Made by a program: the position numbers and the translations under genes. A stretch of 64,000 bases of DNA, from positions 24,154 through 88,153 of the forward strand of contig LSSL01000764.1 in the NCBI GenBank assembly GCA_001953115.1. Reading direction: 5' to 3'. Positions 1-64,000 of this stretch are shown here, piece after piece. Under the pieces are notes generated by a model. That model worked only from the letters and a program-made list of their open reading frames with translations, was not told where the DNA came from and searched no databases. Each line of letters starts with the position of its first letter. The stretch's first letter is position 1. This stretch comes from Smittium mucronatum (taxonomy: Eukaryota; Kickxellomycota; Harpellomycetes; Harpellales; Legeriomycetaceae).

Positions 1-3000
1 TAGTTACTTTTGACCAACTTTTTATCATTTTAAACAATAAAACTAAAAATATAATTATCCTTATTTTGTTTTATTTAGATCAATTTATAACAGTAGAATT
101 TTTTTCGACTGTTCAGTTTTTTCACACCAAATAGTTTATTTGTTATTATAATATCATATTAACAAATGGAAAATCATTTTATTATTTAATAGAAAATATA
201 ATCATCAAAAAATAAGTGAACAAAAATCAAATTAAAAAATATATTAGAACTTCTCAAATAGTTTTTACTGATTAATAAAAATTTATTCATGTTTTATTCA
301 AAAAATAATGATAAAAATCTCGAATTTAAGGTCAATATGGCAGGACAAAATTCTATCAAAAAAAATTAGATTAACACACAGAAAATGAATTTATTTTATC
401 ATTTTTTCTGTTATAAGAAATTAGCTTTTATTTTTCAATGGTTTTATTTTTATTTTTCGGCAATTAAATAATGCATAGTTTACTATTTTATAAAATTATC
501 AATTGAACAAAAAAAGAATTGAGTTTTATTTTCATTTTTATAAGCAAAAAATTAGTATTTTATTTTTCTTTGATTAAAAAAATCGGTTTCATTGAACCCC
601 CCCCCCCATTTTCGATATTTTTATATTTCTGAATTTAATTTTGTATTTTTTTTAAAAAAATAAAATAAAAATCACGAATTTGAAATTTTTTTAAAAAAAA
701 TCTAATTCTTAATATAAAAAGCTGTTATTTTACAAAATAAACCGGTTCAATACACATATCACGACATATCGTGTAAATTCTTGCTTTAGTTTTATATTTT
801 TTCTGAAATTATTTCACAAATTAATCTCATAGCCGAAAATTTTTTTGAGATAAAAATATTTAAAGGATTTTAAGTACAGATAATACTATAATGTTGATAA
901 ATATACAATGAATAGCAATAAAAATTATAAAAGGGCATTTATTAATCATGTATCATCCAATTATTATTAAATATCATTTTTCGTAAATATCTTAAGGAAG
1001 AATTATTTTTATTTTTAGAAATTACTAATTATTCTTCATCTTTATTCTTTATTTTGTAACAAATATTGTCTTTTGTTTTTAGTATAGATATAATTAGTAA
1101 ACTATGATATTTTTTCCCAAAAATAAAGGTAAAAAAGCAGTGAGTAAAAGAGAATGATGATATTAGATAAGATTATTTATATAAAAAGAAATATCGGTTG
1201 GAGTTATTATAACATAGGTTATATTATTAAAAATAAATCTAAATATGAATCTTGATAAATTTAGATAGTTACAATTGTATAAACATCGCTATTATAATTA
1301 AGATATTTGAGAAAACATAATTTATCATGTTTTTATTTTTTTATACTTATTAAATGAGGAAAAAAAGTTATAGAAAATAATCTATGTAGATATATTTTTA
1401 ATTCTTTACCGAAAATTTTATGATAATTTTACTTTTTTTTTTCATATTAATAATTTAATATAGGTCTGATCTTAAAAATAATTAATTTTCGGGATTTAAT
1501 AATTTCAAGTTCTGTTTCTTAATTTTGGCTTTTTTAAAAAACATAAAAACGTAAAAACAAAAATTAAGATCGTATATCTTAGTTTAAACCATACGAAACA
1601 CAATTTTTTTATTCATAAAATATGTTAAGAAATATTCATTAATTTAGCATACGATATATCTCAAATAATATTATATAAATATTTTAACAGATAAAACCAA
1701 TAAAAGTTGGTCACAAAAATATCAGTTAAAATTAATTGGATTTTTTGCTTTTTTCATACTCATTTATAATGTCAATTATAAAGCTTCGGTGTATTTCAGA
1801 TCATATGTACTAATTTTTTCTCTTTTAATATCAAATTAAATAGATAATACGAATAAAAGCTAAAAAAACGTGGTGATTGCAATGATAAAATTAAAATTTG
1901 TTCAAATTAGTCTTTAAATTTCTAGAATATTTAAATATCTGTCTATTAAAATTTTTCATTTAATTCGAATTTTTTTAGAGATTGGCTCAAATTAAAAAAA
2001 AAGCGTTCTAATTTTTTAAAAAAAATAATTAAATTGCTATTTATTATCAAAATTTAATGTTTTTATATTACTATAAATTTTTTTAAAATGATAATTTTTT
2101 ATTAAGAAAAGCATTATGTGATAGAAACCAACCCAAAATTAAACGAAATAATAATGGAATTTAAAGTTTTTAAATTAAAGATTAAAAGGCTTAGTTTTTC
2201 AATGCATCAAGATTAATACTCTAAAAGATAACTAATTCATAAATATATATGAATTAATAAATATTCCTTGTTTCGTAATGCTAAACTAAATGATGATGTC
2301 AATCTAATGACAATTTCATCCTATTGTGATATAATTGATGCATACCATTTTTTGAGATAATCAAAGTGGGCTAATATTTATTTCTTACACTAATATAGGC
2401 TTGTTATCATTTTTAATGGGATAAAAAATAAGCTTTGTTTAAAAATATCTATTATTTGATTTTTAGGAGCAAAAAAAGTTTTTAATTTGCTTTAACCGAT
2501 TTTAATTATTTACTTGGTAAAATTTTACCATTTTTATCTATAAAAATCATAGTCGTGAATTTAATTGAAGATGACAATAATAGACTTAAAGAAATAAATA
2601 TAAATTTAGTAAGTAGAGTGATATCTTTTCTTAGATATTAAAAAAGGGTTAAAATTTATTTTTTTTGGAATTAAATCCAAATTACTATCACGAGCAGATA
2701 AAGAAATACTCATGTAACTTTTTAAACAAGAATAAAATATCACTGAAAGATATCTATGCATTAATTATATTTTTTATAAGAATATATTTCGCTTATTAAA
2801 CTATTTATTAATATTATGTAATCATTTTTGTCAAAAAATAAAAGGTTAAATTGTGTTCATTTTAATCATTAAAAATAAGTTTTTATATGTAACTTTTTTA
2901 CTTTCAAGACACATTTCATGCAAGCCATTCAAAAATTATATATTTATAAGAAATTTCCAACAGTAAAGTGTCAAATATACTTTTTTTTTTTATAATGATC

Positions 3001-5141
3001 CATATTGAGCCAAAAATTATCATTTAATAAAATAATGAAATCTATTAACTCGCAAACATAATAAAAATATTGTTTAAAAATAATTATATGTATACAAAGA
3101 GAAGTTTTTTTTAACACAAACCTAAAAAAATACTATAAAATATTGAGTATGTTATATTAAATTAAGAAAACGAATAAAATACTGAAGATTTTATTAACAA
3201 ATTAAAAATTACATGAAAATTAAAGCCGCAATTTATCAAACTGTATTAAGATAAGCAAAAAAAGGGAAAAAAATAATATCACAGCAAATACCTGTTTTTT
3301 TAGGACATTTTCTATGGGATCTAGAATAAAAAAATTACAGTTCAAATATAATTAAAAAACATGTGTAAATATTAGATTAAATTTTATTATTCTTAAAAAA
3401 AATTCTTGGAAATTGATTCTTTTGTTTTTCTAAAAAAAATAATCTTAACACCTCTTTTTGAATGAACACTTTTTCGATATTTTTTTTTACAATCTGAAAT
3501 ACAATTAACTAGAAATAAAAATGATATAGTATAGGTTCAAGGAGAAAAACAAAAAAGTATATAACATATAACATAAAATTAGCTCTTATTTAAATTTTAT
3601 ACAATTTAAAAAATAATATAATCTAATATAAAGTCATTAACTTGTATAAATTTAGGAAAGTTGCTGAGGAGTCGTGGGTAAAAATTAAATCTTCAAAGGG
3701 ATGTATACTTTTATGGAAGGAGCATTCTCCAGATCAAGAAAACCATAATCAATATATATAGTGATAATCGTTTTTTTATAATAAAAACATATTAAAGCTT
3801 TGAATTTGTGGTTATATGGATCACAGCTTTCACGTATATTAACTACGAAAAGTATTATATAAAACTCGCAGAAAGTTCATCATATTTTTCCGGGTTTTTA
3901 TAAATATAATGCACAATTTGTAATTTATGAGAATTCGGATGTTTTTTAATAAGATTTTGCTTCTTCTTAGGATGGAGGAAAATAATTATTGATGACTTGT
4001 ACTAAAATACACACTCAAGCCAAAAATTCAATATTTATTTTAATAGTAAAAAGAATTCAGAAATACATATGATTTTTTTAGATTTTTTATCTGATTCTAA
4101 CTTAAAATGAAATTCCGTGGTAAAAATACTGATATATATATATCAGTTTTTTCGATTTAAAAATCAAAAATCAAAAATCAAATATCAGGAATCAGAAAAA
4201 TTGAAATATATATTAAAAAAAAAATAATCTAATGGTAAAAACTATTTTATCATTATTTTTTTGCTATTACTAATGGGTCTGATATTTGCTAAAAGTTTTT
4301 CATTATCCATCTTAAAATTCTGTGACATTAAAAAAGAGAAAAATAATAGCTTTCATCTTGGTTTACAAGGTTTCGTATATGTTAGTGATTTTTTTTTAAA
4401 GAAGCTGTTTCTAAAAGTGTTCATTTCATTTGATAAATCAAGAAATTTCAATTCTTTGCTGTTTTATAGACTATAATTACTTATTACCTCGATCAAATGT
4501 GAATTGGGATGGATCTATGTGGTTGAAGTTTTCGCAATTCATTGACCAGCTTCAAAGGTTTATTTATACAAATTTTTTAAATTTGGTTTACCGACCAAAT
4601 TATGAGCGGATATTGTAGTTGATATTTTAACACCTTTATCCTCAGATTATTTTCTCCATATCACAATGGAAAGTTAAGAAGTTACGAAAAACAGATTACT
4701 TTTTGGGGGATGAAGGTGGGGGCAGGGGTATCTAAGTCAGGAAGTGTAAGTTCATTTTATTATTAAGGGCTCGACAAGTGCACAAGTAGACCTCTTTTCC
4801 AATTATAATTTACTGCTAGCCCGGTCAAAACATGATTTTGGAAATTACATATCAAAAGATACTTTATAAGCGGTTTGTCGAATGAAGAGTAGCTTAGAAA
4901 AAGGGAATATTTTAACACGGTTTAGATTTTTAGTGATTTCGGGATTCAAAATGATTGATTGCACATAAATATTATTTTAACTAAATTGGTGGGCGTCTAA
5001 TTAAGAGACATAAGCAAATATGGTGTGGCATAAAAGTGAGGGTTTGTAATATAAAAAAGGAGTACCCATCACAGGATTAAAAAAATGAAAAGATAGTATA
5101 GCCTGCAAAGAGAGCAAGTATAGAAAATGAAAATAAAATCA
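1..5141. other. AT-rich intergenic desert, no gene seen
   Basis: Very AT-rich sequence full of A and T homopolymers, with stop codons dense in all frames. Nothing resembling a gene was found. From about 3,650 onward the sequence is a little less biased, and short open stretches occur at 4,261-4,618, but none shows a family motif or splice structure. A poly(C) tract sits at 597-607 and an AAAATC-like short repeat near 4,155-4,200. The last 500 bases probably include the 3' untranslated region of the beta-tubulin gene, which ends at 5,142 on the minus strand; I saw no canonical AATAAA close to its stop. Confidence 0.7.
597..607. repeat. poly(C) tract, 11 C
   Basis: A run of 11 C embedded in sequence with almost no other G or C. 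Two other tracts in the window, at 12,681 and 12,913, have exactly the same length, and longer tracts border two of the assembly gaps. Confidence 0.9.
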
Positions 5142-6831
5142 TTAGTATTCAGCATCGGCATCGGCATCAGCTTCAACATCAGGTTCCTGATAGTCATTAA
5201 AATCGTCTTCAACAGAAGCTTGTTGGTATTGCATATATTCGTTAATCAGATCATTGAGGTTAGACTCAGCCTCAGTAAACTCCATTTCATCCATGCCCTC
5301 CTCAGTATACCAATGCAAAAACGCTCGGCGTCTAAACAAGGTAGAGAATTGTTCTTGGATTCTAGCAAAAAGAGCCTGAATGGCGGTGTTGTTTCCTATG
5401 AAAGTTCCGGAGAACTCCATGCCAGTAGGAGGAACATCGCATACGGCAATCTGGGTACTGTTAGGTATCCAGTCGACAAACAAGTCACTATTTTTTACTT
5501 GATAGCTTTTGGCTGTTTCTTCAGCCTGTTGAACTGATATATCACCGCGGAAGATGGCTGCGCACGTTAGATATCTACCATGGCGAGGATCAGCGGCAAC
5601 CATCATATTTTTACTGTCAAACATCTGTTCAAGAAGTTCAAAAGCATTGATGTTTCTATAAGAGAACATAGCACTGGATTGGAGGGGAGCAAACCCAGTC
5701 ATGAAAAAGTGCAAGCGGGGAAATGGGACCAAATTTACGGCAAGCTTTCTTAAGTCGGCGTTTAATTGGCCGGGGAATCTTAGAGACGTGGTAACACCAG
5801 ACATTACTCTAGAGATCAATTGATTAAGATCGTTGTATTCAGGATTTTCAATCTTGAGGGTTTTCATGGTGATATCATATAAAGCTTCGTTGTCAAAAGT
5901 GAAGGTCAAGTCGGAATTTTCAACAAGGTGATGCATAGATAATACGGCATTGTAAGGTTCAACAACAGTATCAGACACTTTAGGAGATGGGAGTACGCTG
6001 TAGGTAGCCATCATTCTATCAGGATATTCTTCTCTCAGTTTTTGGGTAAAGAGAGATCCCATACCAGAGCCGGTTCCACCACCTATGGAATGGACAATCT
6101 GAAAACCGGACAATTGATCGCATTTCTCTACCTCTTTTCTAGCAATCTCCATAGCACCATCTATAAGCTCGGCACCCTCTGTGTAATAACCTTTTGCCCA
6201 ATTGTTACCAGCCCCAGTAAGACCAGATATAAAGTTATCAGGACGGTATAGTTTTCCAAATTCAGACTGCTTAATGGAATCCAAGACACCATTTTCCAAA
6301 TCAACCAAAATAGCTCTAAAGTTACAGAATATACCATAGAGATTAGAAATGGTAATTGTGAAAATGGAGAGAGTAGAATATGAATTGATAAAAAAAATAG
6401 GACAAATTTTTTTTGAGAACTAACCTTGGTACGTATTTATTGTTATTAGCTACGTCAAAGTACACGTTTATTCGATCAATCTGGTTTCTGTTATTACCGA
6501 TATATACTCCGTCAGAATTAAGGCCGTGTTCCAAAGATATCATCTCCCAGAAATTGTTACCAATCTAGAATAATATTTTGTAGGGAACACTTAGCTCAAC
6601 ATTTTGAGGTATTGTAATTTTGAAAATATAGAATAAGTAGTGAGAAATTACCTGGTTGCCGCATTGGCCTGGTTTAGGAAGTAAATTAGATTCCGAGAAG
6701 AAAATCAAGTAAATAGCGAATTTGAATAAGAATTTGTTTGAAGTGATATTAATGCAAACCCAAAAGTATGTTTATGTATAGAAAAGGGTGATAATATGCT
6801 TACCTAACTGTACACTAAGAATTTCTCTCAT
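5142..6831 (-). CDS. Beta-tubulin, four exons, divergent C-terminal tail
   Basis: Beta subunit of the tubulin heterodimer that polymerises into cytoplasmic and spindle microtubules. Exons on the minus strand are 6831-6804, 6668-6652 (only 17 nt), 6564-6425 and 6315-5142. Introns are 135, 87 and 109 nt with GTAAGC, GTAATT and GTTAGT donors. Joined length is 1,359 nt, 452 residues plus TAA, close to the usual 445-450. The N-terminus starts MREI followed by QCGNQ, the GTP-binding loop GGGTGSG lies at 140-146, and the first 205 residues align to standard numbering without gaps. The body is more divergent than most fungal beta-tubulins: residue 167 is Tyr, 198 is Leu and 200 is Phe. The tail is acidic with an alternating Ala-Asp stretch and ends in Glu-Tyr, unlike typical beta tails. 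It could be a divergent paralogue rather than the only copy. Start chosen because MREI is the invariant autoregulatory N-terminus. Confidence 0.97.
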
Positions 6832-8810
6832 TATCCGCGTTTAGCTTCTTAAGGGGAGAAAGAGTTGGGGATGGAATAAATCTTGTACAGTAAGTTTAGG
6901 TTTAATAGTTAGAGAGGTATATGGTAAGGAAGTTCGATAAAAAATATAATATTACCTCAGGAATCGAAAGGGACAGACAAGAAAAGGACGCGAGATATAC
7001 CTATTCTTTAAAGAGTAAAAGATGGAAATAAGACTGTGTTAGAGTTTGTATTTAGAGTGGGGCATAAAGCAATAGTGGCTACAATTCTGATGGAAGGGCA
7101 ACAATCAGAATAAACAAATCAAAATCAACAGATCTCGCTAGTATTTTGCCAGCAAAAAAAACTAAACTTTATATTTTTCTCCTGTGTGATTAGCTAACCG
7201 GTTATCAATTATTGCATATGTTTGGTTTATCTTGCAATTTAACTGGCACATCTTCAATAATGTATTCTGCTACGCCGTCTGAGCTTCACAAATGGTCGCG
7301 CTTTGAGAAATTAGTGAAATGTTTAATCCATCAACATTCAAAAGGCTATTCATATTCTGATTTGCTGGGCTTTGGTCAGACCACTATCAGCCAATTATAA
7401 TAAACCAATGGAATGTAATTCTGTTTATTTGGAGCATAAACCAGCACAATCATTGAATATAAATAATATTAAAATTATACCTATTGGCCATAGGCCCTAA
7501 GGGTGTCATTCATGTATAACTCCTATTTGTTTTAAATTATTCCCTTTTTTTCAAATAGATCTCAAGTGTCTAGTAAATAGTATGAATTGGGAATAGGGAA
7601 TGAATTTTAGTTTCTACTGAGTTCAACTGTATACCATTTTTGTGCCCTGGATTTCTGAAAGGGTTTCTGATTACGTTTTAGGGTCTAGACTCATCTTAAG
7701 GCCTAGTTGGTTTCAGTCGGCCAGTTATTTTTTTATATATCATTTACAGCCAATGGTTTGGTTTTATATACAACCACACGTAAAATAATATTTTATTGGT
7801 TAGAAATTTTAGGGCTGTGCACAAAAATGTCACAGAATTTTTGGATTTTTTTAAGGCTAAATTCTATTGGCAAATAATTGCATTCAATTTTTTGATAATA
7901 AACGACTTTGGTGCCCAGACTAAGGATATAATTGGATTAATTTTCCTCATCACAAACATAAACTAACATTTTTTATGAAGCTGGTTGTATTAACCAATAA
8001 TTATCTTTTTGTTTTTTTTTGATGGAATCCAATAATAGTAATTTAAGCCATGAGGCGTTATGATTGTTGAATTTTCAATAAGCTTGAGGATACTTATTTG
8101 GCCATATACTTTTAACCCTCTGCAGGCAAAAGAACAAGTTCATTTAAGTCTATTTTTTTATAAAAATCAAAATCTATAAGAACAATGGATTTTAATGCGC
8201 AATAATATAACATAATTTTTCGAAAAAAGACAAATTTCATTGAGTTTATTATATCAATTTATATCTAAATGAAACCCAATTTTTGTATAGTGTGCTTATG
8301 CTAGGAGGTATAAATTTATCCTGCTTAGAATAGCAAATTTTCAAAACTGGTTTGTAAATCCTTTATCTTTGAATAGGGTCTTTCAAATAATCAACTAATT
8401 AGCGATCTTGAAATGTATAACTGGTAATCTTTACATCAACGATGTTGTCTGTGCCAGTGATCATCCACAAAATGGCCGACAACTATTGTATTTTTCGGAT
8501 TTTGGGGGACATTTCTATTCAGGCAGATCATTGGCCTTTTTCAAAACTGCCTATAAAAAAAAATTGAAGTTGTTTAATTTTCTTCGGGTTGGAAGAGAAA
8601 ATATATCTCAATTTTGGGACAGAAACCAAATTTAATCTCAAATCTGCAGATACAATTGGAGCATATTTATATACCATCAAATTGAAAAACAATACAATTT
8701 ATCAAGATTCCAGAGTGTTTTGCACACATCCTGAAAGTTTTAATAAAAATATAACTGTGTAGTCAAATGAACTTCTGTAAAAAAAATAGAAATTACTCAG
8801 GCCGGAGCTT
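6832..8810. other. Intergenic region upstream of beta-tubulin
   Basis: About 2 kb between the beta-tubulin start and the D-amino-acid oxidase stop, both on the minus strand, so it should hold the tubulin promoter and the oxidase 3' end. Base composition is less AT-biased than the deserts. It contains one short open frame with a helix-turn-helix-like look (7,212-7,400) and another unassigned one at 8,408-8,635, neither with a recognisable gene structure. A TTAA followed by CCCTCT near 8,113 resembles a piggyBac-type end, but no partner end was found. Confidence 0.6.
7212..7400 (+). pseudogene. Possible transposase helix-turn-helix remnant
   Basis: A 62-codon frame whose last 25 residues (around HSKGYSYSDLLG followed by FGQTTISQL) have the layout of a helix-turn-helix: a short helix, a glycine-tyrosine turn, then a second helix with Thr-Thr-Ile-Ser in the position where recognition helices of Tc1/mariner-like transposases carry Ser-Thr-Ile-Ser. 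The frame stops immediately afterwards and no catalytic domain follows. It could be a chance open frame. Function is not claimed. Confidence 0.2.
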
Positions 8811-10016
8811 TTACAACTTGTTAGGGATGAGCATACGATATACAGCATTGGCGTATCCCCAACTGCTTTGCACCCCAAATCCTGAATGGCCATAATTATG
8901 AACAACATTGAGACTTTTTCCAGTGATAGATCCTATAGTCGTATCGCGTTCCAGTCTTACTCCCCCGTGCCTACCCGGTCTAAATCCTACTTTAACAGCC
9001 AAAACTTTCTTTCTAAGCTCCTCTATTAAGTCTGAGCCTGGAGAAGCATCAAGCCCCAGCTCAGGTGTAAGCTTAAGGGTATCTTTGAGAATATCTGATG
9101 TTATCTGAGTATCTTCCTGGGTATCAGTAACGTTAGGTATATGAGTGCCTCCCAAGACAACGGTCCCATCCCCTCTAGGTATGACGTAGCGCATATATTT
9201 TCCGCCCAGCCTAGTAACTGTACGCTTAACGCTGGGAGCATAAACTATTACAACTTGCCCTCTTATAGGATACATTTCGGAATCATTCACGTCAGTTAAA
9301 GTAGCACTTCCAAGCGCTGAGCAATTTATTATTGTGAAATCCCGATGGTTGTCTAGCATTTCAAAAGCTACCTTTTCGAGCTCCCCCAAGCTGGAAACCT
9401 TAGCACTTTTGAACTGACCACCGGCAGAGATAAACTCTTTGTAAAGATAATAAAGATAAACAGGTATGTTAACAACAAAAGTGTCATACTCAGCAGCTAG
9501 TTCAACTCCACTGATCATGTCGGAATGTTCGGTTTTTGACCTTTTGATGTTTAAATTACTAGCGTAATCGAAAAACCAAGGCTTTTCTTCTGGGGCCTCA
9601 TTATAATAGTCCAAACCTCGCAATTTAGTGACGAACGGGGTCCCCATATAAGATATTCCAGATCTATGTAGCTCTGAAAATCTTCCGAAAGTTTCCAATT
9701 CGCATTGCTGCAAAAAGTAATCGGAATTTGAAGCTAATGACCTCCAATGAGCACCTGAGTACGGAGTCGCCATATTAAGGGCTGGGACTTTGGCTTGATC
9801 GTAGAATTTAAATTTCCCATTTTTTGTTTCTATAACTTTAGTTGGTTCCTGCAAATTATTTGGAGGCAGAACAACAAATTCTGAAACCAACACAACTTGG
9901 TATAGGCCGGACTGTTGCAGTACTAGAGCTGTTGAAAGTCCCACCACACCGGCACCTAGAACAACCACTTGTCTTTTTCCCCCGTCCAAACTGCCTTCGC
10001 TTCTCATACTTGACAT
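8811..10016 (-). CDS. D-amino-acid oxidase family flavoprotein, probably peroxisomal
   Basis: FAD-dependent oxidase of the DAO family, which deaminates D-amino acids (or D-aspartate) to keto acids with release of ammonia and hydrogen peroxide. It is a single uninterrupted exon of 401 residues. The FAD-binding glycine motif GAGVVG lies at 21-26, and the family signature near the C-terminus reads VVHNYGHSGFGVQSSWG at 371-387. A stretch with RPGRHGG before RLERD, at about 346-357, corresponds to the region holding the substrate-carboxylate arginine. The protein ends Asn-Lys-Leu, a weak variant of the SKL peroxisomal signal, so import into peroxisomes is likely but unproven. A segment at about residues 48-80 is longer than in typical members. 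Start is the first ATG after an upstream AT-rich stretch, and a second in-frame ATG three codons on is also possible. D-amino-acid and D-aspartate oxidases cannot be told apart by eye here. Confidence 0.93.
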   Translation of the reverse strand: MSSMRSEGSLDGGKRQVVVLGAGVVGLSTALVLQQSGLYQVVLVSEFVVLPPNNLQEPTKVIETKNGKFKFYDQAKVPALNMATPYSGAHWRSLASNSDYFLQQCELETFGRFSELHRSGISYMGTPFVTKLRGLDYYNEAPEEKPWFFDYASNLNIKRSKTEHSDMISGVELAAEYDTFVVNIPVYLYYLYKEFISAGGQFKSAKVSSLGELEKVAFEMLDNHRDFTIINCSALGSATLTDVNDSEMYPIRGQVVIVYAPSVKRTVTRLGGKYMRYVIPRGDGTVVLGGTHIPNVTDTQEDTQITSDILKDTLKLTPELGLDASPGSDLIEELRKKVLAVKVGFRPGRHGGVRLERDTTIGSITGKSLNVVHNYGHSGFGVQSSWGYANAVYRMLIPNKL

Positions 10017-10216
10017 GTTTCCCTCCTTTTTTTGGATATTTGTCTAAACCATTCCACACTTGCTTAAGTATCCTATATACTGGTGGAAAAAAAAACAATT
10101 TGATGAGGTTCTTTCTATATCCGAATCCAAACTACTCCCTTATATGCTATCAACTTTCTGTCTTTATCTTAACCACCTGAACTCTCCAGTAAATTAATGT
10201 GTTTCAAGGGTTTTAA

Positions 10217-10394
10217 CTCTTTCGCACCTGGTAGACTATTTCTCACCGTTATTCATGACCAATATTTATGCCACTTTGATCTCTATACAAACAAACTTGT
10301 GTTATATTGGTTAATTTGTTGCAAGTGAATAATTTATTTATTTAAAATTCAACAAATTGGAGTACGCTGCACATACTGATAAAAAATTATTAAT
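10217..10394 (+). mobile_element. MITE family 2 copy (CTCTTTCG ends, TTAA flank)
   Basis: Begins TTAA-CTCTTTCGCACC. Landmarks along it (CAATATTTATGCC, then CAAATTGGAGTAC, then CACAT) match in order and spacing the reverse complement of the copy at 30,771-30,940. The right end is degenerate: the expected CGAAAGAG-TTAA is replaced by an AT-rich stretch ending in TTAA, so the right boundary is approximate. Non-coding, about 175 bp. Confidence 0.6.
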
Positions 10395-10484
10395 AAAGAT
10401 GCTATCATCACAGAGTTATATTATTGGTCGTTTCTTTTCTCCCATATGCTACAAATTTAAATAGGGCTGATAATTTGTGCTAAT

Positions 10485-10651
10485 CCCTTTCCCCCTCCCG
10501 GGCCTACAAATTCTTCGAGCTTCTATTTGTGAAATATTTTGTTTTCTGGAAAGTGAAATAAAACCAATGCGATTATAGGCGTAATATTAAATTAAACTAG
10601 CTTATTTACAAAAAACTGAGTAATGTTTTAGTTATGTCGATTTTAAAAGGG
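10485..10651 (+). mobile_element. MITE family 1 copy, piggyBac-like (CCCTTT...AAAGGG)
   Basis: Starts CCCTTTCC, ends AAAGGG immediately followed by TTAA. The left flank is TAAT rather than TTAA. Its 167 bp length is almost the same as the 164-bp copy at 30,562-30,725, and its left portion shares the CCCGGGCC, CAAATTC and CTATTTGTG landmarks with it. TTAA target duplications with CCCTTT-type ends are the hallmark of the piggyBac superfamily. No coding capacity, so non-autonomous. Confidence 0.65.
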
Positions 10652-10745
10652 TTAAATATCCGATTGCCTTGTTTAACTTTTATTGGAGCCGAATCTTATT
10701 CTTATTTTCGTTTCACAGATTTTAAGCATAAGATAACGCCATTAT

Positions 10746-10815
10746 CCCTTTCAGGGGCAATGGTACAAAAAATGGCTTTCACTTTTTGCTCAATGTTTTC
10801 ATTAGGCTAATATTT
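10746..10815 (+). mobile_element. Truncated MITE family 1 end
   Basis: Matches the reverse complement of the right end of the 30,562-30,725 element: CCCTTTCAGGGGCAATGGTA, then AAAAAATGGCTTTCAC, then GCTCAATGTT with few differences over about 60 bases, after which similarity stops. No partner end was found downstream; the next sequence is the decayed repeat that starts near 10,818. Confidence 0.7.
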
Positions 10816-10817
10816 AC

Positions 10818-11221
10818 TGCATGCCTATGGATAAATGGTGCAATCTACATGCCGAAATACCCCTCCTCCCTGAAATTGCTTCAAGTGGGATCGGTGATTG
10901 AGGTGACATAAAGTCATGGACTAAACTTACTGCTAAAAAAGTATCGTGTTACTATTGGTCTCCTGGGCCAAATCCTAAATTTAATAGAATTGATAAAAAT
11001 CATGTTCTCTCTCAAACGTGGAGTCTTATCTACATGGTTATCTTACGATGAAATTCCAAGCAATGAAGTACGCCTGTATGTCGAAAGTTGAGCTTGTGTG
11101 TAGAAAGCATCCCAGATTATACGGAACAGGCCGACTTATCCTTTTTCGAGATGGAAATTATCTCGAATTGCTGTCATCCAAGTCTCTGCACACCATCCCT
11201 ACCATTTCCAACCAAAAATAA
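10818..11221 (+). repeat. Decayed dispersed repeat, copy 1
   Basis: About 400 bp that aligns with the minus strand of 35,985-36,927 once the duplicated segment there is counted once. Shared blocks include GGTGCAATCTAC, CCCTGAAATTG, CAAACGTGG and TTTCGAGATGG. Toward the end both copies translate in one frame to similar peptides (LFRDG, then LLSSKSL here against SLSSESL there) with many differences at third codon positions, which suggests descent from a coding sequence. I cannot name the protein. It carries no obvious terminal repeats. Confidence 0.7.
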
Positions 11222-11620
11222 TATATATATGTGTATAATTTTAGTTTAATACAATTTGAAAATTATGCAAATTTTGCCCTTACACTACTGCAAGGTATTT
11301 CACTCCTACGATGTTGGATCTGAAAATACCGAATATAATGCATGTATATAATGTCCAAATATACTAGTTAAATATTAAATAACTTGTCGCTGGTTGGTTA
11401 TTAGAGAGTAAATTTTATCTTTTTATGTTTTTGAATTTCTAGCTTTGTGTATGGGACTGCCGGTGCGGCAAAGTAGATTTAAATGTTAAAATTTTCGAAT
11501 TTTTTTCTATTTTTAAGATTCATTTTTATGACTTTTTATTAAGTTTAAAATAAATTTTATATTCAAAATCAATAGTAAAGAAAGTGTATCTGACACCCAA
11601 TTCAACGATCGAGTATTAAA
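11222..11620. other. Intergenic, nothing recognised
   Basis: AT-rich transition from the repeat cluster into the desert. A TATATATAT stretch lies near 11,221, and no gene or family motif was seen. Confidence 0.6.
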
Positions 11621-12237
11621 CCCCCCCCCCCCCCCCCCCCCCCCCNNNNNNNNNNNNNNNNNNNNNNNNNNNNNNNNNNNNNNNNNNNNNNNNNNNNNNN
11701 NNNNNNNNNNNNNNNNNNNNNNNNNNNNNNNNNNNNNNNNNNNNNNNNNNNNNNNNNNNNNNNNNNNNNNNNNNNNNNNNNNNNNNNNNNNNNNNNNNNN
11801 NNNNNNNNNNNNNNNNNNNNNNNNNNNNNNNNNNNNNNNNNNNNNNNNNNNNNNNNNNNNNNNNNNNNNNNNNNNNNNNNNNNNNNNNNNNNNNNNNNNN
11901 NNNNNNNNNNNNNNNNNNNNNNNNNNNNNNNNNNNNNNNNNNNNNNNNNNNNNNNNNNNNNNNNNNNNNNNNNNNNNNNNNNNNNNNNNNNNNNNNNNNN
12001 NNNNNNNNNNNNNNNNNNNNNNNNNNNNNNNNNNNNNNNNNNNNNNNNNNNNNNNNNNNNNNNNNNNNNNNNNNNNNNNNNNNNNNNNNNNNNNNNNNNN
12101 NNNNNNNNNNNNNNNNNNNNNNNNNNNNNNNNNNNNNNNNNNNNNNNNNNNNNNNNNNNNNNNNNNNNNNNNNNNNNNNNNNNNNNNNNNNNNNNNNNNN
12201 NNNNNNNNNNNNNNNNNAACCCCCCCCCCCCCCCCCC
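11621..12237. other. Assembly gap bordered by poly(C) on both sides
   Basis: 25 C (11,621-11,645), then 572 N (11,646-12,217), then AA and 18 C (12,220-12,237). Both borders are C on the same strand. Assembly evidently stopped within a C-rich region, so the true content and size are unknown. Any translation through the N run is meaningless. Confidence 0.95.
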
Positions 12238-12680
12238 AAATTTTTACTCACTAAAATCGCGTATTATACAAATAATCATAAAAAATGAGCCCTTTTATTT
12301 AAATAATGACTGTAAGCTTCATATTGATTGCTACCAAAAATTGATTAAAAGAAAAAATCTGAGATAAAATACAAAAATAGGATCCGAAGTATTTTTTTTC
12401 TCGTTTTTTTGACATTTAAATTTTTAATTTATAAACAAAAATATGTTTTAAAACCCTATTATTTCGTTTTAAAAAAACATTAAGCCACAATAAAAATATT
12501 TTCAGTGGTTTAAATAATTTAATATTGACTAAAATATATCGAAAATTAAAAGAAATTAAAAGCTTATCTGAGATAATTCGATAAATATTTTCATTAAATT
12601 ATACATATATTTTTGAAATAAATTTATTTTAGATTTAATATAAAGTATCTTGAAAAAAATCCAAAAAATTTAATCGCTCA

Positions 12681-12691
12681 CCCCCCCCCCC
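12681..12691. repeat. poly(C) tract, 11 C
   Basis: Eleven C followed by a pyrimidine-rich stretch (TCATCTTCCTCTCTCT), in otherwise AT-rich sequence. Confidence 0.9.
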
Positions 12692-12912
12692 TCATCTTCC
12701 TCTCTCTAGATTTTCAGAAGCTTCTACATCGAGGAAATCGGTGCAAGGTTTTAGCTAAATACTTTTTACATTTTATTTAACCCCTTTTAATGTTATTGTA
12801 TCTTAATAATTGGTAAAATGAAATGCTACCTATTAAAAATAGCTAAATTACTTGGTAATTATTTTTATTTCGATATTCTTTTTCTAAAAAAAGAAACTTG
12901 GAGCTTAGATAA

Positions 12913-12923
12913 CCCCCCCCCCC
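12913..12923. repeat. poly(C) tract, 11 C
   Basis: Eleven C flanked by AA and AAA, 221 bases after the previous tract of the same length. Confidence 0.9.
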
Positions 12924-13140
12924 AAACAATATATCATTTTTCCTGAAAAAAATCCTTGTTTAGATTTTTTTTTCTCGGTTACTACAAACTCTCAATCCTG
13001 TGTAATAGTATATTTTTAGCTGTAAAAATAATGAATTTATTTCTTCATACTTTATTTTATATCCATGGGATTCTTCTCTAAATTCTATCTTTTTTTTATA
13101 TATTACTGCTACATATTCTTTTTATATTCTACAAACCCCA

Positions 13141-13167
<27 letters not shown>
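13141..13167. repeat. (AT)n microsatellite
   Basis: Uninterrupted AT dinucleotide run of 27 bases, preceded by CCCCAATATA-type sequence. Confidence 0.95.
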
Positions 13168-13171
<4 letters not shown>

Positions 13172-14649
13172 TTTTCATATTATTTAAAAAAAAATCTTAA
13201 ATTTAATTTTAAAATCGAAAATAATATTTAAAATGGCAAAAACTCCAAACTTAAAAGTTGGGATATCAATACTTAATTAAAATTATTTCTCTCTTCACAA
13301 TAAAATATTAAGTTTGATTTAAATTGGTAATCTATTGTACTTTTAATTAATGGAATAAACGTAGAATTATAATTCATATTTAATAAAATCAAATTATGTC
13401 GCTTCAAAATATAAATATCTAATATTTTTTAATCTATTCTTTATTTATTTTTAGAATAAGTCATTTTTGAATTTTTTATTCATAATCATAGTTTAAAAAA
13501 AGAAAATTATTTATTTTCATTTTTTTTAAGTTTTTGATTTAATTGATTTAGATTTGTGTAAACTTATAAAAATAAAACACCATCGTCATGAATTTAATAC
13601 TAATAAAGAATCAAAATTAAAAAGCTCTTAGACACGAAATTTTTTTAGCTCAAGCAAGAAGCTTAATATTTTTCATTGGTATGTATTTGATCAATATAAA
13701 TCACAATATATGTATATAAGTTATTCTAAAAGAATGATTACAAATTTTAAATATGATAAATGTTATTTTTTTATATAAATAAAAAAAAAATTAATGGAAA
13801 CCTTCATTTTTTTAGAATTGTGAAGTATAACCGTCCTCAAAAAAAGTTTAATATGAGGAAATTTTATTTAAGGCGGCTTTTATCTGATTAATATGAATAT
13901 ATAAATGAATATAAGGCCGGTTATGGTATTAATAGTTTTTTTTTGAAAAGAGGTGGGTTTAAAATATTCAACATTATATAAGGCTCTGAAATCATTGGAT
14001 AATTACAAAAAATTATTCGATTACACACCTATAAAATTTTTATATCCCTACTTAAAATTGCTTTGATAAGGATTAAATAAGACTGAATTGTCAATTAGAG
14101 AAAAATGGTAAAAAAAATTTAGATTTTTTTTTTGGTTCCCATAAATTCTATAAGTAGTTTTCGAAATATACTTTAAATAATAGTTCCGAATTATTACCAT
14201 AAAAGGGGCTCATATAAAGTAGCAATGATGTTATAGAAAAGGTTATATTTGGATTTATTCTTGATTTTATTGAGGATATCCGTGTCAACTGTTTAGGAAT
14301 GAAAATAATAGAATACATTCGCGAGTTATTTTTCTAACGGATTGAAAATTCTTCAAGTGGTAAGAAATAATAATTGATTATTTTTAATATCCTTTTATAC
14401 CTTTTTTCTAATCCATTTTTAAAAAGAACTTGGGCATATATTAGATGAAATATTAAACTTTATTGATTTTGAGATAAATTAATATCATCAGAATTACAAA
14501 TTAATTTTATATTTATTGTTACATAAAATATATTTAAATAGAAAAAGTATAAATTAAAAACTAATAAAGAATGATTACTTTTGATTTTATTTTTTTATTC
14601 AAAAAAAATACACGTAAAAAATAATAATAAAACTGTATAAATATGAATA

Positions 14650-15600
14650 ATAAATTTTTAACCCCATTAGATAAGCGTTTTTTATTTTAAAAAATAAATT
14701 TTTTGGGTAAATCACCCAAAAATATTGATGAATAATTAAATCATTAAAATCATTAATAATATGATTGATTTATTAATTCAAGCTTAAATAATTTTAGAGT
14801 ATTAAAATTTTGTATTTTGATAAGATCCTGAAGCCGATTTAATCTTTTTTTGATCTATTAATACCAGTTTAGTTAATTTGGTTTTTTTGTGATTTTATCC
14901 CAGATTTTTATTGGCTGATTCATATTTTTGAGAAATATTTGGTGGATTAATTAAAGTTTAGGATAATTTAATTGGTTTTAATATAGGAATTTTTATTATA
15001 TTAGTGGTTTATGAGCGATTTTTTTGGGAATGTAAACATGTATTATTAAACATCTCTCAAAAATCCAAACCCCGAAAAGAAAAAAAAAGAAAAAATTCTT
15101 TTTTTCCAATCCCAAGATGACCAAAAGATAATTTTCGAGTCATTTATACACAAGGGTATATTTTTCCCCTAAGATAAAAAAGATTTAATATAATTAAAAT
15201 CTTATCCATAAATTCAATTCGGTATAACATGGGAACGAAATTTTAAAACAAGTTTCCCTTTAAAATTTGATGGTCTAAATTTCAGGAAAAAATAAAAATT
15301 ATTATATATATATATAAAGAAATGTACGTATGTTATAATTTTCATAAATCCGAATCCTTATTCTAAAATAGGAATTGAAATATTCCTTGCGGTCAAATTT
15401 TTTGAGATTGAGGAAAAAATTAAATCCGTGACTTCCTGTTACAAAAAAAAAACTAAGCTTTGAAAATCTTATGAAATAACGAACCAATTCACTTTTTAAA
15501 TAAAAAAAATCAGTCCACACTTTATAAATTAAAAATCCGCCTAATTATACAATAAAAATAATAAAAGAGAAAAAAAGAAAAATCATATTCAGATATTTAT
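14650..15600 (-). repeat. Diverged repeat AT-R1, copy 1 (inverted relative to copy 2)
   Basis: Read on the minus strand, this segment is collinear with 22,850-23,775 on the plus strand. Anchor pairs: TTTATAAAGTGTG (15,528 and 22,922), TTTAAAAAGTGAATT, GGATTTTTGAGA, CAAAAAAATC followed by an AATAAACC-like block, AAATCTGG followed by AAAATCAC, and ACAAAAT at about 14,801 and 23,640. Distances between first and last anchors are about 727 and 723 bp. The best block is roughly 80% identical over some 100 bases by eye, and elsewhere it is lower with small indels. Part of it is open on the minus strand (15,302-15,520) and shares LKSELV with copy 2 in the same frame. Identity of the element is unknown. 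Confidence 0.75.
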
Positions 15601-15626
15601 CCTGAAATAACTCCGCCGCATTATTA

Positions 15627-15869
15627 TATTATCCCTCTAATTATTTTTAAATATGATATAATGTTATCGGTGGAAACAGATGGCTCATTTTTTTATGCTT
15701 CTTTTACTTTTGAAGCTATTATTTCTATACCAATTTCGCAAGTGGAATTGATTTCAACTTTGGCTATCGATTCATATATTTTCTTAAATTCTAAGCTTAA
15801 AGTTATTTTATCCCATTTCATGTTTATTTCTGGTAATTTTTCTAGGAATAAATTTAAACTGAAAAAAAA
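15627..15869 (-). pseudogene. Coding-like relic, 81 codons with one internal stop
   Basis: On the minus strand one frame stays open for 81 codons apart from a single TAA at 15,695-15,693, then ends in two TAA codons. The peptide is rich in charged and aliphatic residues in an alternating pattern (for example LEKLPEINMKWDK and IGIEIIASKVKEA), unlike the Phe/Lys/Asn/Ile noise expected of random AT-rich DNA. It lies immediately inside the AT-R1 copy. No family recognised. An open frame also runs on the opposite strand (15,661-15,876), so strand choice is a judgement. Confidence 0.35.
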
Positions 15870-16073
15870 TTATTAAAGCCATACAAAATCATGTGAATTT
15901 ATACAAAATATATCATTAGATACAAAATTAAGAAATTGGGGAAATTTTCGTTAGAAAAAAATATTCAGATCGATAAAAAAAAGTTTTTAATTGTTTTCAG
16001 CTGGTTTTTTTAAAATGCAAAACATATATTTGATAAATAATTATATTAGCTAAAAAATAGCGGGCTGGTATTT

Positions 16074-16157
16074 ATGAAGCATCCTACAGTCATAGTTCGG
16101 ATATTAACTGAAGTCAATTACTTGAAACTTCTACATAATTTATCATTCACAGTATAA
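16074..16157 (+). pseudogene. Short coding-like fragment
   Basis: A 27-residue frame starting MKHPTVIVRILTEVNYLK within a brief rise in GC content. Too short to assign. It may be a piece of the same decayed element as its neighbours, or chance. Confidence 0.2.
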
Positions 16158-17637
16158 TATTAACCAAACTGATTAATTCATCTTAAGTGTGAAGAGGTAA
16201 TATATTGTCTTATGATAATCATGTGTTTTAATGGGAAGTTATTATGGATTTAATTTCCTAAATTTATAAAAAAATGGTAATATTGAAGATGAATGCATAA
16301 CTATATTGTTTTTTAAACATAAATCTATCGAATAATGTCATAATTTATTGAAAATATGAGATTTTAAACCTGGTAAATAGGCTGTTTTTCTATTATATTT
16401 AAATATCATGATATTTTACTCATTAAAATTTACATATTTGCTATTAAAAATGAAAAATAACAATTACCAAAATATTTATAACTTTATTTTTAAAACATCA
16501 GTCTAAATATTAAAATATTATATCATTACATTTTATTTATGTTTTTATCACATAAAAATAAAATATTTCTTTTTGAAAAATGATTAAGAATGAAATTGAA
16601 CATGAAATCGCTAGCAAAGTGATCCTTATATGTAATTTTATCTTGTTTCAGGGGTGGGTATGGAAAATTAGAAAATATAGCCCTCCATATATATTACATC
16701 GCTATTTATAACAAAATATATAATATTTCGTTATAGCAATTTTTAAGGTTACGATTTACTAAAAGTCTAGTTTAGCCGGCTATTCCTAAACACTTTAATT
16801 AATGCTGAGTAACAATATATCCGATTATAATTCAAATATGATTAACGTTATTAATCCAAAAAAACTAAATTTAAACATTTCAAATGAAAATTAACAGATA
16901 TAAAAAATTCTATGTTCAACACAGCTTAAAGATATTTAATCATAAATAAAAAAGCATAAAATTTTTCTAGTTATATCAATATTTTTCTTTTTATAACTAA
17001 AAATTCTAAGATCTTAAAAATCCCAAATACGATGATTATATATCTTATCTAACAGAAGCTGTTTAATTAAAAAACATGTATTACTACAAAATTCGGGATA
17101 TTTTTGTCCATCTATTTAATTTTTTCTAGCGGAAATGGCTCTAGCTGCTCAATTTTGTAACATATGACATATGACATATCAATTTACATAATTTTGATTC
17201 ATTTTATTGGTCATACAAGGCTACAATACTTAAATTTAAGTTTTTATAGCACTTTTTCGATAACTTCTAACCTCTTATCTATTTCGCAATTTTTTTCAAA
17301 CAAAATATTGAATATGTGAATGGATATTTACCCTCAATTTTTTTTTCAGTATTAAGATATTCATATTTTAATCTTTTTTCAACTAAAATTTAATTTTATA
17401 TTCGAGTATTAGAATTAATAAAAAAATTATTTTCATTTAATAACCTAATCCTTGAGTATTTTGTTTATATTATACCTGGATTTTTTCTTCTTAGATTTTA
17501 GGGAGGAGGGGGTCGGAGAAAAAAGGATATTAACCAAGTATTTTTTATTTTTCTTTCCTATATACACCATTTATATTATTAGGAAACATAATCTAACCCC
17601 TTAATTTTATAATGACTAAATTTGATTGATTTTTTTT

Positions 17638-17664
17638 ATTTTATTTTTATTTTTATTTTTATTT
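17638..17664. repeat. (ATTTTT)n short tandem repeat
   Basis: About four tandem hexamer units of ATTTTT. Confidence 0.85.
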
Positions 17665-18972
17665 GTTATCTGTTTTTGGATATTTAATCAGAACAATAGA
17701 AGACCGATGCAATAAGTGGATGTACTTTAAAAATGATTTTTTTCCGACAAATTAAAATGAAAAGATCAAACTATATATAATTATATCAATTAAATGCGTA
17801 AAGTAAAAAATATTAAGCCGAGATTATATTATGGGTTTTAATTACAGAAAAATTCTTTTTAAGAATAAATTAAATATTTCGAAAAATTGATACATTTAAA
17901 AACATATATATATTTAAATGGAATAAATCAAAAAAGGTCAAAATAACGTGTTTTTCTAAAAAAAATTTTAATTTCGCGATACAATCAGCTTATATTATAT
18001 TAAAAGATTAAAAAGTAATTTTTTATTTAATTATTTTAAATCCCTTTTTACAAATTAGATATCATTATTTAGATAATAAAAATATTTTATATAAAATTTT
18101 AAATTCAATAAATATCAAATTACATAAATAACTTGCCCAAATTTTATTTATTGGGAGAGAATTTTTTAATATAATTGTTGATATATTTAAAAAACAAAAT
18201 TTGGTCATTTTTCATTTTATCATTTTCCAATCAAAAAAATTTACACTGTTCAACTTAAAAAACGAGAATTTATCATTTTGATAAGTGGTCATTTTTCAAT
18301 AAAAAATGATCATCATATAAAATATGTGATTTTTCTCTTCATTAATAAACATTTTTAAAGAAATTTACCTATAGTTTCTATGAAAGCGTGAACTAAACCA
18401 GTATCAGATAGCAATAAATCGACTCAAAGGTAAATAGAAATAATATTCTGATTTTTTTGTGACTTATGAATACTTTTTTTAAAAAATATAATCTAATTTC
18501 AACATATTCTAAAATATTGATAATTTTTAATTGAATTATTAAAACTAGATTTTGAAAAATTAACACTTATAAAAATGAGAAATATTCGTTTTTTAGTTGA
18601 AAATTGTGCATTTTTTCGATTATAAAATGACCTTTTTTTAAAAAATTTTGGTAAATTTTTAGATTGAAAAATTCCTTCCCAATAAATAAAAACTGATTAA
18701 GTTATCTTTTTAATTTGATCTTTATTATATTTAAAACGCTCATTTTTTTCTGAAAGCTCTATATATAAAAACCAATTTGAGATTTATTAATGAATTTTTT
18801 TATAGAATTCATGAACTTTGCATGTAAATATTAGAAAATAGAATATAGCTCTTTATAAAGTTTTAAAGCTAAATTTATTTTCTTTTTTAAAGAAGAAAAA
18901 TATTTTAAAAATGACTAACTCCAGCTTTCAAAGGCTTTTTTCAAGGGCAGAAGGTATAGATAAAATTTTTAG

Positions 18973-19594
18973 AGAAAATTCAATAGTTTAAAGTACTTTC
19001 TAAATCAATGGGACATATGTGTATTATCACTTTGACCAATTTATAAAGATGAGGTAACTTAATTGACCAATTTCATAATCTTTTCATTTTACAGACTCGT
19101 TTCTTCATTAAATACGGAATTATCGAGTATTAGAATTATTAAAGGTATAAATTTGAATTTATTAATAAGGGACCCTTTGCCAATTTATTTAGCATATCTT
19201 AAATTTTATCCAAATTTTTAATTAATAGGTCCATTTTTTGATATAGATTTTGAACCATCACAAACATTGATTCCAAGGATAACTAACATAATAAAAGACA
19301 CTTTAAAAAATAATTTGCGTCTGAAACTAAAAAAAAACAGCCAAATATCTCAAAAAATTTGTTTTTTTGCATTATCCAGAGGCGAATCTAATCATTGATG
19401 CTTTTATAAAGGATTTTTAGGGGTTTAAAACAGATTTTAGGGAGGAAAAGTTTTTATACTCAGGAAAAAAACAAGATGTTTTTGTTAAAAGAGAATTTGC
19501 TTATATCCCAGATGATAGGATTAAAATTATTAGCGGTATTAAATATGGAACATTCCATGGTATCAACTTATTTTTGAGCCGATTATATGATTAA
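18973..19594 (+). pseudogene. Decayed ORF of about 200 codons, family unknown
   Basis: One frame runs from 18,973 to 19,398 with only three internal stops (TGA near 19,033, TAA near 19,060, TAA near 19,219) where about a dozen are expected in DNA of this composition. At a run of nine A (about 19,328-19,336) the coding-like signal moves to another frame. That second frame continues to 19,594 with a single internal TAG at 19,418-19,420. Peptide pieces such as DIDFEPSQTLIPRITNII, FVFLHYPEANLIIDAF and FAYIPDDRIKIISGIKYG look like real protein. The shift at a homopolymer plus scattered stops fits a pseudogene, although a sequencing slip could explain the shift alone. An intron is an alternative for the TAA near 19,219, since GTATAA at 19,145 and AG at 19,227-19,228 are in suitable phase. 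It lies between the two inverted AT-R1 copies. Confidence 0.45.
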
Positions 19595-22500
19595 AAAAAT
19601 ATTTATTGAATACTTCAGAAGAGATTGAATAGATGGCCCTCGATACTGATCAATATTGTAAGATTTTTGGAAACTTGTGATAGAAAGATTTTTACAAAAT
19701 TTTTTACCAGAATTTTTTTAAATTTTAAGTCAGTGTGATTATAATAATAGCTCAAGGTTTTCATAGATAAAAATTATATTTTATAATTATCAAGGAAGGT
19801 TAAATTAGCTCTGGGGAACTGCTAGGCTAGAAATAACAACAAATTTAGATCTCCACGAGAAAATACACGGAATATGTTTATTTTTGACCGAATATCATCT
19901 CATATTGCATCAGTTAAAAAGATAGAGCATAGATAATGACAATATTGGATTTTTTGGTTACTATCTTATTTTAATATATATTAAAAAATTTGCTTTTATA
20001 ATTATATTAAAAATAAAAAAATTCGATTTTTTAATATTAATTTTTTGAAATGTAGCTATTAAAATAAACCTATATAGTTTTTTATATTCATTTATAATTT
20101 GGTATTTTATAAAAGTTTTTTTTTAAAAAAAATTATCAGCATTTAAAATATATTTGCCGAAATTCTGTTGTAAAAAGTTAGCTATTATTTTATTTAAAAA
20201 AATCCGAAATTTTTCTAGAATAAGAATAATAGCATATGAATAATTGATTAAAATAAATGGTATTGTCTATAAAAAAACCATATATTTATCAAATTTATTT
20301 TTAGATAAAATTTTATAATTTAAACCGGGCTATAAAAGTATTTAATATATTGAAGGCTCGAATATCACTTATTTGATGAATCTTGTGAATTAAATACATA
20401 TACACTTTTATAAAATGTAATAAAGTAACATAAAATTTGAGAGATGAGTTTCAGTCTATATTTTAAACGACAAAGAATAAGTTTTATATTTAAAACATCA
20501 TCGGATATATTAATTTAAGGAAATATTTACCTTTTACCTCATCTTCACAAAATTCTATTTAAGTTTCACAATTTTTGGTCGTTTTTGCCTTTGATTATTT
20601 TTGCAGCTAAAGTTAAAAAATATTTTCAAAAATTTTAAAAGTTTTACTCCTAAAATATAATTTTAAGGACGTATTTTTAAGCCGATTTTTATCTTAAATG
20701 AGTTATAATTAAATCAATGAATAGAGGGGAAACTATTTAAACTAATTAATATATTGGTATATTTTAAAGACTTAATTACAGTTTATTAATTGAATTTATT
20801 AAAGTGAGAAGTAATTTGGAGTAAAATTTTACGATTATTGTTTTTTGGTTTTTTTAGAAAAAGTATGCCTTATAAAAGATGAAGAAAAGATATCTGGGTA
20901 TTTTATTTCAATTTTCTATGGAGTTTAACATTATATTATAGTGAGAAATAATAGGTATTTTAGACATATTTAATAGTATTGAAGTGATTATTTAGATATA
21001 TTTAGGATTTTGCATTACCATGTGTTTGATTCATATATATTTAATTATATATTGAATTAAAAGAAAGGGTGTATAATACTGAATTATATTCGAGAATATA
21101 GTAAATTTTAATATATAATGTTTTAAAAAGCTCAAATAGAATTGATTTAAACAAAAAAAAAATTTAAAAAAATTTCTTTGAAAAAAAATCTATGTCTTTA
21201 TCAACTTTTTATAGAAAGAATGGATATTTCAACGTATAAATTAGAAATTGGCAATTGGCAATTGAATATTATTATTTATAACTTCTTTAGCTTATAATGA
21301 GTTTCAGTGTTATTAATTCGAAGATATGGTTATTTAAACTTCTAAATGGTATTTTAATATAATTCTAGATTCATTTTATTTTGATGAATGTTATTCTATT
21401 TCGAAAAAAAAAAAGAATTAAAAATTTCAATTTAATCTCAGTTTTAAGATATTTTATCGCGAAATTCGATTTTTTTTTTATATAAATGCTTTTTTTGACA
21501 TTTTTTTTGATTTATTTCAATTAAATCACATTTTTTTAAATTTCTCGATTTGTTGAAATGATGAATTTATTTCTAATAGAAAAAATTTCGCATTAAACTC
21601 CATTTATACAATTCTCGCTTAATATTATTAATATTATGCATTTAATTGATATAAAAATACACAATTCGATATTTTCGTTTTAATTATCCTAAAAAATGCG
21701 TTTTAAAAATATAAACATTTATTGCGCATGTAGTCTAATTAGCACAATTATATATATATATATATATTACTTAAATATTTATTCTGAAATGGAATGTATT
21801 TTTGGTTTTGATTTCTTAAAATAAAACCGTTTTGATTTTTCATCCCAACTCCCCCTAATTTATTCAAGTTGATTACATATTATTAGTATGTTATGTATCT
21901 GATATAAAACATTAAAAAGTAGAAATGAATTAAAATTCTATCATTAAAATATTTAATCATATTACTAAAATCCAGAGTATTCAATTAGTCCATTAATTCT
22001 GAGATAATAAAGTCGTACATGTTTTATCTATCGCACCGTTTTTTTTTTTGAAATTAATGGGAATGATAAACAAAAAAAATTATCCAATATTATACAAAGA
22101 AAACTATAAAAATTATATATTCAAAAAAAAAACTCTCTATCAACTTGAATAAATATTTTTTGCATAAAACGTGAAAATGAAAAATTCATCTTGTTTAAAA
22201 CCTCTTAAACTGATTTATTTTTATGTTTGATCCAACCGAAGTGGTTGAAATAGTAAAAATATTTAAAGCTTTATTTAAATATTCTATTTTGTGTACTATA
22301 TATATATATATATATATGCAATATATTTTTCAAACAATTGAAGTATATTTTCTGATATTATTGAAATTTGAAACTTTTTAATTAATGGCGTTAAATTTTT
22401 GATAAATGACGAATTTTTACACAAATACTAGTATCATATATTTTGGAGATCATAAAGCAACAAAAAATGACCTATTAATAATTTATAACCTCCTAATGTT

Positions 22501-22849
22501 TTATTTCATAATTAATTTGTTTAGATAAGATTTATAATTTTTTTCCAAAAAAATGTAAGAAAAAATTATAAGTTTTTTCATTAAATGGTTTATTTTAATA
22601 TTTCTTTTTCCATTTAAGAAAATAGAATTCAATAAATTCAATTCCTTGATTTATTTATAGATTTAAGATTTATAAAAGAGTTTTTTTGTTAATCGAAATC
22701 GTAATTTTATAAAATATTCGTTAATGTGCATCTGAAAGTTACCAATTCTAAGCTATTTATAACCAATAATGAATATATATATATATATTATTTAGTTTTT
22801 TTTAAATTAAACATATCAAAATATAATATTAAATAAAATTTAAAAAATT

Positions 22850-23775
22850 TAACTATAATTAAAATTTTTATGTCGAAGCTTTTTCTTTTATTATTTTTAT
22901 TTTAAATTGAGGGTTTTTTAATTTATAAAGTGTGAGCCGAATTTTTTTTGTTTAAAAAGTGAATTAGTTCCTTATTTGATAAGAATTTTCAAAATTTAGC
23001 TATTTTTTGTAAAAGAAAGTCGCTGATTTAAATTTAGTACTTAATCTAAATTTTTTTTGACTGTACGGAGTATGCGAATTCCGAATTTCAAATAAGGATT
23101 ACGCTTTCTGAAAATTATATAACGTTTAAATAGCTTTTTACATTAAACCAAGTTTTTTTTTTCTTTCTGAGATTTATTCTATCAAATATTAAAATAAAAC
23201 TTGCGTGAAAAATTCGTGCCCATGTAATTCCGAATAGAAGTTAGAGAGAAAAAATCTCAATGATATTAAACCGTATTTGGCTTGGCGGATAACTATAGAG
23301 TTCAATATAAGTGACTCTAAAAATAGAGTTTAATCGTTTTGTGATTTGAAAAAATAATTTTTTTTTTTGGGGGGTTGGATTTTTGAGATGCATTTATAAA
23401 TACATATTTACATATCCAAAAAAATCACTAATAAACCGCTCATATAATCTAAAAAGCTAAATATTAAACCTAAGTCTATTATCTTAAAATTTAATTCATT
23501 CGCCAAATATTATTCATAATATTAAATCAAAAAATATAAATCTGGAGCAAAATCACTCAAAGATCAAATTAACTATATATAGATCGAAATATTAAAAAAA
23601 GTTTAGATCAGCAAAATTATGTTGTCAAATTACAAAATATTAATGTCACTTGCTTATTTCAATCTCAATTTTATTTATCAATTATATTGTATTTATAAAA
23701 TTGAAAAAAAATAATATAATTTGGGATTTAAAGCCCATAATAAAACCCTTTAAATAATGGTTTAAATTTATATCA
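22850..23775 (+). repeat. Diverged repeat AT-R1, copy 2
   Basis: Plus-strand counterpart of 14,650-15,600, in inverted orientation about 7.2 kb away. Shared anchors are given with copy 1. In the shared LKSELV frame this copy has several stops, so it is the more decayed of the two. Downstream similarity extends weakly past TTGGGATTTAAAGCCC (about 23,721), which corresponds to GGGTAAATCACCC near 14,704 in copy 1, and fades by 23,800. Confidence 0.75.
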
Positions 23776-25206
23776 ACACAAAAAAATAAAAAAAATTTAA
23801 TTTTTTATAGCATCAGTTAAATGTGAATTCAAACTAAAAAAAAGGTAGATTATACACAGTGTTTAATAATCTGCAAAATATAATTCAACTTTTGCATAAT
23901 CGGATTACATCATTTAAATATGACCTATATTTCTCTAGAAAATATCATAGCTATTCAACTTAAACAGATTACTGTTTTTTCCTTTTTAAAACTCTTTCTA
24001 CTCGATATTACATTAAAAAAATATAAATATGTAAAAATATGTTAGTTAATAATACTGCAATATAGTTGATTTTTTTTAAAAAAAATATTGGAATTTAATT
24101 TTTTTTCATAATTTTTTTTTTCTGTTTGAATCAGCTACCTTTAAAAAATTGAATTTTATTCAAATAAAGGAATAAATCTTTCCATTTACTCACGTCTTTG
24201 AGCTGCTGGATAACATCGAATTTACATCTTTTAAAAATATCCAAAAAATGTAATTATTTGAGGAGCTCAAATTTTATTATTTTAGATATTTTCTTAAGAA
24301 ATTTTTTGATACAAGATAAAAAATATCTTGGAAAAACGAGGATAATTTGTATCTTTTTATAGTTGATTATAAAAAAACACATATACACGTTCTATACAAA
24401 TTAAAAAAAAGTATTTATTAAAATTTCATAGAATTTTTTACCAAACCAATGACTTGAAATGGCCAGTGGAATTAAATTTATTATTTTTTAAAGAGTGCGA
24501 CACTTTATCGATGTTTTAATATTTTTTATCCAATATAATATCTATTATTAACAATATTATATGAAATAAACGGAGTTTCACATATATAAAAAAGAAAAAT
24601 TAATGAAATATCTGCCAAAAAATAAACTATATACCACCATAAAAAGGAAAAATTAAAATTTTTAAGGGTTTTTAATAAACCCAAATAAGTATAATAAAAA
24701 ATACGAAATCATTTTTACATATATTTATACTATAAAATCTATACTATCGTATGAGATAAAAACAATAATTTTTCTAAAAAAAGAAAAAATTGTTCGCAAA
24801 AGTGTTTAATTTTATACTTTTTATATACAGAAGGATATTTTGAGGTATTTATAATCGGATAAAAAATGAATATGAAGCTAAAAATTGAGGATTTAGTTTA
24901 GAGATTCCAAAAAAAAAAAAAAAGGTTTTTTAATAAATTTGGCAATAGAAATTATGACGAGGTATTTCGAAAATACGCAAAAATAATTAAATATTTTTAT
25001 AACACAATTACTAAATTATTTAAAAAAAAATCATTTATTTTTAGCTTAAAGATGAGACATTAAAGCAGTACTTCGTTTTAGGTATTATAAAATTGAATTT
25101 GAATCGATTTGTTATAAACAAGGACAGTTAAAAGGTTTTGATATTCTGATTTTTTTTTGCTAAAAAAATTGCATAAACTTATCTTGTAATTAAAGAATAG
25201 ATTGTA

Positions 25207-25488
25207 ATGAATGAAATCATTATTAATTTAGAAAATTTATTTGGAGGTTCACCAAAAAAATTGATTAGGTTTTTTATGTATCAAATTTATAGGGATATTT
25301 AACTCGTTAACCAAATAATTATACCTATCTTTTCATAAAAGAACTTGGAAACGAATTATTTGATATTTAATAAATATTTTATTTCAGAGATCAAAAAGTT
25401 GGGTGTGTTAATAGCACACTTGGTGACTTTTAATAATACCCCATGGGTTTATTTTTCATTACATGAATATATTCGTAATGAGCAATAA
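25207..25488 (+). pseudogene. Coding-like relic, 94 codons with two internal TAA
   Basis: From ATG at 25,207 one frame runs 94 codons to TAA at 25,486, interrupted only by TAA at 25,300 and TAA at 25,336. Pieces such as LENLFGGSPKKLIRFFMYQ and EIKKLGVLIAHLVTFNN are convincing protein, and the frame includes a TGG and several C- or G-ending codons unusual in this desert. No domain recognised. A decayed gene or mobile-element ORF is the most likely explanation. Confidence 0.45.
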
Positions 25489-26726
25489 CACGCAGATATG
25501 TTGATATAGTATTTATATAACTATTTTGTGTTATAAAAAACCAAAATCATAAATGTATTTTCGAGTTTTTTTTTTTTTTGTATAATACAGAAAATCTCGA
25601 CATAAATAATTTCATTTTAATTGGGGTGAGTTTTTTTTAATTATTATTTCAGCATATTCTGTTAGGTATTTAAGCTTGTTTGGATGATTTAATTATGGTT
25701 GGTTTATATATATACATAGTAAATCAGGATTATCGAGAAAATTGACAGGAATATCGAATAAAAAAATAATGCTTAGATTAATAAAAATATTTCATCTCAC
25801 AAAAATTCTTTTATATACTAAAAAATAATTTTACAATTCAAAATTTTCAGCAGTTTAAAGCATGGAAATCAGGTGGGGTTTTATTATTATTATATTCAGA
25901 AAAATAGCTAGAAAATAATATCAAATGCTTAAAACTTGTTAGGTATATCGCAATTATAAACTTTTTCAAAAAAAATTAGAAAAAAAAAAAAACAGGTTTA
26001 TAATCTGAGGTTTCTCTTAACGCTCTTTTGAAATTAAAATAAGGAATTTTTAATATATTTCCCAGCTTTTAGTTCCAAAAAAAAGAATCTTTTTATTTTT
26101 TTTTTACAGATTTCAGAAATCTTCAGATATGCAAGACATGTTTAATTAAAGTTTTGAAAATTCCTGGAGTTGTTTTCAATTTTCTTTATTTTATTTTAAC
26201 AACGAGAAAAATGCAAATGGGCTAAAACGTATTGGTGCCTTTACAACGTAAAATATAATTTTTAATTTAAAACCCATAATTGCAATTACTACAAAATATG
26301 GATTCATTTATAATTATTATAAACGAAGAAGGGAAAAACCGAAATTATAAACAAAATTATATTCAAGGGAGAATAAAAAAATGATAGAAATTTATAATTG
26401 CAAATGTGACCTTTTGTGAAAAATGGTACACATTAAAAATAAATTAAGAGTGTTATGGCTACAATGAAAACGAACCAAAGGAATATCTATCAAATCAGTA
26501 TTTCGAATTCTAAAAAAAATAGCTCTGAAAGAGAATATGTGATTAAAATATGGGATTCTTATAAAGGTATATTTCTATATTTGGATAAGAAAAAATCTTT
26601 ATGCCACTTTTGAAAATGTAAAAAGTCATAAAGAAAAGATCCTTAGCTAAAAGGATCAAAGATTCAAAAAATATTAGCAGAATGATTTTGAGCAGGGATA
26701 GACTTGTAGCACAAAAGTTGGTGTAG

Positions 26727-27972
26727 TTAAATATCAGGAGAATAAGGCTCAAATGAAAATAATTTTCCAAAGACCAAATGTTGCACCACAGGAAATTTAT
26801 TGAGAACTTCAGCTTTGTACATTTTGAAAAGACCAGAATTGACCTTTTTCCAACTCAAAAGTTCTGATATATTGTATAATTGGGAAGAATGCTCAAAGAA
26901 TGGGCCTGTTTTTGTCTATTAAGTAGAGGCTTTGTTAATAAAAAAAGTCGGTGAATTGAATAAATCGTTCAAAATAATTTCTTTTTTTAAAAGAAAAATG
27001 CAAACCTTGTTTATGAAATCTATTGCACTAATGTAGAGATATTGATGGGAGTTCGCGTGAATAAATGAAGCGTTGATGGAAACTGAAGGAACAGTTTCAG
27101 AATTTATTAGTTGGGCGCTTCCAAAGTAATAGGGCAAGAATTGGTAGTCATCGAGACCCCATACACCGTGACTTCCTGCGGGTTCAAGGTGATAATACAT
27201 TTGAATTTTGCGGACTAGGGTAAGATACTTGTTAAATAAAATCAGGACAAGGCTAGCAGCTTGATCTCTGGCAAATACGCCTAACTTTGAAAGGTTTAGA
27301 AGGAATATAATAAAAAACATCTCATGACCACTTCCATAGTCGATTCTGGTCTTATTTCCAAAAGAGTTGACAAAGTATGGATACAAATCTAGTACTGTAT
27401 TTTGATCATAATCTGGACAATTTGAATTATCGAGGATGTTTGTTATTAGTCCAGTGGCATCCTAAAAAACACGATGAATGCCTTTTTTATATAAAAATAA
27501 AATTTAATAATTTTTTTTGAAAAAAGTAAGTAAATGAATATTTGTAATTTGATTTTTTTGAAAGAAATAAGAAAAATAAGTAAATACCTCTTCAAGCCTT
27601 CCTATCCAAAGTCTGAAGCTTTTATTTCCAAATCTTTGAGTTTCGTCTTGGATGGGAAGATATTCATCCAGCCATGTTTCCAAAGTATCCAGCATTTGAC
27701 AGAAGCTAGATATAATCTAAGGAAAAATACCAAAAGGTTTAAACTTTGAAAAGAATGAGCCAAATTCTAAAAGGAATTGGTCAAACCAAAACAATAATCT
27801 AGGAGCCAAAAGAACAAACCTTTGAATCATCTTGCTGATCAGCTATTCTCTTGCCAATAACGCTTTCGCTTAGTTGCTGTATAAAACTTGTATATTCGAA
27901 CTTGGCGCGGCTAGAGTTCCAAGCAACCATATCTATAGCATTATTTATCCTTTTGCTTGGTTCATCCAACAT
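26727..27972 (-). CDS. PTPA / Rrd-type PP2A activator (peptidyl-prolyl isomerase family)
   Basis: Phosphotyrosyl phosphatase activator, the conserved factor (yeast Rrd1/Rrd2) that reactivates protein phosphatase 2A catalytic subunit and has prolyl-isomerase activity; cytoplasm and nucleus. Four exons on the minus strand: 27972-27820, 27716-27588, 27461-27006 and 26915-26727. All introns are phase 0 (103, 126 and 90 nt; donors GTTTGT, GTATTT, GTTTGC). The joined product is 308 residues, normal for the family. Family motifs appear in order: RFGN soon after residue 70, NSFGNKTRIDYGSGHE at 126-141, LEPAGSHGVWGLDDYQFLP at 186-204, FINK then TKTGPFFEHS across the exon 3-4 junction at 246-247, and KVNSGLFKMYKAEVL with FPVVQH near the C-terminus. 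The third glycine-box residue is Ser where most members have Thr. Start is the only ATG giving the conserved N-terminal helix after an in-frame upstream stop. Confidence 0.96.
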
Positions 27973-30561
27973 TTTCGCTCACAAATCAGCAAGTAAAATG
28001 AAAATTTCGGAATAGATGAATAGAATAGCCTTAGTTTGGATCGGAAAGCGTAAAATATAATATTTATTACGATAGTATGGTTCCAAATTCGCATAAAGGG
28101 AAAGTTGGGGATTTATTAACACCATTGTATAGCAATTCAAGGAAACACTATATAAAAGACCACAATTCCGGGGGCTAAATATATTTGCAGCTCTGATTTG
28201 TTATAAATTGACTGATTTTAGCTGAATAGATAAGATTGGTAGCCAATAAACATGTATTGATTGGGGTTGGGGATCAGTTTTAGATTTCAACAGAATAAAC
28301 TGCAGGTTATTTTTTACGCCTTATTACCCTTCAAAGCAAAAAAAAAAAAAGATGGCATTGCCAATTGGGGATAAATAGCTCATTTAATGGAATTTAGGAC
28401 CAATAGAAGTAAATTTTAATCAGCTTTGAACTCCCATTTATCAGATAAAGTTCCAGATTGATTAGATTGATCAATCAAAGTGAAGGCCGAGTAATAGTGC
28501 AACAGCTTTATGGACTGTTTTCGGACACTTTTTTTTTTTTTTGCAGGAGATTTATCTTTTTGGCTCTAAAGCTTCACAAAAACTAAAAACATTTAAAACA
28601 AGCTGGAAGAAATTTCAGAAAAATTATTATCCAACCCCACTTTGACACTAAAGAATAACCGGACTTCTTTGGGATTGGTTCAGGGGATATGCATTTGGAA
28701 TCCTTCATTAAATACGGAAATGGCTTATTTTTGCAGTTGGTTATTAAACACGGGCTTTTGTTTTTAATCTTTGGGCTTTTTAAATGCTTTCTCAGCCAAT
28801 TTTATTTATTTCCAAAATTAATTACATAAATTTATACCGAATTTGTTAATTTAAATATATATCTCAAAGCAGTTTTTTCTCAAGTGTATTATTGGAGTAT
28901 CCAGAAAAACGAATAAATTCAAATTATGTGATTTAGTGCAAATGAATACACTTTCCGCAAACTCTGGACTCTAAATAGGTTACACGGAAATGGGTTCCAT
29001 TAAGTCAAATGTTTTCATATGGATTCCATTAAATAATACTGATATCAGCATAAAATTTCACTCGAAAAAAGTCTAGTATTGATAATTTCATGTTATATTT
29101 TTTGATGATTAAGGGGGGGGGTGTGTGTGTGTGTGAATTAAATATGTAATCTTTCCAAAGATGGATCTATTGATTTGCCTTTAAGCTGTATGTAGTTGAA
29201 AGAAATCGAATTTAACCTTATTGGATACATATGAAGAAAACGGAGATATGTTAGACTTATCATACCCTATAATTTGCAAAAAAATTATTTTAATTAATGG
29301 ATAATAAAGAAATATCATAAACTACTCATTTTAAACCCCATATAAATTTTTAAAAAGCAATACTTTTTTTGTTTTATTTAAGCCTTCAAAAGAAAATGGT
29401 TGAAGGGCAGAAGAGCAATAAAAATATATAAACACACTACTATCAATGAAATAAGAATATGTATTCAGCATCGGTCGCTTATATTGAGGTATTATAAAAC
29501 CCTCATAGCTTAAACATGCGATTACTAATTCAATTGTAGTAAAGACTATTAATATAAAGTTTCAAGTGTGCATAAATATTATTTGTCAATTTTTTGTCTT
29601 TATAGAAGGAAAAATGACGTTATCTTACAATAAAATTCCGTGATATAAAAATAAAAAAAAAAAATATATATATATATATAGAAGGAAAACTTGTTTTTAA
29701 TTATCCTTCATTTTCATTTTATGGATTTCAAATCCAGTTGAGGAATGAGCTCTTTACAATAAGCCTTTAGAAAGATTTTTTTAATCAAGGTTTCGGTCGC
29801 TTAGGAATATGTCGAAGAATAGCAAAAGTTAATTCAAAAATGAGATTTCAGCCCCAAATAAATGGGAAAAATACCATACCTACCCATTGTGTATATATCC
29901 ATAATTCTAATTATAAGAATACTAAAAACAAATCTCGAGTTAAAAACGATATATAATGTGTTCCATCAAAACCCAGCATGTTCAAAACTGGTTTGTTGTG
30001 GATATACTGGCCACATGAAATTATTCTACATTATGGAATATATTCTTGTATAACATATTTAAAACAGTTCAAAGCACTATAAACACAAATCTGTTTAATT
30101 TTATTATAGTTAAAAAAGGTTGAAATCCCTATCCCCCAATTCCCTTTTAATAGCCGAACAGCTCTAATTCTTCGCATCGACCGGTTTTTTGGGTTTTGAA
30201 AAAAGAACATACTTTTTCTACCTACTCTTTTTCCCTATTTATTTACTTTTTTTCCAGAGAATCTATTCAGGTAGTGCTTCCTTGGCTTACTTTTCTTCCA
30301 TCAACTTTTCAGAAAAGATGTATTTTATATTTTAGACCAATGGAATTTGGATTATGGCTATTAAGTGGTATTATTCGATTAATGTTTATGAGATTGGCCA
30401 ATATGTATGAGAATTTTCCTATAAAATAAAAGTCTTGGCGAAACATGTAAAATAATTAAATTAAATTAAATTAGTCTCTTTTTTTAATCGATTTAGTCGG
30501 ATGAGTTTAGATTAGTTGGCACTAAATATTTGCAGCCAAAAATAGTTAATTGGTCATTTAA
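27973..30561. other. Intergenic region, no gene recognised
   Basis: Upstream of PTPA, so the first few hundred bases should contain its promoter. The rest of this 2.6 kb shows no gene. There is a G9(TG)n tract at 29,113-29,135 and (AT)n at 29,664-29,680. Open frames at 29,862-30,053 and 30,196-30,429 have no family motif or splice structure. The first contains Cys-Cys-Gly-Tyr-Thr-Gly-His, faintly like a zinc-knuckle fragment, but I do not call it. Confidence 0.6.
29113..29135. repeat. poly(G) joined to (TG)n
   Basis: Nine G running directly into a TG dinucleotide repeat. The same pairing of (GT)n with poly(G) borders the gap at 53,278. Confidence 0.9.
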
Positions 30562-30725
30562 CCCTTTCCGGGCCCAAACTTGTGCTTTGCCCCTATTTGT
30601 GTATATTTACAATTCTAATTTGCCCAAATACGTGATCAACCCAATGGTACTCGAATAATATTAAACTAATAATAACATTGAGCGAAAAGTGAAAGCCATT
30701 TTTTGTACCATCGCCCCTGAAAGGG
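30562..30725 (+). mobile_element. MITE family 1, complete 164-bp piggyBac-like element
   Basis: Flanked on both sides by a perfect TTAA (30,558-30,561 and 30,726-30,729). Left end CCCTTTCCGGG and right end CCCTGAAAGGG (reverse complement CCCTTTCAGGG) form an imperfect terminal inverted repeat of about 11 bp. No coding capacity. The combination of TTAA target duplication and CCCTTT ends is diagnostic of the piggyBac superfamily, so this is a non-autonomous derivative. Related copies are at 10,485-10,651 and 10,746-10,815, and an end-like sequence is at 63,111-63,125. Confidence 0.8.
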
Positions 30726-30770
30726 TTAAAAAGCTGCCAAAAATAATATAAATTGCCGTATAGAGTTGAG

Positions 30771-30940
30771 CTCTTTCGTCTCCATGTGTGCTAAGTACTC
30801 CGATTTGCTAAATTTATACAAACTTATTAGCCAATTTCAACAGTTCGGCCAATAAAATGTTAATTTTTTGAATGGAAATCAAGACAGCATAAATATTGGG
30901 CATGAAAATGGCACGCAATGGCCCACCGGCGACGAAAGAG
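30771..30940 (+). mobile_element. MITE family 2, 170-bp element
   Basis: Left end CTCTTTCGTCTCC and right end GGCGACGAAAGAG form an imperfect terminal inverted repeat. The right flank is TTAA, and the left flank TTGAG looks like a mutated TTAA. Starts 45 bp after the family 1 element. Its reverse complement is collinear with 10,217-10,394. Non-coding. Confidence 0.7.
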
Positions 30941-31128
30941 TTAAAGAATCACAAGGTATTAATTGCTCAAGCTATTGAATAAAATCAAAGAATTGTTGGG
31001 GAAAGTGTTATATCCAAGTTTGTATATTAGTATTGAAAAAAGAGTTGATATGAAGACAATATAAAATAATCGGAAAACATTATCTGAATGAAGCGGTTTT
31101 CAAAAGCCGAAATGAGACGGGTGGAGTT

Positions 31129-31935
31129 CTACTGTGTTGCATGGGCCTTAAAGGCTCTAAAAACCCTCTTACTTAGCGGAATAAGGCAGTTTATGCCCAA
31201 AAAGAGTGTTCCTAGAACCCACTTGATTGTATCTTGGTCGTTGATTTCTGCTGGGAAAAATGTTTTTGAAAATTTGCACAAGAGGTACGCAACTACTGCC
31301 TCGGAAACGTGTACTGCCACCGCGATTTTGTGAATAAACCAGGCTGTTTTTTGTCCGATTATGTACGTGTTAAAGAAGGAGAGAACATAGTTATTCTCAG
31401 AGTAGACCGGGTTAGTAGCTATATAATAGTTGAGCCCTAAACCAAAAAGTGTCAAAACTACATTTGTAATTGGCGGCATTCTGAACGCTACCATTCTTGC
31501 ATCTCTTGATAACGAGTTCAATGAATTGTCCACAGAAGCTCCTAAAGATAATTGAGACTCTTCAGCCAACTGGGAAATGTAGCTGTATATTTCTGTGCTT
31601 GTTCTCAAGGGTGTTCTTGATGCAAACGTCATGTCCTCTGTGACCATTTCAGGACTAGTTTTTTCGACTTCAGGATTAGGCTCTTGAGTAGATCCTATCT
31701 CTGTAGTAGCTTCTCCAGCTTCATCTTCAGCGGGCTGGGGCTGATAACTCCATTCGAGCGTAAAGCTTGAATCGTAGATATCTGTAATTTTTGCCTGCTC
31801 AACGTTCGGGCAATTTCCGAAATGTTTGGCTATGTAAATCAGACCTCTGCTGAATTTTGTGTTTATGTCGTTTATAACGAGAGAAACTCCTTCGCTGGCA
31901 GCAGCACTTCTTTTTCTATTTTTTAATCCTGACAT
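31129..31935 (-). CDS. Membrane protein with DUF2470-like N-terminus
   Basis: A single-exon protein of 268 residues ending in TAG, the only one of the six clear genes not using TAA. Residues 17-62 (VSLVINDINTKF, then GLIYIAKHFG, then AKITDIYDSSFTLEW) resemble the DUF2470 fold found in haem-oxygenase-like and flavin-binding proteins. An acidic low-complexity stretch follows (about 66-105), then three hydrophobic segments at about 156-173, 199-222 and 237-254 with a conserved-looking His-Val-Ser-Glu at 209-212, reminiscent of the fungal DUF4499/TMEM254 type. It is likely an organelle or endomembrane protein of unknown function. An in-frame GTG lies seven codons upstream; I chose the ATG at 31,935. 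It is transcribed divergently from the RsfS gene, with 478 bp between the two starts. The family assignment is from memory of motifs and is moderate only. Confidence 0.75.
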   Translation of the reverse strand: MSGLKNRKRSAAASEGVSLVINDINTKFSRGLIYIAKHFGNCPNVEQAKITDIYDSSFTLEWSYQPQPAEDEAGEATTEIGSTQEPNPEVEKTSPEMVTEDMTFASRTPLRTSTEIYSYISQLAEESQLSLGASVDNSLNSLSRDARMVAFRMPPITNVVLTLFGLGLNYYIATNPVYSENNYVLSFFNTYIIGQKTAWFIHKIAVAVHVSEAVVAYLLCKFSKTFFPAEINDQDTIKWVLGTLFLGINCLIPLSKRVFRAFKAHATQ

Positions 31936-32413
31936 TTCTTGCAATATCGACTCCACAACTAGCTTAAACCAGCTTTTTTTCTTCTTGACTAATCACTATA
32001 AAATAAAATAATAATAATCTCGAGTTACGAAACGGCTTGAAGATTGAATTAAGTTTACAAAATAGATTCCCCAAAAGCATATTTGAGCTTCAGCCCTTTT
32101 TTAATATTACTCAAATTAACTCTTTTATTTTTTTTTCTGTGCTACAGATCACTGTCTTTTTACTGGTTGAATATATATAATCTACCGAATGGCTGTTGCG
32201 GAAAGTTGATCCAGGTCCAATGCTTTATTAGTCGCACAGATTTCTACGTAATTTGCTCCATCTTTAATTTAATTTTTTTGCCAGGTTAATTTGTTGCGGC
32301 AAAACAGTTTTCTAAATATGCTCTAATATTACAAGCCCTACTTATCACTTTCTCTCTTAAATGCTAATACAATCTTGCTCTCAAAATCACAGTAATATTA
32401 CATCCTAGAAACC
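31936..32413. promoter_or_regulatory. Shared divergent intergenic promoter region
   Basis: 478 bp separate the starts of the DUF2470-like gene (minus) and the RsfS gene (plus), so both promoters must lie here. A TATATATAAT stretch occurs near 32,170, about 240 bp upstream of the RsfS start. I cannot identify specific operators. Confidence 0.5.
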
Positions 32414-33493
32414 ATGTTCAGATCTTCAGCCTCTTTAAGGCTATTAAACAGCTGTTTAAGCCATAATTTTTATACAAGTAAAACTCTTTTGCCAAGGCTT
32501 GGTAAATTGAACGATCATAAAATCCCTTCTTATAGCCGTGGCATATCTTGTAGTTTATTTATTTTCAAAAAAAACAATGCACACTCTACTGAAAACAATC
32601 AAGATTTCGACTCGAAAACAGATGATTCAATCGAAAATACCGTTGAATATATCGACAAATCCCTCTACCCCGAACTATATCCAGAAAATGAATTAGAGTC
32701 TGAAATTCAAAAAGAGTTGGATCTTGAAGCTAACTTTGACAAAGATCTTTATCCATCTCAAAAAAGCGACGAGTCCCTGAATTTACAAGATCCAAACGTT
32801 CAAATATTAGAATCCGATTTAGCAGATTCCGAATGGTTTGTTGATCAGCAATACGAAGATCAAATCAAAGATTCGGATATTACAAATGACCATAAACTTC
32901 CACTATGGAAGCGGAGAGCTCTGGAGAACTCTTCTATAAATCCGCTTGACGATCAGTCCCGGACTTTTAAACTATCAAGCGAAGATTTTTCTCTTGAAGG
33001 ACTTGATTCGAGCTCTATTGCTGCTCTGAGTCTTCAAGTACTGTCGGCAGAAAACGCAATCAACCCAACTCTAATCGACGTTTCTGATCGTTGTTCGTGG
33101 GCAGAGAGGTTTGTGGTTGTTGAGGCTAGTAGTGTCAAGCATATGCAGTCCATGGCACACGAACTAATATCCATCTTCAAATCTTGTGCCAAGAAAGTTA
33201 ACCCTAACCCCACTTCCGAAATCATCTACAATGTTGATGGCTGGGACAGTAACGAATGGATTGCTATCGATTTGGGTTCCGTTATTATTCATATCTTTAT
33301 GGCTGAGGCCCGCATGGCTTATGATCTAGAAACTTTGTGGTCAAAAGAAATCAAGCAGACTGGCTATGACCAATCCGATATGGTAATTAAGGAAAAGTTA
33401 TCTGAAGAAGAAGCTGAGCTCGATATCTCAAATACCAACATTGATCACGAGCCAGAATTTAGCCAGGACCTGTCCAAAACATCCCCTTCTTAA
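32414..33493 (+). CDS. Mitochondrial RsfS/Iojap-domain protein (MALSU1-like)
   Basis: Ribosome-silencing-factor family protein expected in the mitochondrial matrix, where relatives (human MALSU1, the N-terminal part of yeast Atp25) bind the large mitoribosomal subunit and act in its assembly. Single exon, 359 residues. Residues 1-50 are rich in Ser, Arg, Lys and Leu and free of Glu, as in a mitochondrial presequence. Residues 60-160 are strongly acidic with LYPE-like repeats. The RsfS domain spans about 205-310: VLSAENAINPTLIDVSD, RFVVVEASS, and a terminal block with WIAIDLGSVIIHIF then YDLETLW. The charged tail is short, so the Atp25 C-terminal domain involved in OLI1 mRNA stability is absent. 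The LPLWKRRAL segment at 162-170 recalls the linker preceding the domain in fungal Atp25. It converges on the epimerase gene, with 168 bp between stops. Confidence 0.9.
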   Translation: MFRSSASLRLLNSCLSHNFYTSKTLLPRLGKLNDHKIPSYSRGISCSLFIFKKNNAHSTENNQDFDSKTDDSIENTVEYIDKSLYPELYPENELESEIQKELDLEANFDKDLYPSQKSDESLNLQDPNVQILESDLADSEWFVDQQYEDQIKDSDITNDHKLPLWKRRALENSSINPLDDQSRTFKLSSEDFSLEGLDSSSIAALSLQVLSAENAINPTLIDVSDRCSWAERFVVVEASSVKHMQSMAHELISIFKSCAKKVNPNPTSEIIYNVDGWDSNEWIAIDLGSVIIHIFMAEARMAYDLETLWSKEIKQTGYDQSDMVIKEKLSEEEAELDISNTNIDHEPEFSQDLSKTSPS

Positions 33494-33604
33494 ACAGCCC
33501 CCCTTTTAATTTTTCAAGAAGTCTTATTTTTTTACATGTGAAAAATTTATTGTTTTTATAGAATTAGAGTATAAATAATAAAAGAAAAAAAATTGCATCA
33601 CGAG

Positions 33605-33614
33605 TTTATTTATT
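33605..33614 (-). promoter_or_regulatory. Putative polyadenylation signal of the epimerase gene
   Basis: On the minus strand AATAAATAAA lies about 50 bases beyond the epimerase stop codon. Canonical AATAAA hexamers are easy to find in AT-rich DNA, so this rests on position. Confidence 0.4.
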
Positions 33615-33661
33615 GGACAAGATGCAGATTATTATGAGTTATAAACCACAAAAAATAAATA

Positions 33662-34873
33662 TTAATTCTTTTGAACAGACATTGTGTATACTCCCTCCCA
33701 ATGTTGGCCGGCTGGCAAGACTACGGGGCTGTCTACTGAACCTGCCTCAACGCAAAGCATTTCCTGGTATTCAGTGTCTCCGAAATCGGACATTCCCTTA
33801 GCAAGCTCAATCCAAGGATTCCAGACAACTATTTTATAAGAATTATAGAACGTAAAGAAGGATTAATAACAAGAGCTTGATGTTACAGCTAAAAGAAGGG
33901 AAAAAATCGTCAAGTGTTCTTACCGAAATCATTAAAACCAGTTTTGGTCAATTGCAGAGATTCAGACTCGTTTTCAAAGCTGAGGGCCAAAGAATCGGGA
34001 GCATCGACATACACTCTATCAGTGCTACCGGTGATAACCAAAGGTTCTTCGGGATTGACTTCATCACGAGTGCCCAAAACTTTGTCAACGTACTTGATTC
34101 CAGCCAAGCCTTGAAGACGAGTGCCGTTAATGTCGTTTGTGCGAAAGTAGGCATGTAACAAAGAAGTGAAGTCGAATTCGCGAGTATCGGTGTTTTCTAC
34201 GTTGAGGGATAATTTCAAATCGGTTTCGCCCAAGAACACAGTCAAAACCAATCTGAATTTGTACGGCCATGGGGAAGCAACGGTCTTTTCGTTCTCTGTG
34301 AGTAGGAATCGAGCTTGGACGCCGTCTACGCTGTCCTTATGGCCTAAAAACTCCCATCTGGTTACTCTAGCAAACCCATGTTGAGGCAATTTTCCTGGGC
34401 CGAATTGAGCTAAAATAATAAAATGAATGTTAATAAATCATGAATAACCTAGTTTACATTTACGAGATTAAATAAAATGAATTTGGGCAAAGAATTATAT
34501 ATATGTGTGTGTAAGAGTTTCTTTACGGAACACAACGGGGATACCGCCACGGATAGCCTTAACGTCATTAAAAATTGCTTGCTTGCTAGTATCAAAAACA
34601 GAAATAAAAAACCGGAACTGAGGGAAATGTTCAATTTAACAAGATAACAGCAAGTAGTAAGCGCCAAGATTTGGCTAAAGAAAAAGGTATTTGTAGAATT
34701 TGGATGGGCGGTAGTAGCAATGCGTACCTCAAGAAGATTCTTTCTTTTCCCAAAGATATCCAGGAAGTGATAGTGGCGCCATGGGTGTGAACAACGCATG
34801 CAGATCCAGTAGCACCCATGAGTACAACCTTGTCTACAATCCCATAGTGGTCGGTGGTAGTTTTAACTGGCAT
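33662..34873 (-). CDS. Glucose-6-phosphate 1-epimerase (YMR099C type)
   Basis: Aldose-1-epimerase superfamily enzyme interconverting alpha and beta anomers of glucose 6-phosphate in the cytosol. Four exons on the minus strand: 34873-34728, 34585-34527, 34409-33924 and 33828-33662. Introns are 142, 117 and 95 nt (donors GTACGC, GTAAAG, GTAAGA), with phases 2, 1 and 1. The joined product is 285 residues, slightly shorter than the yeast protein (297). The substrate-binding RGGIPVVFPQFG segment spans 61-72, across the second junction. LPQHGFAR places one active-site His at 79, HAYFR gives a second at 154, FVVWNPWIE spans the third junction, and CVEAG places the catalytic Glu at 258. After that Glu the family's usual His-rich EPGH is replaced by EAGSVDSP. 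Start is the first ATG, giving a family-typical N-terminus. Its upstream region is shared with the possible gene at 35,249. Confidence 0.95.
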
Positions 34874-35248
34874 TCTTTATCTTATAATTAGTTGATATAA
34901 TTCAGGTTTATTATTAAATCAATGTTGGCTTGACAAAAAGGAAACTCTTTAAAAAAAAAAGACTCGATAAAACCAACAACCTTTTAAACTTCCAGGAACT
35001 CTGCCATGGAACAATCGATTACACGTGCTGTGGAGCTGCAAATTACGAGCGAATTTATTCACATGGCAAGACTTCTTATTCAAGCTGCTAGCTAATTTCT
35101 CCTTTAGGTCTATTCTGATTCACCTCAAATCGAAATGATTCGTTCCTTTTTCCCGCCCTCAAAACCCCAACAAACCATCCAATAGTATTGATTGATCCGC
35201 AAGACAATCGATTTGAAACATTTACCAATTCCCAAACATCGACTCGCA
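34874..35248. promoter_or_regulatory. Upstream region of the epimerase gene with a CACGTG site
   Basis: 375 bp between the epimerase start and a possible divergent gene. A CACGTG palindrome (35,023-35,028), the core site for bHLH factors, lies about 150 bp upstream of the epimerase start. The segment 35,100-35,250 is noticeably less AT-rich than its surroundings. Regulation by a bHLH factor is inference. Confidence 0.35.
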
Positions 35249-35581
35249 ATGGATGCTATTCTCGCCAGTACAGATTGCCCATTCAGCCCACACGCTGATC
35301 AAGACGCTGAAAATTCGTGAGCCAAAACCCCCTTATTATAAAACTATTATTAACTCAGACAAAAGCCTAAAACTCGATTAATAAACTGGGTGTGTCGGGT
35401 CGAGAAAAAGGACTCATTACAGCAGATATCGGCACCAGTCCGCATTTCACTATGTCTGCAAAAAATCTTGATGCTCAATAAACTTCGAGCTTTTTTTAAA
35501 GAAAGCTTTATGCTAAACCCAATTCGACAAGTAACTTTTTATGGGGTTTGTTTGGTCAGCATTTCCCGCAATGTTGAATAA
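35249..35581 (+). CDS. Possible small two-exon gene, weakly STN1-like
   Basis: Proposed exons 35249-35316 and 35359-35581, joined across a 42-nt intron (GTGAGC donor, TATTAACTCAG acceptor region), giving 96 residues. The second exon alone is an open frame of 74 codons. Near its end, LNPIRQVTFYGVCLVSI resembles the strand pattern at the start of the OB fold in STN1, a telomere-capping CST subunit (hallmark: hydrophobic residue, N-HPI-K/R, then V-x-hydrophobic-GxV). The frame stops where the family would continue into further strands, so the model is truncated, missing an exon, or wrong. The intron is shorter than any other in the window (57 nt or more). Treat as hypothetical. GC content and divergent placement from the epimerase support a real gene more than the similarity does. 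Confidence 0.3.
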
Positions 35582-35984
35582 GTTTAGCGGCGTTTTCCTT
35601 TTTATTTTTAGACTAATATTATTTTAAAATCGTAAATTCACATACAATATTTTTTCCAATAGCCCACTAAAAACAATAGCTATATTGTCAAACAGTAGCC
35701 ACTTAAATTAAGCAAATGGAAGCAGATTTAGAAACGTGTATTTTTATCAAATGAAAAAGGTAAATGTATTTTTTCTAGTGGTTGATATCTGTAAAATATT
35801 AAGAAATGAACTCTATTTATTCGTTTGAATTAAATTCACAAGCCAACCAAATCTGCACCATGGAGCAGCGTTTAAAATGCAGACTTAAACCTGCTTCTAC
35901 TACTAAGAGTTAAATACCTTGCTGTGGTTTAGGGGCTTAATGTTGTATTTTTCGAAGTACAATATACCAAAATTTCACACAGAT
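35582..35984. other. Intergenic, nothing recognised
   Basis: AT-rich spacer between the possible small gene and the second copy of the decayed dispersed repeat. GTAAATG and several AG dinucleotides could serve as splice sites for a longer version of the upstream gene, but no convincing exon was found. Confidence 0.5.
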
Positions 35985-36027
35985 TTGTACTGTTCTTGGT
36001 TGGGAGTAGTGGAGATAGCGCACAGCG

Positions 36028-36289
36028 ATTCGGAGGACAGCGATTCCAGAGGAGGACCATCTCGAAACAGAAGGAACCGATCGTTTAGCACAGCTGAGTC
36101 ATAGTCTAGTGCACAAGTCAAGCGTTTGGCAGTCAGACATATCTCAACGTCTAACACCTATTTGTAGAAAAGCCATGTCGATCAATCCCACGTTTGGGTA
36201 GGGGCCTAATTTTATTAATCCTGTTAGAAGCAGGCTCTGACTAGGAGCTCAATAGCTTCAATGAACTGTTGTTCATTGACAAAGAGCTT
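36028..36289 (+). repeat. 262-bp direct duplicate, left copy at gap edge
   Basis: Base-for-base identical to 36,544-36,805 when compared line by line. Ends exactly at the first N of the gap. Confidence 0.95.
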
Positions 36290-36543
36290 NNNNNNNNNNN
36301 NNNNNNNNNNNNNNNNNNNNNNNNNNNNNNNNNNNNNNNNNNNNNNNNNNNNNNNNNNNNNNNNNNNNNNNNNNNNNNNNNNNNNNNNNNNNNNNNNNNN
36401 NNNNNNNNNNNNNNNNNNNNNNNNNNNNNNNNNNNNNNNNNNNNNNNNNNNNNNNNNNNNNNNNNNNNNNNNNNNNNNNNNNNNNNNNNNNNNNNNNNNN
36501 NNNNNNNNNNNNNNNNNNNNNNNNNNNNNNNNNNNNNNNNNNN
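36290..36543. other. Assembly gap (254 N), probably spurious
   Basis: The gap is preceded by a 262-bp sequence and followed by the identical 262 bp. That is the pattern of two contigs overlapping at their ends but scaffolded without merging. The homologous repeat at 10.8-11.2 kb has the sequence once. Confidence 0.8.
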
Positions 36544-36805
36544 ATTCGGAGGACAGCGATTCCAGAGGAGGACCATCTCGAAACAGAAGGAACCGATCGT
36601 TTAGCACAGCTGAGTCATAGTCTAGTGCACAAGTCAAGCGTTTGGCAGTCAGACATATCTCAACGTCTAACACCTATTTGTAGAAAAGCCATGTCGATCA
36701 ATCCCACGTTTGGGTAGGGGCCTAATTTTATTAATCCTGTTAGAAGCAGGCTCTGACTAGGAGCTCAATAGCTTCAATGAACTGTTGTTCATTGACAAAG
36801 AGCTT
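36544..36805 (+). repeat. 262-bp direct duplicate, right copy at gap edge
   Basis: Starts exactly at the first base after the gap and is identical to 36,028-36,289. The sequence then continues uniquely. Confidence 0.95.
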
Positions 36806-38146
36806 AATTCATAACTTTTGATGATTCATTCATATATCTATGTGAATCAATTTCAGGGTATTATTTGGTGGTTGGTAGATTGCACCCACTCCCCGTAGGT
36901 ACGCAGCCGGTAGTCTGGCAGAGGAGCTTATTATAGTTAGGATAATAGTCTTTTTCTTTTTTTTATAGGATCACTGATTCGGAAAAAAAATCATTCCTAT
37001 AGTGGTGGATTTTTTTCTGATGAAACGGAATCGAGTATACATTGAAAATTTAGTAAGATATGTAAGAAGGCAATAAATAATGCATTTTTTATGAAAATTT
37101 AAAAATCAGATGCTGAACCTAATGCAATCTTTACTTCATATTTTTTTTAAAAAATAGTTCATAGTATTTATTAGTAAATTACTTGGTTCAACCCTTAAAA
37201 AAAAAAAATTGGAACCGTATAACAGTTTTTTTAAGTATTAAACAAAAAAATATTTATTTTCATCGTGTATCCATTCAATCTATACCACTTTTGAAAATCA
37301 TGGGAGCTATTCGTTGAAAAATGGTCTGAAACCCGCTAGTAAAACTTGATAATATATCATTCATAGCGAAGCTATTACTTATCCAATGCATATTGGCTCG
37401 AAGAATGATTCATCTTTGTACAAACTCAAATAATTCATAAGAAAGATTTAATCTTACTATAAAAACTAATATTTTAACTTTAATAGAAATAATTCGGTTG
37501 ATATATCTTCTTATTTGTTCAGATGATATAAAATATAAGTGAGCCACATCTATTCATTTAATAAAACCGAAATACGAATACTATAGTTTATATGAGAATC
37601 AGAATTATATTTGGAATAAGCTGATTGAATCAGAAAATTTCAGCTTTATACTAATTACTCGAAAAAAAATCCACTGAAAAAAATGGATCCAAGAATAGTG
37701 AAAGTTTTGAATTTCAAAAATTTTAACCTCTCGAGGAAAATTCCAGATTCCGAAAAAACATTAGCTAACAAAATTGATATTATTGGTTATCTGGATATAA
37801 TCTGCTAATGTAGAGATTTTGAAAAATATCGGAGGTTATCGAATGTATATCTTTATCTGTACAAATCTGGAAGGAATGGGCTTTTCGATATTCAGATATT
37901 AAATGTGATAAAAATAATTAATAAAAAAATATAGAAATAGAACCAAGTCTCAGAATTTAAAAATATTTATTATGTAAAGTGGATTCCATAAGAAATTGAA
38001 TTTATTTTACTTATATCTTTATTAAATTTCATTTAATAAAAATAGAAATAAAAAAGCAAAAGATAAATTTTTTAGATATTGTCTAATAGTATTTATTTTC
38101 ATCGAAATTTATAATCATATTATTCCTCCATTATTTTTATTCGGCA

Positions 38147-38208
38147 TGATGTTTTATTATCGTAGTGATGTTTTATTATCGTAGTGATGTTTTATTATCG
38201 TCGTGATG
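38147..38208. repeat. 19-bp minisatellite, about 3 units
   Basis: Three tandem units of TGATGTTTTATTATCGTAG, the third with one substitution (TCG for TAG), plus a partial fourth. Confidence 0.95.
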
Positions 38209-38866
38209 AATTATCAAAATGTTACATTATCGATATTATTTATCATAACCATCACGTATTATAATCAGAATCTATACTCATCATGTAAAATCTCTATTTT
38301 AATTAATCACTTTTATTGTTATATCATAATTATTTATTAAATAAGATCTACCATTTAAAATTTTAAATAAAATTAAACTTGTATTAAACTTTTTCCTAAA
38401 AATTGAAATTGATTGGCTTTTTTTATAAGGTTTTAATTAAAAATTAACGTTTTTTTTACTTTTATCAATTAATTTTACCATTCATTATATTTATTTTTTC
38501 TATAATTAAAAAACATATAGTTAGTAAATTCACAGCTTAGTTAAGTATACAAACTTAGCCACAAATTTTGGTTTTTATTCTAATTTTTATACCTTAATCA
38601 TGCATTTTTAACATGATAATGTTAATTCAGAGTGATTTTATGATTATATTACCATTAAAATCGATTATACGTTATTATTTCTTAATTAAGATACTTATTT
38701 TAATATTTAAAATTAAATGCCAACAATTTCAACGCACACATAAATATTTAACATAAGTGCTTACATATCTATCTTATAAAAAATCATCCTCTTCTTTTTA
38801 ATTACGGTATTAGGAAAGTTTCCTTCTATCTTATTCTTATGATCATTAAAATATTTGCCTTTATTA

Positions 38867-39124
38867 TTCTTTTTTAAGGCGAGGCGGTAATTTGGATTTT
38901 TTTATTGATGTATTTGTCGCCGTTAGCGACTTTTTTGGGCTAAGTTTCGGAAAATTATCCGTAAATTCAGACAATAAATCTCTAACTTTATTGTTTTATT
39001 TTTTAGGTACATTATTTTTACCTTTTAAATTTAATCAAGATAAGCGAAAAAAAATGATTATATATTTAATCTTTAAATTTTACGATAAAACTTTCTTGTC
39101 TTTTCCGCAAATGACATAATCTAA
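38867..39124 (-). pseudogene. Coding-like relic on the minus strand
   Basis: One minus-strand frame of 86 codons carries three internal stops (TAA, TGA, TAA) in its first half. The last 45 or so codons are open and include CCG, ACG, GCG and TCG codons rare elsewhere in the desert. They give a Lys/Ser/Thr/Pro-rich peptide (for example FPKLSPKKSLTATNTS) before two TAA. The opposite strand also has an open frame (38,892-39,119), so the strand is uncertain. No family recognised. Confidence 0.25.
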
Positions 39125-39545
39125 TTTACAAAATTAACAATGAAAAACTAAAATTATTTCCATAAATTATTAGAATAAATTGATTATTTTCCTTCGAGAA
39201 TCCAATTCAACTTAGGAATAGTTTTATTTAAGTGGTTTTTTTTATCATTAAATTGTAAAAATGTGTTTTTTACTTAAATTTACCAGTCAGTTCTCTACTT
39301 TTTTATGGCAATATGTAATTTTACTGCTTAAATTATTTCCAATTGATTACCTATTCTAAAATAAAAACTCCCAAGCTCTCTAGTTTTATTGGTCCATAAA
39401 TTTTATGGACTAGAGAAAATAGAAATGCTTCAAGTACTGAAAACCGTTTAAATATATTTCAAAATGCTACAAGTAATTTCTTTATGAGTCAGTTTAATTT
39501 AAATTGATATAAAAATTATCTCAAAATACACCTTAATTACCAAAC

Positions 39546-39566
39546 ATATATATATATATATATATA
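39546..39566. repeat. (AT)n microsatellite
   Basis: Uninterrupted AT dinucleotide run of 21 bases. Confidence 0.95.
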
Positions 39567-42500
39567 CCAATTTGGCCAATAAAATAAGAAAAAATTTTCT
39601 TTTCTTTTAAAAAAATATATGTATATATTAGCGTATTATTTTTCGATAGAATGCCATGTGATTTTTAAATTAAAAAATCAAAAACACGAATAATAGCATT
39701 ATTGATATTTTTTTTAATTTTAATATTGAATTTCGCATTTTTATTACTTGGTAGTGGGTCTATCGCACTAACTTAAACTAATAAAAAAGATTTAAAGATA
39801 AAAAATAAATAGTTGGGTACAAAATCGGGCAATAAAAACGATTTTCACTTGATAAAATTGTTTAGAATAATAGAAAAAAAATTTTAATATTTTTTTATTG
39901 CGTATAATTAATAATATTTGATTATATTAGAAAAATCACCTTTAAAAACATATATTAATATCCCAAATAAATTTATAAATTAAAATTAAATATTACCAAT
40001 GTATTTTTAGATCTAATTGATGGTAAAAAGATGAAAATGAACCTAAATCTTATTTCCTGTTTATATATCTTTTTATTTGTGTTTTTTAAAACTTCTAAAA
40101 GTATTTTTAAAATTTCTCTTTCACCCCTTCTTCCCGCTTCCCTCTTCTCGGTTTCTGCTTCGGGTTTTCATATTATAACACATAAAATTATGAGAAGATA
40201 TAAAGCTAAAAATGTAGAAAGATTTTTAAAATACAAATTTTAAAAATTGATTCTATTATTCCAATTTAACTAGCTTAACTTACTTTTATTTTTTAGGTAT
40301 AATTTTCAAATAAATATTTAATTAAAACGGTTTATAATTAATTCTTAGGAGAAAAAAAAAGTATTTTGGAAACTCGGAATGTGGTTTAATTTATCTTCTA
40401 TATATATATATCCCTATTTTATATAATTTCAGATCTATTGAATGTATATTAAAAGGGTATTTTTAATCTAAAATACATATTCTTTTATAAAACAATCCTA
40501 ACTTCAATATTTCAAAATTTATATTTATTTCTAAATAAATTATGAAATAAATGCTTTAAAAAAATTAAAATGTTTTTTTTTTATATTATCTGTGTTGTGA
40601 AAAAAAATCTCCATTTTTTTATTACCCCTCCTAGTATCTTTTTCAATAAAAAATTAAGATTTATAACTGCAGAAAATCCACTAATTTTCAAAAAATGAAA
40701 CGTATGGTATAATATGTATATTTTGTAAATCTTAAACAAAAGCAGAAATTTTCATTTCATTTTACAATATTTATTCATAAAATCGGTTAAAAAAAATACC
40801 TCTGTGATTATCTTCATACTCCATAAAGCTGAATGAATCTCTTTTAATATATTTTTTGTGGATTAATTGAATCCTGTAACAAGTTATAGATGAAACTGAA
40901 TCTATTTAATCCGACCTATTCATCGATTGAAATCTTATAAAAAATCTCTGATGTTTCATCATTGATAAAATGTATTTTTTCGTAGTTTTTATCAATAATT
41001 ATGGGATTTTCACCTCCAATTATTACATCTTTTTTTATGAGTTTACTCAAGTCTATATATCCAGTCAATTTTTTCTTTTTTCAATCCAATTATAACTTTT
41101 TTGTAGTTAAGTTGAATCTCTTGAGAAAATTTCAGGTAAATGTGCTAAATAAATATCAAAATTCAAACAGGTTATAGCTAATTCGAAAATTGTTCATATA
41201 AAAGTAACCATAGATCTGATTAAAGTCTCTAATATTTGAAATTTTAGACATTTTTTTTAAAACTCTCTAAAGTTCTCTTCTGCTACGGTAAATTCACAAG
41301 AATTCTATGTAAGATAAAAATCTTCTCATTCCTGAATTAAAATATAAAATTTTACTCACTAATTTTTTATTAGCGTGGGCCCAATAGTGCTTTTTGGTGA
41401 AAAAAGAGCACATTTTTTTTATATCGGGCTTGTTATTGATGGAAACTAATCTGAAAATAAGCTCAATTTATTGGGAGAAAATCCTTCGGATTCTATTTAT
41501 TTACGGATAATATATAAAAACCCTAAATTATGTTTCAAAAGGTTTTTTTGATACAATAGATACCCCTATCAGTATGGGAATTCTGTTCTTATCACTTACT
41601 TCAGCAAATGTTACAGAATTATCGATTCCAATGAATATATTGCATCGATGTGAATATTTTTTGAAAATTTTACTAGGTTAAAAAGAAATTTCGTGTAATA
41701 GAGATCTTTTTAAACCTATTATTTGATAAGTAAAAAAATTATAAAAACCCGAATCAATCTTATAATTAAAAACTTATGCTATCCTATGATATCAGTATGT
41801 TTATTTGGGTACAAATTTATCGATTTTTTTTTCATAGTCTTTTTTGCCTACATAAAATTTCTAGGTATCATATGAATTTTTTTATTTGCAATTATAAAAC
41901 CTTTCAACATCAAATACTGTTTGTTTTTCCACGTTATATTTACCCACTTATCGTTTAATTTGATTATAAAACTCTTCTATTTCTTCTCTAATAGTAATTA
42001 AATTCATTGTTGTAATGTTTATTAGTAATAAAATTTATTTATTCCTATGTTTTATTCATCCACTATTATAATAGGAGTAAAAAAAAGATTTTTTTTATTT
42101 TTGCAACAGAAAATTTTTTGAGGATAGTATTTTAGTTCTCTCATTTAGATTCTTTATTTCGAGGAAAAAAAAATAAATTTTCGGCAACTTAGGTGAAATA
42201 TAAGATATCACAATAAATTTCAGCATTTTTTACAATAAAAACCTCTTATTCCTAAATATTTAGAAAAATCTTGGGTAAAGGCTTTGTATTATATGAAATT
42301 CTCGAATTAAAAAGAAAAAAATTTTTTTTTGCTATTTTTGAAATATTCATATGTATCTATATAACAAAGGGGAACTAAAAATGTTTATTTATTCATATTT
42401 TATCCAATATTCTAAAACTAAATAAGTTATTCCAAAATAGAAAAAAAAATTTTTTTGTGTTTTTCTACATAATTTTTTTTTATAAGAATTGATCTATTTT

Positions 42501-44820
42501 TTTGAGTCTTTATCTGATTATTTATTAATCATGGTCTTATTTATATACGCAAAAAATAACTCACAGCTCAAATTATCAAGATTAATATCATTTTATTTCA
42601 TTTTTTAATTTTCAAAAACGAAAAATACTTGGAAAAATTGTAAACTAAAATTATTTTATATATCGTGAATGATAAAAAAAGCAATTAATTTTTTTTATAT
42701 TTCTACTATTTTTTTAAATATTTGTATAAATCAATATAGAATTTATATATATGGTTGAATATATATTCTTTCTAAGCTACAAATAATAAAACAAGAAAGT
42801 GATGTTTAATATAACTTCAGATATAATTTTAAATATTGATAAGTATAAATAAACGAAAAAACTTTATGAGTTATAATTCTATATACCCTCCAGCTCAATA
42901 AAAGCAGAATAATTTACTGAAATTTATATTAATCATTCATATATTTTCAATATATTATCCCGAATAAAAGATTTTATATTTATTTGATGCAATTTTATGC
43001 AGAAATATTATTGAAATTTACTAGCTATTGAAAAGATTTTTAAAAAGGTAGAAATAAAAAGAGGAAAAAAAATTCAAATTCTTCCAAAGTAAAAATCTCT
43101 AATTTTTATAATTAATTAATAAATTATTTTAAATGTGAGAAGGTATATCTAAATTATGTATATATTGGGTCCATTTGCTTGAAAATTAGTAAATTCAACT
43201 GCTGATGATATCCATGATACTTGTACAATTCTCTAAATTTTCCAAATTAAAAAGGGTCCCGGTTATAACAAACTATGATTTTCGTAACACTAATAATTCG
43301 TTTTGGTCACTAACACACATCATTTTTTACAAATAAGTCTTCATATATTTTTCATTGCGTAAAACCATTATATTTAGGAAAAATCACCTCCATTGCGTTA
43401 AAAGAGAAATAGAGGTGATTAAAACTGAAAAAAAGTGTTACTTCTTCCTGTTTTAATGGATTTTATTCGTTATTTTTACATTAAAAAAAGATTTAGATCA
43501 TATATCGGGGGGTTAAAATAACATCTTTACGATCCTATATTTGAATAAAAATCTAGATATTAAGGCTGATTTTCCATAATTTAGGATAAAGAATATTTAG
43601 CTCTGGAAAAAAAAGTTTAGTGGAAATTCTAAAAAAAATAATATAAAGTTAACTTGAGTTTAAACAGCATATAATACTTCAAATTTAAACAAAATTTAAT
43701 AATAAAAAAATCAAATCATTTAATTGAGATAATCAAATTAAAATTAACGAGAAGGATATTTTTAAAAAAGTTTTTGATGATCTTATGAAAGTTTTTAATT
43801 CAATTTGGAGGCTTATATGTTAATATTTGACAACATAAAATACTCGTAGGTATTTTCATGAGGATTTTTATTCAATCAAAAATTAATTTTATATATTTTT
43901 TTTAACTATGTTTAATTGGGAAAATAAATTCTACCAATAAATTACATTTCTCAGAAACTTTTTAAATTTCAGGATAATCTACTTACTTGGATTCATACTC
44001 CTATTTTATTTTTTTTAAAAAAATCCCGAATTTTCGTAATATATTCTATTTAAACTAATTTTTATAAAAAAATCAAGCCGTTATATGACTAATTCAAAGC
44101 TTTTTTATTCTATTTTTTTAAAAATTTATTTTATTCGGTAATTTTTGAAAATCGAAATTCGCTGTTCTAAAATCAAATTAAACAAACTCAAATTCATGTC
44201 TAATAATTAGACAAATAATAACCAAATATTAATCTTTCTGTTCACAGATCTTGATTATTTTTATTGTATAAATATCTATATTATGAGATAGGTTTTAAAT
44301 TATATTTGCTTGTTAATTAATTAAAATTTTATTCTTTCATTGAAAATTTAATCGAATTTTAAATGTAAAAATAATAAATTTAATTATTTTAAACTTACTA
44401 TGGAGGGGGGAAATCCTTCTCAATCGATTTAGGTTATACCGAAACCAATACTAAAAGTAAAATAATACAAATAAGTGTCAATATTATTTTGAAAAGAAGT
44501 ATTTTAAAATTACATATCTTTCAATTGATATTTTTTTGGACTTAAGAAAGCTATCATTCGCAAAATAATCCATTTATATTACAAATATATTGATATAAAT
44601 GGAACCAATATAATTATTGGTTTTATTCCAGATAAAAAAAAGAATAAAAATAAAAATTGTATTAAATAATGTTTTTTCTTGTATTGTTTGTTTTTTGTAT
44701 AAGATTTTTTTCAGAAAATTTTTTCTTTTTTTTTAAAGGGAATTTATTTATAGTATATATATACTAGAAGAAGTAAAATAAAAATACAAGGAAAGGAAAG
44801 GAAAAAATAATTAATAAATT

Positions 44821-44885
44821 TTATCCCACTCCCATCTGTCGCTCTAGCGGCTCCGTACCCACTGGGCATTGGTTCAAGGGTGATT
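44821..44885. other. GC-rich islet inside the desert
   Basis: About 65 bases with more than half G+C amid sequence near 20% GC. It includes an inverted repeat around CGCTCTAGCG. On the minus strand it is part of a 78-codon open frame and reads PSGYGAARATDGSGI. I cannot assign it to a protein or RNA family. It could be a fragment of an inserted sequence, a structured RNA, or foreign sequence. Confidence 0.4.
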
Positions 44886-45180
44886 TTTTCAAGAAAAGAT
44901 ATTCTTTTCATCAAATTAATTTTTTTATTTAAAAAAAAGTTTATGTAAGTCATTTTTATGAAAATTTTCCACGCTTTCAAAATTTTAATTTTACAAAGAT
45001 GGGCTATATGAGGCCATTTTATAGACTTTTTTAAAAAAGTTTTCAGGTGTTAAATTTTACATAGTTATATATTTATAATACATTTTATAGTTTAAGCGAA
45101 TCGAAATATCTGTATATAATTTGGGAAATTTGTTTAATAGTGATTTTATTGCCTAAAAGTGTATCATGTTTATTTTTTTA

Positions 45181-45207
45181 ACACACACACACATATATAT
45201 ATATATT
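45181..45207. repeat. (AC)n(AT)n compound microsatellite
   Basis: About six AC units followed directly by about seven AT units. Confidence 0.95.
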
Positions 45208-48200
45208 CAAATTAATCTTATCTTTAATTTATTAACAATAATATTAATTAGTTTTAGATCTTTTTTTACTTATAAAATATAAAATTATTATATTAAATGT
45301 GATTATTATTCAGTATATTAATTTTAAAAAAATAATTTTATTTAGCATTTATTTATTTTTAATGTCTGAAATAAGTGATATATTATGTGTGTTATCTTTG
45401 TTTTAAAAGGGAACATTTAAACCTAAAGGCTTTTTTTTCTTTTTCATAAATTACTAACATGAAAAAAGTTGAATGTAACTTAGCGAATTTTTTTTTTTGG
45501 TTTAAAAATAAAAGATTAGACTTTATAAATGATTTTTTCATTGATTCAGGAATAAAGAAGTCGTTTTTTTTTTTTTTTACAAAATGATTTAATGGGTTTT
45601 AATATATAGAATATCATGGTGACTTTGAGAATGTGAATATATTCTTACCGAAAGCTTCCGTTATAACTTCGTACTTAAATAACTTTAATATTTCTTGAGA
45701 AATCTCATTTTATTTAGCCATATTAAATTTGTGAGTGTAAAAGGTTTCTAACTATCGATCATTATCTTTATTAGTTCTATGAAATCAGTCATAATATATA
45801 TCCCAATATTAATATTTATCCTTTGTTATTATATCAAATATTTTTAAAGAATTATTATTTCAAGCAAAGAAAATATCAAAAATAACATTCAAATTAGATC
45901 AATCATTAAAGTATAGTTCGCTTGTTATAATTGCTATTTTTTGGATTTTTTTTATTTCCAACAATTCTAAATTCTTTATAATTATAATTTAATGCTTGAT
46001 TTCGAGTTTTTATTTATGATATATAATCGATTTTTAAATTATCTCTATATTTATTATCGAATTAACTTAGTTTATAATCGATTTTTTTTTAAATAATTAT
46101 ACCGAAAACTTTCCCTTTTTTCATTGATCTAAAACCAATTATTTAATTTTTTTCATGCCTTCGCAGAGTCTCACATCAAATATTTCGCCACTCAAACGCT
46201 CAATTTTTTTAAAAATCATTTCTAAAAGTTTTGAAAACACAAAGATATGACTTATAACTATTTTTTTGGATCGAAAAATTGAAATTTTAATAATTTTGGA
46301 GTAAAAATGTAAAAAAAGGTACTAATTAGGTATTATATCATATTAATACCTTAAATTTAGAATCAATTTTTTTTTTAAAAAAAAAATTGAACTTTGAGCA
46401 TGGACTTTTAGGCGATTTGGAAGCCATAATGTAAGTTAAAGTATTTTTTTGAATATAAAAATTGGTTAATTGTGCCTCTTACTTGTTTATTAATTCAGAT
46501 AAATTTTGGAAAGATTCCTTGAAGTTTTCGGTGGACATTTAATTTTTTACCACATAGTTGAATCTGGAATTGTTGATTGCGGAATATATATACATAACTA
46601 ATACTACATCTTCCAAATCAAATTTCATTTTAATTATTTTTGGTTTGTATCACGTATTGCGGAATTTTTTTGCGCTTTCTTTATTGAAAACGAAAATTAA
46701 ACAAAAAAATGAGTCCAAAAGTTAGCTGAATAAAATTTAGTTATTTATGCCAATTTCTTATTTTTTTTCTAACTGTATGACATTCTGAAAAAAATTATTT
46801 TGATAATGGCAGAAATTAAATACTGAATGCCTATTTTAGCTTGAATTTTTGAGAAAAAAAACTCTCCATTAAATAAAATTTTTATTTTACTGCGATTCAT
46901 AAATTGGAATCCAAATTTTGGGAATAGGAGCACCATTTTAAATATTATATCAATTTTTAAAAATAAGATGATAAATGTATAAAAAACTTGGACCTTTTTT
47001 GATTTAATAGATTTAAATACTATAAATATCATTTAAAAAATTGTTAATATTTCTAAAAAACCCCCCAATTTTTTTGGCATGTCTTTTTATCATAGAAAAA
47101 AATAATTTTGATAAAAAAAAAGTTTGGTACTTTTTGATTATTTGCTAATTTTTCAGAAAAAAAAAATTATACAGTTTCATTTCATTTTTAGTGCTAATAG
47201 GTTTTTTTCTCAAAATTTACCCAGTAAAACTGTTTTAAAGAAAAAAAATTAAAAAAAAACTTGTATTATTCGGGGAACAGCTTGGTTTTTTTAGTCAACA
47301 ATAATTTAAATGAGCTGGATTATGCCAATTTTTTCTGTAAAAAAATATATAAACTTGTATAAAAATAATGATACTTGGAGAAAAATATGTTTTTTCAAAG
47401 ACTAACCTCTATTCACACAGCTCTAAAGACATTGATTTTAATTAAATTTTATTCATATAAAGGCTGTATTTAATCATTATATAAACATTTTTTGCACTTT
47501 TTTAACAAGAAAAATAATGTAAAACTTATTTTTAAATAAAAAATTTAGACCAATTTATTCAGATACTGCACAGAATAAAAAACACTACTTTTCAACTAAT
47601 ATTTATATATATAGTTAAATATTTGTGTTTGAAATATACCCAAAAGATAGTTTTAATTTCAAAAAAATTCAAGTTTTTTTATTATAAGTTGGGTGGTTAA
47701 TTTTAATTTATGATTTTTTAGTTATAATTAATACATTTAAGATTTTTATAAATTATTAGAATATAAATCCAAATCCAGATATAATTTTTTCCTACATTTA
47801 TACCAGTAAAAATACACTTAAACATCTCAAAAACAATAATTATTACTTTCGATAGACAATTTTTCTTTTATATTTCAAAAAAATAGTTTAAATCATCTTT
47901 TTTTATTTTTTGGGCTTATTTATAGAATCGAAAATCACATATTTTTTAGACCTAAAAACTTTAAATAAAACTAAAAATAAGAAAATTGGTTTTCAGAATT
48001 TCATTTTATTGTTTTCAAGAACAAATTATGTGAGTATTTGGATGATTTAAATAAGATTTTTAGAGTAAATTTAAACTTAAACTATAAAAAGGTATCTGGT
48101 TGGGTCCTATAATTATATCTATGTCAAAAATCGGGTTTTAATTTTTCCCTCGTAAAAATAACGTGCTCCAAACAGAATCAGAAAGATTTTCTAAAAAAGA

Positions 48201-51200
48201 TATTAATCTGAAAAAATACTCTCTATGGATTCAGCTTAAATTTATGGTTTTATTTAATACCTTATTCAAGCTAAGTTTGCTACTCATACATATAATAAAA
48301 TACAATTATATATATTTATTGATTTAAAAAATCAACGAAACCATTTCTGTGTTCAAAGAAATAAATATTCGACATGAATGAAAACTTTTATAAATAATCT
48401 AATTTTAATTTTACATATTTTCTTCATGGTCCAAATATGCGTGAGTATTTCATCTGTAAATTTATCGCTTTCTAACTGATAACATTTTTATTTAAAATGA
48501 TTATAAACGAGTATTGTTTTCAAAACTATTTAATTTTTGAGAACTGGGTAAAAAAAAATTATCTTATCATTAAAGCATGGAAATTTTTTATTTTATTCTT
48601 CTAAAAATTTATAGTTAAATTCATGCTACTATAAATCTATCAGGAAAAGAAAGAGAGAAAAATCCCATTTAATTATTCAAAGATAGTCTTTTTTTAAAAT
48701 CAAATTAAAAATCAAATTTTTTTATCTTAAATTTACACAAAAATATATAAATATTTATTTTTTTGATTGATATGTAAGTTAAAAAAAAAATTGTCATAAG
48801 AAGTTCTTTTTCGCTATTTATAAAAAAAATATTGAATCAAAAAATGATATTTGATGAACAATATAATGGGGACTTGAATTTGTGCTAATAAAAAACCGAT
48901 CCAAGAATTATTATAAAAAAATTATATTAATCAATGAATATTGCTATTAAATAATGTAGCAATTTTTAAATAATAATCAAATTATTTTCTAAATAAAAAG
49001 TTGATAATAAAACCGGATAATTTTTTCCCAATATTTTGAAACCGCTTTCCAAAAATTGTCATATTTTTTCAATAATTTGAAGTAATGTTACAAAAATCAG
49101 ACATTTTTTCCCTGCTCAATGGGAAATTTTCTCCAAATAAAATGTATTTCTCATCCTTAGAGGCATTTTTTTTCAAATAAGATGAATGAAAAACCTCGCC
49201 ATTTGGGAAATTTTTTCACTGAAAATATAAATTATTTCTCAACTGACAGAAAATATTTCTCTAAATATTTGTTAATATTTTTTTGACTAAAATTAAATTT
49301 TGAAATCAAAAACAATATTATTTTAAATCTATTGCATTAAAACCTTCAAAGAAAGAAAAAAATTAAATGATATCGAAGATATCTCCCATGTTGGGATTTA
49401 TTTATAGTTTTTTGAGAAAAAATACACGATAGTTTGTAATAATCTTAATCAAATTCAGTATTTTATATCTAAAAACAAAATAAGATAAAACTACCAATTA
49501 TAATTTTTTTAATAATAAGACTACCAATTTTGTATTATACACTAATATACACTTTACTTTTTGTAAAAAATATATGCATTTTTCAAATATGGCTAAAATT
49601 TTATACAATATCGAATAAATTTTATTAAAAAGGAAAAGATTTATTTCATATTACAATTTTATAGTGATAAATTCCAATATTTTAAATATTTATTTTCGGA
49701 AAATAGTAGATAATCAGATATTTTTGTTGAAAATATTAACGGAAATCATAAAAAAGCAAACTCTTTACCGAATAAAATAATAATTGGTTTTATTAAAAAA
49801 TATTATTCCAAAATTCAAAAAAAACTTATCCTCTTAATTATGAATATATTTATTCGGCTAACAAATTGTGCAAAAAGTATAAATCTGGAGTTTTAGACCC
49901 CAAAAATCACAAAAGGTATTCTAATCCAAAACGTGTAAGAACATCAAAATCTAAAATATGGTCTATTCCTTTTAAAAAAACTTTGAAACCCACTCCCTCA
50001 ATTTTGAGGAGCCAAAAATCAATTTGAAATATCAATTATTTCAATTTACAAATAAAAAATTCACAGAAAACTTATGAGAATGAGATATATATAAAAAAGA
50101 TTGGTAAATATTTCAGTGGAAATAAATAGTGATAGAATCAATAATAACAGATAAGAGTTTTTCAGAGAAATTTCTGTTTTATCCAGAAGAGATTTGGTTC
50201 ATTTATTTTAATTGGTATTAATTTACATTTAACGATAACATGGATATTCATATATATATATATATTCAAAGGACAAAATGACCGTTTCTGGGAGGAAATG
50301 TCTATATGTATGAATATTTAAAAACATGTAATTAAACGTAATAATTTATTATAAAATAAGTAAAAAAATATTTAAAGATTATATTTTCAATAATTTTTTG
50401 ACGAATCAATTATTTATAAAAATTTATGATATGAAAATGAAATTAATTTATAAAGCTATTAAACAAAAAAAAATTCCAAGAAAAAATCATTTTCTACATC
50501 TGAAACATCGTTAAATATTTACAAGCATGAAATTATCATCCAAATCTAATATAGGATGTTTTATCCGCATTCAAAGCTAGGTATAAATCTTTTGATAATA
50601 GGATTTAAAATTATCAAATGATTGAAAAGTATTTAATTTCTTTTTTTGTGTAATTTAAGAATATTTTTAAAATTATTTTCAGAACACAAGAAAATGGGTT
50701 GATTTTGGAATTTCTAAAAAAAAAATCAAATTTAATTATATATAAACTGTAGCTAGTCATTATTTTTTTTTAAGAAACTATCACCAATAGATTTCGTTAT
50801 TATAAATATTATACCGAAATATATTTAAAATATTACAAATATAGATAAATCAAAACCCAAAATGTGAGATATGATTCAATATAATATAATTTTTTTATTT
50901 CTTCGAGTTTTTTAATGCAATTAGTTTCAAATAATATTGGTTTAAATTTACAAATTCAACTTTAGCCCAAAAGATATTAATAAATATTTTCAGAAATATA
51001 GTCACTCAATCGAGAAAATAATCCATTCTATTAAGTGAAAATTTCTGAAAATTGGGAAAATGATTGATTGAGTGGGGGAAAAAATTTTAAAAATCGGAAA
51101 ATCCTGTAATAAATAATTAAAAGTTTCTAAAAAAGACATCTAGCTACTTAAAATACTATTTTTATTTTAAAAAAAATAACTTCAAACAAATAGGAATGTG

Positions 51201-53258
51201 TTTTTAAATCAACAGTGGTTTATTTATGTACAATGCGAAAAATAATAATAACAATTTGAGGCATTTATCCTATGTATAAAATCATATAATATATCTAGTA
51301 AATTTATACTAATGATGTAAAAAAACAGAATAATTAATCGCTTAAAGAGAGAAGTATAAAAAAATGTGTGGAAACATACTATCTGTCAAAAATTTATTTT
51401 TCTTATTTATATAATGACTCAAATAGGAATTTTTTTTTTGTGTTATAAGCATTTATATTTATACATCTCCAAATTTTGGTCTTAAATAAGTATTACAGTA
51501 TGAAATAATATATGATTTTTGTGTTTGTTTAAAAAAAGATTTTATAATAATAAATGATCAAAACGCCTTTTTTATTGCATAAATAGAAAAAAATTATCCT
51601 CCGCCTGTAAATATTTTTTGTAAACTTAAATATTATTTGTCCGTATTATCATATTTAAACCATTTTAATTATTCAAAATTTGATGAATGTTATGGTTAAC
51701 AAATAGCATATGTATTTTTCCTGAGACTGTGGCTAATTTTCAAGAAATAATTTGAAATTCTAAGCATCTTTAAAAAAAATTAAAAACTTAGGTTTAAGCT
51801 TCTTACATGTCCCATTTTTCTATTTTTCCCGGCTAATTTTTGGTTATGTCTCAAAGTTAATGTTTTTTAATACATTTTTTTCAGATTTTTTTTTTTAATA
51901 TTTCACCTGTGTAATTTTTTATTTTATAAGACGATTCTGGTAGTAAATTATCTCATTTTTCAGATTTAAGACTGTATTGAAAATTATTTTAAAAAATATA
52001 ACCAGGCTTTATTGTACCTATCTCATAAGCTATGCAATAGGTTGATGTTTTAGTACCGAGTAATTTATAATTCAAATTTACTATAAAAGATGATTTAATA
52101 TTAATTCCAGTCAGTTTTTTTTTATTATTTGATGATTTTTCAGGGATTTTACTACTAACCCATTCAATCTTTGTCTAAAAAATTTAAGTCGAATTTTAAC
52201 TCAATGTTAGATTGTGTTTCAATTTTTGCGCTTTTAAAAAAATCCTTTGAAGCTCCGGAAGCAAATTTCGAACCCTTATTGGAAATTATTCTACTTGTTT
52301 TTATAATTGCAAAGGTATTATATTGTATAGAAATGAAGCTATAGTTTCTTCTTTATAACATTAAGTAACTTCTGCTACTAACCTATTTTTAGTGCTATAT
52401 TGAAAAAATAGCTCATTTTTTTAACTTAATTTTTTTATAATTTTACCAATGAGAACAATAACCGATATAATAAAAATAAAATTTAAAGGTTTTATTTCAA
52501 TAAGTATTACTACATAAAACATATTTAATTCTGTAGTTTTTAACTCAGAGAATTAGTTACTACATAAAATTATGCTCTCTTGAATTTATGGCCACGAAAA
52601 TACCAATTTCATTTTTGAATAAGAATTTTTTAATTATATGTTAGAAATGCTGTGATGTTAAATCTTTATAAATGCTTTAAATTCCTGAGCGGATAATTTT
52701 ATTACTGGATGTGCTTTATTAAGTGTGTATTTAAAGGGTTTGTTTGATTTCGCGATTTTAATATACTTGTATCAATATTTAGGTCATGTTTTTAAACTTA
52801 TCTTTCCATGGTTGTAATTTGGGCTTTTCTAAAATATGTAGACATAATTATAAAAAATCACCAGAATAATTTAAAAATTCCTCAAATTCATAAAATATTG
52901 GATGTATTTCGATTTTTGCTGCGATTATCGGGTTTAAATACCGATAAAGTTCTACACGTTATTTTTAAAATGGCGGTTTGTTATTATTTTTTATATTTAA
53001 CCATGTAAAACTTTACATTTAATTACTTAAATTAAATCTCCATGATTAAACACCATAATATGTTTTTGATTTTGATTTTTTTGATAAATTTACTTTTTCT
53101 GCTAAAAGTATAATAAAATTATTTAAATTTATAAAGCTGGAATTGAAAATTTGTTCAACTTTTGGTGTGAGAAAATATTATCTTAAATAAAGGCAATCAG
53201 CCTTAATTTGAATTGTAAAAAGTGATTTTCCTTTTTTGGGGGGCTAAAGGGCTGATTT

Positions 53259-53853
53259 GTGTGTGTGTGTGTGTGTGNNNNNNNNNNNNNNNNNNNNNNN
53301 NNNNNNNNNNNNNNNNNNNNNNNNNNNNNNNNNNNNNNNNNNNNNNNNNNNNNNNNNNNNNNNNNNNNNNNNNNNNNNNNNNNNNNNNNNNNNNNNNNNN
53401 NNNNNNNNNNNNNNNNNNNNNNNNNNNNNNNNNNNNNNNNNNNNNNNNNNNNNNNNNNNNNNNNNNNNNNNNNNNNNNNNNNNNNNNNNNNNNNNNNNNN
53501 NNNNNNNNNNNNNNNNNNNNNNNNNNNNNNNNNNNNNNNNNNNNNNNNNNNNNNNNNNNNNNNNNNNNNNNNNNNNNNNNNNNNNNNNNNNNNNNNNNNN
53601 NNNNNNNNNNNNNNNNNNNNNNNNNNNNNNNNNNNNNNNNNNNNNNNNNNNNNNNNNNNNNNNNNNNNNNNNNNNNNNNNNNNNNNNNNNNNNNNNNNNN
53701 NNNNNNNNNNNNNNNNNNNNNNNNNNNNNNNNNNNNNNNNNNNNNNNNNNNNNNNNNNNNNNNNNNNNNNNNNNNNNNNNNNNNNNNNNNNNNNNNNNNN
53801 NNNNNNNNNNNNNNNNNNNNNNNNNNNGGGGGGGGGGGGGGGGGGGGGGGGGG
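53259..53853. other. Assembly gap between (GT)n and poly(G)
   Basis: A GT dinucleotide run (about 53,258-53,277), then 550 N (53,278-53,827), then 26 G (53,828-53,853). The same (GT)n plus poly(G) combination exists intact at 29,113-29,135. The gap size is unknown. Confidence 0.95.
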
Positions 53854-56800
53854 AGGGTTCGAAACTAAAAATATAGACCTGAATTAATTTTTTTTATGAA
53901 GAAATTAAAAAAAAAATTATAAAAAAAACACTAAAAGTTTCAATAAAAAATGTTTTGAGATGATTTTTTTAAACGAATGATCTCCCAAAAAAAATATTAA
54001 GGAAAAATATGTTTTTTAGTTGATTCATGTTTTTGAAAGTGATTTTTTATTTTTTCATTTATCTGAGGTCAATATGAAATATTAATTCTCAAACTAAATT
54101 AAGATTATTGGATGTATAATGTTTATTTTAGATTTATAGTATAAAATAGGAGAAAGAGATAGGTGGATAAACGTTATTATTAAATTTTTGGGTTGGCATT
54201 TTTTTTATGAATCTATGGATAATAAATCTAAAACTACGTTTAATATCTAATCTGTTGAAGAATAAGCAAGCTTAATTCTATTTTTTTAGCTAGATCATAA
54301 AAATATAAGGTTTCGTGAATACAATTTTCTTTTTTTTCTCTTTTTATTAAGGCCATTTTTTATTAGTAGATAAAAGCTGCACTTTGTATCATTTTATCGA
54401 CTTTTAAACGTAATTTTAAAGAATAAAATGTGATTTAATTAAGTTTTAATAGAGTTTTACTATGCGATATAAACATCCTTTCTAGAACAAAAAAAACCCT
54501 TAAAAGCTTAAAAGCGAATTTATATTTTTATAAAATTTTTTACTTTTTTATTAGAAAAGTGTGCTTATTTATTTTCAATGTTACTAATTGAGAGTACATG
54601 AAAAAATAATTTAAAATATTTGTAAATGGAAAATAAAATGCGAATATTTAATTATACAATAGTAAAAATGGATAAAAAGTTTGTGGGGTTTTATGGATTT
54701 TCATTCGTAAAAATGACTTTTAAAAGTAAATCATTCGATTTTCTCGGATTTTGAGGAAATTTCTGATCTTTTTCGACTTTTTCTGAATTCTGTCGAAAAA
54801 GCACATTTAGCTGTTCGAAAAATTGCTACAATATAACCCATCATAATTGTTTTTAAAAAACACGCAAATTTATGTATTATTATTCATAAATGTTTAACAG
54901 ACTAAGATAAAAAAAACAAAATATATTCCATGTAAATTTTTTTCTCCACCACTCTATAAGATAGCATTATCGATTTTAATTTATTTATTGCTTCAAATTT
55001 TATTAAAAGCAAAATGGTAAATACTTTTATGTAAGTTGCACAAAGATACACGTGTAAATCGAGAAAAGTGCAAGAATTGATACTAATCAATAGTTTTTTC
55101 TAGTCTGCTTTAGCTCTTTTAAAATCTTTAGGACAAAAATAATTCCAAAATTTCAATCAATGTTAATATTAAAAAATTATGGTAAAAAAACATTGGAATA
55201 ATCATTAAATTACACCGATTTGATTTGATTTTATATGTTAATGGGAAATGGGCAGTGATTTGAACCTGATAGAAGTTAAGCACTCGATGGAAAATGGTTT
55301 CAAATTAATATAGCATCAGAAATGATTTTTTTACAAAATTGGTATATAATTAAAGAATAGTTGATTAGGGATTATTAAGGTTTAGAGAGAATGTATTTGA
55401 GCTCGTTATAGTGAGGACAATTATTTTAAATTTGATAACGATAAATTAATTTAGAGGATAGTATTATTCATTTAGTCAAAAATTTCACTTTTTAGTAATC
55501 TTAGAACCAATAATTGGTTTGGAATTAAAGTGGTTACATAATTTAATTGAGATAGCGACTGTCGCGATTCATCAATAAGGTAGAAGTTAAAGGGGGTAAT
55601 AAATAAAGGTTGTACAAAGCTCAATAGATTGATTAAAAGCAGATATCATAGTTGCAATTAATAAAAAAGGCACTTTTTTATTTATGGTTGTTTGTGCAAA
55701 AGCCAAAAAAATGTGAGCCAAACCATAAGAGTGGTGAAAATATACTGATTATCCTCTCCCCCATTCAAAAATTTCCAAAAAAAAGCGTCTGTTGCGAATA
55801 AGGGAAGCCCATCTGTACTTGACAAAGAACATCACGAAAAATGTGTAATTCATAGCAAGACACATATAGCCGGAAGGAGTCTTTGATCAGAAATACCAGC
55901 GCTTACAAATACATACATATATTCGGTACTAAATAAAAAAATATGAACCAATAAAAACATTTTAAAACGTGTTTTTGGAGAGTGTATCAAAACCAGTGGC
56001 TGGGATTTGGACTAATAATTTTTAGATTTACAGTAAATAAAAACAGAAAAATTCGTATTTAAAAAATGTGATCTGAATTTATCTAAATAGTACCACATTA
56101 AAATGTGCGCAAGGTAGTGAATTTCAAGTAAAAATGTTTACAATTTATTGTCACGGACAAAAATAGTGAAAGCTTGGTAGATTATTATATTTCAACCCTC
56201 GGTTATTTATTATTTTGGTAAATCGTGTATTATTTTTTAAAAATCGACATGCATTGGGTCAATGTTCATTAACGTGCTTTAATTTATTTATTTTACATAA
56301 AGTTTGTTGATGGCTTTTTCAGCATCAGGAAAAAGGTAAATAAACCTTTAGTTAAAAAGTATTTCCAAATTAGTAAAATAATAAATGTTTGGATTGGTAC
56401 TACTTTGGTTTTTAAAAAAGTTCATGATTGAAGTTTTTAGTAGTTTTCTGGGAAAAATCATGGAAACTGATTGATTCTTTCTCAAGGGTGAATAACGTTA
56501 TGAAAATTTAAAGTTTTAGGTTACACCACCAGAAAAGAAAAATTTTTATTGAGTTATTAATGCTTTCAGACAATGACTGTTTGTGTTCAACAATTAATCC
56601 GATAAATTAATATCATGCTATAATTCTCCACATTCTGATCATTTCAATTAATAAAGATCTATTTTTGGTAGTAGATCAAATTTCGATAATTTTCGACCAA
56701 TAATATACATTTTAAGGATTTTTATTTTATTATTTTTAAAGATTATTCAGTAATATCTGGCTATTTGTGACTATTTTTACAAAATGATGATTTAAGATTT

Positions 56801-58277
56801 TTTTAGTACGTAAAAATAGTAATAAATAATAGCACTTTTTTAAAAAAATCACGGAGCAATAAATAATAGCCCAAATGAGCCTGAATTGAAAAACACCTGG
56901 TTGAATTTATGGGTGAGAACCATCAGCCCATTTGTAAACACTTTTTTGCCAATTCTCGCTGGATATTTTAATCTCAAAATTTAAGGGAGTATATTCTATT
57001 TACCATATCAAAACCTATTTATTTGTTGGTAGTAACCACCATAAAGATTGATATATTTTTATGCCAAACACAAAAATGGAAGTTTTATTCTATTAAAGGT
57101 AAGATTTGGGTGGCCCAATATTTACTAAAATGGTGTTTTATCGCGTATATTTATTGGCAGATAACATAAGCAAAGTATTTATCGAATTGATTTAAAAAAA
57201 TGTCCAATGATTTTCAAAATTTTACCAATAAAGGGAGGGTGAATATGGTTGATATTATTTTTAGCTATGAAAAGATATACGAGTATTTAGAGCTACTGTT
57301 TGTGAAATGCTGTACTTCTAAGTGGTCGCAAATAAAATCAAACAAATAAAAACCACGAGTTTTAAATAAAATGGGAATATTAACTGGAATGTGGTAGCAT
57401 TTTTGTCTTCTCAGCTTTGAAGGAGCTAATAATAAACACTATTGCTCATTCAATTTATTAGTTGCTGCTACATAGAGGAATTTCTATAGGATGTGACCGC
57501 CAAATAGCATCACACAATAGATAATAGCAGCTAATCTTAGTTCAAAATAAAAAGCCATTTGTATTGGCGACATTTATAAACCAATAATAAATGACAGACA
57601 ACAATATGACTTAACAATGAACTTATTAATGGCCGATATAATTGGTGATGTGGATGATCTGAAATAACGAAAAGCGAACAACTCTATGTGAGCTAATTCG
57701 ACGCAATGGGCGATGTGATTATAGACCACAAATTCCCGACAGAAATAATCGGGTAATAGAACTAAACAATATATCCAACTCGAATTTAAATTCTAAAAAT
57801 ATAGCTAGTCTAACCAATCTTTTTAAAAAATGAACAATTGTCGCAATTTAGATTCTAGTTTATTGATGTTAATCAGAAAATGGCCTAAATTCCAATTCAA
57901 ACTTCTCTTTAAAATTCTTTTTATCTTTTATCTCATCGTACTTAGAGATTGCATCCAATTTTCCCTTCGTATAACCATCCACCTAAACCACCAGTTCTTT
58001 CACTTTAATATTTTGCTACTTCATAATCGTTTTTGCCTTAATTATTACAATAATATCACCCAAAAAATCCACCTTTATTTACAGTAAATTTCAAAAAAAA
58101 GCCTGCCAACTTTGAAGCTCATTTTGAGCCACTCTACCATCAATAACCTACACCTTTATCTAATTCATACTACGCCAAGATAGTCATATCCTTATCCTTG
58201 CATTATTTTAAATATTTATTTGGATTACCTACAAAATATTTTTCAAAAGAGCCTCAATATTAGAAGTTGCTTAAAAA

Positions 58278-61200
58278 ATGGATAATATTAAAGTATACCT
58301 AAGAATAAGACCTTTTCTAAATCATGAATATTCTCGTGCCGAAAATTTATCCTCGATAGAAGTAGTCGACACAAACTCCGTCGCTCTAAATTCCATATCA
58401 AAAGAAATTTTTACTTTTGATTACGTTGGTGATCAGAACTCCTCCCAGGTACATCTTAGGCCTTTTAATTTCCTTTATTAAAATCTTATCACTTCCCCAT
58501 TTAATTATCCTAAAAGTTTCAATTTCATTTTATACCCTAATTTACTTTGGCGATTCTTATTTTATTTCTTCTATTTTTTGATTCTCTGTCCGCTATGGAT
58601 CTTCTAGGAGGATGTGTTCAGGTAATCATTCTATTCAAAATATTCTATATTCAATTTGCCATAATTCAAATGATTTATTTTACCATATTGTCTTAGCTCC
58701 ATTGGAATAGACACAATCGATAAAGTCCTGGAGGGCTTCAATGGGACGATATTTGCATATGGTCAAACAGGAAGTGGTAAAACTCATACAATGATTGGAG
58801 ACCTCTCGGGCGATCCTTACAACATTAATAAAGGCCTTATACCAAGATGTTTCGAATACCGTAAATTTCTACTTAATTACATTGTATCATATAACATCTT
58901 TTCCAAATTTTTAATTATATTAATTCAGAATTCTCGTATTTTTTCCTTCCCTCTCCTAGTGTTCAATAAAATTCAATCAATAGAAAATGAATCTAGTGGA
59001 AATATACAATTCACCTGTACAGCATCATTCATAGAGATTTATAACGAGTCAATATATGACCTATTAGATCCAAATACTAAGGTTTGCCCTTTGCGCGAAG
59101 ATTTAAAGAAAGGTGTTTATGTTGATGGTGCCATTGATGAGCTCGTCCCTAATTCCCAAGAAGCTTTGCAGGTTTGAATTTCGCATTAATTTCTTCTACT
59201 AAATGCAAAAGTCCAACTCCTCTCCTTCTTGGATTCTATTGATTTGAAGCTAAATTTTAAGCAGTTATAAATGTTATATCATAGATTTTGAACAATGGTA
59301 CATACAATAGACGTGTTGGCCAAACGAGTAATAATTTTTAATAATTTTCTTTTCCGGTATTAATTATTTTTTCTTTACCCTTTTAACTTTTTTATTCGGT
59401 AAAAAATAGATATGAACAAAGAAAGCAGTAGATCCCATTCTGTATTCACCCTAAGTGTCACGTCTATTGTAATACCCTTTATTTTTTTGAAAATTTATGC
59501 AATTCTCTTGAAATTTGTTTTTAACTTATTTTTTACAAATCACATAGACTCATTCTGATTTTGGATTGGCAACTGTTAAAGAGTCAAAATTTAACCTTGT
59601 TGATTTGGCAGGTTCTGAACGCCAAAAACTATCCGGTGCTTCTGGAGTTCGGCTGAAAGAAGCCTCTTGCATAAACAAGAGTTTGTCCGTATTGGGAAAT
59701 GTAATAAATTCTCTCGCAGAAAATAATGCCACCAAGAGTCGACATGTCAACTACAGAGACTCTAAGCTGACTTTTCTATTAAAAGTAATAGCTTATTACC
59801 ACATTTTCGTAAATATATGAATTATTTTTACTAAACCCTCTTTTCTCTTCTAAAAAAATAATCAGAATTCTCTTGGTGGTAACTCTATAACCACAATAGT
59901 CGCAAACGTATCTCCTTCGATAAATAGCAGTTTAGAAACTTTAAGTACATTGAGGTTCGCCCAGAGAGCCAAACTAATTAAAAACAAAGTAAATATTTAT
60001 ATTCCAGCCAATACGAACACTTTTAAACTTTTTTTTCTTATCTTCAGGCAACTGTAAATCTAAACACTAGTCGGGATGTCGAAAAAATGCAAGATGAAAT
60101 AATAAGACTTAAGGCTCAGTTACATTCATTAAGTTCTGGATCAACTATAAATAAAAAAATGTCAAACCTATCTGATTCAACATTTTTTTCTGGTAATTAT
60201 TTCCTTTTCTTTAATACCGTCTCTAGAGATTTTAATTTTTAAAATATTTAACACTTATTTCTAAAAACAGACGATTCTGAATCTACAGGAAATAACATTT
60301 CCGATTGGTTAGCCTATTTGGCACTGAGAAAATTAAACGAAGGTTAGTTTTTTAAATCGCCGATCTAGTCGCATTTATCTAAATAGTTTTTATATCTTTT
60401 ATTATAATCCCTACAGAGACTAGACAAAAAAATACTTTAGCCAAAAACCTAATCCAACTGCAATCTAAAACCAAAAAGCAATATTTGGCTATTCAGGTAA
60501 TCCCATCAAGCATATTTATTTTCTCTATTTATGCCTAATATTTTCTATCTTTAACTGATTTAGCAACTTCGTTTGATTATAAGACTGAGAAAATCGGAAA
60601 ATTCATTGCTGCTAAAAAAATCTGATGCAAACAGTTTATGTAAAGCAGAAAATGTAATTTTTTAATTGGTTTTAGTATTATTAATATCTTTTTCTGACCT
60701 TTTTCTCCATACTTACAGGACTCTTTAAGAGCGGAGGTGAGTTTCCTGGCCCATCAACTAGCTTCGACAGGAGGTAACTGTTTTGAGTTATTTTATTTCC
60801 TTACTTCTTTCATAAAATTATGATTTATTTCTTGATCATTATTCTTTTCCTTTAAAATCATAGATATCTTTGATCTAGAGATTGAAAACTCTCAATTAAG
60901 AGGTAAAATCTATTTAACTTTCTTCTTACTTCCGATTTATTAAACCTTAAACAAAACTTGCGATGTTAGAACAAATAAGGAGGTTGAAATCGTTAAGCGA
61001 TTCATTTCAGTCTAGTTATAGCAAATTTCCCACGATATCGCAATTATCTGAAACAATTTCCAGAATAGTGGAGCTCGATTACTCTGAAATGCTAACATCA
61101 TTCCCATTAAATCAAGATACAACAGAGCTGGAGGATATGGAGAATAATTTAATGGTTTGTCTTTTTTTTCTCAATTATTGATTTCAATCGGCCTTAAAAT

Positions 61201-61631
61201 GAAAATTCAACCCTTTTTATAGATTTCTCAAAATGATATAACCGAGTTGGAATTGCAAAGAGATCACCTCGATTTTAAAATAAATGGGCTGGAAAATGAT
61301 TGGGGGATTGTGAATGTAATTTTAATTTCTTTATTATCCGCAAATTCTTTCAACATATTTATTTCCTGTATTGTAGGATGCATTAGAAAAACTGAAAATT
61401 TCAAAGGATATTAACGAAAAGAGATCAATTATTGAAACTGTAAATATTTTATATAAAGCTTAAGTTTGAAATCATTAAAATTTTTTTTTTAAATAGGCTA
61501 TAAATAATGCAATCTGGGAAGAACCCAAAATGGTGAGTATATTATTATATTTATCCATTTTAAAGTACTTGAAATTTTTTTAAAAATAATAGGCTTTAAC
61601 ATCGATGAAGGCTATTTTGGGAATACTTTAA
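58278..61631 (+). CDS. Kinesin motor protein, kinesin-12 (KIF15)-like, 19 exons
   Basis: Microtubule motor ATPase. Exons: 58278-58448, 58608-58621 (14 nt), 58697-58860, 58960-59171, 59285-59327, 59410-59468, 59548-59784, 59866-59988, 60048-60192, 60271-60342, 60417-60496, 60564-60653, 60719-60773, 60864-60902, 60970-61154, 61223-61315, 61377-61439, 61497-61532, 61593-61631. The sum is 1,920 nt, 639 residues plus TAA, in frame throughout; introns are 57-159 nt. The motor domain covers about 1-341: P-loop GQTGSGKT 84-91, switch I NKESSRSH 204-211, switch II DLAGSE 240-245, [10 protein letters not shown], and a terminal block [17 protein letters not shown] that matches the kinesin-12 neck region better than other classes. 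Residues 342-639 look largely helical and charged, consistent with coiled coil. Kinesin-12 works at spindle poles in animals; the role here is inferred. The protein is much shorter than animal KIF15 (about 1,400). Confidence 0.93.
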
Positions 61632-64000
61632 ATTTTAATTGTTCAAAATCCCTGGTAACTAAATTTAAATCAAAACCTTTGCACTTTTATGTAAAAAAAA
61701 TTTCTTACATATTTTTTTTGTTTTAGGTTTCTTTGGATTTTCATGATTTTTTGGAACTTTTTTCATAGACTTTTTTTCCCAATTTTTTCAGCTCTAACTT
61801 TTTAAAAATGACCATCTATGTATTATATAATTTCAATGGTCTACTCTAATAACCTCTCGTCTTTATCAATAATTTCTACCTCTTTATAAATGATTGGCTC
61901 TTTAAAATATCGTTTAGTTTTTAGTTTAGCTCAAAACTTCTTTGGGGTTTAAAGCCAGTTTGGATAGCAGTTTTTCTAGTCATTTTAGAATTAAATGATC
62001 ATATCATTATATTTTTGTAAAATAATCCTGATACAAGAGCAATATAATTTGCGTCGAAAGTCTCTAATTGAAACATAATCGAGTTTTATTGGGGGGCGGG
62101 GGTTCAAAAAATAGCCAGATAATAAGCTGAAATTCTAAATGTTAAAACAATAAGTTTGTATAATCGAGATTATCCATCCTTATTATTGTCTTGTAAAAAA
62201 GAAAATAAGAACTAAGTGATACTACTAACCCCATTATGCCTCAAAAAAATTTCGAATTCCTATCATTAGAGAAATTATCGTAATGAAGTACGTTTAACGA
62301 ATTAAATATTCGAAATAAGTAATATCTTCGAGTTGTTTTGAATTTATTGGTCTAAAAAAATCCTTTATCAACTTAATTCGTTACTAGAGATTAATTAAAC
62401 AAATCCGTATTTTCTTTATTAATTTCTGATCCAATTTCTGAAATACTGGGCATTAAAATCAAAAAAATTCTTCCGTTAATTCCCATGGTTTTTATTAAAA
62501 ATCTAGACTTTATGAACAAACTCGGTTTTTATGAAATAACACACTTTTTATGAAATTGATGCTTATTTTAGAATTAAAATAGAAAAAGATATTTAATTAG
62601 TCAAAATCTTTTCAATTCAGCCAATAAAAAAAAAAATTACATCCAACAAGCATAAATTATCCCAACAAAATTATCCTTTTTTAGCCCTTTAACAGCTAGA
62701 CTGCTTAATTGTGTAATCATTAATAGCTAAATTTATATTCCATTAGCTACTTGATTTTAATCTCCGAATTTTGTTTTTGGATTCATCTATTCAAAGTAAA
62801 ACGAGACTTTTAAAGTAAAAGACTAAGGAGAAATCAATAAAAGCAAATTTTATTGGAAAAAAGTCGGGCGAAGTTTCTTTTGGGTCAATTTGGAGTAGGC
62901 TTTGTACCACTTCATCTTCAAACATGAGTATAAAGTTGCATTCAACTAATTTTTATTTAAACACCTACGGACTATCAATACAAACATGTCCCTTTTTTGT
63001 TGATCAATTAAAAAATATATTAGAAATGATTTTTTACAATTAGTTTAATTCATAAAATTATTTGATGGAGAGTGAAAATGAAATAACTAGAAGCTCAAAA
63101 CATCCTATAACCCTGAAAGGGTTAAATATAGAAAAAGCTAAAAAGCTAAATAGTGGAGTCTACATAAACAGATTAAAAAACTTCAGGGTTTAAAAAAACT
63201 AAAACTTGCTAGTATATGCATTACATTGGATATTTTAAGTATCAAAGAATGATAATCCACAAAAAAACGTGGTCTAATAATTAGCAAGTATCATGATAAA
63301 AAGAACTACGTTTAAAAACGACTATATCTTATTTCTAAAATTACCAGTCATTACTAGTTAAAAAATACTAATAAGATTTTCTTTATTTAATTTCTATCAA
63401 ATTCCCTAATCCATGTAGTTATATCAAAACAACTCCTTCAATTATTTAACTAGTTAACATTTTTCAAATCACTTTTTCCATAAGCTTTATATCTACTCTT
63501 TTATGCCATTACTGTATTTGAAAACTTTAACCCCAAAATTTAATATAAAGGCGTCCTTTTGACTTTATGGATCAGTTTATTTATTAATTTGTCTTCATTT
63601 ATTTAATTAATCAAAAATACAATTTGATCTCCCACTTATTTAGATTTAACTCGAAAATATTACTTATTTTGAATATTTAATTCATTAAACATACTTCATT
63701 AAGATAATTTCTCTATTGAAACACACACTTTATATTCGACGAATAATTCATTGATTTAATTATATTTGTTTATTTTTAATCAAATTTTTGTATTGTCTAT
63801 AAAATTGTTTGAATTTCATTCACCGACGGCTATAAAAGGAACAAAACAGATATGTATGAGAGCTAAAGTTATAATATGTTTATAGTATTGCAATTATTTT
63901 TCTTTTCTAGTTTCATCAACCTTTTTTTGTAAAAAAGAAGCAGAAAAAACGAATAGGCTATATTAAATCGTCTTTTTTAGTATATGCCATTGTTATATAG
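61632..64000. other. Intergenic region downstream of the kinesin
   Basis: No gene recognised. A G-rich run (GGGGGGCGGGGG) lies near 62,090, and a TTAA-flanked MITE-like end at 63,111-63,125. The remainder becomes steadily more AT-rich toward the window end. Confidence 0.6.
63111..63125 (-). mobile_element. Solo MITE family 1-like end
   Basis: CCCTGAAAGGGTTAA is identical to the right end of the 30,562-30,725 element plus its TTAA flank. The interior beyond it does not align to the family. CCCTTTTTTG about 125 bp away might be the other end but lacks a TTAA flank, so the element is not called complete. Confidence 0.4.

Follow-up and report, generated by a model that had tools for sequence, protein, structure and literature searches.

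A nest of dead transposons between the diverged arms of an inverted repeat in an intergenic desert of Smittium mucronatum

In a 64,000-nucleotide stretch of contig LSSL01000764.1 from Smittium mucronatum (the whole of which is referred to here as the window), two diverged segments form an inverted repeat across several kilobases of AT-rich DNA. A sequence-only reading had proposed that they bound one decayed element of 9.1 kb, such as a Maverick-like transposon or an integrated linear plasmid, or, alternatively, that they represent two insertions of one dispersed repeat in opposite orientation. We asked what the inverted repeat (repeat D) is, and what the DNA enclosed by its arms consists of. 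The available portions of the literature on Smittium culicis and Harpellales transposons, PHIS groups and Smittium inverted repeats (including PMC4482050, PMC12611240 and PMC10386755) contain no description of this locus; the work on Smittium inverted repeats concerns mitochondrial genomes.

The arms and their genomic setting

The window is composed of gene islands with approximately 25-38% GC and of deserts near 20% GC. Its open frames match tubulin, a FAD-dependent (D-amino-acid) oxidase, PTPA, RsfS/MALSU1, aldose epimerase and kinesin, and D is located in the desert that separates the oxidase-like frame (which ends near 10.0 kb) from PTPA (which starts at 26.9 kb). Searches of the window for Rfam families, tRNAs and TTAGGG-type telomere patterns found none. 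The beta-tubulin frame showed its highest identity to Smittium culicis (335 of 378 residues, among the best 120 of 7,982 matches).

Comparison of the window with itself (BLASTN) aligned positions 14,801-15,572 with positions 23,644-22,880 (567 of 780 columns identical, i.e., 73%; 423 bits), and more permissive scoring extended the arms to the limits given in the table below, at 72% identity. Overall, identity ranged from 72 to 75% across alignments (74.6% over 799 ungapped columns), with 13 gaps, each 1 to 11 bases long, and a span of 7,307 bp between the arms. Among 40-column blocks, identity ranged from 0.57 to 0.88, with the inner ends of the arms representing the top two blocks, and the earlier estimate of about 80% identity in the best block thus holds. 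The outer edge of D fades and carries no crisp motif. When the two segments named in the sequence-only reading were subjected to the shuffling control which that reading had set, their local alignment score was 724, as compared to a mean of 110 (sd 13) and a maximum of 152 among 200 dinucleotide shuffles; the presence of an inverted repeat at this location is therefore borne out. At the BLASTN threshold, the window contains eight inverted pairs; the single direct pair lies on either side of an assembly gap.

We also searched the 73.8-Mb, 2,957-contig genome assembly for further copies. Each arm, used as a query in a search that skips very common words, yielded two candidates, both of which were scored and represented the arm itself and its partner, and a 35-place pattern allowing up to 3 mismatches was found at the same two sites and at no others. 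These searches thus found neither further arms nor a second D sharing its ends, the only two places being the two arms, although an element present once would give the same picture. As the arms match only themselves and each other, the alternative that they derive from insertions of a dispersed repeat is not supported.

The DNA that remains between the arms once the insertions described below are set aside forms three pieces. Piece 1 overlaps a 103-codon open frame on the forward strand (15565-15873), which corresponds to the coding relic proposed at 15.6-15.9 kb; a protein search found this frame once in the genome, and it has no Pfam match. Piece 2 was found only here, and piece 3 matched elsewhere only over 37-80 bp (E 1e-6 to 3e-7), in addition to weaker matches. 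The flanks of D have no other genome matches apart from one of 66 bp and one of 26 bp.

Table. Location of the outer inverted repeat, its interior pieces and the nested insertions (window positions)
Feature	Start	End	Strand	Basis or remark
D left arm	14758	15572	+	alignment; genome search finds itself and partner only
D interior piece 1	15573	15842		covered as DNA by the genome search with 14,000-24,500
A, approx. 1.36 kb	15843	17205		genome search; start approximate
D interior piece 2	17206	17694		genome search
Probable target-site duplication, left of B	17695	17697		AAT
B (C inside)	17698	21736	+	terminal inverted repeats (TIRs), genome copies, probable transposase relic
C, approx. 0.67 kb, palindromic, MITE-like	18091	18764		nested in B; ends approximate, left end eroded here
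Probable target-site duplication, right of B	21737	21739		AAT
D interior piece 3	21742	22879		genome search
D right arm	22880	23688	-	alignment; genome search finds itself and partner only

Insertions between the arms

When positions 14,000-24,500 were searched against the genome, 115 matches were obtained; as 39 of 145 candidates were scored, the copy numbers reported here are lower bounds. Approximately 5.4 of the 7.3 kb inside the arms represent other repeats, i.e., A and B (approx. 4.0 kb, including C), and many copies of A, B and C elsewhere have the same ends as those seen in the window. D measures 8.9 kb as found and 3,528 bp after subtraction of A and B. As A and B are separate, unrelated families that occur elsewhere in the genome, an element with inverted ends would measure about 3.5 kb, and we infer that the outer locus had approximately this size, rather than 9.1 kb, before the insertions. 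Of the large element proposed earlier, an element with inverted ends thus remains a candidate at about 3.5 kb, whereas the 9.1-kb unit is not supported. The divergence between the D arms is similar to that among B copies, which is consistent with nesting and gives no date.

Element A carries inverted repeats near its ends (15884-16044 and 17196-17032; 65% identity) and is present in at least 11 other genome loci, some of them partial. A Pfam scan of its open frames found no coding match, and the putative relic at 16.1 kb falls within this multi-copy repeat rather than being part of one outer element.

Element B has TIRs of approximately 300 bp (17709-18027 and 21725-21416; 73% identity) and is present in at least 15 other loci, some of them partial. 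It contains the probable relic of a DDE-type transposase at about 19.0-20.0 kb; the relic noticed earlier at 19.0-19.6 kb falls in this transposase region of the multi-copy B, an element different from the outer one. Matches below the curated cut-offs were found in three B copies, i.e., HTH_Tnp_4 in a 145-residue open frame of L023 (E 3.4e-5) and in L024 (E 8.3e-5), and DDE_Tnp_4 in L037 (E 0.001), and the remaining B pieces scanned against Pfam showed no transposase match. Genome-wide, HTH_Tnp_4 gave 32 matches, 25 of which were over the cut-off; the weakest of the 32 is the match in the L023 copy (C97).

Among the 11 B copies for which both ends were shown, inspection by eye found AAT on both sides in 5 (the window copy, L025, L026, L027 and L036), a count in which L026 and L027 represent one duplicated insertion, and found ANT directly after the right end in 9. 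One copy (L032) is flanked by AGT and AAT, and in five (L024, L028, L030, L031 and L037) the two sides share no triplet. A reading of the flanks as a 2-bp TA duplication fits 8 of the 11. L026, L027 and L029 share B together with its left flank (4.3 kb at 87% identity between L026 and L027; left flanks of L027 and L029 at 94%).

These features invite comparison with the Pangu group of PHIS elements, which, as described in PMC4482050, has ANT target duplications, TIRs of 11-40 bp that start with AG or GG, autonomous candidates with an average length of 3,487 bp, and a DDE transposase related to those of PIF/Harbinger and IS5. Like this IS5-type group, B shows a probable ANT duplication (AAT), a length of about 3.4 kb without C, traces of both HTH_Tnp_4 and DDE_Tnp_4 (with Pfam scores below the curated cut-offs) and, if the ANT reading holds, a TIR that begins with AG. 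It differs in that none of the copies inspected has an intact transposase and in that its inverted ends measure about 300 bp. As these ends are much longer than those reported for Pangu, B is best described as resembling this group, and we call it Pangu-like without assigning it to Pangu.

Element C has at least 9 other genome loci, some of them partial. It shares short length, long inverted arms and the presence of several copies with palindromic MITE-like elements. In all 15 of the other B loci that were fetched, C is absent from the corresponding site, where the DNA to the left of C joins the DNA to its right directly or via some tens of unaligned bases. One of these loci (L029) does carry, at another position and in opposite orientation, a 113-bp stretch that weakly matches C. 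As 15 other B loci lack C at this site, C most likely entered the B copy of the window after B had spread.

Origin of the outer inverted repeat

Substitutions between the arms are evenly distributed (chi-square = 28.8, df = 30, P = 0.53), with a K80 distance of 0.31. The mismatches show no preference for a phase (74, 68 and 61), and wobble-type and non-wobble changes are balanced (18 and 15, and 21 and 22). This combination of even divergence with absence of phase and of wobble bias suggests neutral decay: the arms appear to diverge like neutral noncoding DNA, with no present function visible. A coding origin of the arms was rejected, given the absence of codon phase and the presence of gaps of 1, 2 and 11 bases. 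Since transversions (127) exceed transitions (76) between the arms, repeat-induced point mutation as a cause of the decay is not supported either.

The reading that we favor, and to which we give an even chance, is that D is a dead cut-and-paste DNA transposon with long TIRs, the last of its copies that can still be detected. Such an element would have inserted once, or would have lost its siblings; it would then have lost any transposase, decayed neutrally and received the insertions of A and B. About 3.5 kb is a usual size for a DNA transposon, which speaks for this reading; the length of the arms speaks against it, as most superfamilies have TIRs well below 0.8 kb. D resembles long-TIR DNA transposons (e.g., Mutator-like elements) in its long inverted arms, its spacer and its size of about 3.5 kb. 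In favor of this origin, the other close inverted pairs that were followed up (A, B, C and a further repeat, E) all represent ends of multi-copy elements; E, located at 49.2-51.05 kb, has matches on 20 other contigs. The excess of inverted over direct pairs in the window at the BLASTN threshold (eight and one) points the same way. D differs from long-TIR transposons in three respects. It is present as one copy, which counts against a transposon, as equally diverged families keep at least 9 other loci. No convincing target duplication was found, as 17 of 60 random placements gave a direct repeat at least as good as the best one bordering D (13 candidate direct repeats were observed at this edge, as compared to a random mean of 7). 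Finally, Pfam scans of 18 of the 19 open frames that overlap the D interior showed no transposase match. The fading outer edge of D also counts against a transposon.

Nearly as likely is that the arms arose long ago, when unique desert DNA was duplicated locally in inverted orientation by template switching or segmental duplication, and that A, B and C are ordinary insertions in the same desert. Restriction of the arms to this locus, the lack of a substantial match elsewhere for pieces 2 and 3, and the absence of a target duplication above chance all speak for such an event, and the genome does contain segmentally duplicated desert DNA (the L026, L027 and L029 loci described above). However, duplication in general should leave some direct copies, and the window has no comparable direct duplication at the BLASTN threshold; in addition, A, B, C and E, the close inverted pairs that were traced further (a set that covers part of the weaker pairs), proved to be transposon ends.

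It is rather unlikely that D alone survives from a family of DNA transposons that has inverted ends of 0.8 kb and falls outside the named superfamilies, and that it perhaps carries a captured fragment of a host gene. A 44-residue open frame in the D interior (22,198-22,329, minus strand) matches the NIPA magnesium-transporter profile (E 0.0066; 16.1 bits, as compared to a cut-off of 26.2); approximately 0.25 equally good matches are expected from the 38 frames scanned, and the match is chance-like. A Pfam match to IL1 (E 0.098) is likewise chance-like.

We consider it improbable that the arms represent a functional structure, i.e., a source of hairpin RNA or inverted repeats around a centromere core. 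Imperfect pairing of the arms is possible, and some fungal centromeres do carry inverted repeats around an AT-rich core, but substitutions are even; a hairpin function was rejected given the absence of wobble bias. Moreover, an ordinary transposon lies in the second desert of the window, which does not differ in composition, and the lack of Rfam matches in the window also argues against this reading.

The least probable reading is the one proposed initially, in which the arms are the two ends of a single 9.1-kb element, either a Maverick-like transposon or an integrated linear plasmid. The layout is the one point in its favor, and it fails on both size and gene content. Maverick/Polinton elements measure about 15 kb or more and encode DNA polymerase B, integrase, ATPase and capsid proteins, and integrated linear plasmids have long TIRs and carry terminal protein and polymerase genes. 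D shares long inverted ends with the former and TIR-like arms with the latter, but its length, as found and after subtraction of A and B, falls below that of a Maverick, most of the enclosed DNA belongs to other families that are present elsewhere, and genome copies of A or B are flanked by neither arm. Among the 82 open frames of at least 35 amino acids, 38 were scanned against Pfam (E up to 1 or 0.1), including the 18 from the D interior mentioned above, and these 38 showed no match to polymerase, integrase, ATPase, capsid or terminal protein, although deep decay could hide remnants.

Significance of the nest

Overall, the segment is best explained as dead transposons nested within AT-rich DNA between genes, an ordinary arrangement that adds little beyond annotation. 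It illustrates that an inverted pair spotted by eye may pass for one large element unless later insertions are subtracted. The order of nesting (C in B, and B in the outer repeat) can serve relative dating, and the gene-poor, 20%-GC desert examined here contains a nest of old, strongly diverged DNA transposons.

Inverted repeats and an open frame

The second gene-poor desert holds another repeat element bounded by inverted ends, which 20 other contigs match in full or in part, and also an additional inverted pair (see table). A further pair, of which the best-matching part belongs to a longer match, is possibly one more small element. Several inverted matches were also observed between two islands of genes that are separated by 20-25 kb. 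Within the interior of the decayed inverted repeat D, an open frame matched the family of NIPA magnesium transporters below the threshold (E 0.0066); this frame may represent a gene fragment, either captured or decayed, or the match may be due to chance.

Coordinates of the features in the window
Feature	Position	Length and match
Inverted pair, second desert	44,007-44,272 / 47,347-47,084	64% across 272 columns
Element with inverted ends, second desert	49,202-51,050	ends ~195 bp, 78%
Further inverted pair	62,263-62,409 / 63,719-63,566	92% over 72 bp; longer match 72%
Inverted matches, gene islands	10,212-11,308 / 30,657-36,255	73-360 bp, 65-90%
NIPA-like open frame	22,198-22,329 (minus)	44 residues
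Direct repeat	36,028-36,289 / 36,544-36,805	262 bp, identical
N gap	36,290-36,543	
C run	11,621-11,645	25
G run	53,828-53,857	30

Assembly gaps

The two copies of the direct repeat flank an N gap and are most likely an assembly artefact, i.e., contig ends that were left unmerged. Homopolymeric C and G runs also adjoin N gaps, and the long open frames that span such gaps in the window are artefacts.

Duplicated loci of element B

Three other genome loci (L026, L027 and L029) carry element B, the multi-copy repeat with inverted ends, together with a left flank that is common to all three; these flanks are 79-94% identical, and L026 and L027 match at 87% over 4.3 kb. B plus its left flank is a segmental duplication at the three loci.
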